A DNA stretch of 64,000 bases from an uncultured Desulfobacter sp. (GTDB taxonomy: Bacteria > Desulfobacterota > Desulfobacteria > Desulfobacterales > Desulfobacteraceae), in NCBI RefSeq assembly GCF_963665355.1, contig NZ_OY762229.1, positions 434,001-498,000 on the forward strand, written 5' to 3'. Below the pieces are notes generated by a model. The model was given only the letters and a program-made list of their open reading frames with translations, searched no databases and was not told where the DNA came from. Every line of letters starts with the position of its first letter. The stretch's first letter is position 1. The position numbers and the translations under genes are program-made. Of the stretch, positions 1-64,000 are shown one piece after another.

Positions 1-1
1 C

Positions 2-415
2 TGTGGCGAATCCGACCTTGACGCTCTGGGCATTGAAATGTTCAAGGTAAAATCCGCTGTTGAAGGCACCCCCATCCGTGAACTGGTTCTGCGCGACTAC
101 AAAGATTTCAAGATGGGTGGTGTTGGCGTTGGCTGCGGCCAGCTTGAACTGGTTGACCTGTCCATCGTTGACGGCATCAAGGCTGATCTTGAAAAAGACA
201 TCCAAGCCATGAAAGCAGAAAAAGGCAATCACACTGTACTGCTGATGCTCACCGACATCATGAAAGAAGGCACCGAGCTTCTCGTGGCTTCCGATGACGA
301 ATCTGTTGTTGAAAAAGCTTTTGGTACAAAACCGGTTGACGGCAAATGCTGGCTGCCCGGCATCATGAGCCGTAAAAAACAGATCATCCCCTTCCTGGAA
401 AAAGTATTCGGTTAA
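2..415 (+). CDS. ppaC: Manganese-dependent inorganic pyrophosphatase, C-terminal part (cut by window start)
   Basis: Only the last 137 residues are in the window; the frame is open to base 2. The part seen is the DHHA2 domain of a family II pyrophosphatase, which hydrolyses pyrophosphate in the cytoplasm and pulls biosynthetic and activation reactions forward. The diagnostic feature is the SRKKQ motif near the C-terminus (GIMSRKKQIIPFL), whose Arg and Lys bind phosphate in this family; the C-terminal end is of normal length. The N-terminal DHH domain must lie upstream. A strong hairpin follows 12 bp after the stop, so this is likely the end of its transcript. Identity is secure; completeness cannot be judged. 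Confidence 0.9.
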   Translation, partial: CGESDLDALGIEMFKVKSAVEGTPIRELVLRDYKDFKMGGVGVGCGQLELVDLSIVDGIKADLEKDIQAMKAEKGNHTVLLMLTDIMKEGTELLVASDDESVVEKAFGTKPVDGKCWLPGIMSRKKQIIPFLEKVFG

Positions 416-427
416 TCCGTAATTCAA

Positions 428-454
428 GGGCTTTTGGCATTTTGCCAAAAGCCC
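428..454 (+). terminator. Terminator-like hairpin after ppaC
   Basis: A perfect 12-bp stem (left arm 428-439, right arm 443-454) with a TTT loop sits 12 bp after the pyrophosphatase stop. There is no clear U-tract behind it, so it may be a weak or bidirectional terminator. The bases from 455 to 728 hold no supported gene. Confidence 0.55.
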
Positions 455-728
455 TGCCCGTCCCGTCAGACAATCAACGCACCACGCCCCCACCCTCTTT
501 CCCCCACCCGAGAGTATTTTCGATATTCCTTACCGCGTATAAGACCAGGACTTCCGGATGGCTTTTTATTACCCGCCCCCAGATAAAAAGCCAATGGCAA
601 CACCAACTGGACGGACCCCAATATAACATCACAACTTTGCGGAAATCAGCACCAGAAAAATAAATTTTTTTATTCTTTCTTTTAATAGAGGGTTCCAACT
701 CTCCCAACCAAGTTCCAAGAAATGCAAC

Positions 729-1079
729 ATGAGCCAATGTTTTTATGATGATTTTCTAAGACAACCAACAAAGGTGTCCATACCTCCCCGTCCCAGACAA
801 AAACAGATCAGTATTGCGCTAAGCGAGGAAGAAGTAAGAAGAATCATATATTCCTGCAGCAACCTCAAACACCGCACCCTCTTATTAACGGTTTACAGTG
901 CCGGCCTCAGAGTCAGTGAGGCTGTCAAACTTGAGCCGGTGCATATCGAAAGGTCTCGTAAGATGATCCGGGTTGAACAAGGCAAGGGCAGAAAAGACAG
1001 ATACACGCTAATGAAACCATTTCCAGAGTTGTCAGTCTTCTGGATACGCTTCCGCAATGAAATCCGAATGCTGCGATAA
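729..1079 (+). pseudogene. Tyrosine recombinase of an IS91-type element, 3' truncated/frameshifted
   Basis: About 100 residues resemble the catalytic core of the site-specific integrase that accompanies IS91-family elements. Visible are the box with the first catalytic Arg (YSAGLRVSEAVKL) and the basic stretch GKGRKDRYT. After RYTLM the sequence departs from the family and stops, so the second His-x-x-Arg box and the nucleophilic Tyr are missing; the protein cannot be an active recombinase. The IS91 transposase fragment begins inside its 3' end (1057), as in intact elements where the two genes overlap. An IntI origin was considered because of the attC-like structure nearby, but the motif wording fits the IS91 partner better. 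Confidence 0.6.
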
Positions 1080-1212
1080 AAGCAGCAGGCCAAAATATGA
1101 CATCGCAGATATCTTTCGGCAATATGGGGAACAATTTTTAAAAATCCATGGTTCATCCTATGAACAGGTAAAGGGTTTGAATCATATTGTTGCCTGCCGA
1201 ACGGCAAAGTGA
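1057..1212 (+). pseudogene. IS91-family transposase, N-terminal fragment
   Basis: A 51-codon open frame, too short to be noticed by length alone, reads like the conserved start of IS91 Y2 transposases (DIADIFRQYGEQFLKIHG, then HIVACRTAK). In intact family members this is followed by a zinc-binding segment and the two catalytic tyrosines; here the frame ends after ACRTAK. The matching C-terminal piece follows at 1221-1412, so the middle of the gene has been deleted. Confidence 0.6.
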
Positions 1213-1220
1213 TATTTACA

Positions 1221-1412
1221 TAGAAGGATCAGGCAGATAATAATGCAACAAAGGAAATGTGCCTGGATGCTGAAGAGTTCATCCGCAGATTTCTGCTCCA
1301 TGTTTTACCCAAAGGATTCAGAAAAATACGACATTTTGGTTTTCTGTCCCCGCGGTACAAGACAACAAACATTAATCTGATCAGGCAATTGATGCAACCC
1401 GCTTTTTTTTGA
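1221..1412 (+). pseudogene. IS91-family transposase, C-terminal fragment
   Basis: An open frame without its own start reads EEFIRRFLLHVLPKGFRK, IRHFGFLSPRYK and NLIRQLMQP, the conserved C-terminal block of IS91 transposases, ending in TGA at 1410-1412. Together with 1057-1212 it shows one transposase gene with an internal deletion of most of its catalytic region. No function is expected. Confidence 0.65.
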
Positions 1413-1516
1413 AAACATTTCTAAAAATCTTACCAAATTATCGTTGTACCATAAAAGCGCACACGATATAAACCCCATATCAGGAATTTGTATGCCGGTC
1501 TTGAACCTGCGGCATT

Positions 1517-1647
1517 GTTCAACAGCGTTTTATCAATAATCCCGCTCTCTTTATCAACCGGCTTTAATTTTAGTAACAGCACGTCCAAGTGCTACTGCCC
1601 AGGCGTTTTTATCGGCGGGACTATTGATAAAACGCTTCTGGTTGGCC
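1517..1647 (+). repeat. attC-like imperfect palindrome (possible integron recombination site)
   Basis: Two 21-base arms, 1525-1545 and 1615-1635, are inverted repeats matching at 20 of 21 positions. They enclose 69 bases that can form a further bulged hairpin around AGCAC/GTGCT. Just outside the left arm is GTTCAAC (1517-1523), which fits the attC core RYYYAAC; outside the right arm is GTTGGCC (1641-1647). The latter is exactly complementary to GGCCAAC at 2624-2630, directly after the next gene, as expected of the two ends of one gene cassette. The length (131 bp) is within the attC range. No integron integrase is visible, so an unrelated hairpin element remains possible. Confidence 0.4.
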
Positions 1648-1665
1648 TCAAAAAAACGATGAACT

Positions 1666-2622
1666 ATGATTGAATACACAGAATACGACGGCGAGGTTAT
1701 TGATATTACCCTAAACGGTGAAGTACTCGATTCCGATGGTGGCGAATCATGGTATACACCCAAAGCCCTCCTTAACGGAATTAAGGTTAATGATCTTCCC
1801 AAAGGAGTTTCCTTTGCTTTATGTGAAAAAATACAAGAAGGAACTATATTCCTCGATACGATACCCGTTTATATTACGAAGATAGCCTCTGATCGGTTAA
1901 AACTTGCGTTTGAAGATGGCGGGACAAGGAAATACTGGAACGGGAAGGTTGGTTTTAGCCATTATATGGAAATGAAAAAGACTATTGTAGAAGAGCGTCA
2001 GAAAGAGGACGGAGATATTAAGCTTGATTGGTATGACGATGATGGAGCTTATATTTTTTTGAATTTCTCTACTGAGATCAGCTGTCACAGCTGTGAAGAA
2101 GCAATTCAAATATCTGAACAGATCGCAAATGAAATTGAAGGCGCTGCTGAACTCCGTATAGGGGTTGAATTATTCCCTGTTACCGAGGCGGAAAACGAAA
2201 AAGGATTCACTCTTCGCGTTGTGTTACCGATTCTTCGTAAACTTGGATTTTCAAATGTCAAATACAATCATGGAAAACGGGAATATGGCAAGGATATAGT
2301 CTTTTCTCGATTGACGGAGTTTGATGAGATTGAACATTGGGCTGCTCAAGTTAAGTTTGGGGATGTTAAGGGAGGAGTTAATTCGGACATCGATGAAATA
2401 TTTTGTCAAATTGAGGATGCATTCAAGATGCCGTTTTATGACCTTTATACCAAGGCCAAAGTGAGGCCATCCAAAGTGTGTGTGATTATTTCAGGGAAAT
2501 TTACAGAAAACGCAATTGAAAAAATATGTGATAAAATTGAGTCGTATGCTATGAAGAACAATGTTCTGTTTATTGATGGTTCAAGAATTGACACTTTAAG
2601 TGAACGGTTTCGTAGAAAATAA
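1666..2622 (+). CDS. PD-(D/E)XK-fold nuclease (Mrr-like core), possible defence gene
   Basis: A 318-residue protein with no signal peptide or membrane segment. Residues 1-185 are not recognised. Residues about 188-310 look like a restriction-endonuclease fold: LRKLGFSNVKYNHG (start helix), then GKDIVF with the candidate metal-binding Asp, then HWAAQVKFG, matching the Q-x-K active-site variant of Mrr-like nucleases, then a strand-rich end (VCVIISG, VLFIDGSRI). It likely cuts DNA, perhaps modified or invading DNA. It starts 19 bp after the attC-like structure and is followed within 100 bp by a group II intron. No methyltransferase is adjacent, so it is not an ordinary restriction-modification pair. 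Base composition is more AT-rich than the core genes, consistent with transfer. Confidence 0.6.
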   Translation: MIEYTEYDGEVIDITLNGEVLDSDGGESWYTPKALLNGIKVNDLPKGVSFALCEKIQEGTIFLDTIPVYITKIASDRLKLAFEDGGTRKYWNGKVGFSHYMEMKKTIVEERQKEDGDIKLDWYDDDGAYIFLNFSTEISCHSCEEAIQISEQIANEIEGAAELRIGVELFPVTEAENEKGFTLRVVLPILRKLGFSNVKYNHGKREYGKDIVFSRLTEFDEIEHWAAQVKFGDVKGGVNSDIDEIFCQIEDAFKMPFYDLYTKAKVRPSKVCVIISGKFTENAIEKICDKIESYAMKNNVLFIDGSRIDTLSERFRRK

Positions 2623-2679
2623 GGGCCAACAAAACGCTGGTCCTGCCCAGATAAATCCGAATCGTTGGGATTCAACCGA

Positions 2680-3560
2680 ACAGGAGGATGAAATTCGATA
2701 ATGTTACCCAGTGGGTGTAAGTCCCACATGAACAAAGCTTAGCCGGCAGTTCATTAGTGAAATCCACAGGCAAACCCGGAGACGAAGGTCTGAAGCTGGA
2801 TGGAACAAGATTGCAGGCTCTGTACTGAACTCCGAAAAATGTATAGTTGTGGTCCATAAGGATAAACCCTGCAAATGTGGGGGGAAAGCCGACGCATTCC
2901 AGCGTGACGGAAGGCAGCAGACTTACAGGCGCTATGGCAAGCCTGTGAGCCACCACCGGGGTCTTCGACCAGGGCTTGTCCTCAAAGGGGTAGCTCGGGC
3001 ACTGGGGAGGGCCAATTGGTTCCTTGCAGAAGAAGAAAGGTAACAGGAGATCCGGCCATGGGCAAAATCCCGGCATCTGTTTGGAGACCCCGCCGGCAGA
3101 TGAGTCTGCCACAGGCGGAGACACAAACATAAAAGAAGGGCAACGCAAGGTAACGGGGGCGGATAGTTAAGAGCGAACAAACCCGTGATGGCCAATTGGC
3201 AGTCTTAGCGGATTATAGTACCGATGTATCGGACTTAACCGATACGCGAAGGTGGGGAAGTGGCACCCAAAGCGACCCACTGCAGGGAAGGTGAAGCAGG
3301 GTATAACGATCTACTGCAAGGAAAGACGGGATGGACTCAGAGCCAACAAACCGTGTCAACGAAAATGCAGTAGAGTGCGGGCAGATAGTCCAATAAGTCA
3401 GACTTCTGCATGGGTAGCATAGTTATGCGCCGAACGGGGTGTCGCCTGTCCGGTCGATGATCCGGTCAAAAGGATCTGAGCCGAGGAACCGTATGAGGGA
3501 AATCTTCACGTACGGGTCTGTGGGGAGGGCGTCGGGTAACTGATGCCTTTACCCGGAAGC
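2680..3560 (+). mobile_element. Group II intron without ORF (intron A)
   Basis: About 880 bases hold no credible gene but show group II intron RNA landmarks: an early hairpin with the GGGTGTAAGTCCC-type element (about 2711-2727); long GA-rich stem-loop domain I sequence; a domain V hairpin at about 3487-3518 (ACCGTATGAGG paired with CTTCACGTACGGG); and a domain VI stem near 3533-3557. No reverse transcriptase frame is present, so mobility would depend on a protein supplied in trans. The ends are approximate; the 5' end lies somewhere between 2655 and 2700. Confidence 0.7.
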
Positions 3561-3730
3561 GGGACCAGGCTTACAGAGCGGCTTTCCGGAAGTCCTTGGT
3601 TCAGGGAAATTTTACCTTTTATTGGAGCTTTGTGGGTTTAAAAGCCTGTCTAATATTCGGATTTCGAGCAAGCTGCGTTGAAGAACTCGGGAAGCCCCAT
3701 TGTGCTCCTGATGTATGGAGTTACAACACG

Positions 3731-3928
3731 ATCCATTGGGGTGCAAGGGAAAGGTCTTGCCGGAATTAGACAGATGCGTAAACCATGCATGCAAGGGAAA
3801 GGACCTGACGGAAGGGCGCAGCCCACAAAGGAAACTCGTGCCGGACATGTAGGGCTGGATAACACTGTAACTGTGAAGATCCGCGCGGAAGCGAGTCTAA
3901 CCGAAGAACCGGATGCGGGAAAACCGCA
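3731..3928 (+). repeat. Partial copy of group II intron C (3' domains, truncated at both ends)
   Basis: Bases 3773-3865 are identical to 7938-8030, and 3867-3928 are identical to 8075-8136. Intron C has 44 extra bases between the blocks. Similarity fades out upstream toward 3731. The copy is broken within domain V: after AAAACCGCA it continues with GCTCCGCCGTT, a string also found at the 5' exon boundary of intron C (7424-7434). Nothing else is recognised between 3561 and 4050. Confidence 0.75.
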
Positions 3929-4055
3929 GCTCCGCCGTTATGCTCCCATACCACCAAATCAAAAACTCACACGATATGGTGTGAAATACAACCTGCTTAA
4001 CCCTGATGCTTCTTTTTCATTTTTTAATTGCATTACAAAAACAGTTCTGTTAAAT

Positions 4056-4079
4056 TGAGCACGCTCAGTTAACGAGCGT
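4056..4079. promoter_or_regulatory. Candidate operator of the TetR regulator
   Basis: Just upstream of the TetR gene are two overlapping dyads: TGAGC-AC-GCTCA, and ACGCTC (4061-4066) with GAGCGT (4074-4079) spaced by 7 bases. Dyads of this size next to a tetR start usually are self-operators. No tested evidence. Confidence 0.45.
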
Positions 4080-4108
4080 AATCGCAACCACCATTTTTGA
4101 AGGGAACA

Positions 4109-4753
4109 ATGGATAGTAAAGAAACCAGTACCGGAAGCCGGAGGCATATACAAAAAGAGGAGACGCGAAAAATCATCCTTGATAGATCCCGGGAGCTTTT
4201 CAATGAGCTGGGTTTTGACAAAACTTCCACGCGGGCCATCGCAACACGGGCCGGTGTGGGCGTCGGAACGGTCTTCAGCCATTTCCCGGACAAGTCATCA
4301 CTGCTTATTGCCGCATTATTGGATGATCTCACTTCCACCCAGGCAAACGCCATGAAAAGCATGCCCAAAGACGCTAATGTGGGTGACAGATTTCTTCATC
4401 TTGCCCGGTTTTTTTACACCTATTATTCAAAACGCCCTGATCTGTCCCGGACATTGTTAAAGGAACTCTGGTTTGTAAAAGGGGAATGGGGAGGGAAACT
4501 GACCACACAAGCTTTTGAATTCGTTCTTCTGGTCAGAAATATGCTGGAACAGGCAAAGGAAAGAAAGGAGATTCGGCCCGAAGCCGACACCCTCCTGTGC
4601 GCCAGGGCCTTTTTCTCCCACTATTTGATTGTCCTTTATGAAGGACTAAACAGTTCCGAAGTCGATGTAAAAAATATGCTCGACACACTGAAAGGAATGC
4701 TCAATCAGCTCCTGACCGGTGTGGGCAAAACCATTGATATTAAAGGAAAATAA
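4109..4753 (+). CDS. TetR/AcrR family transcriptional regulator
   Basis: A 214-residue DNA-binding repressor. Residues about 15-62 are the TetR helix-turn-helix (RKIILDRSRELFNELGF, then STRAIATRAGVGVGTVFSHF, then PDKSSLLIAAL). The C-terminal part is an all-helical ligand and dimer domain that does not name the inducer. The ATG at 4109 is preferred over an upstream TTG at 4097 because AGGG lies just before it. The gene ends one base before the methyltransferase start, so both form an operon, and a dyad upstream suggests self-regulation. The pair lies within the segment bounded by intron copies. Confidence 0.88.
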   Translation: MDSKETSTGSRRHIQKEETRKIILDRSRELFNELGFDKTSTRAIATRAGVGVGTVFSHFPDKSSLLIAALLDDLTSTQANAMKSMPKDANVGDRFLHLARFFYTYYSKRPDLSRTLLKELWFVKGEWGGKLTTQAFEFVLLVRNMLEQAKERKEIRPEADTLLCARAFFSHYLIVLYEGLNSSEVDVKNMLDTLKGMLNQLLTGVGKTIDIKGK

Positions 4754-4754
4754 A

Positions 4755-5699
4755 ATGCAATTAAAATATATGTATTCGTTCTTTAAAACATTCAAAATAC
4801 CAGGGCTTTTTTCCGTATTTTCAGACTTTAAAAGGATCGTCAGATATCACTTTCTGTACGCTGCGGTTGAATCCGGGCTTCTTGAGGCATTGAGAAGCCC
4901 TTGTTCCAGGAACGACCTGATTGAAAAACTGGAGGTTAAAAACCCGGACATATTGGATGCCTTGCTCAAAGTCGGTATTTCTATTAAAGAACTGAACTGC
5001 AAAATGGATCGCTATGGTATCAGGGGTAAAAGATCTCTTGCTATGGTTGGTGCACACGGGGATACCCTGTCAGCAATAATTCAGGCCAATGTGACTTATT
5101 ATAACAATTCATACCGCCATGCTGCAGCCAGGATGAAAGGCGCTGCCTTGGGTGATGACCTTAAATGGGCCGGTGATATTGTTGCCAGATTTTCTAAACT
5201 CTCAGACCCCGTGATCAATACGTTTCTGTCGGACATCGTGCCAACGGTTCCGGGATTGCGGGTCCTAGACATCGGATGCGGATCAGGTCTTCTTTTAAAA
5301 AGCATTTCGCAAATTAATCCGGATCTGTCCGGCTTGGGGATTGACGTCGATGAAGCCGCAGCCAGGCAGGCGATGCAGAATATGGAAAAGTGGGAACTTC
5401 AGGAGAGGGTTGAGATTATCAAGGGGGATATCAGGGATCTGCCAGAGAATATACCCCATTTTGATCTGATTACCCTGGTTAACGTTGTATACTATTTCCC
5501 ACTTGAACAGCGTCCCGAACTTTTCAAAACGCTGCGATCCAGACTGGCACCCGGTGGTAGCCTTGTTATCATCATGAACATGCAGGGAAAAAACTCTGAT
5601 TTTGGGGCGGCCAACCTGAATATGGCCAACGCTTCCATCCAAGGGGTCACATTGCTGCCTGATCCGGTGAGACTCAGGGAGCAGCTTAGGGAGAGCTGA
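4755..5699 (+). CDS. SAM-dependent methyltransferase, prematurely stopped
   Basis: A 314-residue class I methyltransferase. An N-terminal winged-helix-like part (residues about 20-85) precedes the Rossmann domain with motif I VLDIGCGSGLLL, the acidic end of strand 2 (GIDVDEAA), and the post-motif DLITLVNVVYYF. This layout is that of small-molecule O- or C-methyltransferases. The substrate is unknown. The frame stops at TGA 5697-5699 where relatives have a Gly (LRES-stop-FSTV). The same frame then continues 21 more codons to TAA at 5763-5765 (ending SSFVGMQAK), which looks like the normal C-terminal strands. The protein is therefore probably truncated by one base change. It is translationally linked to the TetR gene. 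Confidence 0.8.
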   Translation: MQLKYMYSFFKTFKIPGLFSVFSDFKRIVRYHFLYAAVESGLLEALRSPCSRNDLIEKLEVKNPDILDALLKVGISIKELNCKMDRYGIRGKRSLAMVGAHGDTLSAIIQANVTYYNNSYRHAAARMKGAALGDDLKWAGDIVARFSKLSDPVINTFLSDIVPTVPGLRVLDIGCGSGLLLKSISQINPDLSGLGIDVDEAAARQAMQNMEKWELQERVEIIKGDIRDLPENIPHFDLITLVNVVYYFPLEQRPELFKTLRSRLAPGGSLVIIMNMQGKNSDFGAANLNMANASIQGVTLLPDPVRLREQLRES

Positions 5700-5882
5700 T
5701 TTTCAACCGTCAGAGTTTCAGACCTGATGCCGGGCAGTTCTTTCGTGGGTATGCAAGCAAAATAAAAATATGGGTGGATTTTGGTTTGACACTCACTTCA
5801 AGTAATTTCCAACAGCAAACATGCATCGGGTTTCTCCAGTGATGTAAAAAGTTATGCAAAGAGCTTAATCGAAGGCAAAGGC

Positions 5883-6392
5883 ATGATACAAGATAAAAGA
5901 CAAATCCAAATCAAGGCTCCTTCTCATGCTATCTTTGACTTGATTGACAGGATGCCTAACAAATTTCCTGTTTACAGATTCCTTGAGGCTAAACCGCTAT
6001 TTTTCATAAGAATCCTCTTAGTAGATGGACTAAGTTCAGCTTGGGCAGCAGCAAATCTTAGAAGGCCGGACGATGTGCTGAAACTAAATGTGGGTGATAC
6101 AATGGGGCCATTTACTCTGACAGGATTTGAACGGCCGATGAAATATTGGTTTTCCTTGAAATCAGTCTTTTTCGATTGCCAGACAGGATATTCCTTGCAT
6201 TCACACGACGGTGTGACAGAACTTAGCTTTGACTTGATTGCAGAGAATCCAACCTTTAAGGAAAGAATATGGTGGTTTATTTTCAAGCCATTTCATGGTC
6301 TTTTTGCCAATAAGGTTTTGCATGTGATTAAAGAAAAAATTGAGCATAACCATGTTTTTCAAGGGACGCGCAAAAAGCGCGCGCGCCCCTGA
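5883..6392 (+). CDS. SRPBCC/START-like hypothetical protein
   Basis: A 169-residue soluble protein. Its start (IKAPSHAIFDLIDRM) and alternating strands (YWFSLKSVFFDCQTGYSL, then ELSFDLIAENPTFKERIWW) followed by a final long helix suggest the SRPBCC fold, which binds hydrophobic ligands. The exact family is not recognised, and the C-terminus is basic (TRKKRARP). A GC-rich inverted repeat (GCGC-aaaaa-GCGC) covers its last codons. It precedes an AraC-type regulator in the same direction by 37 bp, so co-expression is likely. Confidence 0.55.
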   Translation: MIQDKRQIQIKAPSHAIFDLIDRMPNKFPVYRFLEAKPLFFIRILLVDGLSSAWAAANLRRPDDVLKLNVGDTMGPFTLTGFERPMKYWFSLKSVFFDCQTGYSLHSHDGVTELSFDLIAENPTFKERIWWFIFKPFHGLFANKVLHVIKEKIEHNHVFQGTRKKRARP

Positions 6393-6429
6393 AAACTACG
6401 TTCGATATCAAAGACCAGATGGAATTCAA

Positions 6430-7371
6430 ATGGAATATGTTCAAAAAGACAATATAAAGAAACACACCACGATGGAGTATAGAAAGCGCGTTTGTAATGC
6501 CATGAATTTTATAAGCCATAATCTGGATCGCGATCTCTCTTTGGAGGAAATTGCGGAAACGGCTTCTTTCTCCATGTTTCACTTCCACAGGATTTTTAAG
6601 GCTGTGGTTGGAGAAACAGTTGCTAGTTTCACGCGAAGGTTGCGTCTTGAGTTTGCAGCAAACCGCCTTCTGTCGAATCAGCATGATGATATCACCACAA
6701 TTGCAATGGATTGTGGATTCTCAAGTTCACAAAATTTTGCCAAAGCATTCCGCCGCCATTTCGGTACGAAACCTTCAGAATATCGTAAAAGCAAGATTGG
6801 AAACAAAAATAGCAAAGGAGAAAACGCATTATCCCTCCAGGCAGTCTATGATTCTGACACTGCATTCGTAAACGTATTAAACAATGAAAGGAGAAACGCA
6901 ATGAACGTAGCAGTCAAAGAAATGCCGGAGTATAATGTTGCCTATGTACGCAAACTTGGACCCTATGGTAAAGAGACATGCGAACAGGCATTTGGAGAAC
7001 TGATGCAGTGGGCGGGCCCACGGGGTTACATAGGTTCAGGCACGATACTTGGAGTCTATTGGGATAACCCGGATATTACCCCTCCCGATAAATGCCGTGT
7101 TGATGCTTGCATAACCGTTCCTCAAGGAACATCCTCTGAAGGACAGATTGGAGTTCAATCCATTAGTGGTGGTTCCTACGCCGTGTGTCATTTTGAGATT
7201 AGTTCCGACAGTTTCCAGGAGTGTTGGGAGGATGCTTTTACATGGCTTGTAAACAGTGGATACGAGTGCCATGACAAACCATGTTACGAACTATACCATA
7301 ACAATGCGGCTGATCATCCAGAAGGCAAATGGATATTCGATATTTGTATTCCCTTGAAACTTAAAATCTGA
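6430..7371 (+). CDS. AraC-type regulator with C-terminal GyrI-like effector domain
   Basis: 313 residues. An AraC double helix-turn-helix (from MEYRKRVCNAMNFI to FRRHFGTKPSEYRK; SLEEIAETASFSMFHFHRIF is the first HTH) is joined by a short linker to a GyrI/SbmC-type ligand domain (MNVAVKEMPEYNVAYVRK ... WIFDICIPL). This architecture (Rob/BltR type) senses amphipathic drugs or metabolites and activates efflux or detoxification genes. The start at 6430 has GATGGA upstream; ATG at 6472 is a shorter alternative matching the usual family start MEYRKR. No target gene is obvious next to it. Confidence 0.85.
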   Translation: MEYVQKDNIKKHTTMEYRKRVCNAMNFISHNLDRDLSLEEIAETASFSMFHFHRIFKAVVGETVASFTRRLRLEFAANRLLSNQHDDITTIAMDCGFSSSQNFAKAFRRHFGTKPSEYRKSKIGNKNSKGENALSLQAVYDSDTAFVNVLNNERRNAMNVAVKEMPEYNVAYVRKLGPYGKETCEQAFGELMQWAGPRGYIGSGTILGVYWDNPDITPPDKCRVDACITVPQGTSSEGQIGVQSISGGSYAVCHFEISSDSFQECWEDAFTWLVNSGYECHDKPCYELYHNNAADHPEGKWIFDICIPLKLKI

Positions 7372-7401
7372 TTTGCATACTGGAAGGGGTAGTCGAACAA
7401 A

Positions 7402-7428
7402 GGAGCTGAGCAGAATCTGCTCAGCTCC
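7402..7428 (+). terminator. Terminator-like hairpin at the 5' edge of intron C
   Basis: Perfect 12-bp stem (7402-7413 and 7417-7428) with an AAT loop, 30 bp after the AraC gene. It lacks a U-tract because the intron starts directly behind it. Certain group II introns (class C) recognise such stem-loops as insertion targets. Confidence 0.6.
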
Positions 7429-7431
7429 GCC

Positions 7432-8188
7432 GTTGTCGCGCCGAGGAAAGCTCGGCGCATCTTGCAGGGTGAAAGTCCCTGTCGGGTGAAATTCAGTAAG
7501 GGTTTTCAGTAAGGGTTGGCCACCCACCCGTATCGAGCCTTGGACCCATGGCGGAGATATTTCGGCTATTGTAAGTTAGGACGTCAAGGGAAATTGACTG
7601 GAAACGAGCTGTGCCCGGAACCCCGGATACAAGCGCAGATGGACTCACCCAACTGAAAGAGCAATAAAAGGGTATTGAACAAAAATGGGTTAAGCGTAGG
7701 CAGAGAATCCTGTAGGCCGTAGGGGAGACCGCGCTCCCTGAAGTGCTGGTACAGCTTCGAAAGAGCAACTTGTGGACGCCGAGGGTTTTAGCGGTCACCG
7801 AAGGCTACACAGAAGCATCCGTTAAAGGCAAGGGTGTGGAGGTCCGCCGGAGTCAACAGGTCGTCGCAAGGCGGCTATATGCCATTGGGGTGTCTTATCA
7901 GGCATAGTACTCAGAGGTCTGGAAAGCCGGCCACACGGATGCGTAAACCATGCATGCAAGGGAAAGGACCTGACGGAAGGGCGCAGCCCACAAAGGAAAC
8001 TCGTGCCGGACATGTAGGGCTGGATAACACGAGCCAACCTCACTGCGGGGAATAGCAACTGGATCTTGTAACGGGTAACTGTGAAGATCCGCGCGGAAGC
8101 GAGTCTAACCGAAGAACCGGATGCGGGAAAACCGCACGTCCGGGACTGTGCGGGGGGCGCTGGGTGACCGGCGTTCCTACCGCGAGAT
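7432..8188 (+). mobile_element. Group II intron without ORF (intron C)
   Basis: About 755 bases of intron RNA. The start resembles group II 5' ends (GTCGCGCCGAGG with a pairing CTCGGCGC), followed by the GGGTGAAAGTCCC element at 7469-7481. Domain V is at about 8114-8145 (ACCGGATGCGG with CCGCACGTCCGGG) and a domain VI stem ends in CCTACCGCGAG near 8186. No reverse transcriptase is encoded. Its 3' half is shared with the partial copy at 3773-3928. Confidence 0.75.
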
Positions 8189-8239
8189 AAATATAGGCGG
8201 TCCGTTGCAAGTGGTCCGGCTTAATTTTTTGATTATTCA

Positions 8240-8692
8240 TCATGATCCGCTTCCCTGGTTTGATTTGTTTTTTTCAAGTAGACGCATTTGCTGACAAGAC
8301 GTGATAGTACGGTTATGATTTTTTTCTTCTGTTGAAGATTGAGACTGTTCCAGATTTCTTGAGTTTTCTGCTCCTCCTGATCGGGCCAAAGTTCCAATTG
8401 CTTTTGCATGAGTATGTCCCTCCTTTAAAGCGATTTCAGATTGCTGCTTTGGAGGATATATTTTCAGGAGAAGGGTATCTACTATCTTCCGTACCTTTAG
8501 TAAGTTCGATCTTGAGGCAATTAGATCCGTCTGTTTCCGGTTGTCTGGTGGTTTGAATTGGGGGCAAATGTCACCCAGATTTGTCCAATCAGCAGGTATA
8601 TAGAATCTCGTGCCATCAGGTAAAACCAGGGTCAAATGTAAAATCCCATTTCTGTGAAGCCAACTGAGGACATCAAGGGCTTTTCCCTCCAA
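8240..8692 (-). CDS. DUF5372-like protein, 5' end probably interrupted by intron D
   Basis: Residues 1-85 resemble the small DUF5372 proteins found beside transposases: LHPLEGKALDVLSWLHRNG, then LVLPDGTRFYIPADWTNL, then a helical LLKVRKIVDTLLL. The C-terminal 50 residues are polar and low in conservation. Only a TTG is available at 8692; the frame stays open upstream (VTITKNLHPLEG) to about 8750, where intron D begins on the other strand, so the real start may have been displaced. Function unknown; a transposition accessory is the usual context. Confidence 0.5.
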   Translation of the reverse strand: MEGKALDVLSWLHRNGILHLTLVLPDGTRFYIPADWTNLGDICPQFKPPDNRKQTDLIASRSNLLKVRKIVDTLLLKIYPPKQQSEIALKEGHTHAKAIGTLARSGGAENSRNLEQSQSSTEEKNHNRTITSCQQMRLLEKNKSNQGSGS

Positions 8693-8749
8693 TGGATGAA
8701 GATTTTTTGTTATCGTTACTTTAGGCGGAAAACCGTCGAGGTGGGTAGT

Positions 8750-10222
8750 CTGTCGTGTGTTCCTTTAGAATTTCAATACATTTGGCAAGTCTTAAACCCA
8801 GCCTGATGGAGGCGAAGGGTGTAGTGGTATGGCAACGGGGTACCGGTGACGATACTTCGGAAGGAAGCCGTCCTGCCGAGGCAGGGCACCACAAAAGTAC
8901 GGGGTGACCAACAGAAATCGGGTATGAGGCGCATACACCGGGACGAGCCTGCACAACAAGGTAAAGTCCTCTATCCATTATAGGGTGTATCCGTAAACCC
9001 GGCATCCACGTACTGAAAGGCATGTGTTTACCCCGGGAGGTCTCCCATGTGCCGGTAAAACGGCTGAAGGCCGGGCAACCGACCTTGACCGCATGGGAGA
9101 AGTCAGCAGAAGGTATAGTAGCCGGTGGAAACGAGCTCCACAAAGGCGGGGAGGTCTCACCCCGGTAAAGGCCTGAACGGTGCCTGGGCTGAATGGCCCG
9201 GGTAAATGATAACGACAAATAGGAGGTGTGTACTTGTGAACAGACGGCCACAGCAGATGGAATTTTTCCCAGCGTCACAGATTGCCGAAAGTCTGGGAAA
9301 CAACGACCGGTTAATGGAGATGATCCTTGAACGCAACAACATTATCCAGGCATGGAAACAGGTTTGTGCGAATAAAGGTGCCCCCGGGGTAGACGGTATG
9401 AAAACCAGTCAACTCGGGAACTACCTGGCAAAGCACTGGCCTGAAATTGAGCCAGACCTGCTTAACTGCAGGTATAAACCGTTGCCGGTGAAGCGCAAGG
9501 AAATCCCCAAACCGGATGGTGGTGCCCGTTTACTGGGAATCCCCACGGTGCTGGACCGGTTTATCCAGCAAGCCATATCCCCGATTCTGGAACAGGTATG
9601 GGAATCCTTTTTCTCTGAATGCAATTATGGATTCAGACCCGGCAGATCCGCCCACGATGCGGTGATACAGGGCAAAGAGTATATGGTTGAAGGTTATACC
9701 TATGTGGTCGACATGGATCTTTTTAATCAACTTTCATGAAAGGATGTGCAGTATGACGATGGCTCCATTGATTATCGACATTACCCAGCCCGAAAGGGAG
9801 CTGACGTCCGGCGGGTGTGACTACAGACACACCCGGGCAGGTGTTTCTTTGCGAGAAAGTTTGGAAAATCTTTGAGGAGGGGAAAGCAAATAACGGCAAT
9901 AGCTGGTGCGCCCATCAGCAGTTTTATGCGGTTAAAAAAATGTAGATGCGTATCGCAAAGGTTGTTGAACAGCAACACAGCATACACATCCGAAGGCATA
10001 TTTCAAAAGTATGTATATTCTTTTGACCCGGAAAAAGAACAGTACTTTCCGGTTAAATGCTTACGGAAGTATGCTATGAAATAACTGTAAATTTCATTAT
10101 TGCTAAAACAACCGGGCTGCCCCGCAAGGCTTAGCCTTAGAAATGCTTGAGCCGTATGACGGGAAACTGTCACGTACGGTTCTGAGGGGGGAAAGGGATT
10201 GAAAAATCCCTGACCTACCCGA
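8750..10222 (+). mobile_element. Group II intron D with truncated reverse transcriptase
   Basis: Intron RNA begins near 8750 and includes long stem-loops of domain I to about 9200. An ORF starting at 9236 encodes the first part of a reverse transcriptase. Domain V is at 10149-10182 (GAGCCGTATGACGG with CTGTCACGTACGG) and domain VI ends in TGACCTACCCGAT near 10222. The ORF is cut at 9723, and the 360 bases from there to about 10090 are not recognisable as intron-protein coding sequence. The element cannot make its own protein. Confidence 0.75.
9236..9739 (+). pseudogene. ltrA: Group II intron reverse transcriptase/maturase, C-terminally truncated
   Basis: The GTG at 9236 follows AGGAGG by 9 bases. 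167 residues cover RT motifs 0 to 3: WKQVCANKGAPGVDGM, then KPDGGARLLGIPTVLDR, then the conserved NYGFRPGRSAHDA, ending in YVVDMDL where intact proteins continue into the motif with the first catalytic Asp. The YADD active site, the maturase (X) domain and the HNH endonuclease are absent. The product would be inactive as a polymerase. Confidence 0.85.
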
Positions 10223-10247
10223 TCTTCTAAAACCCCACGATTTTGAT

Positions 10248-10286
10248 TTGACAAAAACAGAATTACGTGATTATGTTGTAATTACA
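10248..10286 (+). promoter_or_regulatory. Promoter and operator of the toxin-antitoxin pair
   Basis: TTGACA at 10248-10253 with a 17-base spacer before TTATGT (10271-10276), then a perfect palindrome TGTAATTACA at 10277-10286 overlapping the expected start. Autorepression by the antitoxin through such a dyad is usual for these modules. Confidence 0.5.
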
Positions 10287-10308
10287 TGAATCAAAATTAG
10301 AGGTGATT

Positions 10309-10560
10309 ATGGTCACATTAATAAAAATTGGAAATTCACAAGGAGTAAGAATTCCGAAAGCGATTATTGAACAAGCACAACTTAATGAAAAAGAACTTGA
10401 ATTTAAGGTGCTTGATGAAGGGCTGTTAATAAAACCATCCAGAAAACCCAGGCAGGGATGGCAAAAACAATTTGAAAAATTTAAAGTGGAAAAAGAGGAT
10501 GAGTTGGACCAAGAATGGTTGGATGCTTCTCTGGTTGATGATGAGGATTGGGAATGGTGA
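10309..10560 (+). CDS. mazE: MazE/AbrB-type antitoxin
   Basis: 83 residues. The N-terminal 45 form the swapped-hairpin AbrB/MazE DNA-binding fold (VTLIKIGNSQGVRIPKAII, then ELEFKVLDEGLLIKP). The acidic tail (DELDQEW, DDEDWEW) fits the flexible segment that wraps and blocks MazF. The ATG at 10309 has AGAGG 5 bases upstream. Its stop overlaps the toxin start, ensuring coupled synthesis with antitoxin first. Confidence 0.85.
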   Translation: MVTLIKIGNSQGVRIPKAIIEQAQLNEKELEFKVLDEGLLIKPSRKPRQGWQKQFEKFKVEKEDELDQEWLDASLVDDEDWEW

Positions 10561-10883
10561 ATCAGCCAATAAGCCGATTCGATATTTGGTTGGTTCAATT
10601 GGACCCGACACAAGGTCACGAAATAAACAAAAAAAGGCCCTGTGTTGTAATATCTCCAGACGAAATGTCTTCATTGAAAACAGCTATTGTCGCACCAATG
10701 ACCTCTAAAGGCTTCAATTTCCCCACAAGAATTCAATGTACATTCCAAGGGAAAAAGGGGTTGATACTATTGGATCAAATAAAAGCTGTAGATAAATCAA
10801 GATTAATCAAAAAGTTGGGAATTATTTCAAAAACAACTCAAATTAAAGTTTGTGATTGTTTGCAGGAGCTTTTTGCATACTGA
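10554..10883 (+). CDS. mazF: MazF/PemK-type endoribonuclease toxin
   Basis: 109 residues, the usual length. Family signatures: an N-terminal FDIWLVQLDPTQGHEINK with the RPCVVIS strand, APMTSK, and the C-terminal QIKAVDKSRLIKKLG. The Arg of KKRPCVV and the Ser/Thr of the APMTSK loop are at catalytic positions. Such enzymes cleave mRNA or tRNA at short motifs when the antitoxin is degraded. It overlaps mazE by 7 bases. It appears intact, so the pair may stabilise the surrounding accessory DNA. Confidence 0.88.
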   Translation: MVNQPISRFDIWLVQLDPTQGHEINKKRPCVVISPDEMSSLKTAIVAPMTSKGFNFPTRIQCTFQGKKGLILLDQIKAVDKSRLIKKLGIISKTTQIKVCDCLQELFAY

Positions 10884-10979
10884 TGAGTCGAACCAATAAG
10901 GATAGATCGTGTGAGGAACGAACCACGATCTTATCCGATTGTTGAACAAGCCCGGCCATGAACCCGGCTGCTTCAATAT

Positions 10980-11159
10980 ATGAAAATATCTTTTTTATCA
11001 ATTGGTTTCAACCGTATTAAAGAAGTTGAAGATGCCATTGAACAAGTAGGTGTAAAAGTCTTGGAAATTCCACGCGAAGCTTCGTTTTTGCCTGGAAAAA
11101 TATTCCTTGATTATCAAAGAAATCAAGTAGAATGGCACAAAACCCAACTGCATGGATGA
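10980..11159 (+). pseudogene. PIN-domain (VapC-like) toxin fragment
   Basis: A 59-codon frame contains the middle of a PIN-domain protein: GFNRIKEVEDAIEQVGVK, LEIPREASFLPGKIFLDY, then RNQ. Family members go on to KTSVLPDFFIGAHA, with the last catalytic acids; here that part and the N-terminal Asp are missing. No partner antitoxin remains. Inactive remnant. Confidence 0.5.
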
Positions 11160-11644
11160 TACAACTTAATGGCTTTATAGTTGATGTCAGAACTCAACCA
11201 AAATAAATTCGGCAAGTTGCTTGCCAGTACAATTTTTCTGTTGAAAATATCTATGGTACGAATTGGAGCTATACTGCCAATTTTTCGAAAAATTAAAGAA
11301 CTGAACAAAAAGAGACAGGGACAAAAACAAGGTGATCCCACTGCCCTGTTCCCAGCCATATAAAGCCGGATCGCATTTGAATACAATCGTTCATAAACAA
11401 GTATCTCTAAACCCATTGCAATTTTCAATACAACAAAAAGTTTTATTCGGCTAAAGAAGTAACGTCCACTCAAAATAAAACTTGACATACTCAAATCTTC
11501 CGTTTAAAAATTTAGTCGAAACTAACTTTTCTCAATGGGCACAATCGACAGAACCCTAAAAAAATTATTCAACAAATAAACGCTGGGCGCCATACTGATC
11601 TTCTCGCCCCCAGCAGGACAAATAGAATCAAAGGAGAAAATCAA
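11160..11644. other. No supported gene; AT-rich spacer
   Basis: The 485 bases between the PIN fragment and the STAS-like gene show no coding frame with recognisable sequence on either strand. A 123-codon frame on the minus strand has no ribosome-binding site and unlikely composition. The spacer ends with a strong AAGGAG before 11645. Confidence 0.5.
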
Positions 11645-12022
11645 ATGGAAAACAATTTTACCATGGAAACCTACAGCCAGGATCAAGATTTTCACATTGA
11701 CATGAAAGGAACATTTGACGGGGCTTCTGCTTTTGCCCTGATTGAGGAAATTGACAGGCGGATTGGCGATAAAAACAACAGTGTTTATGTGGAAACTACC
11801 AACATATCAAAGGTTTATTCGTTCGGGCAGTCGATTTTGGCCTCAAACATACCCAAAACCGTCAGAAAGAGCATTTGTTTCTGCGGTGCCATGGCTGGAC
11901 AGATTGCCCCCAAGGGATGCGCCATAGAAGACAGCCCCCTGAAACAGGGTTGCCATAAATGCACCGGGGACTGCAAAAACTGCCCGTGCAGTCAATCAGA
12001 CAAAAGAAACTCCCAAGCATAG
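11645..12022 (+). CDS. Small STAS-like protein with Cys-rich tail
   Basis: 125 residues with AAAGGAG 8 bases before the ATG. Residues about 14-75 have the strand-helix pattern of STAS/anti-anti-sigma domains (FHIDMKGTFDGASAFALIEE, then SVYVETTNISKVYSFGQSI); the usual phosphorylatable Ser position is not clear. Residues 78-115 contain eight Cys (78, 80, 92, 103, 106, 110, 113, 115), enough for a zinc site or an Fe-S cluster. No signal peptide. It is followed by a terminator and so is monocistronic. The function is not known; a redox-responsive regulatory protein is a guess. Confidence 0.55.
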   Translation: MENNFTMETYSQDQDFHIDMKGTFDGASAFALIEEIDRRIGDKNNSVYVETTNISKVYSFGQSILASNIPKTVRKSICFCGAMAGQIAPKGCAIEDSPLKQGCHKCTGDCKNCPCSQSDKRNSQA

Positions 12023-12081
12023 GCAGATTGAGCAGAAAACAAAATTAAAATCCAGATTGTCAATTCACACTATCACCACCG

Positions 12082-12118
12082 GGCTGGACAGATTGATATC
12101 TGTTCAGCCTCTATTTTT
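12082..12118 (+). terminator. Rho-independent terminator after the STAS-like gene
   Basis: A 12-bp stem with one G-T pair (12082-12093 and 12098-12109), loop TGAT, followed by a T-rich tract (CTATTTTTCC). It ends the STAS-like transcript before the gab operon. Confidence 0.7.
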
Positions 12119-12198
12119 CCTGAAAATGAGAACTGATGTTTTCCAATTCAAATTTCTGACACCTTGAATCAAAATATTTCCACCATGATCTTTCAGGC

Positions 12199-12214
12199 AG
12201 GCACGAATCATGCT
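12199..12214 (+). promoter_or_regulatory. Sigma-54 (-24/-12) promoter of the gab operon
   Basis: AGGCACGAATCATGCT has GG at -24 and GC at -12 separated by exactly 10 bases and matches TGGCACG-N4-TTGCW at all but two positions. It lies 61 bp before the gabT start. The operon itself encodes an NtrC-type activator, which supports the assignment. Confidence 0.65.
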
Positions 12215-12275
12215 GAGCTGAATGGTGTATCAAGTTTTTTTTACAACCCGACAAAAAGTCAGAAAGGATAAAAAA

Positions 12276-13520
12276 ATGACTGGCATTAATGACATCCAGA
12301 CCCTTAGAAATCAGGTAATTCCCAACGGCCATGCCTCCGGCACCGCCTGTTATGTTGATTCGGCCAAAGGGGCCGTTATCACGGATATTCAAGGTAAACA
12401 ATATATTGATTTTGCCGGCGGCATTGCCGTGATGAACGTAGGCCACAGCCATCCCAAGGTGGTTGCGGCCATTAAGGCCCAGGCCGAAAAATTCACCCAT
12501 ACCTGCTTTATGGTCAATCCCTATGATGTGGCGGTGCGCCTGGCGGACCGGCTGTGCAAAATCGCCCCGGGCGCCTTTGACAAAAAAGCCCTCTTCGTCA
12601 ATTCAGGCGCCGAGGCCGTTGAAAATGCGGTGAAAATCGCCCGCTATTACACCAAACGGCAGGGTGTTGTGGTGTTTGACGGCTCCTACCATGGCCGGAC
12701 CTATCTCACCATGGCCATGACCACCAAGGTAAAGCCCTACAAAAACGGATTCGGCCCCCTGGCCCCGGAAGTGTACCGGGCCCCCTATGGCGATTTCAAG
12801 GCCTTTGTCGATTTTTTCACCACCGGCATTGCCCCGGAACATACTGCGGCTGTCGTCATCGAACCCATTCAGGGTGAAGGCGGCTTTATTGCCCCGCCTG
12901 AAGGCTTTCTGCCCCAGGTGGCACAGTTCTGTAAAGACAACGGCATTGTTTTTATTGCCGATGAAATCCAGTCCGGCATGGGCCGGTCCGGCAAGATGTT
13001 CGCCATTGAAAACTTCGGCGTGGAACCGGACCTGATGACCGTGGCCAAAAGTATTGCGGCGGGCATGCCGCTGAGCGCTGTGGTGGGCAGAAAAGAGATC
13101 ATGGATTCCGTACACCCCGGCGGCTTAGGCGGTACATACGGCGCCAACCCTGTGGCCTGCGCAGCAGCCCACGCGGTGCTGGATATTTTTGAAGAGGAAA
13201 ACCTTCTGGAAAAGGCTGAAAAGCTCGGCGAAAAGCTTGGCACAACATTTGGTGCCTGGACACAGAAATTTGATTGTGTGGGTGAAGTCAGAGGTATCGG
13301 CGCCATGCGCGGATACACCATTGTCAATGCCGACGGCACCCCGGCCCCGGACAAAGCCAAAAAACTGGCCGCTTACTGTTTTGAAAACGGTTTGATTACT
13401 CTTGTCTGCGGTATTGAAGGCAATGTCATCCGGGTGTTGATGCCCCTGGTCATTGAAGATGATCAGCTGCAAAAAGGGCTGGATATCATGGAAGCGGGCC
13501 TGGCCGGTCTTGGCGACTGA
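12276..13520 (+). CDS. gabT: 4-aminobutyrate aminotransferase (class III PLP enzyme)
   Basis: 414 residues, typical length. It transfers the amino group of 4-aminobutyrate (or a related omega-amino acid) to 2-oxoglutarate, giving succinate semialdehyde and glutamate. Visible class III signatures: FVNSGAEAVENAVKIAR (PLP phosphate cup), YHGRT, the DEIQSGMGRSGKMFA block and the PLP-binding Lys in TVAKSIAAGMP. The ATG at 12276 is preceded by AAAGGA. It is first in a tight operon with gabD and a two-component system. 5-aminovalerate aminotransferase is the main alternative, since the two cannot be separated by sequence alone. Confidence 0.88.
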   Translation: MTGINDIQTLRNQVIPNGHASGTACYVDSAKGAVITDIQGKQYIDFAGGIAVMNVGHSHPKVVAAIKAQAEKFTHTCFMVNPYDVAVRLADRLCKIAPGAFDKKALFVNSGAEAVENAVKIARYYTKRQGVVVFDGSYHGRTYLTMAMTTKVKPYKNGFGPLAPEVYRAPYGDFKAFVDFFTTGIAPEHTAAVVIEPIQGEGGFIAPPEGFLPQVAQFCKDNGIVFIADEIQSGMGRSGKMFAIENFGVEPDLMTVAKSIAAGMPLSAVVGRKEIMDSVHPGGLGGTYGANPVACAAAHAVLDIFEEENLLEKAEKLGEKLGTTFGAWTQKFDCVGEVRGIGAMRGYTIVNADGTPAPDKAKKLAAYCFENGLITLVCGIEGNVIRVLMPLVIEDDQLQKGLDIMEAGLAGLGD

Positions 13521-13534
13521 TAAAAGGAAGTAAC

Positions 13535-14989
13535 ATGTTGAAATTAAAAAACGTAAGTCTTCTGCGTAATAATTGTTTTATTCAGGGTGAATGGGTGGCC
13601 GCAGACAGCGGTAAAACCGTTGATGTAACCAATCCGGCCACAGGCCAGATTATTGGTACGGTTCCCTTTTGCGGTGCCGATGAAACACGAAGGGCCATTC
13701 ATGCGGCCCAGGAAAGCCTGGATGCCTGGCGGTCCAAAACCGCCCAGGAACGTTCGGCAATCCTGAGAAAATGGCACGATCTGCTCATGGAAAACCAGGA
13801 GGATCTGGCCGTGATCATGACTGCGGAACAGGGAAAGCCCCTGGCGGAATCCAAGGGCGAAATATCCTATGCCGCCGCATTTTTTGAATGGTTTGCCGAA
13901 GAAGCCAAGCGGGTATACGGAGATGTGATTCCCCAGACCGTGGCGTCCCAACGCCTGGTGGTGATCAAACAACCGGTGGGGGTGGTGGCCGCCATTACCC
14001 CGTGGAACTTCCCCAGTGCCATGATCACCAGAAAGGCGGGTGCGGCCCTGGCCGCCGGATGCACCATGGTGGTCAAACCGGCCACAGCCACACCGTTTTC
14101 AGCCTTGGCCATTGCGGAACTTGGCCGGCAGGCAGGCGTCCCCAAAGGTGTGTTCAATGTGGTGACAGGCTCGTCTTCGGCCATTGGCGGGGAGCTTACA
14201 GCCAACCCCATTGTGCGCAAGCTGACCTTCACCGGTTCCACCCAGGTGGGTAAAAAACTGATGAAAGACTGCGCCGATACCATGAAGCGAATTTCCATGG
14301 AGCTGGGCGGAAACGCCCCGTTTATTGTGTTTGACGACGCAGATATTGATGCGGCCGTGGAAGGCGCCATGGCGTGCAAATACCGCAACTCCGGCCAGAC
14401 CTGTGTATGCGCCAACCGGATGTATGTCCAGTCAGGGGTCTATGATCAGTTTTGCAAAAAGCTGACAATGGCCGTGGAAGGCCTTAAGGTAGGCAATGGA
14501 TTGGATGATGGGATTCAGCAGGGCCCGCTCATTGATATGACTGCCGTGGAAACCGTGGAGAGCCACATCAATGATGCCGTGACAAAAGGTGGAAAAATCC
14601 TGACCGGCGGTGCACGCCATGCCCTGGGCGGCTCCTTTTTTGCGCCCACGGTTATTGCGGATATCACCGATGATATGCGGGTGGCCAAAGAGGAGACCTT
14701 TGGTCCCCTGGCCCCGGTTTTCAAGTTTGACACCGAAGATGAAGTGATCCGCAAAGCCAATGACACCGAATTCGGGCTGGCCGCTTACTTCTATACCAGG
14801 GATCTGGGCAGAAGCTGGCGTGTCGGAGAAAAACTGGAGTATGGCCTGGTGGGTATAAATTCTGGTATAATCTCCAATCCGGTGGCGCCCTTTGGCGGTA
14901 TGAAAGAGTCGGGCAACGGCCGGGAAGGCTCAAAATACGGCCTGGATGATTATCTGGAAATCAAATACCTCTGCATGTCAGGTATATGA
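13535..14989 (+). CDS. gabD: Succinate-semialdehyde dehydrogenase (NAD(P)+)
   Basis: 484 residues of the aldehyde dehydrogenase superfamily, oxidising the semialdehyde made by gabT to succinate (or glutarate). Family marks: the cofactor-binding PWNFPSAMITRKAGAALAAG, the general-base Glu in MELGGNAPF, the nucleophilic Cys in SGQTCVCANR, and EETFGPLAPVF. The layout fits GabD rather than DavD or CoA-acylating enzymes, though substrate range is inferred. It starts 14 bp after gabT with AAGGAAG before ATG, and its last four bases overlap the kinase start (ATGA). Confidence 0.9.
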   Translation: MLKLKNVSLLRNNCFIQGEWVAADSGKTVDVTNPATGQIIGTVPFCGADETRRAIHAAQESLDAWRSKTAQERSAILRKWHDLLMENQEDLAVIMTAEQGKPLAESKGEISYAAAFFEWFAEEAKRVYGDVIPQTVASQRLVVIKQPVGVVAAITPWNFPSAMITRKAGAALAAGCTMVVKPATATPFSALAIAELGRQAGVPKGVFNVVTGSSSAIGGELTANPIVRKLTFTGSTQVGKKLMKDCADTMKRISMELGGNAPFIVFDDADIDAAVEGAMACKYRNSGQTCVCANRMYVQSGVYDQFCKKLTMAVEGLKVGNGLDDGIQQGPLIDMTAVETVESHINDAVTKGGKILTGGARHALGGSFFAPTVIADITDDMRVAKEETFGPLAPVFKFDTEDEVIRKANDTEFGLAAYFYTRDLGRSWRVGEKLEYGLVGINSGIISNPVAPFGGMKESGNGREGSKYGLDDYLEIKYLCMSGI

Positions 14990-17100
14990 CGCTTAAAATC
15001 AACATAATGCTGGTCTCCATACTGGTGGCGATTATTCTTGTTCTGGCGGGCATCACCTACACCTATACCCGGACCATCAGCCGGCATACGGTGGAAAGTC
15101 ACCAGCAGGGCCTGGCCCAGGAGGCGGCCAAGATGACCCAGATGTGGCTGGACCACCGGTTCAAGCTCATTGATGCCCTGGCCCGCACCCTGGAAGATCT
15201 CTATCTCACCCGGGGACAGGACCCAAGACCCATCCTGAAAATGACCATGGCGGCCGGGGATTTTTCCGATGTCTATCTCGGACTTTTTAACGGCACCATG
15301 ATAGATGGGGCCGACTGGCGTGCCCCAAAAGATTATGATCCCCGGACCCGACCCTGGTATACACGGGCCATGGAAGAAAAAAAGCTGGCATTGACCCGGC
15401 CTTTTCTGGATCAGGGCTTCTGGAAGATGGTCATTGCCGTGGTGGTGCCCCTGGTCCATAACAACCAGGTGGTGGGGGTTTTAAGCGCCAATATCATCCT
15501 TGATACCCTGCAGGCTTCGGTGATGGATCTGCGCATCGGCCGCTACGGGTATGCCTTTATCATTGACAGCCAGGGCACCGTACTGGTCCACCAGAACAAA
15601 AGCCTGATGATGACCACCAAAATCCAGGAATCCGACCCCGGCCTTTCAAAATTCGGCACATATTTCCCCGGGCGGGATGTGGGTTCTTTTTCCTACCGGG
15701 ATCGCATCTTAAGCTTTCACAAACTCAACGACTCCGGATGGTATCTTTGTACCAACGTGGATCAGGAAGAGGCCCTGGCCCTGGCTAAAAACACAGGCAT
15801 GCTCTTTGCCATGGCCATGGTCTTAAAAATTTTAGGTATCCTGGCCCTGCTGCTGTTTCTGGCCGTGGGCGGTTTTGCCCTGATTCTGTTCATCTCCAAA
15901 AACAGGTTTGAGGCCATTGTTTCCGGAAAAGATAAAGATCTCAGAGGGGAAATTATCCGCAGAAAGGAGCTCGAGACACGGTACCACACCCTGTTCAACA
16001 TGGCCACCAATGCCATCATGCTCACAAAAAACGGCACGTATATCGAATGCAACCAGAAGGCTTTGAATATGTTCGGTCTTGCCCAAGACCAGATCATCGG
16101 CAAGACCATGCTGGATCTATCCCCTGATACCCAGATGGACGGCACGGCCACAAAGTTGAAACTGACCCAGGTTGAGCAGCCGAACGCTTCGGGCGGCTCC
16201 GATGTTTTCAAATGGACATTCAAACGGGCAGACGGTTCCGAGTTCCCGGCCGAGATCGGGATCTCCACGTTGAAACTGGATCAGGAGATGGTCAATGTGT
16301 ACAGTGTCTGGGACATATCCAAACGTGTGAATGCCGAGCAGAATCTGCGCCAGGCACAGAAAATGGCCGCCATGGGCGAAATGCTTTCGGCCATTGCCCA
16401 CCAGTGGCGCCAGCCGCTCAATGCCCTGTCTTCATACATTGCCTCTTTGACCCCGGCCTTTTACAACCAGATGATTTCCTCTACATTCATCGAAAAACTG
16501 GTCCGGGAGGCCGACACCCAGATTCAGTTCATGTCACGAACCATCAATGATTTCAGGGAGTATTTCAGGCCGTCCAAAAACAAACACACCTTTGAAATGA
16601 TGGATGCCATACAAAGCGCCATCAAGCTGGTAAAACCCCAGCTCAGGCAGCACCATATCACCCTGGACCTGGATCAGGCCGACCCGGGCGCTCCCATGCC
16701 CATCCTGGGCTATAAAAATGAATTTGTCCATGTCCTGGTCAACGTCCTTTCCAATGCAAAGGACGCCATCAACGAACGTCAGGCAGGCTCGCCAAAACGG
16801 TCGGTTCACAAATTGATCAATCTGTCTGTTGTCAGACACAGCGATCAGGTTTGCCTGGAGATTCAAGACACAGGGTGCGGGATCCCTCCCCACTTGCTGG
16901 ATAAGATATTTACACCCTATTTCACCACCAAGGGAACGGCCACAGGCACGGGCATCGGCCTGTACATGGCGAAAATGATTGTGGAAAAGGAGATGAAAGG
17001 TATAATTCAGGTGGAAAACCGGTATACAGGAGCCATGTTCAGAATCTGCCTGCCCCTGTCCCCGGAAGAAAATCCTTTAAAGGACAAAAGAGAATCATGA
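14986..17100 (+). CDS. Sensor histidine kinase, Cache-PAS-HisKA-HATPase
   Basis: 704 residues. Membrane segment at residues 5-25 (INIMLVSILVAIILVLAG), an extracytoplasmic double-Cache ligand domain (about 35-260, including DWRAPKDYDPRTRPWY), a second membrane segment (about 270-300), a PAS domain (about 330-450), a dimerisation domain with His472 in AIAHQWRQPLNAL, and an ATPase domain with NVLSNAKDAI and DTGCGIPPHLLDKIF. Double-Cache domains often bind amino acids or carboxylates. It overlaps gabD by 4 bases and the response regulator by 4, so all four genes are translationally coupled. Probable phosphodonor for the NtrC-type protein downstream. Confidence 0.88.
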   Translation: MTLKINIMLVSILVAIILVLAGITYTYTRTISRHTVESHQQGLAQEAAKMTQMWLDHRFKLIDALARTLEDLYLTRGQDPRPILKMTMAAGDFSDVYLGLFNGTMIDGADWRAPKDYDPRTRPWYTRAMEEKKLALTRPFLDQGFWKMVIAVVVPLVHNNQVVGVLSANIILDTLQASVMDLRIGRYGYAFIIDSQGTVLVHQNKSLMMTTKIQESDPGLSKFGTYFPGRDVGSFSYRDRILSFHKLNDSGWYLCTNVDQEEALALAKNTGMLFAMAMVLKILGILALLLFLAVGGFALILFISKNRFEAIVSGKDKDLRGEIIRRKELETRYHTLFNMATNAIMLTKNGTYIECNQKALNMFGLAQDQIIGKTMLDLSPDTQMDGTATKLKLTQVEQPNASGGSDVFKWTFKRADGSEFPAEIGISTLKLDQEMVNVYSVWDISKRVNAEQNLRQAQKMAAMGEMLSAIAHQWRQPLNALSSYIASLTPAFYNQMISSTFIEKLVREADTQIQFMSRTINDFREYFRPSKNKHTFEMMDAIQSAIKLVKPQLRQHHITLDLDQADPGAPMPILGYKNEFVHVLVNVLSNAKDAINERQAGSPKRSVHKLINLSVVRHSDQVCLEIQDTGCGIPPHLLDKIFTPYFTTKGTATGTGIGLYMAKMIVEKEMKGIIQVENRYTGAMFRICLPLSPEENPLKDKRES

Positions 17101-18515
17101 TTAATTTCAGCCATTCCAAGGTTCCGGTGGTTCTGGTGGACGATGAGCCGTCAGAACTTGACGCATACGGTTTTTTGCTCACCTCCATGGGCGTCAACCA
17201 GGTGATTCAGGTCCAGGACAGCCGGCGTCTGCCCGGGGTAATGGCGGATCTTGGCGTGTGCGTCCTTTTTCTCGACCTGAATATGCCCCACAAATCCGGC
17301 CTTGAGGTATTAAAAGAGCTGCGGGTGACCCATCCCCACATCCCCACAGTGATCATCACCGCCAATTCCGAGGTTGAAAGCGCAGTGCAGTGCCTGAAAC
17401 AAGGGGCCCATGACTACCTGGTCAAGCCCATAAACATGAACACCTTTGCTTCGGCACTGAGAAATGCCCTGGAAATCTGCGCGCTAAGGAATGAAGTGCT
17501 GACCCTGAAAGGGGTCTCCTTTAACCGGGATCTAAAACGCCCGGATCATTTCCAGCACATTATCACACAGAACCCCACGATGATCGGGCTTTTTCACTAT
17601 ATTGAATCCATCTCGACCAGCCGGGAGCCGGTTCTGATCCTTGGCGAAACCGGCACCGGCAAGGAGCTGATTTCACGGGCCATCCATAATGCATCCGGGC
17701 TTGAAGGCCCCTTTGTCACGGTGGATGTGGCAGGGCTTGATGACAACCTGTTTTCAGACACGCTGTTCGGCCACAGCAAAGGCGCCTACACAGGAGCCGA
17801 CAAAAACAGGGAAGGCCTGGTGGAAAAGGCCGCAGGGGGGTCCCTGTTTTTAGATGAAATCGGGGATCTTTCTGCGGCCTCCCAAGTCAAGCTGCTGCGG
17901 CTGGTTCAGGAGGGCATTTTCTATCCTCTTGGATCGGACCAGCCCCGGACCTGCAAAGCACGCATCATTTCGGCAACCAATAAATCCCGCACTGAACTTG
18001 CTGCAGTGGACCAGGACCAGTTCAGGTCAGACCTTTTTTTCAGACTTTCCACCCACCTGATCCAGGTTCCTCCGTTGCGGGAACGCAAGGAGGACATCCC
18101 CCTCATTGCAGCCTTCCTGAGAGATCAGGCCGCCAAAGCCATGGGCAAACCCGTTGTTGAAACCGGACAGCAGGTTGCGGACGTTTTGTCATCACACCCG
18201 TTTCCCGGCAATATCCGTGAGCTGAAAACATACATATATGATGCGGTGGCTCAAAGTACGGACACAAGCCTTAATGTTGACTCGATTCTGGAGCGTCTGG
18301 CAGATACGCCAACCGTTCCACAACCCCGGACATCCCATACAGCCCCCGTCCTGGAAGACTTAATGGGGAGATTTCCCACTCTTACGGCACTGACCGAATA
18401 TGCCATCGCCCAGGCCCTGGAACGTACCGACAACAATCAGAGCCAGGCAGCAAAACTTTTAGGCATCTCCAAACAGGCATTAAGCAAGCGCTTAAAAAGC
18501 CGGGATAAAAGTTGA
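17097..18515 (+). CDS. NtrC-family sigma-54-dependent response regulator
   Basis: 472 residues: receiver domain (acceptor Asp60 in LFLDLNMPHKSG), AAA+ domain with Walker A GETGTGKE, sigma-54 contact loop GAYTGA (Tyr for the usual Phe, a tolerated change), Walker B SLFLDEIGDL and arginine-finger region, and a C-terminal Fis-type HTH (NNQSQAAKLLGISKQALSKR). Phosphorylated by the preceding kinase it should open sigma-54 promoters, and two good ones lie close by (12199 and 18710). Its stop overlaps the first of the inverted GTTGAC/GTCAAC sites, which are candidate enhancers. Confidence 0.92.
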   Translation: MINFSHSKVPVVLVDDEPSELDAYGFLLTSMGVNQVIQVQDSRRLPGVMADLGVCVLFLDLNMPHKSGLEVLKELRVTHPHIPTVIITANSEVESAVQCLKQGAHDYLVKPINMNTFASALRNALEICALRNEVLTLKGVSFNRDLKRPDHFQHIITQNPTMIGLFHYIESISTSREPVLILGETGTGKELISRAIHNASGLEGPFVTVDVAGLDDNLFSDTLFGHSKGAYTGADKNREGLVEKAAGGSLFLDEIGDLSAASQVKLLRLVQEGIFYPLGSDQPRTCKARIISATNKSRTELAAVDQDQFRSDLFFRLSTHLIQVPPLRERKEDIPLIAAFLRDQAAKAMGKPVVETGQQVADVLSSHPFPGNIRELKTYIYDAVAQSTDTSLNVDSILERLADTPTVPQPRTSHTAPVLEDLMGRFPTLTALTEYAIAQALERTDNNQSQAAKLLGISKQALSKRLKSRDKS

Positions 18516-18558
18516 CCCCTGGCGTCAACCAAAATTGACATCGTCAACTTTGGTTGAC
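18511..18558. promoter_or_regulatory. Cluster of inverted GTTGAC/GTCAAC sites: candidate enhancer
   Basis: GTTGAC at 18511 and GTCAAC at 18524 form one dyad. Bases 18524-18558 form a 35-base near-perfect palindrome (16-base arms, one mismatch, centre ATC) with GTCAACCAAA at one end and TTTGGTTGAC at the other. They lie 150-200 bp before the sigma-54 promoter at 18710, the classic position for an NtrC-type activator. A terminator role is possible but there is no U-tract. Confidence 0.55.
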
Positions 18559-18595
18559 ACTATCACGTTTAAGACAGAATTGACCAACGTTCCAC

Positions 18596-18631
18596 TCGCT
18601 ATCGCTATCGGAATCGCTATCGCTTTCGATT
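18596..18631 (+). repeat. Short tandem GCTATCG-type repeat
   Basis: The motif TCGCTATCG occurs in imperfect tandem in a 36-base low-complexity tract between the enhancer-like palindrome and the sigma-54 promoter. No dyad. It may be slippage-prone or a bendable spacer. Confidence 0.5.
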
Positions 18632-18709
18632 GGGTCCTGAAATAAATTGCATATGCTCACCCGGCCATCCGGGTCACACAATCCTGCTTTTTCAACAATT
18701 AAAATCTCT

Positions 18710-18725
18710 TGGCACAAGCCTTGCT
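18710..18725 (+). promoter_or_regulatory. Sigma-54 (-24/-12) promoter of the liv-type transporter
   Basis: TGGCACAAGCCTTGCT has TGGCAC and TTGCT with exactly 10 bases between GG and GC. It lies 86 bp upstream of the transporter's binding-protein gene and downstream of the palindromic sites. Confidence 0.75.
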
Positions 18726-18810
18726 CCTGTCCCCCTTATTACGTTTGAAAAACCGCGCGGGAAAAAATTTATAATTTGCGCGCCATGTTAACATCCACAA
18801 GGAGGAAACT

Positions 18811-20052
18811 ATGAAGTTTAATCGTTTTTGGACCGCCACGACAGCCGCCGGACTTTTAATCAGCGGACTTATTTTCACAGGCCCCGCTGCAGCCGGAGAA
18901 ACAACCATCAAGATCGGTAACATTATCCCTTTGTCAGGCCCCTCAGCCTCTGTGGGACAGCAGGGCAAAAATGCACGGGAGATGGCCATTGAGGAGATCA
19001 ATGCCACCGGCGGCATCAAATCCCTAGGCGGCGCCAAACTTGAAATGCTTTATGCCGACTCCGAATCCAAACCGGAAAAAGGCGTGTCCGAAGCTGAGCG
19101 CCTGATTAATACGGAAAAGGTCAACGTGCTCACCGGCTGCTGGAACTCTGCGGTCACCTATCCCACCACAGCCGTGGCCGAACGGTATGGGGTGCCCTTT
19201 ATCGTACCGGTTTCCGTATCCGACAAAATCACAGAACAAGGCTTTAAAAATGTTTTCCGCATTGCAGCCAAAGACTCCTGGTGGACCAGGGATCAGTTCG
19301 CCTTCTTAAAAGATATGCAGGCAGAATTTAACACCCCCGTTAAAAAACTGGCCTTTGTTTACGAAAACGGCGACTGGGGACAAGGTATGGCAGGACAGTG
19401 GAAAAAACTGGCCCAGGAAAACGGATATGACGTGGTACTGGACGAACCCTACCCTTCCACCGCCACCGACCTAAGCCCTGTGGTCCAGAAGATCAGACGC
19501 TCCCGGGCAGATGTCCTTTTACTGGTCTCCAATGCCGCCGACGCCATCCTTCTGACCAACACCCTGGCTGAATACAAGGTCCGGTTAAAAGCCATTGTGG
19601 CCACCGGCGGAGGGCATGCGGATCCTTTTTTTATCAAGGCCGTGGGTAAAAACGCCCAATACCTTTTTGACATTGTGGAGTGGGAAACCGACATCAACAA
19701 ACCCGGTGCCAAAGAGACCAACGAAAAATTCAAGGCCAAATACGGCTATAACCTCACCGGAGAGGCTGTGGACGCCTATGTTTCCATGTACGTAATCAAA
19801 GATGCCCTGGAACGTGCCGCAAGCCTTAATAATGATGCCATCCGCAAAGCCCTGTCCGAAACCAATCTCACCTCAGGCCCGGGCATGATCGTAGGCTATG
19901 ATGCGGTTCAGTTCGATGCCAGCGGCCAGAACTCCCATGCATCCCCTGTCCTTGTCCAGATCAATGATGTGGGCAACGGCCTTGAAAGAATTACCGTATG
20001 GCCCAAAACCGCCAGACGTGCCGGATACACCCCAGTTTTTCCCAAACCATAA
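18811..20052 (+). CDS. livK: Branched-chain amino-acid-type ABC transporter, periplasmic binding protein
   Basis: 413 residues with a Sec signal peptide (hydrophobic residues 9-27, cleavage near AAAGE) and AAGGAGG before the ATG. The mature part is a type I periplasmic binding protein: IKIGNIIPLSGPSASVGQQG, LEMLYADSESKPEKG, VLTGCWNSAVT. The ligand is not fixed by sequence: this family carries Leu/Ile/Val, but also amides, urea, aromatic compounds and gamma-amino acids. Location after a GABA-type operon with a shared sigma-54 signature suggests an amino acid that feeds it. First of five genes. Confidence 0.88.
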   Translation: MKFNRFWTATTAAGLLISGLIFTGPAAAGETTIKIGNIIPLSGPSASVGQQGKNAREMAIEEINATGGIKSLGGAKLEMLYADSESKPEKGVSEAERLINTEKVNVLTGCWNSAVTYPTTAVAERYGVPFIVPVSVSDKITEQGFKNVFRIAAKDSWWTRDQFAFLKDMQAEFNTPVKKLAFVYENGDWGQGMAGQWKKLAQENGYDVVLDEPYPSTATDLSPVVQKIRRSRADVLLLVSNAADAILLTNTLAEYKVRLKAIVATGGGHADPFFIKAVGKNAQYLFDIVEWETDINKPGAKETNEKFKAKYGYNLTGEAVDAYVSMYVIKDALERAASLNNDAIRKALSETNLTSGPGMIVGYDAVQFDASGQNSHASPVLVQINDVGNGLERITVWPKTARRAGYTPVFPKP

Positions 20053-20129
20053 AAGAGCCCATCCTAAGTACTCCGCTTTGAAACGGCCGACACCGTCCCA
20101 AAGCGGAGCATAACCGTCCGGAGAATAAA

Positions 20130-21017
20130 ATGATTTATTTAATTGAAGATACGATCAACGGTATCCTGATGGGCTCGATTTATGGACTGACCGCCCTTGG
20201 GCTGACCATCGTCTTCGGGGTTCTCAAAGTGGTCAACTTTGCCCACGGCACCCTTTTGATGGTCAGCATGTACGTTGCCTACTGGACCGTTGCCCTGTCA
20301 GGGCTTCACCCCTATCTTGCCCTGGTTATAGTTGTTCCGGTCATGTATGTATTTGGCTACTATCTGCAGGACATTGTGATAAAGCCCATATTCAAGGCGG
20401 AAAAAAATGTCCGGGAACCCAGTACGGTCATTATTGTCACCACAGGCGTCTGGTATGTGCTGGACAACCTGACTCTGATGATTTTTGGCCCCCAGTACCG
20501 GTCTCTCACGGATAATCCACTGCAGGGAAAAATGATAGAACTCGGGGATATGTTTATCTCCGTGCCCAAACTGTGGGGCGCCATTACCGCCCTTGCAACC
20601 GCTTATGCGGTTTACTGTTTTTTTCAGAAAACCAGGACAGGGCGTGCCATCAGGGCGTGCAGCCTTGACCGGGATGCGGCCAGCCTGTCCGGCATCAACC
20701 AGTACAAAATATACAACATGGCCTTTGGCCTGGGCACGGCAGTGACCGGTATCGCCGCTGTCACCCTGGTTCCCTTTTACAATACATTCCCGTCCGTTGG
20801 CGTCCTGTTTGATATCAAAGGGTTTATCATTGTGGTGTTGGGAGGACTTGGCTCCATTCCCGGGGCCATTATCGGCGGGATCATTATCGGGGTCATAGAA
20901 TCCGTAGGCCCCCAGTTCATGACCGCCACCTGGACAGAGGCCATTGTATACGGTCTGTTTCTTCTGGTCCTTTTTGTTAAACCCTCAGGATTGTTCGGAG
21001 TAAAATATGACTGGTAA
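20130..21017 (+). CDS. livH: Branched-chain amino-acid-type ABC transporter permease
   Basis: 295 residues, very hydrophobic, with about eight membrane helices. LivH family motifs: INGILMGSIYGLTALGLTIV, GVLKVVNFAHGTLLM, RACSLDRDAASLSGIN (EAA-like loop contacting the ATPases) and IIVVLGGLGSIPGAIIGG. It pairs with LivM to form the translocation path. CCGGAG precedes the ATG. Its 3' end overlaps livM by 11 bases. Confidence 0.9.
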   Translation: MIYLIEDTINGILMGSIYGLTALGLTIVFGVLKVVNFAHGTLLMVSMYVAYWTVALSGLHPYLALVIVVPVMYVFGYYLQDIVIKPIFKAEKNVREPSTVIIVTTGVWYVLDNLTLMIFGPQYRSLTDNPLQGKMIELGDMFISVPKLWGAITALATAYAVYCFFQKTRTGRAIRACSLDRDAASLSGINQYKIYNMAFGLGTAVTGIAAVTLVPFYNTFPSVGVLFDIKGFIIVVLGGLGSIPGAIIGGIIIGVIESVGPQFMTATWTEAIVYGLFLLVLFVKPSGLFGVKYDW

Positions 21018-22125
21018 ATCCATGGCATCCACAGGGGTCAATACACCCCCTTACGATACGGACGACGGCTTTCTTGACAGATCCGCCCTGGCCCGCCAGG
21101 TGGTCAAGGACACCATTAACAAGGTTCTGCTGGGAGCGGTGCTGATTCTGCTGCTGGCCCTGCCTGTCGTCATAAGCAGTCCCACCTGGCTGCATATCAT
21201 TGTTCTGATATTTTTCTATGCCTACCTGACCACCTCCTGGAACATGGTGGGCGGCTTTGCAGGTGTCCTGCCTCTGGGGCACGCCGTCTTTCTGGGCATC
21301 GGCGCATATACCTCAACGGTACTTTCCCTGCAGTACGGCATCAGTCCCTGGCTGGGCATGTTGGTGGGCGGTGTTTTAGCTGTTGCCGCCGGCATGGTCA
21401 TAGGACTTCCCACTTTGAAAATGCGCGGTGCCTACTTTGCCCTGGCCACCATCGCTTTTTCCGAAGGCATCCGGGTCATGGTTGAAAACATAGATTACCT
21501 GGGCCCCTTCAAACTCAACGGCCCCAGGGGATTGCAGGTACCGCCTTTGAATACGGGCTGGGCCAACTTTATGTTTTCATCCAAGGTGCCGTATTATTAC
21601 ATCATCATAGGCATGCTGCTGGTCATTTTGTTTCTGACCTGGGCTGTCTCCAGGTCCAAGCTGGGATATTACCTGACCGCCGGCGGAGAGGAACCGGAGG
21701 CGGCCCAGGCCCTGGGCGTCAATGTCTCCCGGGCCAAAGTGATCGCCATGGCTCTGAGCTGCTTTTTCACAGCCCTTGCCGGAACATTCTATGCCCAGTT
21801 CTCCTTGTTTATTCATCCCAAAAGCACCATTTCCCTTGATATCTCCTTTGAGATTGCCTTTATCGCCTTGATCGGCGGCCGAGGCTCCATTGCAGGACCC
21901 GTTTTAGGGGCATTGCTTCTGCGGCCGGTCAGTGACCTGTCAAGAATTTACTTCGGGGATATCCTGCCCGGTATGCATCTGGTGATTTACGGCGTTGTTC
22001 TGATTCTGGTGATGATCTACCAGCCCCGGGGGCTGCAGGAACCATTGACCCGGATCTACGACAGGGTCATCAACCGTATGGCGGATGGGTTTATCACTGG
22101 TGATTTACAAGGAGGGGATAAATGA
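21007..22125 (+). CDS. livM: Branched-chain amino-acid-type ABC transporter permease
   Basis: 372 residues with a polar N-terminus of about 40 residues and then the LivM membrane domain: TSWNMVGGFAGVLPLGHAVF, LGIGAYTSTVL, LPTLKMRGAYFALATIAF, GVNVSRAKVIAMALSCFFTA and IGGRGSIAGPVLGALLL. Second half of the permease pair. Overlaps livH at its start and livG at its end (ATGA). Confidence 0.9.
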   Translation: MTGKSMASTGVNTPPYDTDDGFLDRSALARQVVKDTINKVLLGAVLILLLALPVVISSPTWLHIIVLIFFYAYLTTSWNMVGGFAGVLPLGHAVFLGIGAYTSTVLSLQYGISPWLGMLVGGVLAVAAGMVIGLPTLKMRGAYFALATIAFSEGIRVMVENIDYLGPFKLNGPRGLQVPPLNTGWANFMFSSKVPYYYIIIGMLLVILFLTWAVSRSKLGYYLTAGGEEPEAAQALGVNVSRAKVIAMALSCFFTALAGTFYAQFSLFIHPKSTISLDISFEIAFIALIGGRGSIAGPVLGALLLRPVSDLSRIYFGDILPGMHLVIYGVVLILVMIYQPRGLQEPLTRIYDRVINRMADGFITGDLQGGDK

Positions 22126-22847
22126 ATCTTCTTGAATTAAAAAAAGTGACCAAGCGGTTTGGCGGCCTTACGGCGGTTGACAACTTAAGCCTGTCCCTGG
22201 AAAAAGGCGAAATTCTTGGGGTCATCGGTCCCAACGGGGCCGGGAAATCCACGGCATTTAACTGTATTGCCGGGGTGTTCGCCCCCACAAAAGGGGAAAT
22301 TCTTTTGGACGGGCAGGTGATCAACGGGCATAAACCCTGGGATCTGTGTAAAAAAGGGCTGGCCCGGACATTTCAGATCGTAAAGCCCTTTGCCTCCAAA
22401 AGCGTGCTTTATAATGTTACAGTGGGGGCCTTTGCCACCACATCCAGCAGGAGTGAAGCCGAAGACAAAGCACTTCAAGTCCTGAAACTGCTCAATTTCG
22501 ATAAGAAAAAGGATGCCAAATCATCTGACCTGACCATCGCGGACAGAAAGCGCCTGGAGATCGCCAGGGCCCTGGCCACGGAACCAAGACTTCTGCTTCT
22601 GGACGAGGTTATGGCAGGCCTGCGTCCGGCCGAGGTGGACGAAATGGTGGAAATTATCCGGTTTCTTCGGGATCAGGGCGTCACCATTCTGGTCATTGAA
22701 CATATCATGCGGGCCATCATGGCATTGTCCGACCGTCTTGTCGTCATCCATTTCGGTAAAAAAATCGCACAGGGAACACCGCGAGAGGTGGCATCCGACG
22801 AAAACGTAATCAAAGCATATCTGGGAGATGAATATGGGGTTTCTTGA
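22122..22847 (+). CDS. livG: Branched-chain amino-acid-type ABC transporter ATPase
   Basis: 241 residues. Walker A GPNGAGKST, Q-loop region GLARTFQIVKPF, Walker B LLLLDEVMAGL with catalytic Glu, and the H-loop (IEHIMRAIMAL). The ABC signature is unusual: LTIADRKRLEIARAL, with the canonical LSGGQ replaced by LTIAD. That divergence is also seen in LivG relatives, where the partner LivF supplies a standard signature. Overlaps livM by 4 bases. Confidence 0.88.
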   Translation: MNLLELKKVTKRFGGLTAVDNLSLSLEKGEILGVIGPNGAGKSTAFNCIAGVFAPTKGEILLDGQVINGHKPWDLCKKGLARTFQIVKPFASKSVLYNVTVGAFATTSSRSEAEDKALQVLKLLNFDKKKDAKSSDLTIADRKRLEIARALATEPRLLLLDEVMAGLRPAEVDEMVEIIRFLRDQGVTILVIEHIMRAIMALSDRLVVIHFGKKIAQGTPREVASDENVIKAYLGDEYGVS

Positions 22848-23544
22848 GATAAATAACATTGATGTCAGCTATGGCGATGTCCAGGTCATTTTTGATCTGT
22901 CCATGCGCATCGAAGAGGGGGAAGTGGTCTCCATCATCGGTGGAAACGGCGCCGGGAAATCCACACTGCTTCGCACCATCTCAGGGCTGATGAAACCATC
23001 TTCCGGCCAGATCACCTTTAAGGGCAGCCCCATGCACACCCTGCCCCCCGAAGAGATCGTCAACCACGGCATTGTCCATGTCCCGGAAGGACGCAGGCTT
23101 TTTTCCCTGATGACCATAAAAGACAATCTCATTGTGGGTGCATACAACAAGGAAGCAGACAAGTGCAAGGAGCAGACCCTTGCCCAGGTATACGAGATGC
23201 TGCCACGATTAAAAGAGCGGCAGAATCAAACCGCGCTGACCCTGTCCGGCGGAGAACAGCAGATGGTGGCCATCGGCAGAGGCCTTATGGCCCGGCCCAA
23301 AATCCTGATGCTGGATGAGCCGTCCCTGGGGCTGGCCCCTGTTCTGATCAACAGCATTTTCGAAACCATTCGCAAAATTGCAGACCAGGGCACCACGGTC
23401 CTGCTGGTTGAACAGGATGTAAACCACTCTTTGCGGTTATCTGACCGGGGATATGTACTGGAGCACGGCAGGATTGTCATGGAGGGGAAAGCCGATGAGC
23501 TATTAGGCAATCCCCACATCAAAGAGGCATATCTGGGGATTTAA
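22834..23544 (+). CDS. livF: Branched-chain amino-acid-type ABC transporter ATPase
   Basis: 236 residues from ATG 22834 (GGAG 6 bases upstream; an ATG at 22828 abuts that site). Walker A GGNGAGKST, signature LSGGEQQMVAIGRGL, Walker B ILMLDEPSLGL and H-loop VEQDVNHSL. Forms the LivGF heterodimer. Overlaps livG by 14 bases and closes the operon. Confidence 0.9.
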   Translation: MGFLEINNIDVSYGDVQVIFDLSMRIEEGEVVSIIGGNGAGKSTLLRTISGLMKPSSGQITFKGSPMHTLPPEEIVNHGIVHVPEGRRLFSLMTIKDNLIVGAYNKEADKCKEQTLAQVYEMLPRLKERQNQTALTLSGGEQQMVAIGRGLMARPKILMLDEPSLGLAPVLINSIFETIRKIADQGTTVLLVEQDVNHSLRLSDRGYVLEHGRIVMEGKADELLGNPHIKEAYLGI

Positions 23545-23729
23545 TGGATATCCTTAAATGTGCAATAAAAAAGAACAAGTTTGGAAAGTATCTGGACGTC
23601 AGGCCAACCATAGGCATCCTTTCTGGTTTTCAAATACTTTTGAATAGACTTGGACAGGTCTATCTCTTTGACCATGTCCAGATAAATCGGCAGACCGGGC
23701 AAGGAAATCATCCCGCTGCCGATTTGTTC
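23541..23729 (-). pseudogene. Transposase N-terminal remnant
   Basis: Read on the minus strand, this interval gives GSGMISLPGLPIYLDMVKE, then SIQKYLKTRKDAYGWPDVQI, similar to the N-terminal block of ISNCY/IS1380-like transposases. It ends after about 60 residues, exactly at the livF stop, and no catalytic domain follows. Just upstream the frame has a stop. The rest of 23545-23980 holds only the terminator-like structure. Confidence 0.4.
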
Positions 23730-23774
23730 TTATTTGTACTTCAATGGTCATAAGTCTTGTGCCATAATTATTTC

Positions 23775-23853
23775 ACCCCGTTGATGATAGATTTTTGGTC
23801 ACGCAAACATTTTATATACTTGCTTCATCAAGCTCAACGGGGTTTTTATTTTT
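23775..23853 (+). terminator. Terminator-like structure after the liv operon
   Basis: ACCCCGTTGA (23775-23784) pairs with TCAACGGGGT (23834-23843), followed by TTTTATTTTTT. The loop is long (49 bases) but contains smaller pairings (GATGA/TCATC). It lies about 230 bp after livF. Confidence 0.5.
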
Positions 23854-23982
23854 TAGATGGCTGATTAGGACAGTAAGAAGACGAACTTAAGAATGTGCCA
23901 CCACCATCATCAGATAGTTTTAACAGGGCGACAAAGCCTGTGCGGGAGCTGATACAGTGACGCCCAGTTTATTTTTTTTGGA

Positions 23983-25404
23983 TTAAGGCCTTTGCATACC
24001 CCCAATAATGCCTGCGCAGTCGATGGGCATACTCACAGGGGTCTCTCGTTCATGAATGACCCAAATATCATCTGACCCCTTATTGACAACCACGATTTCC
24101 ATTCGGTCGTCGTCATCGATATCTGCTGTCAAGATCGCTATGGGTTGCTCTCCAACCGGCAGAGTGGTGGCCAGAAGGTCCCCGGAAGAATTGACAAATG
24201 AGCCACCGCGATTTCCCAATAAGACTAAAGAATCTTCATCAGGATTGGCGATAACCATATCCGGATCTTCGTCTCCATCCATATCGACCGATGATATGGC
24301 CTTACCGCCGGTTTCATATTCGGTCATATAATAGAATCGGTCCCCCTCGCATGTGCCGTGGCCGGTTCTGTCGATGCAATCCCGCCCGGAATTGAGCATC
24401 ACCGTCAATACTGAAATAGATACGGAAGACAGATCAATGAGGCCGTCCGAATCATAATCTCCGGTATCAATATCAGTGCCTCCCCGCGGGTGATAGGTCC
24501 AGTGCAACCATTCCGAAAAGGGAGTTGAAGAACTGGTCGTATTTTTAATGACCGTGATTGCAGTCCGGTTAAAACCTGTCACAGCAATGTCCAAATCTCC
24601 GTCATTGTCAAAATCTGCAAGCTCAATTCTATTGGGACCGATAACAGGCAAGAACTTATGTGCCGGAGAAGCGTAATTTTCATTGGAAACCAGAGTCAGC
24701 ATCGCAGTTCCGTTGGCTATGCCGGACCCCAGGAGGATATCGTTGCCTCCGCCATCTATATCCGCAATTTGAACGATATCAGGCGGATGATTCAAACCAA
24801 GATCATCGCTGACCGGGTAATCCTCTCTCATGAATCGGCCGCTGTTATCATCGTTTCTTAGCACCGTGTAAAATGTGGATGAATGATGCCCCACCACAAT
24901 ATCCTGATCACCATCACCATCCAGGTCTCCAACGGCAACACTGCAAGGCTCCTCCCCAACGGAGATGGTGGTCAACGTCCTGAATTTTCGGTTGGACCGC
25001 TGATAAAGGATAGTGACGGTATTGTCCCCCTGGTTGGCCACAACAAGATTCAACAGACGGCCGCGGTTCAGTCTTCCCATGGCAACAGCAACAGGCCTGT
25101 CGCCCACAGGATAGGGCCCTCTTGGAATAAGGCCTTTCCAATCGTAGGCATCATTGATTCCGTTGCCGTTGCAATCCTCCCCAACATCATGACCGGGGAT
25201 GTCGACCAACTCAAGTCTGCCATTCCCGGGCCGTATCTCCTCGTGAACGTCATAATCGAATGGCTTTACGTACCGATAGCCAGAAGTACTCGGACCGTCT
25301 AACCTTGCGCATCCTATGAATCCAACTACCAATATAACCGTAGCCAGCAAAGAGAACCTCTTTTTAAGAGTATTTTTCCATTGACATCTTAAACGATTTC
25401 TCAT
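23983..25404 (-). CDS. FG-GAP/VCBS-repeat lipoprotein
   Basis: 473 residues. The N-terminus has a basic stretch, hydrophobic core and lipobox VGFIGC, so it is a probable lipoprotein. The rest is a predicted beta-propeller of FG-GAP/VCBS repeats with calcium-binding loops: VGDLDGDGDQDIVVG, ADFDNDGDLDIAVTG, VDMDGDEDPDMVIA and ADIDDDDRMEIVVVN. Such surface propellers bind ligands, cells or minerals; the ligand is unknown. The start at 25404 has AGGAGG 6 bases before ATG, better than an ATG-like start 8 codons upstream. It stands alone. Confidence 0.75.
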   Translation of the reverse strand: MRNRLRCQWKNTLKKRFSLLATVILVVGFIGCARLDGPSTSGYRYVKPFDYDVHEEIRPGNGRLELVDIPGHDVGEDCNGNGINDAYDWKGLIPRGPYPVGDRPVAVAMGRLNRGRLLNLVVANQGDNTVTILYQRSNRKFRTLTTISVGEEPCSVAVGDLDGDGDQDIVVGHHSSTFYTVLRNDDNSGRFMREDYPVSDDLGLNHPPDIVQIADIDGGGNDILLGSGIANGTAMLTLVSNENYASPAHKFLPVIGPNRIELADFDNDGDLDIAVTGFNRTAITVIKNTTSSSTPFSEWLHWTYHPRGGTDIDTGDYDSDGLIDLSSVSISVLTVMLNSGRDCIDRTGHGTCEGDRFYYMTEYETGGKAISSVDMDGDEDPDMVIANPDEDSLVLLGNRGGSFVNSSGDLLATTLPVGEQPIAILTADIDDDDRMEIVVVNKGSDDIWVIHERETPVSMPIDCAGIIGGMQRP

Positions 25405-25650
25405 TTTTCCTCCTTTTCCTGAATACATTTACGATTGATGAAAACGATAAAAAAACAAGAAAATCCTTACCACAAATCCTGGAATTCTTTTCTTCATCGT
25501 TTTTTCCTTTTAGAGATAGGGCGACAAAGTAATCTCTCTGCGGTATTCAATAAAGTTAGACCGGATTATAGACTTGTTCCTTCCATCCGGGCCATCTTGT
25601 GGGCGTGCGCCCTCTGGCGAGCTGTCCCAACACGTTTTTTTCTTCAGGCT

Positions 25651-26658
25651 CTATCTATTCCCGGTAACGTGGCGCTGGCCGGTAAACACATGAATAGACC
25701 GGTCTTTGTCTTTACCGATTGCCGGATCATTCGGTGCGTTCCCATCCCAGGACACCAGGGATTCCGGGTCCGTCACCACAATGACCGGACATCCGGCGCG
25801 AAAGGCTGTCCGCTCCACGGCACTGCCGGCATACCATTTCCGGGCCTTTTCCTTTGTGTGTGATCCCAGAATAATCAGGTCGGCACTGTTTTTTTCAGCA
25901 CATTTAACAAGTTCCAGATGGGGTAACGCCCCGCCCCAGAGCTGATAGGCGCAAGGGCTGTCTTTGACTATATCCCGGCAAAATTCTTCCAGACGTTTTT
26001 CCGTGTTTTTTCTGTCTGCGTCAGAATCTTCCTTGGTATATTTGGGATACGGCGGCACAGGGATCATGTGAAAGGGAAAAATTGTCGACCCGAATTTTTC
26101 CGCAGTGTTCCGGGCAAAGGCCAGGGCGCATTCACAGGATACGGAAAAATCCACCCCCACCACAATTTTTTTAAATGCCGCCGAGGACAAGCGTACCCCG
26201 GGATTGATTATCATCACCGGACAATTTTCCCGGGTCACTACGCCTTCTACGGTGCTCCCGATCTTACCGGCCACCCGTACGGTTCCCCTTTCCGCGGCGC
26301 GTTCGGAGTGGGGGCCTACAACAATCATGCCCGCGTTAAGATTCCGGGAATGGCGCACAATCTCTTCCCAGGGGAATCCGCAAACCACCCTGACATCAAA
26401 ATCCATATTCGCCGGCAAGATCGCCTTATAAAAATCAAAGAGTTCTTTTTGGACAACGGCCTGGTACTCCGGTGAAAAATTGATCTCCTCATTTGTTTTA
26501 TAATCTTTAACCAGGTGTCGGCTGTTTTGGTGGGAGGACTCCGCCACATGGAGAATGTCGAGCTTAGCCTGATGGGTTTGGGCGACTGCGGCAGCGCCTG
26601 TCACCACCGGATCCTCGACACCCACAAGGTCTGTTGCTGCTAAAATATGCTTGAACAT
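25651..26658 (-). CDS. Tandem universal stress protein (two UspA domains)
   Basis: 335 residues with two Usp folds. Domain 1: KHILAATDLVG ... IVVGPHSERAAERG ... GVVTRENCPVMII. Domain 2: KKIVVGVDFSVSCECAL ... LIILGSHTKEKARKWYAGS ... RTAFRAGCPVIVV. Each has a G-x-H/T nucleotide-binding loop resembling the ATP-binding subclass. Start 26658 has AAAGGAG 6 bases upstream. It follows the two-domain kinase gene by 22 bp on the same strand, so the two are co-transcribed. A role in energy limitation or adhesion stress is typical. Confidence 0.85.
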   Translation of the reverse strand: MFKHILAATDLVGVEDPVVTGAAAVAQTHQAKLDILHVAESSHQNSRHLVKDYKTNEEINFSPEYQAVVQKELFDFYKAILPANMDFDVRVVCGFPWEEIVRHSRNLNAGMIVVGPHSERAAERGTVRVAGKIGSTVEGVVTRENCPVMIINPGVRLSSAAFKKIVVGVDFSVSCECALAFARNTAEKFGSTIFPFHMIPVPPYPKYTKEDSDADRKNTEKRLEEFCRDIVKDSPCAYQLWGGALPHLELVKCAEKNSADLIILGSHTKEKARKWYAGSAVERTAFRAGCPVIVVTDPESLVSWDGNAPNDPAIGKDKDRSIHVFTGQRHVTGNR

Positions 26659-26680
26659 GGATTCTCCTTTATTAATTTTT

Positions 26681-28252
26681 TCAAAGCATCCAGGGTAAAA
26701 TCTTTGCAAGACATTCATCCATGGAGGCTTTGGTGTTCACCGTTAAATGATGGTCCGTCTCTGTTTTTTCAATGGGTTCAAACCGGCTTTTAAATGATTG
26801 AAAATGGGAAATCCTTGCATCAGATACGGTGTTCCGGCCGGTTCTCATGATCAGCCGCTCCTGCAGAACAAAATCCGGTACCGTGCATTGAATAAACACG
26901 ATGCCGGCACCTAGCTGCCCGGCCAGAGCAATAGCTTGTTTTCGATATTTTTCCCGGCCGAAGGTGGCATCCAGAACCACGGAATTACCTTTTAAAATCT
27001 CTTTTTGGGCCAGGGACAAAAGCGCGTCATAGGTCTGGCCGGTTGCAGCTTCGCAATAAATTCCCTGCTCAAAAGGCATGGTCCCGGGATCGGTGGGCGG
27101 GGCCGGAAACATTTTTTTCCGGACCACATCCGAATTGAAGGCCCGGATATTCAGCGCATCGCAAAGAGCTTGTGCCAAGGTGCTCTTTCCGGATGCGGGC
27201 ATGCCGCAGACCACCCAGATCCCGGGCCTGGAAAAGCCATGGGCATACCGGTCCGAAAACCCAAGATATTTTTTTGTTTGCGCCAAAAGTTGATTGCGCT
27301 CCTCTTCGGAAACATCATGTTCCTGCAGGCGGATGCAGTTCACCTTAAAACGCACCATGGCCCGGTAGCATTTATAGAAATTGATCAGTGTGTATACTTG
27401 CGGGTCATTGCTATAACCGGCATAGGCCAGAAGAAACTTTTCGGCGAGGGCTGAAAATCCCAAGGATTCCATATCCATGACCAGAAAGGCCAGATCCGCG
27501 CCCACGTCCTGATACCGGAACCGGTCATTGAATTCAATACAGTCGATGATCTGAATCCCGGTATTTGTGAAATAAATATGATCTGTTCTCAAATCCCCAT
27601 GGCAGTCCCGGAACCGATTATCTGCCATGCGGCGAAAAAACAGGGCTTTCTGCCTGTCCAAAAAGGCATCTGTCCTGGACCATACCGACTGAAAACAATC
27701 GCCGTCAAACAGAGACCCGAGCCAGGGCCGGGTCTGTTCAAAGTTTTCATCGCAGTTCTGCCGGATCGTTTCAAAAACCGATTCCCTGTCCGGCGGCGTG
27801 TCCGATGTGCCGGAATCGTAAAATTCCGACAGTTTCATTGCCAGCCGGTCAATATCCCCGTCACCGATCTTTCCAGATTGCAGCAACTGTTTCATGGAAC
27901 GGGTTTCTGACAGTTTGCGCATCCTTACGGCATATTCAACAACCGTCCCGTCGCCGCCCAGGTAAAATCTGTCGCCTTTTTGTGTAATTTCCGTCACGCC
28001 AAGGTAGATGTTATCTGTCAGCCTCAGATTTAATGAGACTTCACGGGAACAATAATGCCTGCGGTTTTCAAGGCAGGTAAAATCAAGGAAATCCAGACCA
28101 ATGTTTTTTTTAATTTTATATACAACGTCGCCGGCCAGGAACACCATGGAAATATGTGTTTCAAAAACCGTTACGCCGGCAACCGGATGAGGATAAAATT
28201 CCGGGTTCCGCATCTGTTTGAAAATAGCTTCCTGAAGGGCTGATTTTTCCAT
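26681..28252 (-). CDS. Two-domain kinase: APH-like domain plus P-loop (gluconate/zeta-type) kinase
   Basis: 523 residues. Residues about 25-330 resemble aminoglycoside/small-molecule phosphotransferases: VYKIKKNIGLDFLDF (ATP Lys), CHGDLRTDHIYFTNTG with the catalytic His-Gly-Asp, and IDCIEFNDRFRYQDVGADLAFL. Residues about 345-520 are an AAA-type kinase with Walker A GMPASGKSTL and DATFGREKYRKQA. This pairing is a recurrent but uncharacterised bacterial family; the substrate is not known. It is upstream of the Usp gene on one transcript, which points to a stress or persistence role. Confidence 0.8.
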   Translation of the reverse strand: MEKSALQEAIFKQMRNPEFYPHPVAGVTVFETHISMVFLAGDVVYKIKKNIGLDFLDFTCLENRRHYCSREVSLNLRLTDNIYLGVTEITQKGDRFYLGGDGTVVEYAVRMRKLSETRSMKQLLQSGKIGDGDIDRLAMKLSEFYDSGTSDTPPDRESVFETIRQNCDENFEQTRPWLGSLFDGDCFQSVWSRTDAFLDRQKALFFRRMADNRFRDCHGDLRTDHIYFTNTGIQIIDCIEFNDRFRYQDVGADLAFLVMDMESLGFSALAEKFLLAYAGYSNDPQVYTLINFYKCYRAMVRFKVNCIRLQEHDVSEEERNQLLAQTKKYLGFSDRYAHGFSRPGIWVVCGMPASGKSTLAQALCDALNIRAFNSDVVRKKMFPAPPTDPGTMPFEQGIYCEAATGQTYDALLSLAQKEILKGNSVVLDATFGREKYRKQAIALAGQLGAGIVFIQCTVPDFVLQERLIMRTGRNTVSDARISHFQSFKSRFEPIEKTETDHHLTVNTKASMDECLAKILPWML

Positions 28253-28347
28253 CTTCACCGGTCCACCCCCGTTTAGAAGATTTCAGATAATTTTAACTAT
28301 AGCATAAATACAGTTAAAAACTTGGAAAAATCCTTACACCGGCCTGC

Positions 28348-28725
28348 TCATCCACCAAATTCATCTTTGAGAACATCTTCAACAGATTCCGGCGTGTCTA
28401 TCTTATGGACTTTTCTCGCGTCGGAGGCGTCGGAAGACGGTACGGATTTTTTGACGATATTCATGGCGCCCAGACCGGCTGAAATGGCCCAGTCATCCAT
28501 GTCGAAATTAAGAAAGCGGATCTCGGCAAGGTTTGTCAGGGACCTGCACAGGGTGTCCACCTCCTCGAACTTCATCTCCTGCCCGGATGTCTTTAAAAAC
28601 CGGCCCGAAAACCGGGCTGTCTTTCCGGAAAATGAAAAAAAGATTCTGGTAAGATCTGTGCTGTGACTGACAAGGATTTGTTTGATCTTTCGATTGGTAT
28701 CATATCTTGTTGTGTTTTGTTTCAT
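28348..28725 (-). CDS. Hypothetical protein
   Basis: 125 residues, soluble, not recognised. Sequence runs from a basic N-terminus (MKQNTTRYDTNRKIKQIL) through FSGRFLKTSG, which may form strands, to a helix (VDTLCRSLTNLAEIRFLNF) and a polar tail. The start is uncertain: an in-frame ATG lies 7 codons upstream. It lies 95 bp upstream of the two-domain kinase gene on the same strand. Confidence 0.4.
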   Translation of the reverse strand: MKQNTTRYDTNRKIKQILVSHSTDLTRIFFSFSGKTARFSGRFLKTSGQEMKFEEVDTLCRSLTNLAEIRFLNFDMDDWAISAGLGAMNIVKKSVPSSDASDARKVHKIDTPESVEDVLKDEFGG

Positions 28726-28806
28726 ATAACGGCACATTAAAAACAAACCCGGGAAAAGTCAACTTATGTTTCCCGCCTGGACAGCAAGGCCAATCTCATT
28801 CTTGTG

Positions 28807-28835
28807 TTGACACCCATTTTAATGATATCTAATTT
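28807..28835 (+). promoter_or_regulatory. Sigma-70-type promoter before the acyl-CoA-synthetase-like gene
   Basis: TTGACA (28807-28812), a 17-base spacer, then TAATTT (28830-28835), 90 bp upstream of the ATG at 28925. The -35 is perfect and the -10 moderate. Confidence 0.45.
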
Positions 28836-28924
28836 AGAATATCTGCTGGCAACCATGATATGGTAGTGGTTGCAAGTCTCAACAAAAATGGCCCCTTGAA
28901 TGTCCTTAATTTGGGAGTAAAACT

Positions 28925-30748
28925 ATGGAAAGAACTGATCTTGGCCCAAAAATACCCGTACGTCTTGATGCGTTTCGCCGTCTGCACAGACACACGCTTG
29001 ACAATCGTGAACAATTCTGGGCTGCCCAGGCAGAACGGTTGCAATGGCAGACGGCTTTTTCCTGTGTGGTCAAGGAGGATTTTTCCACGCCTTTTTTCTC
29101 CTGGTTCTGTGACGGACAGATCAATGCGGCCCAGAACGCACTTCACAGAATCATTGAACAGGGAAAGGCAGAAACACCGGCCCTGGTCTATTATCAAAAA
29201 TCCGGACATGTCAGTACCCTGACATTTAATGAACTTAAGGACAACGTTCTCAAGCTTGCAGCGGCTTTTCACCGGGCGGGCCTGGTTCCGGGAGACTGCA
29301 TTGCCTTAAATCTTCCCAACTGTCCTGAATTTATCATCAGCGCCCTTTCAGCCGCCTATCTTGGCATCACTTACCTTCCCCTGGGCTGCCATCTGCCGGC
29401 GTCCACTGTGGCCGAGGATGTCACTGCATCAAATGCGAAACTTTTAATCATGGCAAGCAGCAACGGGGACGAAGAAAAAAAGGACCAGATTCTGACGGTC
29501 CGAACCCTGCTTAAAGGCCTGCCCGTTCTCATTGCAGATGAAAAGCGTGAAGGACTCCCAACCCTTGAAGAATACATGGCCGATGCAGATCCTTGCGGGC
29601 TTGAACCAGCCAGCCCCAATGCCGACCATCCCCTGTTTGTGGTTTATGAAAACCGGCTGGCCGGCAAGCATGTGGGGTCTGTTTTCCCAACCGGTGGATT
29701 TCTGGTCCAGGCCCACGCCTCCTTCGATGATATTTTCAAAAAAACCCTTAATGGGGACGAACCCGAAATGATTGTCAACACGCTGGATATGTGCAAAGCA
29801 CCGACCCAGGCCTATGGTCTGTGGGGGCCTTTGACCAATGGCACGGGTATTATCCTCATTGATAATGAGATTGATAACGAAATCCGGATCAATACCATTG
29901 AAAAAATTCTCAATGAACAGCCAAATCCGGCACTGCTCTGCCGGCCGACTTTGATTTCGGAAATTAAGGAACAACTGGACCAGGCCAGGCTGAACACAAC
30001 CAATCGGTTTCCCGTCATTGCCTGCTGTGGCAACGCCCTGCCTCCAAGGCTGGTCAAATATGCAGACGGCATATTGGTAAACGGTCCGGAACGGGTGGTG
30101 AATCTTTGGGTGCAGAGCAGGAGCGGTACCGCACTGCTCAATTCATATCCCACGCCGGAACTGAACCGTCCCGGTACTCTGGGATTCGGCGCTTTAGGGG
30201 TGGAACCTTTGATCATGAGCGATTACGGCCAGTTTTGTAAAACAAACATCAGCGGCAATCTGGTATTTGCCCAGTCCTGGCCGGCCATGGCAATGGCCAA
30301 CAGCGGTACGGCCCAGCATTTTAAAAGGACCTATTTTTCAAGATTCCCCGGATATTTTTATACCTACGACGGGGTCAGGTCCGACAAAGACGGATTTTTC
30401 TGGTTCATGGGACGGCTTGACGACGTCATTAAAGTCAAAGGACAGGGCCTGGGCGCATCCCTGATTGAAGGTGTTCTGACCTCCCATCCCCTGGTTGATG
30501 AAGCTGCGATTATCGGTTCCCAGGACAAATCCGGGGAGGATATTGTGGCCTTTGTGGTGCCCAGAAGTCCCATTCAGGATGAGCAAAAATGTATTGACCA
30601 GATAAAAGAGTATATTGCCGATAAAATCGGTCGTTTTGCTGTACCGGAAAAAATATTCATTACGGAAAAGCTGCCAAGAACCCCCACAGGAAAACTGTTC
30701 CGGTCTGTTTTGCGCCGCATTGCGGCAGGAGAAGAGAGCCTTGACTGA
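28925..30748 (+). CDS. AMP-forming acyl-CoA-synthetase-like protein with eroded ATP loop
   Basis: 607 residues aligned with acetyl/propionyl-CoA synthetases over their whole length. Conserved: substrate-side GDCIALNLPNCPEFIISALS, the hinge and A8 loop MGRLDDVIKVKGQGLGASLIE, and the C-terminal catalytic Lys in PRTPTGKLFRSVLRRI. Degenerate: the A3 P-loop (normally TSGSTGKPKG) reads VYENRLAGKHVGSVFP at 240-254, and the A5 motif (normally WWQTETG) reads LWVQSRSG. The protein may therefore be a weak or non-catalytic relative, a regulatory subunit, or use another acyl donor. It is followed 69 bp later by the butyrate kinase fusion, a natural partner in acyl-CoA/acyl-phosphate chemistry. Confidence 0.7.
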   Translation: MERTDLGPKIPVRLDAFRRLHRHTLDNREQFWAAQAERLQWQTAFSCVVKEDFSTPFFSWFCDGQINAAQNALHRIIEQGKAETPALVYYQKSGHVSTLTFNELKDNVLKLAAAFHRAGLVPGDCIALNLPNCPEFIISALSAAYLGITYLPLGCHLPASTVAEDVTASNAKLLIMASSNGDEEKKDQILTVRTLLKGLPVLIADEKREGLPTLEEYMADADPCGLEPASPNADHPLFVVYENRLAGKHVGSVFPTGGFLVQAHASFDDIFKKTLNGDEPEMIVNTLDMCKAPTQAYGLWGPLTNGTGIILIDNEIDNEIRINTIEKILNEQPNPALLCRPTLISEIKEQLDQARLNTTNRFPVIACCGNALPPRLVKYADGILVNGPERVVNLWVQSRSGTALLNSYPTPELNRPGTLGFGALGVEPLIMSDYGQFCKTNISGNLVFAQSWPAMAMANSGTAQHFKRTYFSRFPGYFYTYDGVRSDKDGFFWFMGRLDDVIKVKGQGLGASLIEGVLTSHPLVDEAAIIGSQDKSGEDIVAFVVPRSPIQDEQKCIDQIKEYIADKIGRFAVPEKIFITEKLPRTPTGKLFRSVLRRIAAGEESLD

Positions 30749-30817
30749 CCTATCGGTGCGGGGCCAATGAGGGACTCGGAAAATTGATTGACGATAAATA
30801 AAAGGAGCCCTAGAAAA

Positions 30818-33271
30818 GTGAGCGCGACACTTCGTAAAAAAATAATTGAAACAATGGCAGAAATTGGAAAAATAAATGTGTCCATGTCCGCCTTTGAAAG
30901 GGATCTGACAATGGCCAGTGAAGCATGGCTGGCCGATCTTTCCGAACAGATAAAACAAGGCATGGGCGCTTCGGAGGCCAGGATACTGCAAAGCGATCTT
31001 GCAGCCGTCATTGAGGTCCTGATCAAAGCCCCCCCTTCCCCGGATATCAATACCATTATTGGCAATGCCCTGACCATGATGCTGGAAATGGAATGCATGG
31101 GGCAGGATAACAGCCCTATCATACAGCGTCTTTTGGGTCCATCCCTGGCCAAGGAAGCCCGACAACAGGAGATGAGATTTCTTTTGCTGAATCCGGGCAC
31201 ACCATCCACCCGGCTTGCCCTGTATCAGGGACTGAAACAGGTGCACCGTTTTGAGATACATGTTCTTCCCGATGAGGAAGACAGTCTGGACCGCAGGGTA
31301 AAGGCTGTGGCGGCACATCTGAAACAGGCAGGAATTGACCTGGCCTCCCTTGACGGCATTGCCTGCCAGGGCGGGTTTCTGAAAGCCATCCCGTCCGGAA
31401 CCTACCGGGTGGTTCCGGAAATGGCCCTGGACCTTGTGGAAGCGCCGTTGCGGTCCCATGCCAGCAATATGGGCATTCCCATGGGCATGGAACTGGCCCG
31501 GATGGCAGGCAGCCAAAAGGATCTGCTTTTGACCACCACAGATCCCTTTGTCTGTGACGAAATGGATCTGGTGGACCGGGTTACGGGATTTGTAAAAATC
31601 AAGCGCAGCGGTGTCGGGGCACATTATTTAAACCACAAGGCCGTGTGGCGGATTGTGGCATCTCTGATGAACCAGGCCCCCGAACAGGTGAATGCCGTTA
31701 CCGCCCATTTAGGCGGGGGGACCTCCCTTGCCGCACACAGACAGGGCCGGGTCACCATGCTCATAGACGCCTATTCCGGCCTTCCGTCCACAAGCAGAAG
31801 CGGTGCCATAGACATAGACCGGATCATTACAGCCATCAAATCCAAGGATATCTCCATCAGGGACCTTGAGCAGGTCATAGAGAGCCGGGGCGGCCTTCTC
31901 TCCCTTGTGGGCACCAATGATTTTTACGCAATGATCGGATTCCTGCGCCAGGGTGCCACCCCGGTGCAGCGCAAAAAGATAGAACTGGTCCAGAACTTTC
32001 TGGCAAGAAGAATCGCCGCAGGCATGCTGAAACTTACTGCGGACGGGGCAGATGTCAGGGTGATGGTGATCACCGGCGGACTTGCCAAAAATCCGGACAT
32101 GATGCACCGTGTCAAGCAAAATATCGCAGGGCGTTATCCCGTGGTGATCATGTCCGGCTACTTTGAACATGAAGCCCTGGCTGCCGGGCATATCCGGGGA
32201 TATTACGCCCCTGAAATACTCAAGGACTACGAAACCGAACGGGATGCCCTGGCCAAAAAAAGGCGTGATGAAGACGACTTGATTAACACCCCCGTATTCA
32301 AACGCGAAATCAGGTTCAAGAAGAAAGGGGCCCCGCTGACCACCCTGGACGATATCATTGATGCGGCATACCTGACGGTCAAAGAAAATTATGCGCCCAC
32401 CATCGCCATTGTGGGCGCCAACAACGAAGAGGCGATCCAGGCTGCCAAAAGGGCCAATGAAGAGGGCCAGTTCCGGATCTCCAAATTCGTTCTCCTTGGC
32501 GATTTCCAGGAGATCAGCCAGATGGCGTATGAATACGACCTTGTCATTGACAATGACAACTACACCATCGTTGATACGGAAACCCCCGTGGAAGAGGCTG
32601 TCAGCCTTTTGGACCAGGGCAAGGTTGATATCCTTATGAAAGGGTCTGTTCATACCGAAGATATTCTAAGGGGCGTTTTTAAATATCTCAAATCCAGCGG
32701 CCGGCTTCAGAAAGGCCAGGTCATGAGCCACACCGCCATTGTGGATATCCCCACCCGAAACAAATTGCTCATATTCTCAGACGGCGCGCTAAACACTTAC
32801 CCTGATGAACAAAAACGTGTGGCAATCCTTGAAAATGCCTTAAAAGTAGTTCACAACCTGAATATCAAGGTTCCCAAGGTGGCCGTAGTTTCTGCCGTTG
32901 AAAGCGTAAACCGCAGCGTGGACAGTTCCATTGAGGCGGAACGTATTGCCGGCCGCTTTGCAGGCAGAGACGACTGCATTGTGGAAGGCCCCTTATCTTT
33001 GGATGTGGCCATGGATCCGGCCATTGCCGAAGAAAAGCATTACACGGGCCGAATCAGGGGCAACGCCGATGTACTGATCCTGCCGGACATTGATGCGGGC
33101 AATATTCTATGGAAGACACTTACGACCCAGTCCGGAGCGGCCCTTGCCGGGATGATTCTTTGTGGTGACATGCCCCTGATCCTGACGTCCAGGGGGGATT
33201 CGACCCGGTCAAAACTGGCGTCGCTCTCCCTTGCTGTAAAATTTTACTTTGATCTTAAAAACGCATCTTAA
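30818..33271 (+). CDS. Butyrate kinase-phosphate butyryltransferase fusion
   Basis: 817 residues from GTG 30818 (AGGAG upstream). Residues 1-118 are a helical extension not recognised. Residues about 120-480 are a butyrate/acetate-kinase fold (LLLNPGTPSTRLALY, HASNMGIPMG, VTAHLGGGTSLAAH, VITGGLAKN). Residues about 515-815 are a phosphate acyltransferase (TIAIVGANNEEAIQAAKRA, VDILMKGSVHTEDILRGVF, MSHTAIVDI, DVLILPDIDAGNILWKTL). The two halves normally are separate genes (buk, ptb) that interconvert acyl-CoA, acyl-phosphate and acid with ATP gain. Here both are in one chain in the order kinase-transferase, with no stop between. The frame is clean throughout, so it is a real fusion. The acyl chain is inferred. 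Confidence 0.85.
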   Translation: MSATLRKKIIETMAEIGKINVSMSAFERDLTMASEAWLADLSEQIKQGMGASEARILQSDLAAVIEVLIKAPPSPDINTIIGNALTMMLEMECMGQDNSPIIQRLLGPSLAKEARQQEMRFLLLNPGTPSTRLALYQGLKQVHRFEIHVLPDEEDSLDRRVKAVAAHLKQAGIDLASLDGIACQGGFLKAIPSGTYRVVPEMALDLVEAPLRSHASNMGIPMGMELARMAGSQKDLLLTTTDPFVCDEMDLVDRVTGFVKIKRSGVGAHYLNHKAVWRIVASLMNQAPEQVNAVTAHLGGGTSLAAHRQGRVTMLIDAYSGLPSTSRSGAIDIDRIITAIKSKDISIRDLEQVIESRGGLLSLVGTNDFYAMIGFLRQGATPVQRKKIELVQNFLARRIAAGMLKLTADGADVRVMVITGGLAKNPDMMHRVKQNIAGRYPVVIMSGYFEHEALAAGHIRGYYAPEILKDYETERDALAKKRRDEDDLINTPVFKREIRFKKKGAPLTTLDDIIDAAYLTVKENYAPTIAIVGANNEEAIQAAKRANEEGQFRISKFVLLGDFQEISQMAYEYDLVIDNDNYTIVDTETPVEEAVSLLDQGKVDILMKGSVHTEDILRGVFKYLKSSGRLQKGQVMSHTAIVDIPTRNKLLIFSDGALNTYPDEQKRVAILENALKVVHNLNIKVPKVAVVSAVESVNRSVDSSIEAERIAGRFAGRDDCIVEGPLSLDVAMDPAIAEEKHYTGRIRGNADVLILPDIDAGNILWKTLTTQSGAALAGMILCGDMPLILTSRGDSTRSKLASLSLAVKFYFDLKNAS

Positions 33272-33355
33272 CTTTACCCGGGAAGTTGAACACAGATAAG
33301 CGGACTTGAGCCTTCCTGTTCAACTTCCCCAATGGCCCGATTGAAACCACAGACA

Positions 33356-34459
33356 TCAGTACTGGCTTAACGCCTCTCTTTCTTCGTCAAAATCCGCAAA
33401 CTCAAGTGCTGCTTGGCGAAAATTATTCTCACACGCCATAAACGCTGCCACGACATCGGGGTCAAAATGGCTGCCGCTGCCTTCCAGCAGACAGTTTCTG
33501 GCCTTTGCATGGGTAAACGGCGGCTTGTACACCCGCTTGCTGATCAGGGCATCATAAACATCGGCCAGGGCCATAATACGTCCGGATAGAGGAATCTGCA
33601 GGCCTTTCAACCCCTGGGGATAGCCGGAACCATCCCACTTTTCGTGGTGGGTATAAGCGATCTGCCGGGCAAAACGCAGAAAGCCGCTGGCGCTCCTGTT
33701 CAGCATGGATTCTTCTGCCCGCAAAATGGTGTCCCGGCCCAAAATGGTATGTCTTTTCATAATGTTAAATTCCTCATCCGTTAACCTGTCCGGCTTAAGC
33801 AGGATGGCGTCCGGAATTCCGACTTTTCCAATGTCATGCAGCGGCGCAGATTTATGTATAAGGTCAATGGTGGTGCTGTTAAGAAAGTCTGTCCATTTCG
33901 GTTTTGCACTTAATTCCAAAGCCAGGATGCGGACATATTCCTGGGTTCGTCTGATATGGCCTCCAGTGTCATCATCCCTGGTTTCCGCAAGGGAGGCCAG
34001 GGTTAAAATGGTCACATCACGTGTCAGCTCCAACTCTTTTGTACGATTATGCACCAGCTCTTCGAGGTGATCGCGATGCATTTTCAGTTCAAGCTGGTTG
34101 TGAACCCTGGCCTTGACAATATGTGGGTACACGGGTTTTACAATATAATCCACAGCGCCATATTGGAGACCCTTTTGTTCATCTTCCGGAGAGTTCATGG
34201 CTGTAATAAAAATAATGGGGATACTGCGGGTCCCAACATCTTCCTTAAGAATCCGCGCGACCTCATAGCCACTGACATCCGGCATCATGACATCCAGGAG
34301 AATCAAATCCGGAGGATCAACATCCCGTACGATCCGAATCGCCTTCTGTCCTGTCAAAGCAATCCTGACGTTATACTCGGATCTCAAGATATTAACCAAA
34401 ATGTCTATATTTTCAGGGAGATCATCAACCACCAAAATGGTTTGCCTGTTGCTTATCAT
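33356..34459 (-). CDS. Response regulator with HD-GYP c-di-GMP phosphodiesterase domain
   Basis: 367 residues: receiver domain (acceptor Asp in LILLDVMMPDVSG), a coiled linker (DHLEELVHNRTKELELT), then HD-GYP with HDIGKVGIPDAILLKP and the GSGYPQGL signature, DVYDAL and HEKWDG. It likely degrades c-di-GMP when phosphorylated. Its start overlaps the stop of the 1513-aa kinase by 4 bases, so they form one signalling unit. Confidence 0.92.
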   Translation of the reverse strand: MISNRQTILVVDDLPENIDILVNILRSEYNVRIALTGQKAIRIVRDVDPPDLILLDVMMPDVSGYEVARILKEDVGTRSIPIIFITAMNSPEDEQKGLQYGAVDYIVKPVYPHIVKARVHNQLELKMHRDHLEELVHNRTKELELTRDVTILTLASLAETRDDDTGGHIRRTQEYVRILALELSAKPKWTDFLNSTTIDLIHKSAPLHDIGKVGIPDAILLKPDRLTDEEFNIMKRHTILGRDTILRAEESMLNRSASGFLRFARQIAYTHHEKWDGSGYPQGLKGLQIPLSGRIMALADVYDALISKRVYKPPFTHAKARNCLLEGSGSHFDPDVVAAFMACENNFRQAALEFADFDEEREALSQY

Positions 34460-37400
34460 GTGTTACCTTCCTTAACTTCATCCAGGGCTTTAAAGAGCCT
34501 GTCTAAAGTCTTTCCGGCATCGTCATAGCTGTAAGTCGAAACCTGCCTGGATAAAATGGAAAACAAAGAACTGCTTTTCATACCGGGAAAAAGACCTGTC
34601 AACTCCTGTACAACGTCCCCTGCACGTGAATCATCACGCGCCAGCAGCTTTTGCAAATCCAATAATAGTTGCCTGACGATTGCATAGTCGGGTTCCTTAT
34701 CCGATCCGGCAACGGTGTCAGCATCTCTGGCATCAAGACCCTGCCGTACGGGCAAGGCAGATCCTTCAAACTTCTTTGTGAAAAGTGGTTTTGTTTCTGT
34801 GGGCAGTGGCCCAAGGAAGTCACCTTCTTTGCAGCGGACCCACTTGCACAGGACAGCAAGCAACGTAGGAATATGTATAGGCTTGCCCACCAAATCATCC
34901 ATTCCCGCAGCCACAACTTTTTCTCTGTCTTCGGCAGTGGTATTGGCAGTCAGGGCGATGATCGGCAAATCACGGTTCCCATGGATCTGCCTGATTCTGC
35001 GGGAGGTGGTGTACCCATCCATTTCAGGCATATGAATATCCATGAGAATCCCGTCATAGTCATTTTCTTTAAGCTTTTCAAGGACCATTTTGCCATTATC
35101 GGCAATATCCACGGCAAAACCGTTTTGTTCCAAAAGGTCGCGGACCACCTGCTGATTAAAAGCATTATCTTCCGCAACCAACAATCTCACACCTTTGATG
35201 CGTTCAATGTCAATCAAAAGTGTTTTCTTCTGATCCGGATACGAGACATAGAGACCTTGCTTTCCAAAGGCCCTCATAATTGTATCCAACAACAAAAACG
35301 GGGTAACGGGCTTAGTCAGACAGGCATTAAATTCGGACATGCCGGTTTTTTGAAAAAATGCATCCTTCGAATAAGAGGTAATCATAATAATAAACAGCGG
35401 GGCTTCCTTTAAATCATGCTTTAATTTTCTTATCACGTTAACGTCACGGGCACCGTAAATATCACCATCCAAAAGCACCAAATCACACGCCCCGCTTTCC
35501 CAGACGTTTTCACATGCCTCCCGTCCCGTTTCAATACCCGAAGCCTGGGCCACCTGAAAAGCCATGGACTCCAGCATCTGCCCAAGGGCCATTCGACAGA
35601 CCGAGTTATCATCAATTAGCAAGACCTTATTATGCCGGAAAGACACATCAGGAACCAAATCCAAGGCTGGTAACGATACGGCTTTTTTCAGACATACGGT
35701 AAAAGAAAAAGTAGCGCCTTTGCCGAATTGACTGTGAACCTGGATACCGCCGCCCATCATCTCCACTATGTTTTTCGAGATGGAAAGCCCAAGCCCGGTT
35801 CCCCCATATTTCCGGGTGGTGGATGTGTCGGCTTGGGAAAACGCTTGAAATAACCGCGCCTGGTGCTCCTGTGTTAATCCCACGCCACTGTCCTGAATGG
35901 AGAATTCTAACTCAACACCATCCGCGCCGTCTTTTACAAGACAACAACTTAAAAGTATCTGCCCCTGGTCGGTGAATTTAACAGCGTTGCCGATAAGGTT
36001 GACCAACACCTGGGACAACCGGAGAGGATCTCCGGCCAGGGCCTGGGGAATTCGGGGATCAATATTGAAAACAAGTTCCAGGCCTTTTTCTCTGGCCTTG
36101 ATGTCGATGAGATTGGTTACGGTGTCCAGGACATCCCCCAGATAAAATTCAGTGACTTCCAGGGTGAGTTTGGCCGCCTCAATTTTACTGAAATCAAGGA
36201 TATCATTGATGATGTTCAAAAGAGATTTTGTGCTTTTCTGGATTTTGGTCAAGTAGTCACGCTGTCGGGAATTAAGACCGGTCTGCAAAGCCAGATGAAC
36301 AAAACCAACAATGGCATTTAAGGGGGTTCTGATCTCATGGCTTATGTTAGCCAGAAAATCACTTTTGGCCTTGGTTGCCGTCTCAGCGATCTGCATGGCC
36401 TGTGCCAGATCAGCGGTCCTCTCCCGAACCAATTCCTCCAGGTGATCTCCGTATTCCTTAAGCTCCTGCTCGGCTTTCTTTAACGCACTGATGTCCCGGC
36501 TCATTGAAGCAATTCCCTGAATTTTACCATCTCCATCTTTCAACAAGGAAAGGGAAAGCAATACAGGCAGGATCTCCCCATTTTTTTTTCTGCGCTGCCA
36601 TTCTATACTGCGGCAGAGTTCTCCGGTAATACAACGGCTATACAATACATCAATCTGTTCAATCAGGGGTTCCGGAGTCACAAGAGTCATATATCCGCCC
36701 AGCAGTTCTGCCCTTGAATACCCGTAAGCAGAAACTGCTGCCCGGTTAAAATCTACAATCTTACGGGTTTCATGATCCACAAGAAATATAGGATCAATGG
36801 AATCCTCAAACACCTTGGACATAAGGCGAAGCGCCTGTAAAGCCTCTTTCTGAGGGGTGATGTCCTTGGCCACACTGGTAATTCCCATGATCTGACCTTG
36901 TGGATTCCTGACCGGCTCCATGGACCAGGAGACCCAGACCAGACCACCATCTTTTTGGCGTATCCGCAAATTTTTTTCCTGCCGGACATTATCGGCAAGT
37001 ACATTCTTTTTTATTTTCTCAAACAAGGCTCTGTCATGTTCATCTATCAGAGGAACCGGATAATTGGCCATGGTCGTGCATTCGTCAATGGAATAACCGG
37101 TAATCCGTTCAACAGCCCTGTTCACCCATAAAAGCTTTCCTTCAAGATTCTGCCAGGACTGCCAGTCATAGGTGTGCTCTGAAATAATATGCAGGCGCTC
37201 CTGGGATGTCTTAACTGCTTCAAGGAGTATCTGACGGTTTGTTATGTCAAGGCTAAGACCGGCAACGGCAATGGGCCGGCCCTGCTCATCCACATCAACA
37301 GGCCGCCCGGTGCAATGAATCCAGCGCCATTGCCCGGTTTGTTTGTCCCCAAAACGATAATCCACCTTGACAAAAGGCACTTCACTTCGAAAATGCTGCA

Positions 37401-38997
37401 ACATGGCATTGCCTACACGTTTTTGATCTTCGGGGTGAACAAGGGCAAGGAATTCTTCCAAAGTTTTAGGCGTATTTTCATCACCATACAAATGTACATC
37501 AACTGTGATCCGGTCATGCAGCCAGTCGTAATGCCAGTAAGACGCATCCGCGGCCTTAAGGGCAAAACGCAAATTATCCTCACTGGCCCGCATCTTTTTC
37601 TCTACCTGCAGCCGTTCTGAAATATCCTGAAAACTAATAACCGTGCCAATATTTTTTTGATTTTTTAAAATGGGTTTGAATAAATATTGAACCGGAAGCA
37701 GGGAACCATCTTTTCTACAGAAAAAATCTTCCATAACACAGGAACCTTCAGAAATCCCGGGATTGCATATCGGGCACATCTCCTGGGGCAAAGGGACTCC
37801 GCCGCTGCTACGGCTATGAATCAAATCATGCAAAGGGGCTGCTCGTAATTCCTGTTCCGAAAATCCCAACAAAGATAGACCGGAACTATTGATAAAAGTT
37901 AAATATCCCTCTTTGTTCACCCCCATAATACCTGTCCCAACGGATTCCAGAATCAAACTGTTTTGTTCGAAGCTGTTCGCAAGTGCCTGATCAGACTGAC
38001 GACGCAGTCTGATTTCTTTTTTTAGGCGAATATAGGCAAAGGCTATGATCAATATGATCCCCAGAGACCCCAGTGCAGCAGCCAGCATTATTTTTCCGGT
38101 TGCCTGCCAGTTGTATCCTTTATAGAACTCCAGTGAAATCCATTGATCATGTATGGCCGCCTGCTCTTCAGGCGTTATTGACTTCAGGGCCTTATCAAGG
38201 ATAGCCACAAATTCCGGCCAGTCTTTTCTGACACCCATGTGAAACATAGCTGCCATGCCGCCGCCGATAAAACTGACAATCTCCATACGATGCAGAGAAT
38301 TATGCCGGCTTAAATATGCGATGACTACGGGGTCGCCGGCAAATGCAGCGACATCGCCTCTGTTTAAAGCCCTGAGGCCTTGCAATGATGTTTCCACCAA
38401 AACAAATTCAACATCAGGGTAAAGCAGATCTAAGCGTTTGGCTTCATTAAGATATTTTACAACGGCTATTTTTTTATGATGGAAATCCTGAATTCTTCTG
38501 GACATCCCATATACATATGGGGCAATAAGCAGAGTGTTGCACTGAATATACGGCTCGGAAAAAAGAAGAAAGGATTCTCTGTCTTGTCTTTGGAACAGGC
38601 AGGGTATTAAATCAATCTTCCTGGTACGGGCACCTTCAAGGTCTTCACTCCAGGAAAAAGCAGTGCCATCACTATGCTTCACCTGCTGAAAAGTAATTCC
38701 AAGCTGCCCGGCGATAACATCCAGGTAGCTCGCTGTCATGCCCCGGTACTCCCCCTGGTCATCCACAAACTCGTAGGGCGGCCGGTTAGGATCAATTCCG
38801 ATTTTAATCACGGGATGTTTTTTAAGCCATGTACGTTCACTTTCGGTGAGTCGCCCCAAAAAATCGTCGGCGTTCGGGAGATGGGAATTGCTGCTTTGTA
38901 TGGAAATATTAGTCGAATACGGACCTGTATCCTGGCAGAAACCCGGTTGAAGAGACAACAAAAGAAACAAGGCGACAAAGGAAATAATTTTCCGCAT
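34456..38997 (-). CDS. Hybrid sensor histidine kinase with periplasmic binding-protein domain
   Basis: 1513 residues. Signal/anchor at the N-terminus, then an extracytoplasmic SBP_bac_3 domain (about 45-280; VIKIGIDPNRPPYEFVDDQG) typical of amino-acid binding, a membrane helix (about 300-325), four PAS/PAC modules (about 350-840), HisKA with FLANISHEIRTPLNAIVGF, HATPase (NLIGNAVKFTDQG, KYGGTGLGLSIS), and two receivers. The first receiver has LVLLDGDIY instead of the usual D-x-x-P context; the second has the standard ILMDIHMPEMDGY. A C-terminal 130-residue helical end may be an Hpt-like domain. Start 38997 places the signal peptide at the terminus. Output is presumably the HD-GYP protein. Confidence 0.9.
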   Translation of the reverse strand: MRKIISFVALFLLLSLQPGFCQDTGPYSTNISIQSSNSHLPNADDFLGRLTESERTWLKKHPVIKIGIDPNRPPYEFVDDQGEYRGMTASYLDVIAGQLGITFQQVKHSDGTAFSWSEDLEGARTRKIDLIPCLFQRQDRESFLLFSEPYIQCNTLLIAPYVYGMSRRIQDFHHKKIAVVKYLNEAKRLDLLYPDVEFVLVETSLQGLRALNRGDVAAFAGDPVVIAYLSRHNSLHRMEIVSFIGGGMAAMFHMGVRKDWPEFVAILDKALKSITPEEQAAIHDQWISLEFYKGYNWQATGKIMLAAALGSLGIILIIAFAYIRLKKEIRLRRQSDQALANSFEQNSLILESVGTGIMGVNKEGYLTFINSSGLSLLGFSEQELRAAPLHDLIHSRSSGGVPLPQEMCPICNPGISEGSCVMEDFFCRKDGSLLPVQYLFKPILKNQKNIGTVISFQDISERLQVEKKMRASEDNLRFALKAADASYWHYDWLHDRITVDVHLYGDENTPKTLEEFLALVHPEDQKRVGNAMLQHFRSEVPFVKVDYRFGDKQTGQWRWIHCTGRPVDVDEQGRPIAVAGLSLDITNRQILLEAVKTSQERLHIISEHTYDWQSWQNLEGKLLWVNRAVERITGYSIDECTTMANYPVPLIDEHDRALFEKIKKNVLADNVRQEKNLRIRQKDGGLVWVSWSMEPVRNPQGQIMGITSVAKDITPQKEALQALRLMSKVFEDSIDPIFLVDHETRKIVDFNRAAVSAYGYSRAELLGGYMTLVTPEPLIEQIDVLYSRCITGELCRSIEWQRRKKNGEILPVLLSLSLLKDGDGKIQGIASMSRDISALKKAEQELKEYGDHLEELVRERTADLAQAMQIAETATKAKSDFLANISHEIRTPLNAIVGFVHLALQTGLNSRQRDYLTKIQKSTKSLLNIINDILDFSKIEAAKLTLEVTEFYLGDVLDTVTNLIDIKAREKGLELVFNIDPRIPQALAGDPLRLSQVLVNLIGNAVKFTDQGQILLSCCLVKDGADGVELEFSIQDSGVGLTQEHQARLFQAFSQADTSTTRKYGGTGLGLSISKNIVEMMGGGIQVHSQFGKGATFSFTVCLKKAVSLPALDLVPDVSFRHNKVLLIDDNSVCRMALGQMLESMAFQVAQASGIETGREACENVWESGACDLVLLDGDIYGARDVNVIRKLKHDLKEAPLFIIMITSYSKDAFFQKTGMSEFNACLTKPVTPFLLLDTIMRAFGKQGLYVSYPDQKKTLLIDIERIKGVRLLVAEDNAFNQQVVRDLLEQNGFAVDIADNGKMVLEKLKENDYDGILMDIHMPEMDGYTTSRRIRQIHGNRDLPIIALTANTTAEDREKVVAAGMDDLVGKPIHIPTLLAVLCKWVRCKEGDFLGPLPTETKPLFTKKFEGSALPVRQGLDARDADTVAGSDKEPDYAIVRQLLLDLQKLLARDDSRAGDVVQELTGLFPGMKSSSLFSILSRQVSTYSYDDAGKTLDRLFKALDEVKEGNT

Positions 38998-39218
38998 AGA
39001 ATGAAGAACCCCATGAATATGAAACCATAGAAGCAACTTTTGCTTACGTCAGTGAGAATATTTTTATTGTTAAGATTTAAATAATCCGACAAAAATCAAT
39101 TTTTGTCAATTCACGTCTTAAAGCAATGTCACTTCTATGAACCACTTTGGAGACATTTCATGGAAATCGGTTCTTTCGTTCATACGGAGGTATCCAGCTG
39201 GGTCATACACGACCGCCG

Positions 39219-40466
39219 TCACAGGGATTTTGCGTTTTCAACACGATGATTAATGGCAACAGCATAATGATCAGATATTTTCCGCATCCATTTCATGGAT
39301 AATCCCCAATGCCCGGGCTTTATACCCATCATGGCATGCCACCTGTTCAAGGGCTTTTCGGGCCGTAGCCCTGTCCCCGGCCCGACAGCGCAAAGGCCGT
39401 GTAAAAACAGGGAATTGATATCATTATGATCCAGGCCGCTTGCTTTTCCAAAGGCCTGGGCAGCCGGCCTATACTCTTTGTGCTCATAATGGATCCAGCC
39501 TTTAATCCGCCAGAGACGGCAGGACAGGGGAAAGGCTTCCAGACCTTTTTGGACTGCCTTGAGCGCCTTGTCATAATCACGGGCTTCAAACCAGCAGGCC
39601 GCAGTCCGTTCCCAGAGTCCGCAACAGGGGTGGGCTGTGACGAGGACCTGATAATTATCGGCAGCCAGGGCCGGTATGCCTAAATTGGCATAAAGATCTG
39701 CCAGAAGTTTTCGCTCCTGCCGGTTCAGGGTTTCAATCAGACCGTAGGCTTCCAGGTTTTGGGCCGCTTTCCGGTAATCGGCCAGGTCCAGGTACAGGCC
39801 CGAAGCCAGACGGAACAGATATGCCTTTGGATCAGGCTGCCCTAAAAGCCGCTCCACTGTTTTCAGTGCTGTTTGGGGCTGTTTCTCGGCCATGGAGATC
39901 TGAACAAAAAGCTTCACCCATTTATCTTCAGGAGGGCCGGCCTTTCCCGAACATAGATCAGCCAGTATGGGCAGTGCTTTCTGTTCTTCCTTTCCTGACA
40001 GATAGGCTGCAGCCGCCTGGAACCGCAACAGATGATTTTTTCGGCCGGTCAGATCCCACGCCTTTTCCAGGGCCATACCGGCCCTGTTATAAAATTTTAA
40101 GTCAAAGCAGACCTTGGCCAGATTCTGCCAGGCCGGGGCATAGACCGGACAGAAATCAATTGTTTTTTCGTACTGCTTCAGGGCGGATTCAAGTTTATCC
40201 AAGTCCAGGTAACAGGCGGCCAGGGTATATGTCACAAAGGCATGGTTTTCATCCGGGTTCTGGCTGACAAACTGGGTTAAAATTTTTCCGGCCTGGGTCA
40301 TTTTTTTTTCAGTGATCAGCTTCTGGGCTTCCGCCAGGGCAGTTTTGGCCTTTGGGGTTAAACTCTTTTCATCCGGGCATGGACCGGTGGAAGATGCCTG
40401 GGCACACACCTGGGACACACATAAAAAAAATACAAGCACACACATTGAAATAAAATATCGTCTCAT
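39219..40466 (-). CDS. Secreted TPR protein of the TonB operon
   Basis: 415 residues with a signal peptide (hydrophobic residues 5-22, AQA cleavage site) and eight or more tetratricopeptide-like repeats (for example ALKQYEKTIDFCPVYAPAWQNLAK and AAQAFGKASGLDHNDIN). Last gene of the DUF3450-ExbB-ExbB-ExbD-TonB-TPR cluster, starting 2 bp after tonB. Role likely as a periplasmic scaffold for the energy-transducing complex; no enzymatic domain is seen. Confidence 0.75.
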   Translation of the reverse strand: MRRYFISMCVLVFFLCVSQVCAQASSTGPCPDEKSLTPKAKTALAEAQKLITEKKMTQAGKILTQFVSQNPDENHAFVTYTLAACYLDLDKLESALKQYEKTIDFCPVYAPAWQNLAKVCFDLKFYNRAGMALEKAWDLTGRKNHLLRFQAAAAYLSGKEEQKALPILADLCSGKAGPPEDKWVKLFVQISMAEKQPQTALKTVERLLGQPDPKAYLFRLASGLYLDLADYRKAAQNLEAYGLIETLNRQERKLLADLYANLGIPALAADNYQVLVTAHPCCGLWERTAACWFEARDYDKALKAVQKGLEAFPLSCRLWRIKGWIHYEHKEYRPAAQAFGKASGLDHNDINSLFLHGLCAVGPGTGLRPEKPLNRWHAMMGIKPGHWGLSMKWMRKISDHYAVAINHRVENAKSL

Positions 40467-40468
40467 GG

Positions 40469-41155
40469 CTATTTCTCCAATTGAAAAACCACAGAAGTGG
40501 TAACCAGCGTCGCCACCTTTCTGCCCATAAGTTCGCCCGGTGCATATTTCCACGCAGACACGGCATCCAGGACCGCCTCTTCAAAGAATCCCGGGGGATT
40601 TGCTTCCAAAATTTTGACGTCTGACACATTGCCGTCTTTGTCCACCAGAAACCGAATCTTAACGGTTCCCTCCCGTCCCATACGCTTGGCCCGGTAAGGA
40701 TACCGGGGAGCGGCCTTATACCGGGGCACAGGAATGGTATCCACGGCATCAAGATCCATCACAGCATTGAAATCCGGACCGGTTGCCGCCACAGGCCCGT
40801 GGGTTGCCTGTGCAACCATGGGAATGCCGCCGGCAAGCCGTGGATCAATATCCAGATCCAGGCTGGGCAGTTCCATCTTTAACTGCTGTTTGGGTACGTT
40901 TAAATTTTCATGGTGAACAATATTATGAATCTTTTCTGGTTTTTTTTCTTCTTCAGCTTCCTCTTTTTTCTTGGGCTCCGGCTGGAGCGGCTGGGGTTTA
41001 AACCGTGTAAAGGTCACCACATTGAGGCTTTCCAAATCCCCGGAACGGGTATCCATATGAATCATGCCGGGCAAAAGCCCGAACAGGGCCAGGTTAATGA
41101 TCAGGGCTCCTAAAGCGCCCTGGAGCAGATACGACTGTTGATAGGACAGTTTCAT
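40469..41155 (-). CDS. tonB: TonB energy-transducing protein
   Basis: 228 residues: one N-terminal membrane helix (LQGALGALIINLALFGLL), a Pro/Glu/Lys-rich periplasmic spacer (KPQPLQPEPKKKEEAEEEKK), and the C-terminal TonB domain (PRYPYRAKRMGREGTVKIRF, VKILEANPPGFFEEAVLDAV, WKYAP). It carries inner-membrane proton energy to outer-membrane receptors. Overlaps exbD by 4 bases. Confidence 0.9.
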   Translation of the reverse strand: MKLSYQQSYLLQGALGALIINLALFGLLPGMIHMDTRSGDLESLNVVTFTRFKPQPLQPEPKKKEEAEEEKKPEKIHNIVHHENLNVPKQQLKMELPSLDLDIDPRLAGGIPMVAQATHGPVAATGPDFNAVMDLDAVDTIPVPRYKAAPRYPYRAKRMGREGTVKIRFLVDKDGNVSDVKILEANPPGFFEEAVLDAVSAWKYAPGELMGRKVATLVTTSVVFQLEK

Positions 41156-41577
41156 AAACCCGAGTCACCCGTCCTGGTGGCGGCAATGCTCACCCGTTTG
41201 GCACCGGCCAGCCGACACTGGTCCATCACCTGTATCACCTTGCCCGTGTAGCTGACCTTGTCTGCCACAATCACCACAGCCCCTTCGGGATTCTGGGCCA
41301 AGGCCCGGGTAATATGGGCTCTGACGCTTCTGACATCAATCTTTTGCCCGTCAAAATGAATAGTGCCTTCCTGGGACACGGCCACAAGAATATTGCCGTT
41401 TTCCGTCAATGTGGCGGATGAGGCGGATGGCCGCTGGACATCAATGCCTGTTTCCCTGACAAAACTTGTGGTCACCATAAAAAAAATCAGCAGCAGAAAA
41501 ACCAGATCAATGAGAGGACTCATGTTGATATCCATCTCATTGCTTTTCATGCGCAAAGAATTTCTCACATTGATCAT
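41152..41577 (-). CDS. exbD: ExbD/TolR-type biopolymer transport protein
   Basis: 141 residues. A short cytoplasmic start, then the transmembrane helix with the functional Asp (MSPLIDLVFLLLIFFMVTT), then a periplasmic domain ending TRTGDSGL. The ATG at 41577 is chosen because AAGGAG is 9 bases upstream; a GTG at 41586 is too close to it. Confidence 0.88.
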   Translation of the reverse strand: MINVRNSLRMKSNEMDINMSPLIDLVFLLLIFFMVTTSFVRETGIDVQRPSASSATLTENGNILVAVSQEGTIHFDGQKIDVRSVRAHITRALAQNPEGAVVIVADKVSYTGKVIQVMDQCRLAGAKRVSIAATRTGDSGL

Positions 41578-41594
41578 TAAGTTCACTCTCCTTT

Positions 41595-42206
41595 TTACAG
41601 CCTTCTTTTAAGAATAATAGCCGCCTCTTCCAGACGATTTTTGGCCCCATGGGAACGCCTGAAGAGCAACGCGCTCATGAAGAACCCGGGGATGGATACC
41701 ACAAGGCCGCTTTGGGTTGTTACAAGGGCTTCGGAAATACCGCCGGCCATGGCTTTGGCATTGCCCGTACCAAACAGGGTAATGACATCAAAGGTGGTAA
41801 TCATGCCGGTGACGGTGCCCAGAAGACCGAACAGAGGCGCCACAGCCGCAAAAACGGCAATGGCGGCAAGGTGCCTCTCAAATCCCGGAATCATGGCCAT
41901 GCAGCACTGATCCACAACCCGTTTATTTACCTGGTGATCGTCGCTCCGATGGGCCAGGACATGGCTGACAAGATTGGTCCTGGGCCCTTTTGCCCCGGCC
42001 GGCAACAGGCATTTGGAGGCAGGATCTTTATCCAGGATTCTGACCAGGGCATGAAGGGCAATGTCTTTGCGCTCCAGGCGGGAGAAGAAAAGCATCCGCT
42101 CCAGGATCAGGGTCCACATGGCAAAGGAGCACAGTATCAAAGGAATCATGACAGTACCGCCCTGGCTCAGGTAGGCGATAATATCTGCGAAAAGATGGGA
42201 ATTCAT
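41595..42206 (-). CDS. exbB: MotA/TolQ/ExbB proton-channel family protein
   Basis: 203 residues, three membrane helices. ExbB signatures: GGTVMIPLILCSFAMWTLILER, then ATVAP-type block AIAVFAAVAPLFGLLGTVTGMI, and GGISEALVTTQSGLVVSIPGF. Forms the stator-like channel with ExbD. Overlaps the long ExbB gene by 4 bases. Confidence 0.88.
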   Translation of the reverse strand: MNSHLFADIIAYLSQGGTVMIPLILCSFAMWTLILERMLFFSRLERKDIALHALVRILDKDPASKCLLPAGAKGPRTNLVSHVLAHRSDDHQVNKRVVDQCCMAMIPGFERHLAAIAVFAAVAPLFGLLGTVTGMITTFDVITLFGTGNAKAMAGGISEALVTTQSGLVVSIPGFFMSALLFRRSHGAKNRLEEAAIILKRRL

Positions 42207-43612
42207 GCCTGTCTTGTTCCCCTGAATACAATATTGGTCAATGCCACGGCTTTTTCTTCCATATCGCCGATCACATGGGCCACCCGGCGGCATAGGAACG
42301 TATACAAAAGCATGATGGGAATCGCTACGGCCAGGCCGAGCATGGTCGTCACCAGGGCCGTGGAAATGCCGCCGGACATCATCCGGGGATCACCTGTTCC
42401 ATACAGGGTAATGACATGAAAGGTTGAAATCATGCCCGTCACCGTACCCAGAAGGCCTAGAAGCGGAGAGATGGCCCCCATGATATTGAGCATGGGTAAA
42501 AACCGCTCAAGCCTGGGCAGCTCTTTCAAAATAGACTCCTGAAGCACACTTTCCAGGGTTTCCCGGTTCTCCGTTCTGGCATTGAGCCCTGCCCGGAGCA
42601 CGTTGTACACCGGAACCGTTTCCCTGCCCACAATCTTTTGGCAGTCATCCCAGGCCCCCTGGGCCGCCAGATCATTTACCCGGCCCATGACCTTGTCTGT
42701 ATTGGCATGAACCCGTCCCAAAAACAGGGTGCGTTCAATGCCGATGGCGATGGCGAATACGCCCAGCGCCAGGATCGGCCACACCAGGGCGCCGCCCTTT
42801 TCAATCTGGTCCTTCAGGGTCTGCTGGTGGGTGATCTGTTTGAGCGCCCCACCCCGGGAGATATCAATGTAAACGGTATTTGTATTCCCGTTCATATAAC
42901 CGGACAAATTCTTCTGAATCCCCATAGAGGGCAGTGCCGAGAGCGCATACAGCTTTTTTGTATCCTGGGAATATTCAAGAAAGCCGGCCTTTCCATCCTT
43001 TTCATAGGCCCAGGTAAATCCGCCCAGGCTCAAAACCCGTCCTTCGACCGTTTCCCCAGCATCTGAAATAAAGGGCATGGTCCGGATATCAATACCGCCG
43101 GTAAGGCTCATCTCTTCTAAAAACAGCTCGGCCAGTGCGTCCATGTCGTCCAGCCCCGGAAACCGGCTGGACTCCAAAACAGGGGAGAGGCGACTTAAGC
43201 GTCCAGGTTCCCGGGCCGTATATGCGCTGGCTGCCAGCAGGGCATTGAGATTACCGGCAGCCACCCTTACGGCACCGGACAGTTCATTGAGCCGGGTCTG
43301 GCGTGCCCCTGTTTTTTCATCCAGTCGTGCATTTTCCAGAACCAGCGCCTCCACTTGCCGGGATTTTTCCTGAACTTCACCCTCAAGCGCGGCAACCCGG
43401 GCCTTTAAACGGGTGAGTTCCTGGGACATCCGGGTTTTGTCCGCCTGGATCTGGGAGCGTACGGCAAGGTCCTTTTTGCGGGACTCTTCCAGTTGCTTCT
43501 GGGCTTCAACCGCAGCCTGGCGCAGGTCCCTGGCCTGGACTGTTCCGGTTAAAACAGTCAACACCATTATAGAAATGATCAATTCTGATATTACGTCTGT
43601 AAAAAATTTCAT
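42203..43612 (-). CDS. Long MotA/TolQ/ExbB protein with periplasmic coiled coil
   Basis: 469 residues. Signal peptide (IISIMVLTVLTGTVQA), a coiled coil from about 30 to 115 (EAQKQLEESRKKDLAVRSQ ... VEALVLENARLDEKT), a beta-type middle domain (about 125-265), then a full ExbB-type channel domain (about 280-460; IMGAISPLLGLLGTVTGMI, SGGISTALVTTMLGLAVAI). Duplicated ExbB with an extended N-terminus is a feature of this six-gene TonB cluster. It probably organises the complex in the periplasm. Overlaps the DUF3450 gene by 4 bases. Confidence 0.85.
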   Translation of the reverse strand: MKFFTDVISELIISIMVLTVLTGTVQARDLRQAAVEAQKQLEESRKKDLAVRSQIQADKTRMSQELTRLKARVAALEGEVQEKSRQVEALVLENARLDEKTGARQTRLNELSGAVRVAAGNLNALLAASAYTAREPGRLSRLSPVLESSRFPGLDDMDALAELFLEEMSLTGGIDIRTMPFISDAGETVEGRVLSLGGFTWAYEKDGKAGFLEYSQDTKKLYALSALPSMGIQKNLSGYMNGNTNTVYIDISRGGALKQITHQQTLKDQIEKGGALVWPILALGVFAIAIGIERTLFLGRVHANTDKVMGRVNDLAAQGAWDDCQKIVGRETVPVYNVLRAGLNARTENRETLESVLQESILKELPRLERFLPMLNIMGAISPLLGLLGTVTGMISTFHVITLYGTGDPRMMSGGISTALVTTMLGLAVAIPIMLLYTFLCRRVAHVIGDMEEKAVALTNIVFRGTRQA

Positions 43613-44421
43613 TGTGCAGCAATCCTTCCCAGCGGAAGCTTGACAAGTTCAATGCTTCTCTCAAGGCGGGCCATGGATATGGCCCGGGCAATATCGCGGT
43701 TAACGCCTTCGGGCAATACCTGCCAGACTTTCCGGCACGGATCAAACACCGCGCTCTTTTTCCGGTCAATGGTCTGGCACAAAAGGCTGACCCGGCCCAC
43801 CCGGAGCAGATCCACAAGCACCGGCACCTGGTCCAGTGCCACGGTGGTCTGGATGACCTCCACGGTGATGCCGTATTCCGCCTCAATCTGAAGTGCCTCA
43901 AATATACGCCTGAACTTCTCGGCAGAAGAAGTCTGGGGGTCCACCATCATCATTTTCAAATCTGCCATACGGCCCCGACGCTCTTCCTCCAGGAAGGGCA
44001 GATCTGCGGTAATGGCCGAATCCAGACGTGAAAGCACTGAATCCAGAAAAACCTCCAGCTCGGCTTCCACCCGGTCGATCTCTTTTTCCCGCCTGAAATT
44101 CTCATCCAGGCGGGCCTGTTCCAGTTTCAGACGCAGGTTGATTTTCTCCAGATGCTTTTCCTGTTGCGCGACTCGGGCTGTCAGGGCCTGTAACTCATCA
44201 GCCATGGCCTTTGACTGCCCAGACCAGTCCACCCTCATATCCTGGACATCTTTTTCCACCTTGATGGCCTGGCCGAGATCTTCCCTGATCACTGTGCTTA
44301 ATATTTTTTCGCCGGCAAGTACGGCATCTGGCGAAAAATAAGGCTGGCTGAACAGCACGGCCAAAAAAACAATCCAATTGAATCCATACAATTTTAAAAT
44401 CTCCTTTATACGCCTCAACAC
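43609..44421 (-). CDS. DUF3450 periplasmic coiled-coil protein
   Basis: 270 residues with a signal peptide (FNWIVFLAVLFSQPYF) and a long coiled coil (QALTARVAQQEKHLEKINL ... AEVEAELEVFLDSVL), followed by FEALQIEAEYGITVEV. This matches the DUF3450 family, always found upstream of ExbB/ExbD/TonB genes. First gene of the operon; start preceded by AAGGAG. Thought to support the TonB system; no enzymatic role known. Confidence 0.8.
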   Translation of the reverse strand: MLRRIKEILKLYGFNWIVFLAVLFSQPYFSPDAVLAGEKILSTVIREDLGQAIKVEKDVQDMRVDWSGQSKAMADELQALTARVAQQEKHLEKINLRLKLEQARLDENFRREKEIDRVEAELEVFLDSVLSRLDSAITADLPFLEEERRGRMADLKMMMVDPQTSSAEKFRRIFEALQIEAEYGITVEVIQTTVALDQVPVLVDLLRVGRVSLLCQTIDRKKSAVFDPCRKVWQVLPEGVNRDIARAISMARLERSIELVKLPLGRIAAQ

Positions 44422-44514
44422 ACATTAACTATTTGATTTTTAAAGACACCCATACGCCGGCTATGCACAGGCCGCTCTTTTAAGAAAATCTATATATCTG
44501 AAAAAATATTAAGT

Positions 44515-44536
44515 CGCAACTAAAAAAATAGTTACG
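44515..44536. promoter_or_regulatory. Inverted repeat in the divergent hutW/TonB promoter region
   Basis: CGCAACTA (44515-44522) and TAGTTACG (44529-44536) form a dyad with one mismatch around AAAAAA, in the 280-bp AT-rich space between two oppositely directed operons. It does not match a Fur box. A shared operator is a reasonable guess. Confidence 0.35.
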
Positions 44537-44584
44537 AGCATTTAATTTTTACTCCGCATTATAAATTAAAACTTCACAATAAAT

Positions 44585-44613
44585 TTGACTTGACTTAATA
44601 AATAGTTTGCAAT
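44585..44613 (+). promoter_or_regulatory. Possible promoter of the hutW operon
   Basis: TTGACT (44585-44590), 17 bases, TGCAAT (44608-44613); the -10 is weak. The start codon is 88 bp further on. Confidence 0.35.
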
Positions 44614-44700
44614 ACATGACTTTCGAGGCGCCTTGGAACAGGAAAACTAAAAACGTGCCCATTCAACTACATCCCCAAGAAAAGGAGGTTGGTCCCCACC

Positions 44701-46095
44701 ATGACACAGGAAATCAGCACCGCCCGCCGTGACGCCAACGCCAAGCTTAAACTGATGGAAACCTTTGGCGCCACCTCTTTTGACCGTCCTTATTTTGCCG
44801 AAATCTGCGATAACCCGCTCACCGGCGCATTTAGGAAAAAAGCCGTGGTACATGCAGGAATAGAAGGCACTGCCGTGCCCCAGGAAGTGACGGCCAATGT
44901 ATGGCAAACCCTGTCCAAGACACAACGCCGGGGCAAAACCAGCGCATATATCCACATTCCCTTTTGCAGCACCCACTGCCTTTATTGCGGTTTTTTTGCC
45001 AACCCGGCCCAAAAAGATAAGATGCAGGCTTATGCCAAAGCCCTGGTCCGGGAACTTGAAGGGGACCGGGATCTGGATCTTGTGCAAAGCTACCCCGTAA
45101 ATGCCGTCTATCTGGGCGGCGGCACCCCCACAGCCCTGGAAAGCAGCGATCTGAAACGCGTGCTTGATACCGTGCGCCGCTGCCTTCCCCTGGCCAATGA
45201 CTGTGAAATTACCGTGGAAGGCAGGATCAGTGATCTTTCGCAGGAAAAAATCCAAGCCTGTATCGACGGCGGCGCCAACCGGTTTTCCATCGGGGTCCAG
45301 ACCTTTGATACCGGCATCCGGACAGGCCTGGGCCGGGTGGCAGGCAGGGAAACGACCATGGAACGTCTTTCAGACCTTAAACAGACCAATCATGCAGCCA
45401 TCATCATTGATCTGATCTTCGGGCTGCCCGACCAGACCATGGAGACCTGGGAAAAGGACATTGACTCCTTTCTGGATCTTGAACTGGACGGTGTGGACCT
45501 GTATCAGCTGATCCGCTTCCCCGGCGGCAGCCTTGACAAGGCAGCCAGGTCCGGGCGGTTCAAAACCCTGGCAGACCAGACCCAGCGGGCCCTGATGTTT
45601 GAAGCGGGCGTGAACCGCATGGCCCGGGCCAGATATCAAAGACTGTCCATCAGCCACTGGGGTCGAAAATTTCGGGAGCGCAACCGTTACAACCTGGCCA
45701 TGAAGGAAAAGACAGACTGCCTGGCCTATGGTTCCGGGGCCGGCGGTACTGTGAACGGCCATTTGGTTTTTCTTAACGGCAATCTTGACGCCTACCTTGA
45801 AACAGCGGGAAAAACCAAACCCGTGGCACGCATCATGACCCCATCGCCCCATGCAGACCTGATCGCCCTGATTTCAGGCAGCCTGGAACTGGGGCATATG
45901 GATCTGCGAAGTGCCGGCAGTCGGCTGGGCCTGGACCTTGAAACCATCTTTTCCCCCTTGACGGAACAGTGGGAAAGGGCCGGACTTATTACACGGGAAC
46001 AGGGCTGGATTACCCTGACCCTGGCCGGACAGTTCTGGCAGACCAACCTGGCCCAGGGCATGATTGACTATTATAAACAACCAAGTAGCACATAA
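44701..46095 (+). CDS. hutW: HutW/ChuW-family radical SAM enzyme (anaerobic heme degradation)
   Basis: 464 residues. The radical SAM motif is CSTHCLYCGF (Cys-x3-Cys-x2-Cys) after AYIHIPF. Family-specific strings match ChuW/HutW rather than HemN/HemW: CEITVEGRISDLS, GANRFSIGVQTF, LDGVDLYQLIRFPGG, SISHWGRKFRERNRYN and LAYGSGAGGTVNGH. In ChuW the enzyme opens heme without oxygen and methylates it, releasing iron and giving anaerobilin. ATG 44701 has AAGGAGG upstream. It heads an operon with an ECF transporter, flavodoxin and a TonB receptor, which is the physiological context expected for heme use. Confidence 0.85.
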   Translation: MTQEISTARRDANAKLKLMETFGATSFDRPYFAEICDNPLTGAFRKKAVVHAGIEGTAVPQEVTANVWQTLSKTQRRGKTSAYIHIPFCSTHCLYCGFFANPAQKDKMQAYAKALVRELEGDRDLDLVQSYPVNAVYLGGGTPTALESSDLKRVLDTVRRCLPLANDCEITVEGRISDLSQEKIQACIDGGANRFSIGVQTFDTGIRTGLGRVAGRETTMERLSDLKQTNHAAIIIDLIFGLPDQTMETWEKDIDSFLDLELDGVDLYQLIRFPGGSLDKAARSGRFKTLADQTQRALMFEAGVNRMARARYQRLSISHWGRKFRERNRYNLAMKEKTDCLAYGSGAGGTVNGHLVFLNGNLDAYLETAGKTKPVARIMTPSPHADLIALISGSLELGHMDLRSAGSRLGLDLETIFSPLTEQWERAGLITREQGWITLTLAGQFWQTNLAQGMIDYYKQPSST

Positions 46096-46098
46096 ACC

Positions 46099-46644
46099 AT
46101 GAAACTGTTTTCATCAGATTACTGGACCCCTTCCGAACTTATCCTCATCGGCACCTTCACAGGACTGATTAAAATTTCGACTCTGCTCATTGCCCTGGCC
46201 GGCGGCGGCATGAACCCGGTGACCCTTGTGCTTAAAAACACCGTGGCCACATCCCTGCTCCTCATCCTGGTATACAAAATCAGAAAATTCGGTATCCTTA
46301 CCCTGTTTTCAGTGATTAACAGCCTGGTGTCTCTGCTGCTCATGGGCGGCAATCCCATGAGCATTGCAGGGGTAATTGTTTCAGGTATTGTGTGCGATCT
46401 TTTCATTGCACCATGGCAGGGATTTCAAAAGCCCATACGCCTGATCATTGGCATTGCACTGTTTGATTTTCTATCCCGGGTAATTTCCCTTGGCTATGCC
46501 TATTTTCTGTACCAGGAGCAGATGGGAATGTTTGTCATGGCGGCGGTGGTGGTGGGATTGGGCTATTTGGGATGCTTCATGGGTCTGGGTACGGGCATTA
46601 TATTTGTCAGGGAGCTGCGTCATGCCGGCATTATCCGCGAGTAA
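46099..46644 (+). CDS. ECF-type transporter substrate-binding membrane component (S)
   Basis: 181 residues with about five or six membrane helices (ELILIGTFTGLIKISTLLIALA ... SIAGVIVSGIVCDLFI ... GLGYLGCFMGLGTGIIF). The length, topology and place before T and A components make it an S component. It resembles the MptS-like group, whose ligands are poorly known. In this operon heme or a breakdown product is the natural candidate. Begins 3 bp after hutW and overlaps the T gene by 23 bases. Confidence 0.65.
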   Translation: MKLFSSDYWTPSELILIGTFTGLIKISTLLIALAGGGMNPVTLVLKNTVATSLLLILVYKIRKFGILTLFSVINSLVSLLLMGGNPMSIAGVIVSGIVCDLFIAPWQGFQKPIRLIIGIALFDFLSRVISLGYAYFLYQEQMGMFVMAAVVVGLGYLGCFMGLGTGIIFVRELRHAGIIRE

Positions 46645-47356
46645 TCCAGCAGATCATCTGGATATACGGACCCGGATACTGATCTGCCTGATCTGTTCAG
46701 CAGGCATCCTCTTTATCCAGGCCGCTATAGCCCTTGGGATTCTGGCCCTGGTCAGCCTTGTCTATGCCCTGGCCCATGGCCGTATCAGGGTCCTGGCCGT
46801 GGCATGGTGCGGCGTGGGCATCCTGTTCGTCATTGCCATGGGATGTGTCCGCATCATGCTGATATTCTGGCCCGAGATAGGCCAGGCCGGCCTGGGCGCA
46901 TTTTTCAACCCGTTTCTTCGGATACTGATTTTGGTGAACACAATTTTTGCCCTGGCTGTGTCCAGCCGGATCCAGGATGTGATGACCAGCCTGAAAACCC
47001 TTGGCCTGCCCTTTGTCATCTATCTGCCGGCATCGGTGATGGTCCGGTTTATCCCTGAATTTATCAATGATGTCAAACTGATCCGTGAAAGCATGCGGAT
47101 CAAAGGGTTTCATCCGGGTATCCAGTTTGTCACCCTCCACCCATTCCTGGTTGTCCGTCTTCTTGTGGTGCCGTTGACCATCCGTGCCTTACGCTCGGCA
47201 GACACCCTGGCCGTGGCTGCAGAACTTAAGGGAATGGATGCAAGCACCCCCATGACAAAAACACCGTCAACCTGGCCCGGGGCCTGGGACATTATTGTGA
47301 CGGCCTGTGTGCTGGTACTCACTTTTGGCAGCATTGCCGTGGAGAAATTGCTGTGA
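46622..47356 (+). CDS. ECF transporter T component (CbiQ-like permease)
   Basis: 244 residues: four or five membrane helices and the two coupling segments typical of EcfT, here KTLGLPFVIYLPASVMVRFIP and RESMRIKGFHP, with a later LRSADTLAVAAELKGM (the Ala-Arg-Gly-like coupling signature in degenerate form). The ATG at 46622 lies inside the end of the S gene, preceded by GGGAG. Binds the ATPase pair and the S unit. Confidence 0.8.
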   Translation: MPALSASNPADHLDIRTRILICLICSAGILFIQAAIALGILALVSLVYALAHGRIRVLAVAWCGVGILFVIAMGCVRIMLIFWPEIGQAGLGAFFNPFLRILILVNTIFALAVSSRIQDVMTSLKTLGLPFVIYLPASVMVRFIPEFINDVKLIRESMRIKGFHPGIQFVTLHPFLVVRLLVVPLTIRALRSADTLAVAAELKGMDASTPMTKTPSTWPGAWDIIVTACVLVLTFGSIAVEKLL

Positions 47357-48759
47357 TTGAATTTGACAAGGTCTCTTATACCTACCCGTTCCAGGACAAA
47401 CCTGCGGTAACCGATATCTCATTTTCTGTTTCCAAAGCAGAAGCAGTGGTCTGTACCGGGGCCAGCGGATCAGGAAAATCCACGCTGATACGCCTGATCA
47501 ACGGCCTTGCCCCCCATTTTCACAAGGGAACGCTTTCCGGGCGGGTCCGGGTGGCAGGAAAGCAGACCGTTGAAACCCATGTCAAGGCGCTGTCATCCCA
47601 TGTGGGCACCATGTTCCAGGACCCGGAAAACCAGTTTTTTGCGCTCAGGGTCAGGGATGAGCTCAAGTTTGCCCTGGAATGCCGAGGCAGATCCGTTGAA
47701 GAGATTGAAAAGGTCACCCTTCAGGAGGCAGACAGATTGGGCATCACCCCGCTTCTGGACAACATGATTTTTGACCTGTCCCAGGGGGAAAAACAGAGAG
47801 TGGCCCTGGCCGGGATCATGTGCATCGCCCCGAATATCATTATCCTGGATGAACCCTCGGCCAATCTTGATCCCCAAGCGACAACGGAACTGGCCGGACA
47901 CCTCATGGAACTGAAACGCCGGGGCATCACCTTATTCATCGTGGATCACAGGCTTTATTGGCTGAAAGATCTTGTTGATAAGGCTCTTGTCCTGGACCAG
48001 GGGCGTCTGGTCTGCCAGGGAAAATTTGAATTGTTGCATGATCCCGGCATACGCAGCAAGTTCGGCTTAAGAAAACCGGAAGTTGTTGCCCCGAACCTTC
48101 CGGAAGCCCAGATTTATGCATCCGGCCAGGACAATGCAGCCCATTGCATTGATGTGGAAAACCTCACCTTCGGGTATAAAAAAAAGCCGCTGCTTTGGAA
48201 TGATGCATCATTTAAGCTGCCCATGGGCCAGGTGGTTGCCGTCACAGGCGCCAACGGGACAGGAAAAACCACCCTGGCCCGGCTTCTGACAGGTCTTTTG
48301 CCGCTTAAAACCGGCACCATCCGCATCAACGGGAAAGCCCTTCGGCCAAAGGATCTGCTGGCCCGGGGCAGTATTGTGCTGCAAAACACAGATCATCAGC
48401 TTCACATGAAAACCGTATGCCGGGAACTTGCCATTGCGGCCCGGAACAATCCGGACCGGGAGTGTGCCGTGGCCGATGTCACGGCACGTTTCGGTCTGGA
48501 TTCGTTTTCTGCCCGCCATCCCCAATCCCTGTCCGGGGGCCAGAAACAGCGGCTTGTCATTGCCGCAGCCCTGGTAAAAGCCCCGGATATCCTGATTCTG
48601 GACGAACCCACCAGCGGTCTGGACGGCACCAACATGAACATGATTGCAAGGGTGATGACCGGCATGGCCCATAAAGGGGCCATGGTTCTGGTGATCACCC
48701 ATGACCTTGAACTCATGGGCCTGGCCTGCGACTGTGCCCTATCTATGCCATTATCATAA
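47353..48759 (+). CDS. ECF transporter ATPase, two ABC domains in one chain
   Basis: 468 residues from GTG 47353 (4-base overlap). First domain: Walker A TGASGSGKSTLIRL, signature LSQGEKQRVALAG, Walker B IIILDEPSANLD, H-loop VDHRLYWL. Second: Walker A TGANGTGKTTLARL, signature LSGGQKQRLVIAA, Walker B LILDEPTSGLD, H-loop ITHDLELM. Both sites look catalytically complete. EcfA1 and EcfA2 are usually separate; here they are fused, as in YkoD-like systems. Confidence 0.9.
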   Translation: MIEFDKVSYTYPFQDKPAVTDISFSVSKAEAVVCTGASGSGKSTLIRLINGLAPHFHKGTLSGRVRVAGKQTVETHVKALSSHVGTMFQDPENQFFALRVRDELKFALECRGRSVEEIEKVTLQEADRLGITPLLDNMIFDLSQGEKQRVALAGIMCIAPNIIILDEPSANLDPQATTELAGHLMELKRRGITLFIVDHRLYWLKDLVDKALVLDQGRLVCQGKFELLHDPGIRSKFGLRKPEVVAPNLPEAQIYASGQDNAAHCIDVENLTFGYKKKPLLWNDASFKLPMGQVVAVTGANGTGKTTLARLLTGLLPLKTGTIRINGKALRPKDLLARGSIVLQNTDHQLHMKTVCRELAIAARNNPDRECAVADVTARFGLDSFSARHPQSLSGGQKQRLVIAAALVKAPDILILDEPTSGLDGTNMNMIARVMTGMAHKGAMVLVITHDLELMGLACDCALSMPLS

Positions 48760-48774
48760 CAAGGAGAAAAAACA

Positions 48775-49317
48775 GTGAAATCCCTGGTTGTTTATTCCAG
48801 CAGAACCGGCAATACCCTAAAAGTTGCCCAGACCATATATGACGCTTTGCCCGAACCCAAAGAAATTTTTCCCGCCAAAGAGGCCCCGGATCCGTCCGGG
48901 TATGATTTTCTGGCCCTGGGCTTCTGGGTGGATAAGGGCACGGTGAATTCCGAGACCGCCCAATACATGGAAACAGTAACCGGTAAAAAAATCGGAGTGT
49001 TCGGCACCCTGGGCGCCTATCCCGACTCCGACCATGCCAGACAGTGCCTGCAAAAAGCAAGACAGCTTGTAAAGGACAATGAAATCCTGGGGGAATTCCT
49101 GTGCCAGGGCAAGGTGGATCCGGACCTGGTTAAAATGATGGAAACAAAGATGAAGGACGATCCCCATCACAGTATGACCCCGGAGCGTAAGGCAAGGCTT
49201 GAGGAGGCTGCCAAACATCCGGATGAAAAAGATCTGGCTGACGCCCGGGCACTGTTTTCTGAACTGGCACGGATAGCTATGGGGAAAAGCCTGCCTGATG
49301 CGCCGGATAATCAATAA
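48775..49317 (+). CDS. Flavodoxin family protein
   Basis: 180 residues from GTG 48775 (AAGGAG 9 bases upstream). N-terminal FMN loop SRTGNT in LVVYSSRTGNTLKVAQ, then FLALGFWVDKGTVNS and IGVFGTLGAYPDSDH. The C-terminal 60 residues (DPHHSMTPERKARLEE) are an extension beyond a plain flavodoxin. Flavodoxin-like proteins accompany HutW-type enzymes in other anaerobes, serving as electron donor or bilin reductase. Position in this operon supports such a role. Confidence 0.75.
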   Translation: MKSLVVYSSRTGNTLKVAQTIYDALPEPKEIFPAKEAPDPSGYDFLALGFWVDKGTVNSETAQYMETVTGKKIGVFGTLGAYPDSDHARQCLQKARQLVKDNEILGEFLCQGKVDPDLVKMMETKMKDDPHHSMTPERKARLEEAAKHPDEKDLADARALFSELARIAMGKSLPDAPDNQ

Positions 49318-49324
49318 AGGGCTT

Positions 49325-49448
49325 CCAACACAACAGGAATTGGGGAATCGGACCAGAACAGAATCTGAACAGTGACCCATTAAACAGCTAAAAGTTGGAA
49401 AGGCAGGCACATACCTTGGCCGGCAAACCTGCCTTTCCGTGGTTAAAA
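49325..49448 (+). promoter_or_regulatory. Structured leader before the TonB-dependent receptor (B12-box-like end)
   Basis: The spacer after flavodoxin ends in a perfect 11-bp stem (49397-49407 and 49438-49448). Its 3' side reads GGCCGGCAAACCTGCC, resembling the cobalamin riboswitch B12 box (GCC-AGGAGACCTGCC). Upstream, GGGGAATCGG ... GAATCTGAACAGTGACCC is faintly like the riboswitch core. The stem lacks a U-tract. It may be a terminator-type hairpin, a riboswitch or neither. Confidence 0.3.
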
Positions 49449-49557
49449 CCCGTTGAAAAACAGGTAAACGTTTTTGCGTACCAGATCCAAGGCAGGGCGT
49501 CAAGCGCCTGTTATGGAATTCTTGCGTCCGCAGATCAAAGAAAGGACTAAAATAAAG

Positions 49558-51450
49558 ATGTGGAAAAAAATTTTTACAGTGATCGCGGTGGTGGCCATTA
49601 CAGGGGCAGGCAATGCACCGGCTGCAGACACATCAGACATCTCAGCCGTGGAAAACAAAATGGTGATCACGGCAAAATCCAACCAGGCAGACCATGACAT
49701 ACCGGCCTCATCAACCATCATAACATCCCAGCAGATCATCTCCTCCAATGCATCATCCATCAAGGATGTGCTTATTGAACAGGCCGGAATTGATTTTGGT
49801 GTCAACAATTCATCCGTCTACGGACGAGGGAATATCAGCATCCGGGGTTCAGCCACAGGTCACGTCTTGGTTCTGGTGGACGGTAAAAAAGTGTCCGGTT
49901 CCGATGCCCAGATCGGCCATACGGATTTCGAATACAACTGGGTGCCCATGGGCTCCATTGACCGTATAGAAGTGATCAAGGGACCCATGAGTTCAATTTA
50001 CGGCTCCCAGGCCATTGGCGGCGTTGTCAACATCATCACCAAAAAGAGCAGTAAAAAATTTTACGGGGATATTGATGCCCAATATGGTGACAGCAGTGAT
50101 GACGGCGGCGATGAATACAAACTGGGTCTGAATATCGGCGGCAGGATTGCAGACCAGGTCTCACTGTTCGTGGGTGCGGAGCATAGTGACCGGGACCCGT
50201 CAAGGGACGAGGATGACAACACTGAAACAAAAATCGAAGGCAAAAAAATCAACAACGGGTTTGCAAAAATCCAGCTTGACATAGACAAATCCCAGTATAT
50301 TGAGGCCTCCTATGGCCAGGGCAACGAAGACCGTCTCAAGGTCGATGATCTGCTTTACTACGACATTGACCGGAAAAACTACGCGGTGGGATACAGCAAA
50401 CAATTCAGTTCCGTCACCCTGGACCTTGACGCCTATGCCACAGATTCTGATATGCATTACAACACCGAAAGTGCAACGGGCGGCTACACCCACAGCATGA
50501 CGGACTCCGTAATCCGGGGTGAAGTGGATATCGCTGCCCTTAAATCCAACTATATCGTGACAGGAGCTGAATTCAAAAATCAGGATTATGAAAAAAACTA
50601 TGACAAAGCGGCAAATGCTGATAACAACTTTGCCAATGACCTGGACAACACCTCGGTGTTTCTCCAGGACGAAATCAATATCGGAAAAGCGTTTATTCTC
50701 ACCCTGGGGACCCGGTACGATTACCATGAAAAATTTCATGGTGAATGGTCGCCAAAGATTGGGGTACTTTATAAACTTGCGGAACACCACAGGGTAAGAG
50801 CCAATTACGGTGAAGGGTTTATGGCCCCCACAGTGACCCAGAACTCGTCATCCTATGCGGCCACAGCCATGAAAACCACCATCTACGGAAACAACGATCT
50901 TCAGCCTGAGACGTCAAAATCCTTTGAACTGGGATATGAATTTTTCACAGACACCACGGTGTTCAAGGCAACGGTTTACAAAACAGATGTGGATAATCTG
51001 ATTGACACTGAATACCTGGCCGGATCTTCCAATGAAAAAATGTATGTCAATGTGGACAGTGCAACCATCCAGGGGTTTGAATGTGAATTGTCCCAGGATG
51101 TCACACAAAACTTCAACATCCGCGTCGGGTACCACTACCTGGACACCGAAAATGATTTAACTGGGCAGGATCTGACCTACCGCCCCAGACATAGCGTCAA
51201 TATTGGGCTCAACGCAACTCTGCCATGGGACATCCATGCCACAGTGAATGCCGATTACACCGGCGAGCAGACCGACGGCACAGATGAATTCGATGATTTC
51301 ATTGTCTTCAACGCCCATGTTTCCAAAACGTTATATGATAGAATTACAATTCGTTTAGGGGTGGATAATATCAGCGACGAAGACTTGGACGACGAACCCT
51401 ATGATATTGAAGGCAGAGTCGTTTATGCCGGCGTGAACTTCAGATTTTAG
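49558..51450 (+). CDS. TonB-dependent outer-membrane receptor
   Basis: 631 residues. Signal peptide (FTVIAVVAITGAGNAPAA), a TonB-box-like NKMVITAKS, a plug domain (IKDVLIEQAGIDFG, SIRGSATGHVLVLVDG, GSIDRIEVIKGPMSSIYGSQ, GGVVNIITKKS) and a 22-strand barrel ending in Phe (YAGVNFRF). The barrel-start and size are like BtuB/CirA/heme receptors. The ligand is not fixed: heme fits the operon, cobalamin would fit a B12-type leader. Start 49558 is chosen to place the signal peptide at the N-terminus. Confidence 0.85.
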   Translation: MWKKIFTVIAVVAITGAGNAPAADTSDISAVENKMVITAKSNQADHDIPASSTIITSQQIISSNASSIKDVLIEQAGIDFGVNNSSVYGRGNISIRGSATGHVLVLVDGKKVSGSDAQIGHTDFEYNWVPMGSIDRIEVIKGPMSSIYGSQAIGGVVNIITKKSSKKFYGDIDAQYGDSSDDGGDEYKLGLNIGGRIADQVSLFVGAEHSDRDPSRDEDDNTETKIEGKKINNGFAKIQLDIDKSQYIEASYGQGNEDRLKVDDLLYYDIDRKNYAVGYSKQFSSVTLDLDAYATDSDMHYNTESATGGYTHSMTDSVIRGEVDIAALKSNYIVTGAEFKNQDYEKNYDKAANADNNFANDLDNTSVFLQDEINIGKAFILTLGTRYDYHEKFHGEWSPKIGVLYKLAEHHRVRANYGEGFMAPTVTQNSSSYAATAMKTTIYGNNDLQPETSKSFELGYEFFTDTTVFKATVYKTDVDNLIDTEYLAGSSNEKMYVNVDSATIQGFECELSQDVTQNFNIRVGYHYLDTENDLTGQDLTYRPRHSVNIGLNATLPWDIHATVNADYTGEQTDGTDEFDDFIVFNAHVSKTLYDRITIRLGVDNISDEDLDDEPYDIEGRVVYAGVNFRF

Positions 51451-51483
51451 CCTACGTCCTGATTTAAGCGAAACCGCATAGAA

Positions 51484-51525
51484 ACAAAAGTACGGCGGAA
51501 ACAAATTTTTCGACCGTACTTTTGT
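51484..51525 (+). terminator. Hairpin after the TonB receptor
   Basis: A perfect 12-bp stem (51484-51495 and 51514-51525) with an 18-base loop, 34 bp past the receptor stop. No run of T follows, so termination strength is uncertain. Confidence 0.5.
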
Positions 51526-51764
51526 CTGGCTATGGTGTCTGGCTATGGTCAGTTGTGTCCGGTTCTCTTGCCCGGACTGTCGGATGAAAAATTTGCATGC
51601 CCCAATTTGCACGCCAACGTTTGCACCAAAGTTAACTTAGGATGGCGCGACGGTATTTGAATCCAGGCAAAGCGTCAAAAATTGATTCTCAGTTCATTGC
51701 CATGGTGATATATGTTCAGATACATCATAAAAGAAGAACAAACGAGCCCATAAAGGAACTTTAC

Positions 51765-52244
51765 ATGCAAATAACCTACATCGGCACAATACAGACACCG
51801 TTTGAAGATCGCGAAGGCATGCCAATTCAGCCCACCGGCGCCAAAGATGTTCAGGGCCGGATTATCATTCACCCGGAGTACGAACAGGGCCTGTCGGACA
51901 TTGACGGATTTTCCCATCTGATCCTGCTCTACCATTTTCACCAGTCCAGGGGATTTGACCTTATGCTCACCCCTTTTATGGATACCCAACCACGGGGACT
52001 GTTCTCCACCCGGGCGCCCCGGCGTCCCAACCCCATAGGTCTGTCCATTGTCCGCCTGGTCGCGAGAAAAGGAAACACCCTTGATATTCTGGATATTGAT
52101 GTTTTGAACAACACTCCGCTCATCGACATTAAGCCTTATGTAGCGGGATTTGATGCCAAAACTGAAAATGTCCGGGCCGGGTGGCTGGAAGAAAACCAGA
52201 TCAAAGCCCAAACCATGACCTCAGACAGCAGGTTTATATCCTGA
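51765..52244 (+). CDS. trmO: TrmO/TsaA-family tRNA methyltransferase
   Basis: 159 residues. TsaA beta-barrel motifs: YIGTIQTPFEDREGMPIQP, the SAM-binding DGFSHLILLYHFHQS, and FSTRAPRRPNPIGLSIVRLV. In E. coli TrmO adds a methyl group to t6A37 of tRNA-Thr; short anaerobe forms like this may instead act on other targets. AAAGGA lies 7 bases before ATG 51765. It is monocistronic. Confidence 0.85.
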   Translation: MQITYIGTIQTPFEDREGMPIQPTGAKDVQGRIIIHPEYEQGLSDIDGFSHLILLYHFHQSRGFDLMLTPFMDTQPRGLFSTRAPRRPNPIGLSIVRLVARKGNTLDILDIDVLNNTPLIDIKPYVAGFDAKTENVRAGWLEENQIKAQTMTSDSRFIS

Positions 52245-52294
52245 CTTTAAGAAAATGTTGGTAAAACATAAAGGGTCTTGTCTTTGTGGTAAAA

Positions 52295-53029
52295 TTACTG
52301 AGGAACAAATACCCCACGCGGCCAGCTTGGGGTGGCAATCGGATCTCCAAGATTATAATCAACCAGGCGATCCCGAACCTCTAAAAGCTGCCTGACAAGT
52401 GCGGGTTCTGCTTGGGAATAGGCCTGGGCATCAGGTATTCTGCGCACCACAAGCCATAGAAGCTCGGTAATGGCGTTTCCCACAGAATTCTGACTGATAG
52501 TCACGATAAGTCTGCCAACATCATCTCGATATAAAAGCTGCTTATAAGCCGGTTGCCACCGGATTTCATTGGCAAACATCGGGTCATGAATTACTTGCAG
52601 CCTGATCATCCGGGCGGCCTGGTGGAATTGATCGCTGAACAGCAGGATATCCTCAATACGATCCGGAAATGCTGCATCTTTTTGAACTTTGGTACTTCCC
52701 GATGACACCAGCGTAAAAAAAGTGCGGTAAAAGTCTAAAAAACCCTTAAGAACAAGATCATATTTATGCCAGAATCGACCCGAGGACAATGCCTCGATAC
52801 CGCCTTTGACCTCCCATGAGGGAAGCCCCTGGGGATAACCTGTTAATTTGAGTCGACACTCAATGGGGGGGATGGGATTCAACACCTCCAAATCAAGAAC
52901 ATCAAAAAATTTCAGATAGACACCACTTAAATATTTTAAAAACAGACCATTATGATCACTATCCGTCAAATCAGGGTTATTTTTATCGGCCAGTGACGCC
53001 TTGCTGATTGTCTCGTTTTCAAACGCCAT
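52295..53029 (-). CDS. Hypothetical protein in a mini-operon
   Basis: 244 residues, soluble, rich in helix, not recognised. Notable segments: GLFLKYLSGVYLKFFDVL, FWHKYDLVLKGFLDFYRTFF and a C-terminal AITELLWLVVRRIPDAQAYS. No active-site motif is seen. It overlaps the 51-aa gene upstream by 11 bases, so they are translationally coupled. Function unknown. Confidence 0.6.
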   Translation of the reverse strand: MAFENETISKASLADKNNPDLTDSDHNGLFLKYLSGVYLKFFDVLDLEVLNPIPPIECRLKLTGYPQGLPSWEVKGGIEALSSGRFWHKYDLVLKGFLDFYRTFFTLVSSGSTKVQKDAAFPDRIEDILLFSDQFHQAARMIRLQVIHDPMFANEIRWQPAYKQLLYRDDVGRLIVTISQNSVGNAITELLWLVVRRIPDAQAYSQAEPALVRQLLEVRDRLVDYNLGDPIATPSWPRGVFVPQ

Positions 53030-53174
53030 ATGTTCTTAAAAGACCGTTATCCCTGGCCAAATGCCTCAAATTGTTTTGACTGTTAAAAAATTCCGTGGGT
53101 GAAAACCCTTCGGGAATTTCCAGTGGAATTTTACGATGAGGGATTATAATGTCCCTGGGCTTTGCCATTGACAT
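53019..53174 (-). CDS. 51-residue hypothetical protein
   Basis: Small gene with GGAG 6 bases before ATG. The protein is polar: AKPRDIIIPHRKIPLEIP, then EGFSPTEFFNSQNNLRHLA. Ends overlapping the 244-aa gene by 11 bases. The good ribosome-binding site and coupling argue it is translated. No family recognised. Confidence 0.5.
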   Translation of the reverse strand: MSMAKPRDIIIPHRKIPLEIPEGFSPTEFFNSQNNLRHLARDNGLLRTYGV

Positions 53175-53203
53175 GTCATTCTCCAGTTTTAAAAATTATT
53201 TTT

Positions 53204-53341
53204 TCACCACTCTTCGAAATACCAACAACTGCTGCTGCTGCCGCCGCCGCCGCCACATAACGGCCATGGGCCGACCTGGCCTATCAACATCCAGGCACAA
53301 CCCACAACAACATATAAAAATAACTTAATTGGTACTCTTAT
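53204..53341 (-). CDS. Tiny membrane protein with Gly5-Ser4-Cys tail (start uncertain)
   Basis: An open frame of 45 codons, 29 bp upstream of the 51-residue gene. It has one hydrophobic segment (LFLYVVVGCAWMLIG), then GPWPLC, then a striking end GGGGGSSSSCWYFEEW before TGA. The frame has only one ATG, inside the hydrophobic part; an ATT or GTG start further up must be assumed, so the true N-terminus is unclear. The repeated Gly/Ser codons make a GCC/GCT tract on the plus strand. No match known. Confidence 0.35.
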   Translation of the reverse strand: MRVPIKLFLYVVVGCAWMLIGQVGPWPLCGGGGGSSSSCWYFEEW

Positions 53342-53398
53342 TTAAACTGCAGCGAAAACGGATGTGATTAAAAACGACTATCAATCATCTCAAAATCT

Positions 53399-54013
53399 CT
53401 ATTTTATTGCAACAAGTTCAACAGTGAAGACCAATGTCGAGTACGGTTCAATGGTTCCCCCGCTGCCGGCTGATCCGTAGGCAAGCTCAGATGGAATATA
53501 CAGTTCATATTTTGAGCCCTCGGCCATAAGTTGCAGTGCTTCCGTCCAGCCTTTAATGACACCATTGAGTGGGAAAGTTGTTGTTTGTCCGCGTTTGTAT
53601 GAACTGTCAAATATTTTACCATCAAGGGTTTTGCCTTCATAATGCGTTTCAACAGTATCGGTGGCAGTCGGTTTTTTACCGCTGCCTTCAATGATTACTT
53701 TATACTGAAGTCCGCTTTCGGTGGTTTTCACCCCCTCTTTTTTACTATTTTCTTCAAGAAATTTTTTTCCGGCTTCAACGTTCTTTTTACCTGATTCCAT
53801 CCGCGTTGCCTGTTTTTTGTCCTCCATTGCCCTTTGAAAATTTTGCATAATATGCCGCATTTCACCAACAGGCATTTCGGATTCTTTGCCGTTAAAAGCC
53901 TCAATAAACGAATCCGCAAAAAGTTTAGGATCAATCTCAAAACCCTGTCTTCTAAAATCACCACCGACACTTTGTCCAAGAACGTAACTGACCTTATCTA
54001 AATCAACTTTCAT
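53399..54013 (-). CDS. fklB: FKBP-type peptidyl-prolyl isomerase
   Basis: 204 residues: N-terminal dimerisation helices (VSYVLGQSVGGDFRRQG ... FADSFIEAFNG), a linking helix (ATRMESGKKNVEAGKKFLEE), and the FKBP domain (ESGLQYKVIIEGSG, DTVETHYEGKTLDGKIFDSS, FPLNGVIKGWTEALQLM, YIPSELAYGSAGSGGTIEP). Active-site Tyr, Asp, Phe and Trp positions are present. No signal peptide, so cytoplasmic like FklB rather than FkpA. Confidence 0.9.
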   Translation of the reverse strand: MKVDLDKVSYVLGQSVGGDFRRQGFEIDPKLFADSFIEAFNGKESEMPVGEMRHIMQNFQRAMEDKKQATRMESGKKNVEAGKKFLEENSKKEGVKTTESGLQYKVIIEGSGKKPTATDTVETHYEGKTLDGKIFDSSYKRGQTTTFPLNGVIKGWTEALQLMAEGSKYELYIPSELAYGSAGSGGTIEPYSTLVFTVELVAIK

Positions 54014-54144
54014 TTTAATTCCTTACCCCTCATATACGGTTTTTATAAAAATCCGCTTAATATACACAAAAAGCGACCTGGTTGCATTAAAAACCTGTGG
54101 TAATACCATCCCTTTGATATGATAATTGCGCCCCATGCCGGTAT

Positions 54145-54285
54145 ATGGTGCTTGTAGTCAATAATGCAAAGGTGGCCATTATTGAAATGGGAGCAGGCCT
54201 TGCCGTACCTACGGTAAGATACAAATCCCAACGAACCGGCCGGAACTTAAATTCAACCCTGATACGCATCAATCCAAAGGAACCT
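54145..54285 (+). pseudogene. Sir2-like (NAD-dependent deacylase) C-terminal fragment
   Basis: About 47 residues resemble the last conserved block of sirtuin-like proteins: NNAKVAIIEMGAGLAVPTVR, then LIRINPKEP. The Rossmann core, zinc site and catalytic His are missing. Lies between two minus-strand genes. Confidence 0.4.
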
Positions 54286-54302
54286 ACAAAAAAACAACAG
54301 GT

Positions 54303-56327
54303 TCAATTACTTTTTTCATCCAGTATATTTCTCAATTTTACAGATAGGGCCTGTTTTGAAAAGGGTTTATTGATAAAATTGAGACCCTCATCTAATATGC
54401 CTCTATGGGCAATCACATTGCTGGTGTATCCTGACATATACAGGCATTTTATATTGGGGCTTCCCTTCAAAATAGTGTGGGCAAGTTCTCGTCCGTTCAT
54501 TGAGGGCATCACAACATCGGTTATCAACAAGTCAATTTTTTTATTGTAACGGTTACAAATCCGGATCGCATCTTCTGGTGTATTAGCCGGTAAGACCATA
54601 TAACCAAGTCGTTCCAGCATTGTTTTTGTCATTTGAAGAATTGCCTGCTCATCTTCCACCAGAAGAATTGTTTCAGAACCTTTTTGTAAATTTTCTGTTG
54701 CAATGACAGGTTCCTGGGGCTGACAACCCTCGTGTCGTGGTATGTATATTTTGAAGGTAGTGCCTTGTCCTGGTTCGCTATATACATTTATAAACCCATT
54801 GTTTTGTTTTATAATTCCATATACCGTTGCAAGCCCCAGTCCAGTTCCCTTTCCGTTCTTTTTAGTTGTAAAAAAGGGCTCGAAGACCCTATCGATAGTC
54901 TCTTTATCCATGCCACCGCCATTGTCACTGACGCCAATGAGGACAAACTCGCCAGGGGAGAATCCCCGATGTTCTCTACAATAATTATTATCAAAACAAA
55001 TATTGTCGGTTTCAATAGTGACTTTACCGACGCCTTTTATGGCATCCCTTGCATTGATGCACAAATTGGCCAATATCTGATCGACTTGTGACGGGTCCAT
55101 CTTAACGGACCATAACTGCTCATTCGGGTTCCATAACAGGTCGATATCTTCCCCAATCAATCTTTTCAGCATGTTAAGCATTCCGTCAATTGCGCTGTTT
55201 GGGTTAAGAATTTTCGGTAAAATCGTTTGCTTGCGGGCAAAGGCAAGTAACTGACGAGTCAGATCGGCAGAGCGTTGGGCAGCTTTTTTTACTTCATGAA
55301 TTCTTCGGAGCAAGGGACTGTCAGGGGTGATATCCTCCTGCAGCATTTCAATATTACCAAGAATAATGCTCAGCATATTGTTGAAATCATGCGCTATACC
55401 CCCGGCAAGCCTTCCCACAGATTCCATTTTTTGTGATAGTTGAAGCTGCCGTTCCATGTTTTTACGCGCTGTTATATCCTGGGTCACACCATATGTTTTC
55501 ACCGTTTTGCCACTTTCGTCCTTAACGGCAAAATGATGAACGCTGGCGTAGCCGACTTGCCCATCAGCGTATATTATCCTATGTTCCAGTTGATTGCTGA
55601 AGTCGGGATCGGGAGTTTCGATGGCTCTACGGATCCCCTCTCCAACGCAATCCCTGTCTTCAGGATGCAGAAAACGCTGGGAGTATTCCGCCGACGACAT
55701 GGTATACCCGCCAATTTCCTTGGATGTGGTGCAAAAAAGTTTGTAGAAATAATCATTGAACGTAAAAAGGTCCTTGGCTATATCATATTCCCAAGGACCG
55801 AGATTGGCTATTTCCAAAGCGTTGGACAACTGAGTCTGTAATTTATTCCGCTCCTCTTCATCCTTCTTACGCTCAGTGATGTCCTGCACTACCCCTTTTA
55901 TTTCAGTGAGGTTACCGTTGTCATCATAGACGCCCATAAAGCTTGAGAAGTAGTGCCCTATACTGCCATCGGGTCTGAGGAATTTTTGTTCATAGGAGCC
56001 GACTTCATGGCTTTCGATTGCTTTTCGGATGAGTTCTTTATCGCGTACGTGATCCTCAGGCCAAGGGGATAACTGTAGAATGGAATCAATCTGAGGCGTG
56101 AATTCTTTAGGGTCAAGTCGGAAAATTTCAAATACTTCCTTGGACCATTCCACTTTACCTGAGCTTACATCCCAAGACCAATGACCCATGTGGACCAATT
56201 GCTGGGCTTCTCTCAATCTGTTTTCGCGATCCTGAAGTTTACTTCCAGCGTCCTTGAGTTCAGATAATTTTTCCTCCAATGCCTGAATTCTTTGCACCAA
56301 TTCTTCATAGGTAGGTTTTTCAGACAT
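54303..56327 (-). CDS. PAS-containing hybrid histidine kinase
   Basis: 674 residues, no membrane segment, so cytoplasmic. Order: short coiled coil (TYEELVQRIQALEEKLSEL), two PAS/PAC modules (about 45-290), HisKA with GGIAHDFNNMLSIILGNIE, HATPase (NLCINARDAIKG, DNGGGMDKETIDRVFEPFFTT, GTGLGLATVYGIIKQ), and a C-terminal receiver (LLITDVVMPSMNG). The HDFNN box is the type seen in hybrid kinases that report to internal receivers. No output gene is next to it. Confidence 0.9.
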   Translation of the reverse strand: MSEKPTYEELVQRIQALEEKLSELKDAGSKLQDRENRLREAQQLVHMGHWSWDVSSGKVEWSKEVFEIFRLDPKEFTPQIDSILQLSPWPEDHVRDKELIRKAIESHEVGSYEQKFLRPDGSIGHYFSSFMGVYDDNGNLTEIKGVVQDITERKKDEEERNKLQTQLSNALEIANLGPWEYDIAKDLFTFNDYFYKLFCTTSKEIGGYTMSSAEYSQRFLHPEDRDCVGEGIRRAIETPDPDFSNQLEHRIIYADGQVGYASVHHFAVKDESGKTVKTYGVTQDITARKNMERQLQLSQKMESVGRLAGGIAHDFNNMLSIILGNIEMLQEDITPDSPLLRRIHEVKKAAQRSADLTRQLLAFARKQTILPKILNPNSAIDGMLNMLKRLIGEDIDLLWNPNEQLWSVKMDPSQVDQILANLCINARDAIKGVGKVTIETDNICFDNNYCREHRGFSPGEFVLIGVSDNGGGMDKETIDRVFEPFFTTKKNGKGTGLGLATVYGIIKQNNGFINVYSEPGQGTTFKIYIPRHEGCQPQEPVIATENLQKGSETILLVEDEQAILQMTKTMLERLGYMVLPANTPEDAIRICNRYNKKIDLLITDVVMPSMNGRELAHTILKGSPNIKCLYMSGYTSNVIAHRGILDEGLNFINKPFSKQALSVKLRNILDEKSN

Positions 56328-56457
56328 AACTTTTTTACCTCCTGTCGATCGTCCCGGGTTGTGCTTGCATCATTGGCACCCCCTGCTGTTTGCCCACTCA
56401 AAAGGTGTTGATAAAGAACAGTAACAAAGATGGTAAACAGCCTGATGAACAATCATT

Positions 56458-56485
56458 ATGATTTGTGAATCATAATCACATTATA
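56458..56485 (-). promoter_or_regulatory. Promoter and dyad upstream of the PAS hybrid kinase
   Basis: TATAAT on the minus strand (plus 56480-56485) is followed by a perfect dyad ATGATT-TGTG-AATCAT (56458-56473), where transcription would start, 130 bp before the kinase ATG. The -35 is poor (TTTGCC), so an activator may be needed. Confidence 0.4.
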
Positions 56486-56604
56486 CAAATCAAAATTAAA
56501 AGGCAAAAAATATCCTGAGATTTGGAAGGTTACTGCTATTTAGGAATGGCAGGCAGGATAGTTCAAACATACCCCAACACCGTATTCAATAACAAAAATA
56601 TTCA

Positions 56605-57150
56605 TTAGTGACATTTGTCTATAAGCATCCGGGACCGAGACTGAATATCCTTCACCTCTATCTTCGATATTCCTAAGGAAAGCAAAAAGTCATGGTGGGC
56701 TCTTGGGGATCGAAATTCAAATTCGGCGTGCCATTTCATCATGGCTGGTTCGTCCATGCCGGCAGCCTGAAGCATTTTTACCCACATCTGTTTGTCAATG
56801 ACAGGCCCGCAAACGTCACTGGTCATTTCTTTGAGTAAGCGGATTATGGATTGCTGCTGACTCCGCAAATCTGTTATCTGCTGTCCGATTTCCCATAGTC
56901 GATTCTTAAGTATTTTTACACTTGGGGCATTATTCGAAGACAGCATTTTTTTTATATCAGCCAGAGCCACCCCTATATTGCGCAAGGTACAGATTTGAGC
57001 AAGTCGATCACGATCTCTTTGGGTATAGAGGCGATAACCCGCCTCTGATCTATCAGAAGGGATTAAAAGACCAATTCGATCATAGTAAAGCAGGGTGCTG
57101 CGCGAAAGATCGAATAATCTGGCCAGTTGAGAAATGCAATAGGTTTTCAT
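56605..57150 (-). CDS. MerR-family transcriptional regulator
   Basis: 181 residues. N-terminal MerR winged helix (YCISQLARLFDLSRSTLLYYDRIG ... GYRLYTQRDRDRLAQI), a dimerising helix (QITDLRSQQQSIIRLLKEM), and a C-terminal domain of about 55 residues (MWVKMLQAAGMDEPAMMKWH, ARAHHDFLLSLGIS). That domain is homologous to the whole 61-residue protein encoded just upstream. No metal-binding Cys pattern of metal-type MerR. Ligand unknown. Confidence 0.85.
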   Translation of the reverse strand: MKTYCISQLARLFDLSRSTLLYYDRIGLLIPSDRSEAGYRLYTQRDRDRLAQICTLRNIGVALADIKKMLSSNNAPSVKILKNRLWEIGQQITDLRSQQQSIIRLLKEMTSDVCGPVIDKQMWVKMLQAAGMDEPAMMKWHAEFEFRSPRAHHDFLLSLGISKIEVKDIQSRSRMLIDKCH

Positions 57151-57195
57151 TTTTTAAAAAGAATGGCGACAGCCAATGCTGTCGCCACTTTTGTC

Positions 57196-57381
57196 CTATT
57201 TGCTGTTGTCCCGGATCTCAACGATTTTTTCGGGAGGAATCCCCAACCAGGAAAGAAAAGCCTTGTGTCCCTCCGGGTGTTTTTTTTCAAAATTATAATG
57301 CCATTTTTTCATTTGATCTTCAGTCAGCCCGATTTGCTTGAACATATCAACCCAATCTTCTTTGGTCAATTGATGTTGCAT
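57196..57381 (-). CDS. Free-standing homologue of the MerR C-terminal domain
   Basis: 61 residues from ATG 57381 with AAAGGAG 9 bases upstream. Sequence WVDMFKQIGLTEDQMKKWH, then HKAFLSWLGIPPEKIVEIR aligns along its whole length with residues about 125-175 of the neighbouring MerR protein. It lies 45 bp upstream of that gene on the same strand, so both are on one transcript. It may sense the same signal or modulate the regulator. Not enzymatic as far as seen. Confidence 0.6.
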   Translation of the reverse strand: MQHQLTKEDWVDMFKQIGLTEDQMKKWHYNFEKKHPEGHKAFLSWLGIPPEKIVEIRDNSK

Positions 57382-57582
57382 GATTATACTACTCCTTTTT
57401 ATGATAGGTTTCAGTTTCTGCCACGGCCATGACAATGCCAGTTTTAAACTGTAAACCTATAAACGGGTCAAGAACTTTATTTTATTGTGTGAAATCGTGT
57501 CCCGTTTTATCCATGGACAAAAATAAGCCTTGCTGATATGAAAACCCATTGAGCTGATAACCTAATTAACAAATACGGTACA

Positions 57583-58359
57583 ATGAACAAGACCAGTATT
57601 GAGGAGCGCGACCAGCACCTCATAAAAAAATTCCGGAATATTATTGAAGAGAAGAAGTGGCTTGAGCCCCAGGAACCTGAACCCCCAAGACACCCATGGC
57701 CCCTCTTCACGCTGGCAGGAATAATCCTGGGGTTAGGTATCATGCTCATAGCCTTTTACATGATTCCAGAACACGTGCCGACGGATTCCCCATCCACTCC
57801 GGAAAAAGTTGAGACCGCCGCCCCGGAAAATCCGGCGCCCCTGGCCCAGCAGACATTCCCTGATGGTGAAAAACTCAATCGTCCCGATGAAACCCAGGTC
57901 CCATCACCGCTTCCTGAACCAGCCCCTGTTCTGCCGACAGAAGATGTACCACCTCCTTCCGAGGTAGTACAGGCCATAGAGACAGACCCCATGGAGATAC
58001 TTCCGGAGGTTGTCAGCAACACCGATGTGACCATCGACGAACTGGTTATTTGCCGCCACATCAAAAACAGGATGTATATCTCTCCGGAAAACCGTTTTTC
58101 CATGGCAAACGGTGCAGCCCCTGTGGTCTGGACATGGATGAACGTCCTGACCGACAAGCCGCCCCAGACTCTGACCCATATCTATTACCTTAACGGAGAA
58201 CCTTACAGCCGGGTCATTCTCCAGGCCCCCTACCCCAGGACCCGCACCTGGAGCAAGGTGACACTGAACAGACCCAAGCTTGCCGGATCATGGCGTGTGG
58301 ACGTTGTGGACAGCGGCGGTCAGGTCCTGGCAAGAGCCGATTTCATTGTCGAAATCTGA
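57583..58359 (+). CDS. DUF2914-domain membrane-anchored protein
   Basis: 258 residues. Cytoplasmic start of 40 residues, one membrane helix (PLFTLAGIILGLGIMLIAFYM), a long Pro/Glu-rich spacer (about 65-145), and a C-terminal DUF2914 domain (ELVICRHIKNRMYISPENRF, VVWTWMNVLTDKPPQTLTHIYY, RTWSKVTLNR, GSWRVDVVDSGGQVL). The domain likely lies in the periplasm. Function unknown. Stands alone. Confidence 0.75.
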   Translation: MNKTSIEERDQHLIKKFRNIIEEKKWLEPQEPEPPRHPWPLFTLAGIILGLGIMLIAFYMIPEHVPTDSPSTPEKVETAAPENPAPLAQQTFPDGEKLNRPDETQVPSPLPEPAPVLPTEDVPPPSEVVQAIETDPMEILPEVVSNTDVTIDELVICRHIKNRMYISPENRFSMANGAAPVVWTWMNVLTDKPPQTLTHIYYLNGEPYSRVILQAPYPRTRTWSKVTLNRPKLAGSWRVDVVDSGGQVLARADFIVEI

Positions 58360-58375
58360 AAGAGAATATTTCCAC

Positions 58376-58510
58376 CTAACTGCCTGAAACTTTAAACACA
58401 GAAATCATATGGCTTAAAGTAACTGAAAGATCCGTCAAACGGGTGGCATTTTGATTCATCTGGTGACTGTTATCAGTCATCTTTTCGGCCACGCCATTCA
58501 TCCCCAGTGC
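58376..58510 (-). pseudogene. Methyl-accepting chemotaxis protein, C-terminal fragment
   Basis: About 40 residues (NGVAEKMTDNSHQMNQNATR, then LTDLSVTLSHMISVFKV) match the last helix of chemoreceptor signalling domains. Upstream of this the frame turns into unrelated hydrophobic sequence, so only the tail is left. No ligand or hairpin-tip domain. Confidence 0.5.
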
Positions 58511-58671
58511 CGGCCAATCTATGCGAAAATTTTCGCAGAAACCCCAATAAATGCAAATCCCGGGCACGAAAAAAATACAGGCCAGGATTTTTAACAAGTT
58601 AAGGCACCCTTGGTGTCAGGAACTGAAATCAGGAGGATGTGGTCAGGCACCAGATTCCATGTTGGGACCTC

Positions 58672-59070
58672 TTAGGATTTCTTATAGTATTGTTTAAATT
58701 CTTCCGAAGGTTCGCGGTCGGAGTAGATGTAAACACTGTTCCCAATGGGATCCATAACCGAAAACCCTCTGTCTCCCCAGGGGTGATCTTCCAATGGCAT
58801 TGTGGCCTGTAACCCGGCTTGGGACAGTCTCATATATTCGGCATCAACATCATCGACTTTGAAATTGAGCATGACGCCTGAACCGTCAAATGTCGGCATA
58901 TCTCCTTGGGGCCGCATAAATTGAATGCTGGGGCCCTCCTGACCAATTATCAGATTGATATACCAGCCGCAGTCAAAAATGGCCTTTGCTGAAAAATATT
59001 GACTGTAAAATTCACGACAAGCATCGACATCGTTTGTGCAAAAACAGGTAGAGAGTTCATTTGTTTTCAT
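58672..59070 (-). CDS. Glyoxalase/VOC superfamily protein
   Basis: 132 residues, one VOC domain: LSTCFCTNDVDACREFYSQYF, IQFMRPQG, LNFKVDDVDAEYMRL, DPIGNSVYIYSD. The four usual metal ligands are not all obvious. ATG 59070 has AAGGAG 6 bases upstream. It follows the EamA gene by 51 bp; that gap contains a C11-A10 homopolymer (on its own strand) close to the ribosome-binding site. Confidence 0.75.
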   Translation of the reverse strand: MKTNELSTCFCTNDVDACREFYSQYFSAKAIFDCGWYINLIIGQEGPSIQFMRPQGDMPTFDGSGVMLNFKVDDVDAEYMRLSQAGLQATMPLEDHPWGDRGFSVMDPIGNSVYIYSDREPSEEFKQYYKKS

Positions 59071-59085
59071 GGCAGCTCCTTTTTC

Positions 59086-59106
59086 TTTTTTTTTTGGGGG
59101 GGGGGG
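59086..59106. repeat. T10-G11 homopolymer tract
   Basis: Ten T followed by eleven G on the plus strand. It lies between the EamA gene and the VOC gene, 16 bases before the VOC start. Tracts of this length slip during replication. Could also be an assembly-sensitive spot. Confidence 0.7.
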
Positions 59107-59121
59107 ATTTTCGTTCAAACA

Positions 59122-60006
59122 TCAGTTAAAAATTACAAGGTATGCGCCGGCGACTGCCAGCACAATGGCGGCCAGCCGCTGGGCCGTCATCTTTTCCTTA
59201 AGCCATACCGTGGCCAGAATAAAAATAAAGATAACGGACATCTGGTTCAAAACGCCGGCCCTGGACACGGTGGTGTATTTCATCCCCGCCACCCAGAGCA
59301 GCAGGGCAATATAGTTGCCGCTCACCGTTGCCGGAAAAGCATTAACCCAGGCCTTTGAAAATTTAAGTTCCCCGGCAATCCTCATGCGCTCCGGGTGGCA
59401 CAACACAATGGGCACTAGACCGATCACACCGGCCGTCACCCGGATAAAGGTGGCCCAGAATACATCAGCCTGGTCCAGCACATCCTTGGCAATGACAATG
59501 CCCAGAGCCATGAACATCATGGCAAGCAAACCTGCGCAAATCCCCCAAATCTGAGAGCTCTTGGGTATGGTTCCAAGTTTCAAATCGGTTAACGGTACGG
59601 CCCCCACCAGTATGGCGCAAAGGACCAGACCGCCGCCCATGATTCCCAAAACACCCATGCGTTCTCCTAAAAGGATGTAGGAAAACCCGAGCACACAGGG
59701 CAGATACAGGCATTCCACCACAGCCACCATGCCGGCCCCCAGGTGGTTCAGGGCGGAGAAATAAAATATGTCAGCCAGGGTAATGCCCAATAATCCCGAC
59801 AGGGCAAGAATCCACCACACACGAGGCGCCACATCGGGGAAAAAAGGGGTGCCCAACACCAGCATGGTCAGACCCACCAGAACCATGGCCACAGCACTTT
59901 TATAAATATTCAGGGCAATGGGCGAGAAGCTCTCCCCTGCTTTTTTGAACAGGATAACGGCAAAGGCCCAGAAAAATGCGCATCCCAGAGAAAAGGCTGC
60001 TCCCAT
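59122..60006 (-). CDS. EamA/DMT-family transporter
   Basis: 294 residues with ten membrane helices and two EamA repeats (LGCAFFWAFAVILFKKAGES ... and GICAGLLAMMFMALGIVIAK ...). LAMMFM and LLWVAGMKYTTVSRAGVLNQ mark the second repeat. Likely exports a metabolite or amino acid. It lies 26 bp downstream of the MaoC-like gene on the same strand. Confidence 0.85.
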   Translation of the reverse strand: MGAAFSLGCAFFWAFAVILFKKAGESFSPIALNIYKSAVAMVLVGLTMLVLGTPFFPDVAPRVWWILALSGLLGITLADIFYFSALNHLGAGMVAVVECLYLPCVLGFSYILLGERMGVLGIMGGGLVLCAILVGAVPLTDLKLGTIPKSSQIWGICAGLLAMMFMALGIVIAKDVLDQADVFWATFIRVTAGVIGLVPIVLCHPERMRIAGELKFSKAWVNAFPATVSGNYIALLLWVAGMKYTTVSRAGVLNQMSVIFIFILATVWLKEKMTAQRLAAIVLAVAGAYLVIFN

Positions 60007-60032
60007 AAATTCCCTTCCGGCGTTCCCCGGTA

Positions 60033-61046
60033 TCAGATTGCTGTGGAAGAAAAGCGGAAACTGCCTTTCAGGTGGGGTACACCTGTTGCTTCGTCCCGCA
60101 GTTCAAAGCCGGCATCCGTTTCCGAAAACGCATAACCAAGGGTGATCCGGGCAGGCATGAAAATCGGCAGTTTCAGATATCCGTCCATCCCCGTCAGCTC
60201 CGGATACCCCGCAGCCTTCCCAAGACTTGCCCCGGCCCGGGCCATACTCCAGATGCCGTGGGCAATGGGTTGTTTAAAGCCCATGGGCCGGGCGGTCCAG
60301 GTATAAAGGTGGTGGGGGTTGACATCCCGGGATACGGCCGCATAACGCCGACCTGTATTTCCAGGCACCTCAATGACCTCCTTCACCGGCAAAGGCGTAT
60401 CCTGGGGTGGCTGTTTTTTCGCCCTTGGCCCCCTGATTTTGGACCGGGTCAGATAGGTGGCAATTCCCTGCCACACCAGATCTTTTTCTTCCGCCTCATC
60501 AAAGGCCCTGGCTGCCGGATCGCCCCCTGCCATGGCCGCTTCCATGAGAAAACGGGATACGAGGCCTTTTTCTGTCCGGGTCATGTCTAAAATCCGGCAG
60601 TAGAGATCCAGTTTAAAGCCCGGTTCCACCGGCCGGACCAGCTCAAAGGACTGGGCGGTCTGGATCAGTCCCATGGGGCTGACGGGAAAGAACGAAGACG
60701 ATATATACCGTGACATAATGGGGATGAACAGGGACTGGATAAATGATGGCGGCACATGGGCTCTGTCCATGTCGTATCCGCATACCTGCCGGAACCGGCT
60801 TACCCTATCCGGGTCAACAGTGACACCGGGATAAACCACGCAGGCGTTTTCAAGGATTGTATCCGGGGCCGGGGTCGCGGGACGGACCATGGACAGGCTG
60901 ACCAGCCGGGCAAAGAGTCCCGGGATTGAGGGCGGGGCATCCATGACAATCACCCGGCCTTGGCCTGAAGGAAGAAACACAGTGTCAAGCACAGTATCCA
61001 GAGGCATGATGTTCATATCCTGTTTTGCATTAAAATTCCCAGGCAT
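60033..61046 (-). CDS. MaoC/hotdog-type dehydratase-like protein
   Basis: 337 residues with two hotdog folds. The first half carries the substrate-side fold (YPGVTVDPDRVSRFRQVCG, FIPIMSRYISSSFFPVSPMG). The second half has the hydratase-2-like motif RDVNPHHLYTWTARPMGFKQPIAHGIWSMA with Asp and His at catalytic positions. Substrate is likely a CoA- or ACP-bound enoyl. The ATG at 61046 is preceded by GGAG; a GTG 14 codons upstream is possible. Divergent from gdhA. Confidence 0.75.
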   Translation of the reverse strand: MPGNFNAKQDMNIMPLDTVLDTVFLPSGQGRVIVMDAPPSIPGLFARLVSLSMVRPATPAPDTILENACVVYPGVTVDPDRVSRFRQVCGYDMDRAHVPPSFIQSLFIPIMSRYISSSFFPVSPMGLIQTAQSFELVRPVEPGFKLDLYCRILDMTRTEKGLVSRFLMEAAMAGGDPAARAFDEAEEKDLVWQGIATYLTRSKIRGPRAKKQPPQDTPLPVKEVIEVPGNTGRRYAAVSRDVNPHHLYTWTARPMGFKQPIAHGIWSMARAGASLGKAAGYPELTGMDGYLKLPIFMPARITLGYAFSETDAGFELRDEATGVPHLKGSFRFSSTAI

Positions 61047-61239
61047 CCTATCATCTCCGGCAGGCTTGTCAATATACGGGTCAAACACGAACTCTCAAAG
61101 AAATTTCCTTCACGGCCTTCCCAAGCCATGGTAGAATTAGTTGTCTATGTTCAAAAGGTGTCCGACGATTTTGCCGGTACCGGGACCAATCTTTCAATGG
61201 CACAAAGTAATCACCCTTAAATGCAGGAGACGATTCAAT

Positions 61240-62589
61240 ATGGAATCCATCATGGACATTGTCAAAGGCAGAGACCCTTATGAAAAAGAATTCCACCAGG
61301 CGGTTCACGAGGTAGCGGAATCCGTAAAACCCGTGCTTGATAAAAATCCGGAATACCGGCATGCAGGCATCATGGAGCGTATAGTGGAACCGGAGCGCGT
61401 GATTCAGTTCCGGGTGCCCTGGGTGGATGACCAAGGCCGGGTGCAGGTGAACAGAGGTTTTCGCATCCAGATGAACTCGGCCATCGGTCCCTACAAGGGA
61501 GGGTTGCGATTTCACCCCTCCGTGAACCTGTCCATCCTGAAGTTCCTTGCCTTTGAGCAGGTCTTTAAAAACGCGCTGACCACGCTTCCCATGGGCGGCG
61601 GCAAAGGTGGGTCCGACTTTGACCCCAAGGGGAAATCCGACTTTGAGGTGATGCGGTTCTGCCAGAGCTTCATGACGGAACTGTACCGCCACATCGGCCA
61701 TAACACGGATGTCCCGGCAGGTGATATCGGCGTGGGAGGCCGGGAGATCGGTTATCTGTTCGGCATGTATAAAAAGCTTAAAAATGAATTTTCCGGTGTG
61801 CTCACCGGCAAGGCCCTGAACTGGGGCGGTTCCCTGATCCGGCCCGAGGCCACGGGGTACGGTTCTGTGTTCTTTGCCGATGAGATGCTGGCCACCCGGA
61901 ACGACAACCTGAAAGATAAAATCTGCCTGGTGTCCGGTTCGGGCAACGTGGCCCAGTATACCACAGAGAAGATCAACCATCTGGGCGGAAAGGTGGTGAC
62001 GCTCTCCGATTCATCGGGCTACATTTATGACGAGGAAGGCATTGACGAAAACCGCCTGCAGTGGATCATGTACCTTAAAAATGTAAAACGTGCCCGTATC
62101 AAAGAGTATGTGGAAAAATATCCCAAGGCCCGGTACACGCCCGTTGACGGTAGCCTGGATCACAATCCCCTGTGGGATCATAAAGCTGATTGCGCGTTTC
62201 CTTCCGCCACCCAGAACGAGATCAATGCCAAGGATGCCCAGAACCTGGTCAACAACGGTGTGTTCCTTGTGTGCGAAGGCGCAAATATGCCGTCAACCCC
62301 GGAAGCCATTAATATTTTCCTGGATCACAAGCTGCTCTATACCCCGGGCAAGGCATCCAATGCCGGGGGCGTGGCTGTATCCGGCCTGGAGATGTCCCAG
62401 AACTCCATGCGCATTAAATGGTCCAGGGATGAGGTCGAAGCCAAGCTCAAAGGCATCATGCAAAGCATTCACCACGCCTGCCTGGATGCGGCCGAAGAGT
62501 ACGGGACGCCCGGCAACTACGTGAACGGCGCCAACATTGCTGGGTTTGTCAAGGTGGCCGACGCCATGATGGATCACGGCATTGTCTGA
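61240..62589 (+). CDS. gdhA: NADP-dependent glutamate dehydrogenase
   Basis: 449 residues, hexameric class. Catalytic Lys in LPMGGGKGGSDFDPKGKSD, substrate Lys in GPYKGGLRFHP, catalytic Asp in VPAGDIGVGGREIGY, Rossmann GSGNVAQYTTEKI, and SNAGGVAVSGLEMSQN at the end. It assimilates ammonium into glutamate. ATG 61240 has AGGAG 9 bases upstream; earlier starts would add 33 unlike residues. A good terminator follows. It links to the gab pathway via glutamate/2-oxoglutarate. Confidence 0.95.
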   Translation: MESIMDIVKGRDPYEKEFHQAVHEVAESVKPVLDKNPEYRHAGIMERIVEPERVIQFRVPWVDDQGRVQVNRGFRIQMNSAIGPYKGGLRFHPSVNLSILKFLAFEQVFKNALTTLPMGGGKGGSDFDPKGKSDFEVMRFCQSFMTELYRHIGHNTDVPAGDIGVGGREIGYLFGMYKKLKNEFSGVLTGKALNWGGSLIRPEATGYGSVFFADEMLATRNDNLKDKICLVSGSGNVAQYTTEKINHLGGKVVTLSDSSGYIYDEEGIDENRLQWIMYLKNVKRARIKEYVEKYPKARYTPVDGSLDHNPLWDHKADCAFPSATQNEINAKDAQNLVNNGVFLVCEGANMPSTPEAINIFLDHKLLYTPGKASNAGGVAVSGLEMSQNSMRIKWSRDEVEAKLKGIMQSIHHACLDAAEEYGTPGNYVNGANIAGFVKVADAMMDHGIV

Positions 62590-62598
62590 TTGCGACTC

Positions 62599-62696
62599 AA
62601 AGGTCAGGCTGGTACAAAGTGAAATCAATATTGCCGGAAACAGGATATTTGAATACCTTTTATTGATTCATTGGTATAGCCTGACCTTTTGTTTTA
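62599..62696 (+). terminator. Terminator after gdhA
   Basis: AAAGGTCAGGCT (62599-62610) pairs perfectly with AGCCTGACCTTT (62678-62689), followed by TGTTTT. The loop is 67 bases. The structure could also serve the minus-strand gene at 62736. Confidence 0.6.
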
Positions 62697-62735
62697 AATC
62701 AATAAACGTTGAGCCTGACGTTATTTTCTATCTTT

Positions 62736-63380
62736 TCAGGCAAAACGCTCCCATTCAAACCGGGTGATGTTGCGCTCGTTCCGGTCAAATTCCACGCCGA
62801 CCAGGTAAATTTCGGCCACGTTTCCACGATATTTGTCTGCATAGCCCTTTTGCCGGATCTGTTCAAGGGCTGTTCCGGTGGTTTTGTCAATGTCCACAAC
62901 TTTGAATTCAAAAATATAGACTTTTGTGTCCATTCGAACCGTCATATCAATACGGCCGTGACTGGTTGTGTCTTCTGGGGTTACATCAAGGCCGATGGCT
63001 GAAAAATAGCAGTAAAAAATAGAAGCATAGTATCCATCGTATTCGGCAAGCCTGTTTTTCCTGTACCAGTCATGGGGGATAGCGGAAAAAAGCGCATGAA
63101 AGACCTGCCTGATATTGTTTATGTCTGTCGTTGCAACACACTGATACAAATCAATTTTATACCGTTCATAGACAGGCCGCCTGGACAGCAGATAGGCTGA
63201 AACCGTATCGGTAAAACTTTTTTTGACTTCCAGGTTTGGAAAATCCAGGCGGTATACCGTCATATTCCCGAGTTACTCTTTTTTCTTTATGGTCAGGTAT
63301 CCGGTTTGAAACATGATGGTTTCAACCTCTATGGTCTCTATGTCAAAACTTCCGAGAAGCGTGTCTGTTGCAACCGCATC
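62736..63380 (-). pseudogene. PD-(D/E)XK nuclease of the DUF1703 family, broken
   Basis: The C-terminal part (62736-63263) is intact: VYRLDFPNLEVKKSF, HGRIDMTVRMDTKVYIFEFKVV with the Asp and Glu-x-Lys nuclease core, and YLVGVEFDRNERNI at the end. An in-frame TAA at 63273-63275 separates it from LLGSFDIETIEVETIMFQTGYLTIKKK, which belongs to the same protein. Homology stops at 63380, exactly where one arm of an inverted repeat begins. The N-terminal AAA-ATPase-like half is missing. The 175-residue piece may still be translated from ATG 63263, as a lone nuclease domain. Confidence 0.6.
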
Positions 63381-63515
63381 TTGGGCTTGATCATAACTTC
63401 GGCCACCTTGTCCCCATATTTTCAGAACATAAAAGATAATGCTGGAATTACAATCGGTTGATAGTGCCATGAATCGAATTTTTTCATGAGTGGCCGATCT
63501 TATGATCAAGCCCAA
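63381..63515. repeat. Inverted repeat at the breakpoint of the DUF1703 gene
   Basis: Arms 63381-63404 and 63492-63515, 24 bases each, match at 22 positions. The left arm abuts the end of DUF1703 homology. The 87 bases between hold no gene. It may be a small element or result from a DNA rearrangement. From 63516 to 63713 nothing else is recognised. Confidence 0.55.
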
Positions 63516-63713
63516 TTAAATGATTCCCACGATATGATTAAAAAGCGTATAGCGCCACGGCCATACGCCTGGACTGCAACTGGTCTTGAAGAGGAAATGA
63601 TGAAGACATATTCATCAGCAAGATCAGCACAAATAATTATAATTAAAGGGGCATCCTCGGGTATAGTAGGGGATTGCATGGCGTTTAATTTTACTCTAAC
63701 CTCACTTCTGCGT

Positions 63714-64000
63714 TTATCCTATCTTTTTTGCAAAAAGGGAACGGATTTTGACGCTATGAGACCGTTCTTCCTGATATAAGATAGTAAAAGCCTGTTTCAC
63801 TGGCTCCAACTTGCTTTTCCCCGACATTAACCGATAAAAATCAGCCATTACCAACTGGCGATCGTAAAGATCTTGAAAAAGAAGGAAATCTTTGTCACGA
63901 TAGACATACTCCTCAACCATAGGCGCAAAACGTGTTTTTTCCTCCTCTGTGAGAATCTCGTCTGTATCATTTATTCGGGAAAGACTTTTTAGGTGGTCTT
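63714..64000 (-). CDS. Hypothetical protein (5' end beyond the window)
   Basis: The frame is open to the right edge; about 94 C-terminal residues are seen (TEEEKTRFAPMVEEYVYRDK, LLFQDLYDRQLVMADFYRLM, LYQEERSHSVKIRSLFAKK). All-helical, charged, no known motif. No function can be given. Confidence 0.45.
   Translation of the reverse strand, partial: DHLKSLSRINDTDEILTEEEKTRFAPMVEEYVYRDKDFLLFQDLYDRQLVMADFYRLMSGKSKLEPVKQAFTILYQEERSHSVKIRSLFAKKIG

Follow-up and report, generated by a model that had tools for sequence, protein, structure and literature searches.

An ECF-type importer beside hutW in a candidate anaerobic heme-iron acquisition locus of an uncultured Desulfobacter sp.

INTRODUCTION

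ECF importers for heme have already been published from Gram-positive bacteria, and HutW has been published from Gram-negative bacteria with other importers, including HmuTUV, which is of the binding-protein-dependent type. LhaSTA of Staphylococcus lugdunensis is described as a heme ECF transporter that raises cytosolic iron from heme, and the published staphylococcal, streptococcal and L. sakei heme S units are said in the same report to have remarkably little sequence similarity (PMC7299338). Like the locus studied here, LhaSTA is an ECF importer (S, T and A) inside a heme-iron locus; unlike it, LhaSTA is Gram-positive, lies in the isd locus and is described with one A gene instead of a fused AA' chain (PMC7299338). 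The hmuTRUVWF heme uptake cluster of Fusobacterium nucleatum resembles our locus in pairing a HutW orthologue with a heme-binding flavodoxin, HmuF, but the importer described there is HmuTUV, whereas ours is of the ECF type (PMC10404700). In hutWXZ of Vibrio cholerae and chu of E. coli, HutW is accompanied by HutX, a cytosolic heme carrier family, as in many relatives of our locus; HutZ or ChuY stands alongside, and the account that we cite mentions no ECF unit (PMC12670364). The combination of TonB, ECF and HutW was not found in the literature searched. Here, we analyze such a combination in a 64,000-nucleotide stretch of DNA (the window) from an uncultured Desulfobacter sp.

RESULTS

Layout of the locus

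An earlier note on this DNA had claimed a six-gene TonB-energising operon divergent from hutW, ECF S-T-AA' genes, a flavodoxin and a TonB-dependent receptor, and all twelve genes were found in that order and on those strands. The minus-strand operon begins with a DUF3450 protein, TtpB-like by position (43609..44421; PF11932, 201.6 bits, cut-off 32.6), followed by a TolQ/ExbB protein with a long N-terminal part that its position makes TtpC-like (42203..43612; PF01618, 112.6 bits) and whose N-terminal half matches DUF3450 under the cut-off (22.5 vs 32.6). ExbB (41595..42206; PF01618, 87.3 bits, cut-off 22.9), ExbD (41152..41586; PF02472, 107.3 bits, cut-off 25.4) and TonB (40469..41155; PF03544, 77.2 bits, cut-off 24.6) come next, and a TPR protein recognized by Pfam TPR families, TtpD-like by position, is last (39219..40466), its start probably lying near 40466 and not at 40553. 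By domains and gene positions this is the TonB2-type pattern of six genes, with the ttpB and ttpC positions first and tonB then the TPR gene last; TtpB2 presumably belongs to DUF3450, and exbB is presumably followed by exbD there as well. The TonB2 system of Vibrio vulnificus, which serves siderophore uptake, is likewise described as six genes, with ttpB2 first, then ttpC2, and ttpD2, for a TPR protein, last in the operon after tonB2; TtpB2 and TtpD2 have 255 and 425 amino acids against 270 and 416 in the window, a likeness of gene position and length (PMC6957404).

The divergent gap (44422..44700), analyzed with a six-locus genus alignment and a consensus scan, holds a stretch conserved in six species, of the cttgac..aataaatagttt type, which resembles a sigma-70 promoter on visual inspection. 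In a search with the Fur box consensus of E. coli, none of the best matches fell in this gap, which counts against the heme-iron reading; the best were seven sites matching 13 of 19 positions elsewhere in 14 kb.

On the plus strand, we place the hutW start (44701..46095) at ATG 44701, preceded by a Shine-Dalgarno-like AGGAGG, rather than at 44689. Its identity as the HutW/ChuW anaerobic heme-degrading radical SAM enzyme was upheld by an NCBIfam profile search (TIGR04107, 502.6 bits, curated cut-off 400; the next-best profile, a HemW model, reached 170.6 bits, under its own cut-off of 205.4) and by a CX3CX2C motif, CSTHCLYC, at residue 89. Three bases separate hutW from the S gene (46099..46644), the likely T start lies within S (46622..47356), and the AA' gene (47353..48759) overlaps the T stop. 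The flavodoxin gene (48775..49317) and the receptor gene (49558..51450, predicted start) complete this strand.

A dedicated ECF importer

The S component passed PF09605 (Trep_Strep) with 33.4 bits against a gathering cut-off of 28.7, and three relatives scored 31.4, 45.3 and 29.8. Its description as MptS-like thus holds only loosely, as far as PF09605 goes, and the NCBIfam MptD model TIGR02185 gave 17.8 against a cut-off of 76.45. The predicted structure has six helices (pLDDT 81), and its best fold match was the S component 5edl (prob 1.00, TM 0.63, E 4.7e-3), which we take to be YkoE, a thiamin-related S unit; TmRibU was also among the matches (prob 0.97). Nothing in that structure search reached E 0.001 or better, ranks 2 to 4 were unrelated membrane proteins, and a PDB sequence search with S returned no S component. 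The T component belongs to the CbiQ family (PF02361, 58.1 bits, cut-off 25). AA' is one 468-amino-acid chain with two ABC domains (two PF00005 stretches), and Walker A, signature and Walker B are present in both; the earlier note was right about the single chain, but a single-chain dual ATPase is unremarkable among ECF systems. With a six-helix S fold, and T and two ABC ATPase domains adjoining the S gene, the importer has the features of a dedicated (group I) ECF transporter.

Some of these results would suit an ECF unit that imports an unrelated micronutrient, such as a corrinoid, a metal or a vitamin, and owes its place near hutW solely to common control by iron or anaerobiosis: PF09605 has no named substrate in the libraries searched, T matches the cobalt CbiQ family, and 5edl is presumably thiamin-related. 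We consider this very improbable, as the S-T-AA' genes sit between hutW and fld and the conservation described below ties S to HutW. At E 0.1, S had just two matches, PF09605 and a weak one to TIGR02185; S families for cobalamin, biotin, queuosine or any other named vitamin or metal were not among them. No riboswitch was found at gathering thresholds in the window, nor at E 1 in 44300-49700; the single permissive RNA match, to a snoRNA model (E 0.16, 25.9 bits against a gathering threshold of 100), was taken as chance. Because no such S family matches and no riboswitch was found, an importer of cobalamin, thiamin or another vitamin is disfavored. The earlier note would have given up its reading had S clustered with known cobalamin, biotin or queuosine units in a neighborhood not conserved with hutW; S has no match to those families, and the neighborhood is conserved.

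Conservation of the S-HutW partnership

We scanned one genome per species (84,980 species) with the S alignment A2, keeping 80 of 81 relatives; four of the 11 rows of A2 had been found via HutW, which could bias the scan towards HutW loci. HutW was present in 71 of the 80 S loci and in all 47 with at least 5 kb of sequence on each side of S, while the nine loci lacking it had only 218-2417 bases upstream of S before the sequence ended. The HutW threshold of 120 bits was under the best HemW-type score (153), yet 70 of the 71 scored at least 216, the lowest score in the 47 full loci was 216, and the remaining one (141) lay at a contig edge; one Kiritimatiellae HutW, at 385, fell below the TIGR04107 cut-off of 400. 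A Desulfocicer vacuolatum locus (L045, from the same record as L068) seemed at first to be an S without HutW, but longer stretches placed HutW beyond its TonB operon. The S-T-AA' gene order was kept in 77/80 relatives, and the 47 full loci contained T and AA' (47), Fld (42), a TonB receptor (41), ExbB/TolQ (30) and HutX (28). The same importer adjoins HutW in many anaerobes, gut bacteria included.

S also lies beside hutW elsewhere in the phylum, a check that the earlier note had proposed. A strong S occurred in 5 of 297 phylum genomes (our own included), and the link is more than chance because all five belong to the group of 14 whose HutW exceeds the cut-off; a chance neighborhood is ruled out by the S scan and this presence/absence table. 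Three weak S-like matches came from genomes outside the 14. Eight of the 14 showed no ECF genes in the stretch examined, some of them because the contigs are short, which counts against the heme-import reading. In a HutW tree, the ECF label changed six times over 91 rows; these had been collected by S or HutW and are therefore uninformative on prevalence, and in L049, L051, L054 and L057 the lack of ECF genes may be due solely to contig ends. HutW ORFs under 350 amino acids or 200 bits, a fragment in L068, and the duplicates L045, L053, L058 and L059 (of L068, L061, L117 and L136) were left out of the tree.

With the window S as sole query, S was found in 5 of 18 genus mates, each with HutW, and HutW in 8 of 18. 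In the window and in four genus mates, hutW and fld flank the S-T-AA' genes; three mates carry hutW-fld without ECF genes, and a fourth has such a pair as a second copy. A locus that handles endogenous heme by turnover or detoxification, with hutW-fld working without a transporter and import incidental, would agree with these four genus loci, whose stretches have no ECF or FecCD gene, and with several other phylum genomes in which HutW has weaker flavodoxin neighbors and no ECF matches. However, S-T-AA' and the receptor are co-present or co-absent around the hutW-fld pair: genus loci with the ECF unit carry a TonB receptor in 6/6 cases and a TonB operon in 5/6, and neither was seen in the four loci without it, so that we regard this explanation as extremely unlikely.

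Evidence on the ligand

The gene called a flavodoxin is a flavodoxin homologue, but not of the ordinary type. Its sole strong PDB sequence match was 8g64 (E 1.8e-23, query residues 1-155), described as heme-bound FldH with a cap at residues 116-150 (PMC10404700), and the homology spans both the flavodoxin core and the helical cap. The proximal heme-ligand His134 of FldH aligns with His132 of our flavodoxin, which is aligned in 52 of 70 orthologues (the 70 include the duplicates L058/L117 and L059/L136; flavodoxin ORFs scoring less than 60 bits were excluded, as were the ones from L045 and L053). We consider it a FldH/HmuF-type heme-binding flavodoxin and a candidate anaerobilin reductase; the BilS model NF045594 gave 115.3 against a cut-off of 155.

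HutX was detected by tblastn in 44 of 100 loci (four of them duplicate records), and the three tested passed the curated cut-off of 110 (175.9, 142.7 and 143.3). A class-wide search gave a background of 7/274 genomes at E 0.001, one above the cut-off, although a known carrier itself scored 93.5, under that cut-off. No HutX was found in the seven tested genomes of the window's genus and family, which counts against the heme reading. A FecCD-type permease homologue was present in only one of the 100 loci (tblastn at E 1e-6, with eight of this genome's permeases as queries); our own genome has 11 FecCD matches, so classical heme import elsewhere in it is possible.

Other results count against heme. 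The receptor had the colicin I receptor as its best PDB match (E 9.5e-62) and scored highest with CirA-type models, all NCBIfam models listed being under their cut-offs; the TonB-hemin model TIGR01785 gave 215.3 against 316.85, and the receptor has no histidine between its FMAP and NNDL motifs. From its sequence it is thus not clearly a heme receptor. In the S component, the model and alignment show the predicted outer side to be free of conserved histidines; the one conserved histidine, His175, sits where helix 6 is predicted to end on the inner side. As far as descriptions can be compared, this differs from LhaS, for which the published spectra suggest histidine coordination of heme (PMC7299338).

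The importer might instead take another tetrapyrrole (iron-coproporphyrin, another metalloporphyrin or a bilin) processed by HutW or the flavodoxin, heme being one of several substrates or not the true one. Binding of cobalt, zinc and metal-free protoporphyrins has been reported for ChuW (PMC12670364), the flavodoxin has some likeness to the BilS model too, though under its cut-off, and the receptor is not heme-type by score; even so, HutX belongs to a heme carrier family and the flavodoxin aligns with a heme-bound structure, ligand histidine included, and we find such a substrate unlikely. Heme as the ligand is strengthened by HutX in relatives and the FldH/HmuF-type flavodoxin, so the earlier reading of heme or a related tetrapyrrole is supported by context, with S as a candidate heme-binding unit.

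DISCUSSION

Taken together, our results make it highly probable that the locus is a complete one for acquiring iron from heme under anaerobic conditions, with an ECF-type importer in the place more often taken by a classical heme importer. With activities taken from characterized relatives, the TonB2-like six-gene complex would energize the TonB-dependent receptor, so that heme crosses the outer membrane. The S component would then bind the heme in the inner membrane, and the dedicated T and AA' would power its import. The HmuF-type flavodoxin, with HutX in many relatives, may take cytosolic heme and pass it to HutW, which would open the ring by radical SAM chemistry to yield Fe2+ and anaerobilin, the latter then being reduced by the flavodoxin.

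We also lean, with less assurance, towards a broader proposal, that a distinct heme S family, in which a GGGMNP loop is nearly invariant and the outer side lacks a conserved histidine, is the hallmark of a widespread TonB-ECF-HutW route that imports heme and opens it without oxygen in many anaerobic Gram-negatives, including the gut genera Sutterella, Parasutterella, Bilophila, Mailhella, Desulfovibrio and Mucispirillum. In this family heme would be bound via Met38 or Tyr156, or with no protein ligand, unlike in LhaS.

If true, this would assign a substrate to a family of S components for which the libraries searched list none. It would also carry heme ECF import beyond the Gram-positives into Gram-negative anaerobes of several phyla, and would supply the inner-membrane step for HutW where the locus shows no classical importer. 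Within one genus, hutW-fld pairs occur both with the importer and without it, which offers a natural comparison. A number of the carriers are gut dwellers, and there the heme that comes from food and from bleeding is a contested source of iron.

RESULTS

Domain matches confirmed the content and order that an earlier note had proposed for this locus, with all twelve genes present in the window. The minus strand carries the TonB operon of six genes from 44421 down to 39219 (DUF3450, a TolQ/ExbB protein with a long N terminus, ExbB, ExbD, TonB and a TPR protein), and the plus strand carries HutW, the ECF components S, T and AA', a flavodoxin-like gene (fld) and a TonB-dependent receptor (49558..51450) from 44701 to 51450. 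HutW, the anaerobic heme-opening radical SAM enzyme, scored 502.6 bits against TIGR04107 (cut-off 400), and HutW, the ECF transporter and the FldH/HmuF-type protein were each assigned to their families. The genes from hutW through fld abut or overlap: hutW and S are 3 bases apart, T probably starts within S, AA' overlaps the T stop codon, and fld follows AA' after a gap of 15 bases. No Fur box (E. coli consensus) lay in the hutW-DUF3450 gap among the best matches. Just 3' of the receptor, a gene at 51642-52244 (+) matching the TrmO tRNA methyltransferase (PF01980, 132.9 bits) marks the edge of the locus. Group II intron domains at 2718-3558 and 7641-10223 (+), with two matches to D1D4-6, one to D1D4-3 and two to Intron_gpII, suggest at least two group II introns in the first 10 kb of the window.

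The contigs of one genome per species (84,980 species) were scanned with an 11-row S alignment, and the best 80 of 81 relatives were kept; as four of the 11 rows came from loci found via HutW, the query was not fully independent of that gene. HutW was found in the available DNA at 71 of these best 80 loci and at all 47 with 5 kb or more of DNA to either side of S, which answers in the affirmative the earlier note's proposed check for S-T-AA' beside hutW in other Desulfobacterota genomes; the nine loci without HutW had 218 to 2417 bases available upstream of S. The order S-T-AA' was kept in 77/80 relatives. Carriers were found in Desulfobacterota, Sutterellaceae, Succinivibrionaceae, Mucispirillum and other Deferribacterota, Kiritimatiellota, Verrucomicrobiota, Lentisphaerota, one planctomycete and one Cloacimonadota genome, and because many of them are closely related, the 80 loci do not represent 80 independent events. 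The commonest arrangement, contained in 21/80, was hutW, receptor, S, T, AA', hutX, fld, exbB/tolQ and exbD. In two Sutterella loci (L114 and L115), a second, more distant HutW-like gene, which scores 192 and 197 bits against the HutW of the window, lies near the first.

Within the phylum (297 genomes, own genome included), HutW was above cut-off in 14 genomes, and the S model matched eight at E 0.001, five of them strongly (E 1.0e-63 or better). All five strong-S genomes were among the 14 with HutW, for which our own arithmetic, ignoring kinship, gives a chance of ~1e-7; two belong to a single genus, and the S model contained rows from four of the five besides the window. The three weak matches (3.3e-9, 5.3e-6 and 1.6e-4) fell in genomes outside the 14. 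One of the remaining nine HutW genomes, G156, has T- and AA'-like genes at its fetched locus (L056), together with HutW, a flavodoxin-like gene and, at 10560-11129, a 190-aa S-like protein. This protein is 18% identical to S and matched neither Pfam nor NCBIfam, and the locus may represent a second case, unrelated to the first, of an ECF unit paired with HutW. The other eight had no ECF matches in the fetched stretch, some of which were on short contigs.

A search of 18 genus mates, some incomplete, with the window S alone found S in five; HutW was present in eight of the 18, including all five S carriers. In three mates (G303, G313 and G314) and at the second site of a fourth (G306), hutW and fld are adjacent, and these stretches, of which that of G303 stops ~240 bases past fld, had no match to S, T, AA', receptor, TonB or FecCD, the classical importer permease. 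In four mates, as in the window, hutW and fld are separated by S-T-AA', and the fld leader start is kept on the far side. One neighbouring gene is common to three empty and two filled sites, which suggests that both occupy the same chromosomal place. Genus loci with the ECF unit had the receptor in 6/6 and the TonB operon in 5/6; those without it had neither in the 4/4 fetched stretches. The ECF copy of G306 retains only ~60 residues of fld, and a full-length fld lies beside its other hutW. Because the genus has hutW-fld pairs both with and without the ECF unit, the importer acts as an optional add-on to a core of hutW and fld, by gain or by loss.

The window S passed Pfam Trep_Strep (33.4 vs 28.7) and matched no other Pfam family at E 0.1; its earlier description as MptS-like was loose, as the NCBIfam MptD model was far below cut-off. 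A structure model from 85 sequences had six helices (mean pLDDT 81). Its top PDB fold match was the S component 5edl (probability 1.00, TM 0.63, E 4.7e-3) and its fifth was TmRibU (0.97), with unrelated membrane proteins of lower probability ranked between them, and nothing reached E 0.001 or better. Ten columns were invariant in 85/85 rows, seven of them at or adjoining three loops (G35, G36, G37, N39, P40, G83 and E140; M38 in 81 rows); position 139, the neighbour of E140, is R in 82 rows and Q in the window. By analogy with known S units, an N terminus on the inside would place these loops on the outer face. Helix 6 holds further fixed positions (G158, G162, E172 and A176). If S binds heme, the sequences indicate that the ligand is probably not an outer-side histidine, because most rows (74/84) share just one histidine, His175, where helix 6 ends. 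The literature examined gave no experiment on what this S family binds. The same genome encodes a second PF09605 protein (C2:2881612-2882001), near which T-like and ABC ATPase homologues are encoded; it is perhaps part of another ECF importer. In Desulfocicer vacuolatum (L068, 8895-9866), a periplasmic-binding-protein match slightly below its cut-off (PF01497, 26.6 vs 27.5) lies directly upstream of S; ECF S units do not usually have a binding protein as neighbour.

Many relatives have a gene between AA' and fld, which in the three tested scored 175.9, 142.7 and 143.3 against the HutX model TIGR04108 (cut-off 110). HutX, a cytosolic heme carrier family, was found by tblastn in 44/100 loci, four records being present twice among the 100, and in 0/7 of the window's genome and six relatives. 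A class-wide background of 274 genomes gave seven HutX matches at E 0.001, one above the HutX cut-off; a carrier Succinivibrio genome scored 93.5, under the cut-off. Between hutX and fld of Duodenibacillus massiliensis (L138, 13614-14978) is a 455-aa ORF, which we take to resemble an IscB/HNH-type mobile-element protein.

The sole strong PDB match of the window flavodoxin, which the earlier note listed simply as a flavodoxin, was heme-bound FldH of Fusobacterium nucleatum (8g64, E 1.8e-23). The FldH heme ligand His134 aligns with His132 of the window protein, and His89, His150 and Pro151 are also matched, whereas the propionate partner Lys92 is Gln. Across 70 orthologues, His132 is aligned in 52 (exceptions mostly Sutterellaceae), His148 is present in 65 and Pro149 in 68. 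FldH and HmuF are described as binding heme and FMN, delivering heme to HmuW and reducing anaerobilin (PMC10404700). By homology, the window flavodoxin is better read as a heme carrier and reductase. In Desulfocicer vacuolatum, of the same family, an HmuF-type flavodoxin runs in frame, with no stop, into a TonB-dependent receptor (L152, 7839-10340; 834 aa); the receptor part has an internal signal-like stretch, and the arrangement may reflect a true fusion, a start codon within the frame or an error in the sequence.

The window receptor is CirA-like and under the cut-off of every NCBIfam model matched. A histidine between the FMAP and NNDL motifs was taken as a possible mark of heme receptors; the window receptor has none there, and a scan of 69 receptors located both motifs in 53, of which 22 had the histidine. 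Two Desulfuromusa loci carry a 56% relative upstream of HutW and S, so the receptor is tied to the system, not to heme. Elsewhere in the genome of the window there are 11 FecCD matches. These matches, the receptor scores and motif, and the negative Fur result count against the heme reading.

DISCUSSION

Part of this locus is of an already known kind: the minus-strand TonB operon matches the six-gene TonB2 operon of Vibrio, described with ttpB2 first, upstream of ttpC2, and ttpD2 (TPR) last, after tonB2, ttpB2 and ttpD2 both being required for siderophore uptake (PMC6957404). A heme ECF importer, LhaSTA, has been published for S. lugdunensis, and the streptococcal and L. sakei heme ECF systems cited there have very dissimilar S units (PMC7299338). 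HutW has been placed in hut/chu operons (PMC12670364), with orthologues in the Fusobacterium hmu cluster (PMC10404700) and, in Enterococcus, outside any operon (PMC12077173). In a 2025 review on heme in pathogens, "ECF" appears once, in a sigma-factor reference (PMC12670364), and the literature matches listed, with subscription literature mostly outside them, include no report of an ECF heme importer joined to HutW in Gram-negatives, a weak negative.

The earlier heme interpretation is supported by the HutW, ECF and FldH/HmuF assignments and by HutW at every full locus. The window very probably holds a complete anaerobic heme-iron acquisition locus, for which we infer the heme specificity of S; our confidence is high but slightly reduced because the S scan query was partly HutW-derived. 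The locus reads as a variant of the published systems, the ECF-HutW pairing is widely spread, and the heme role lends itself to a clear test.
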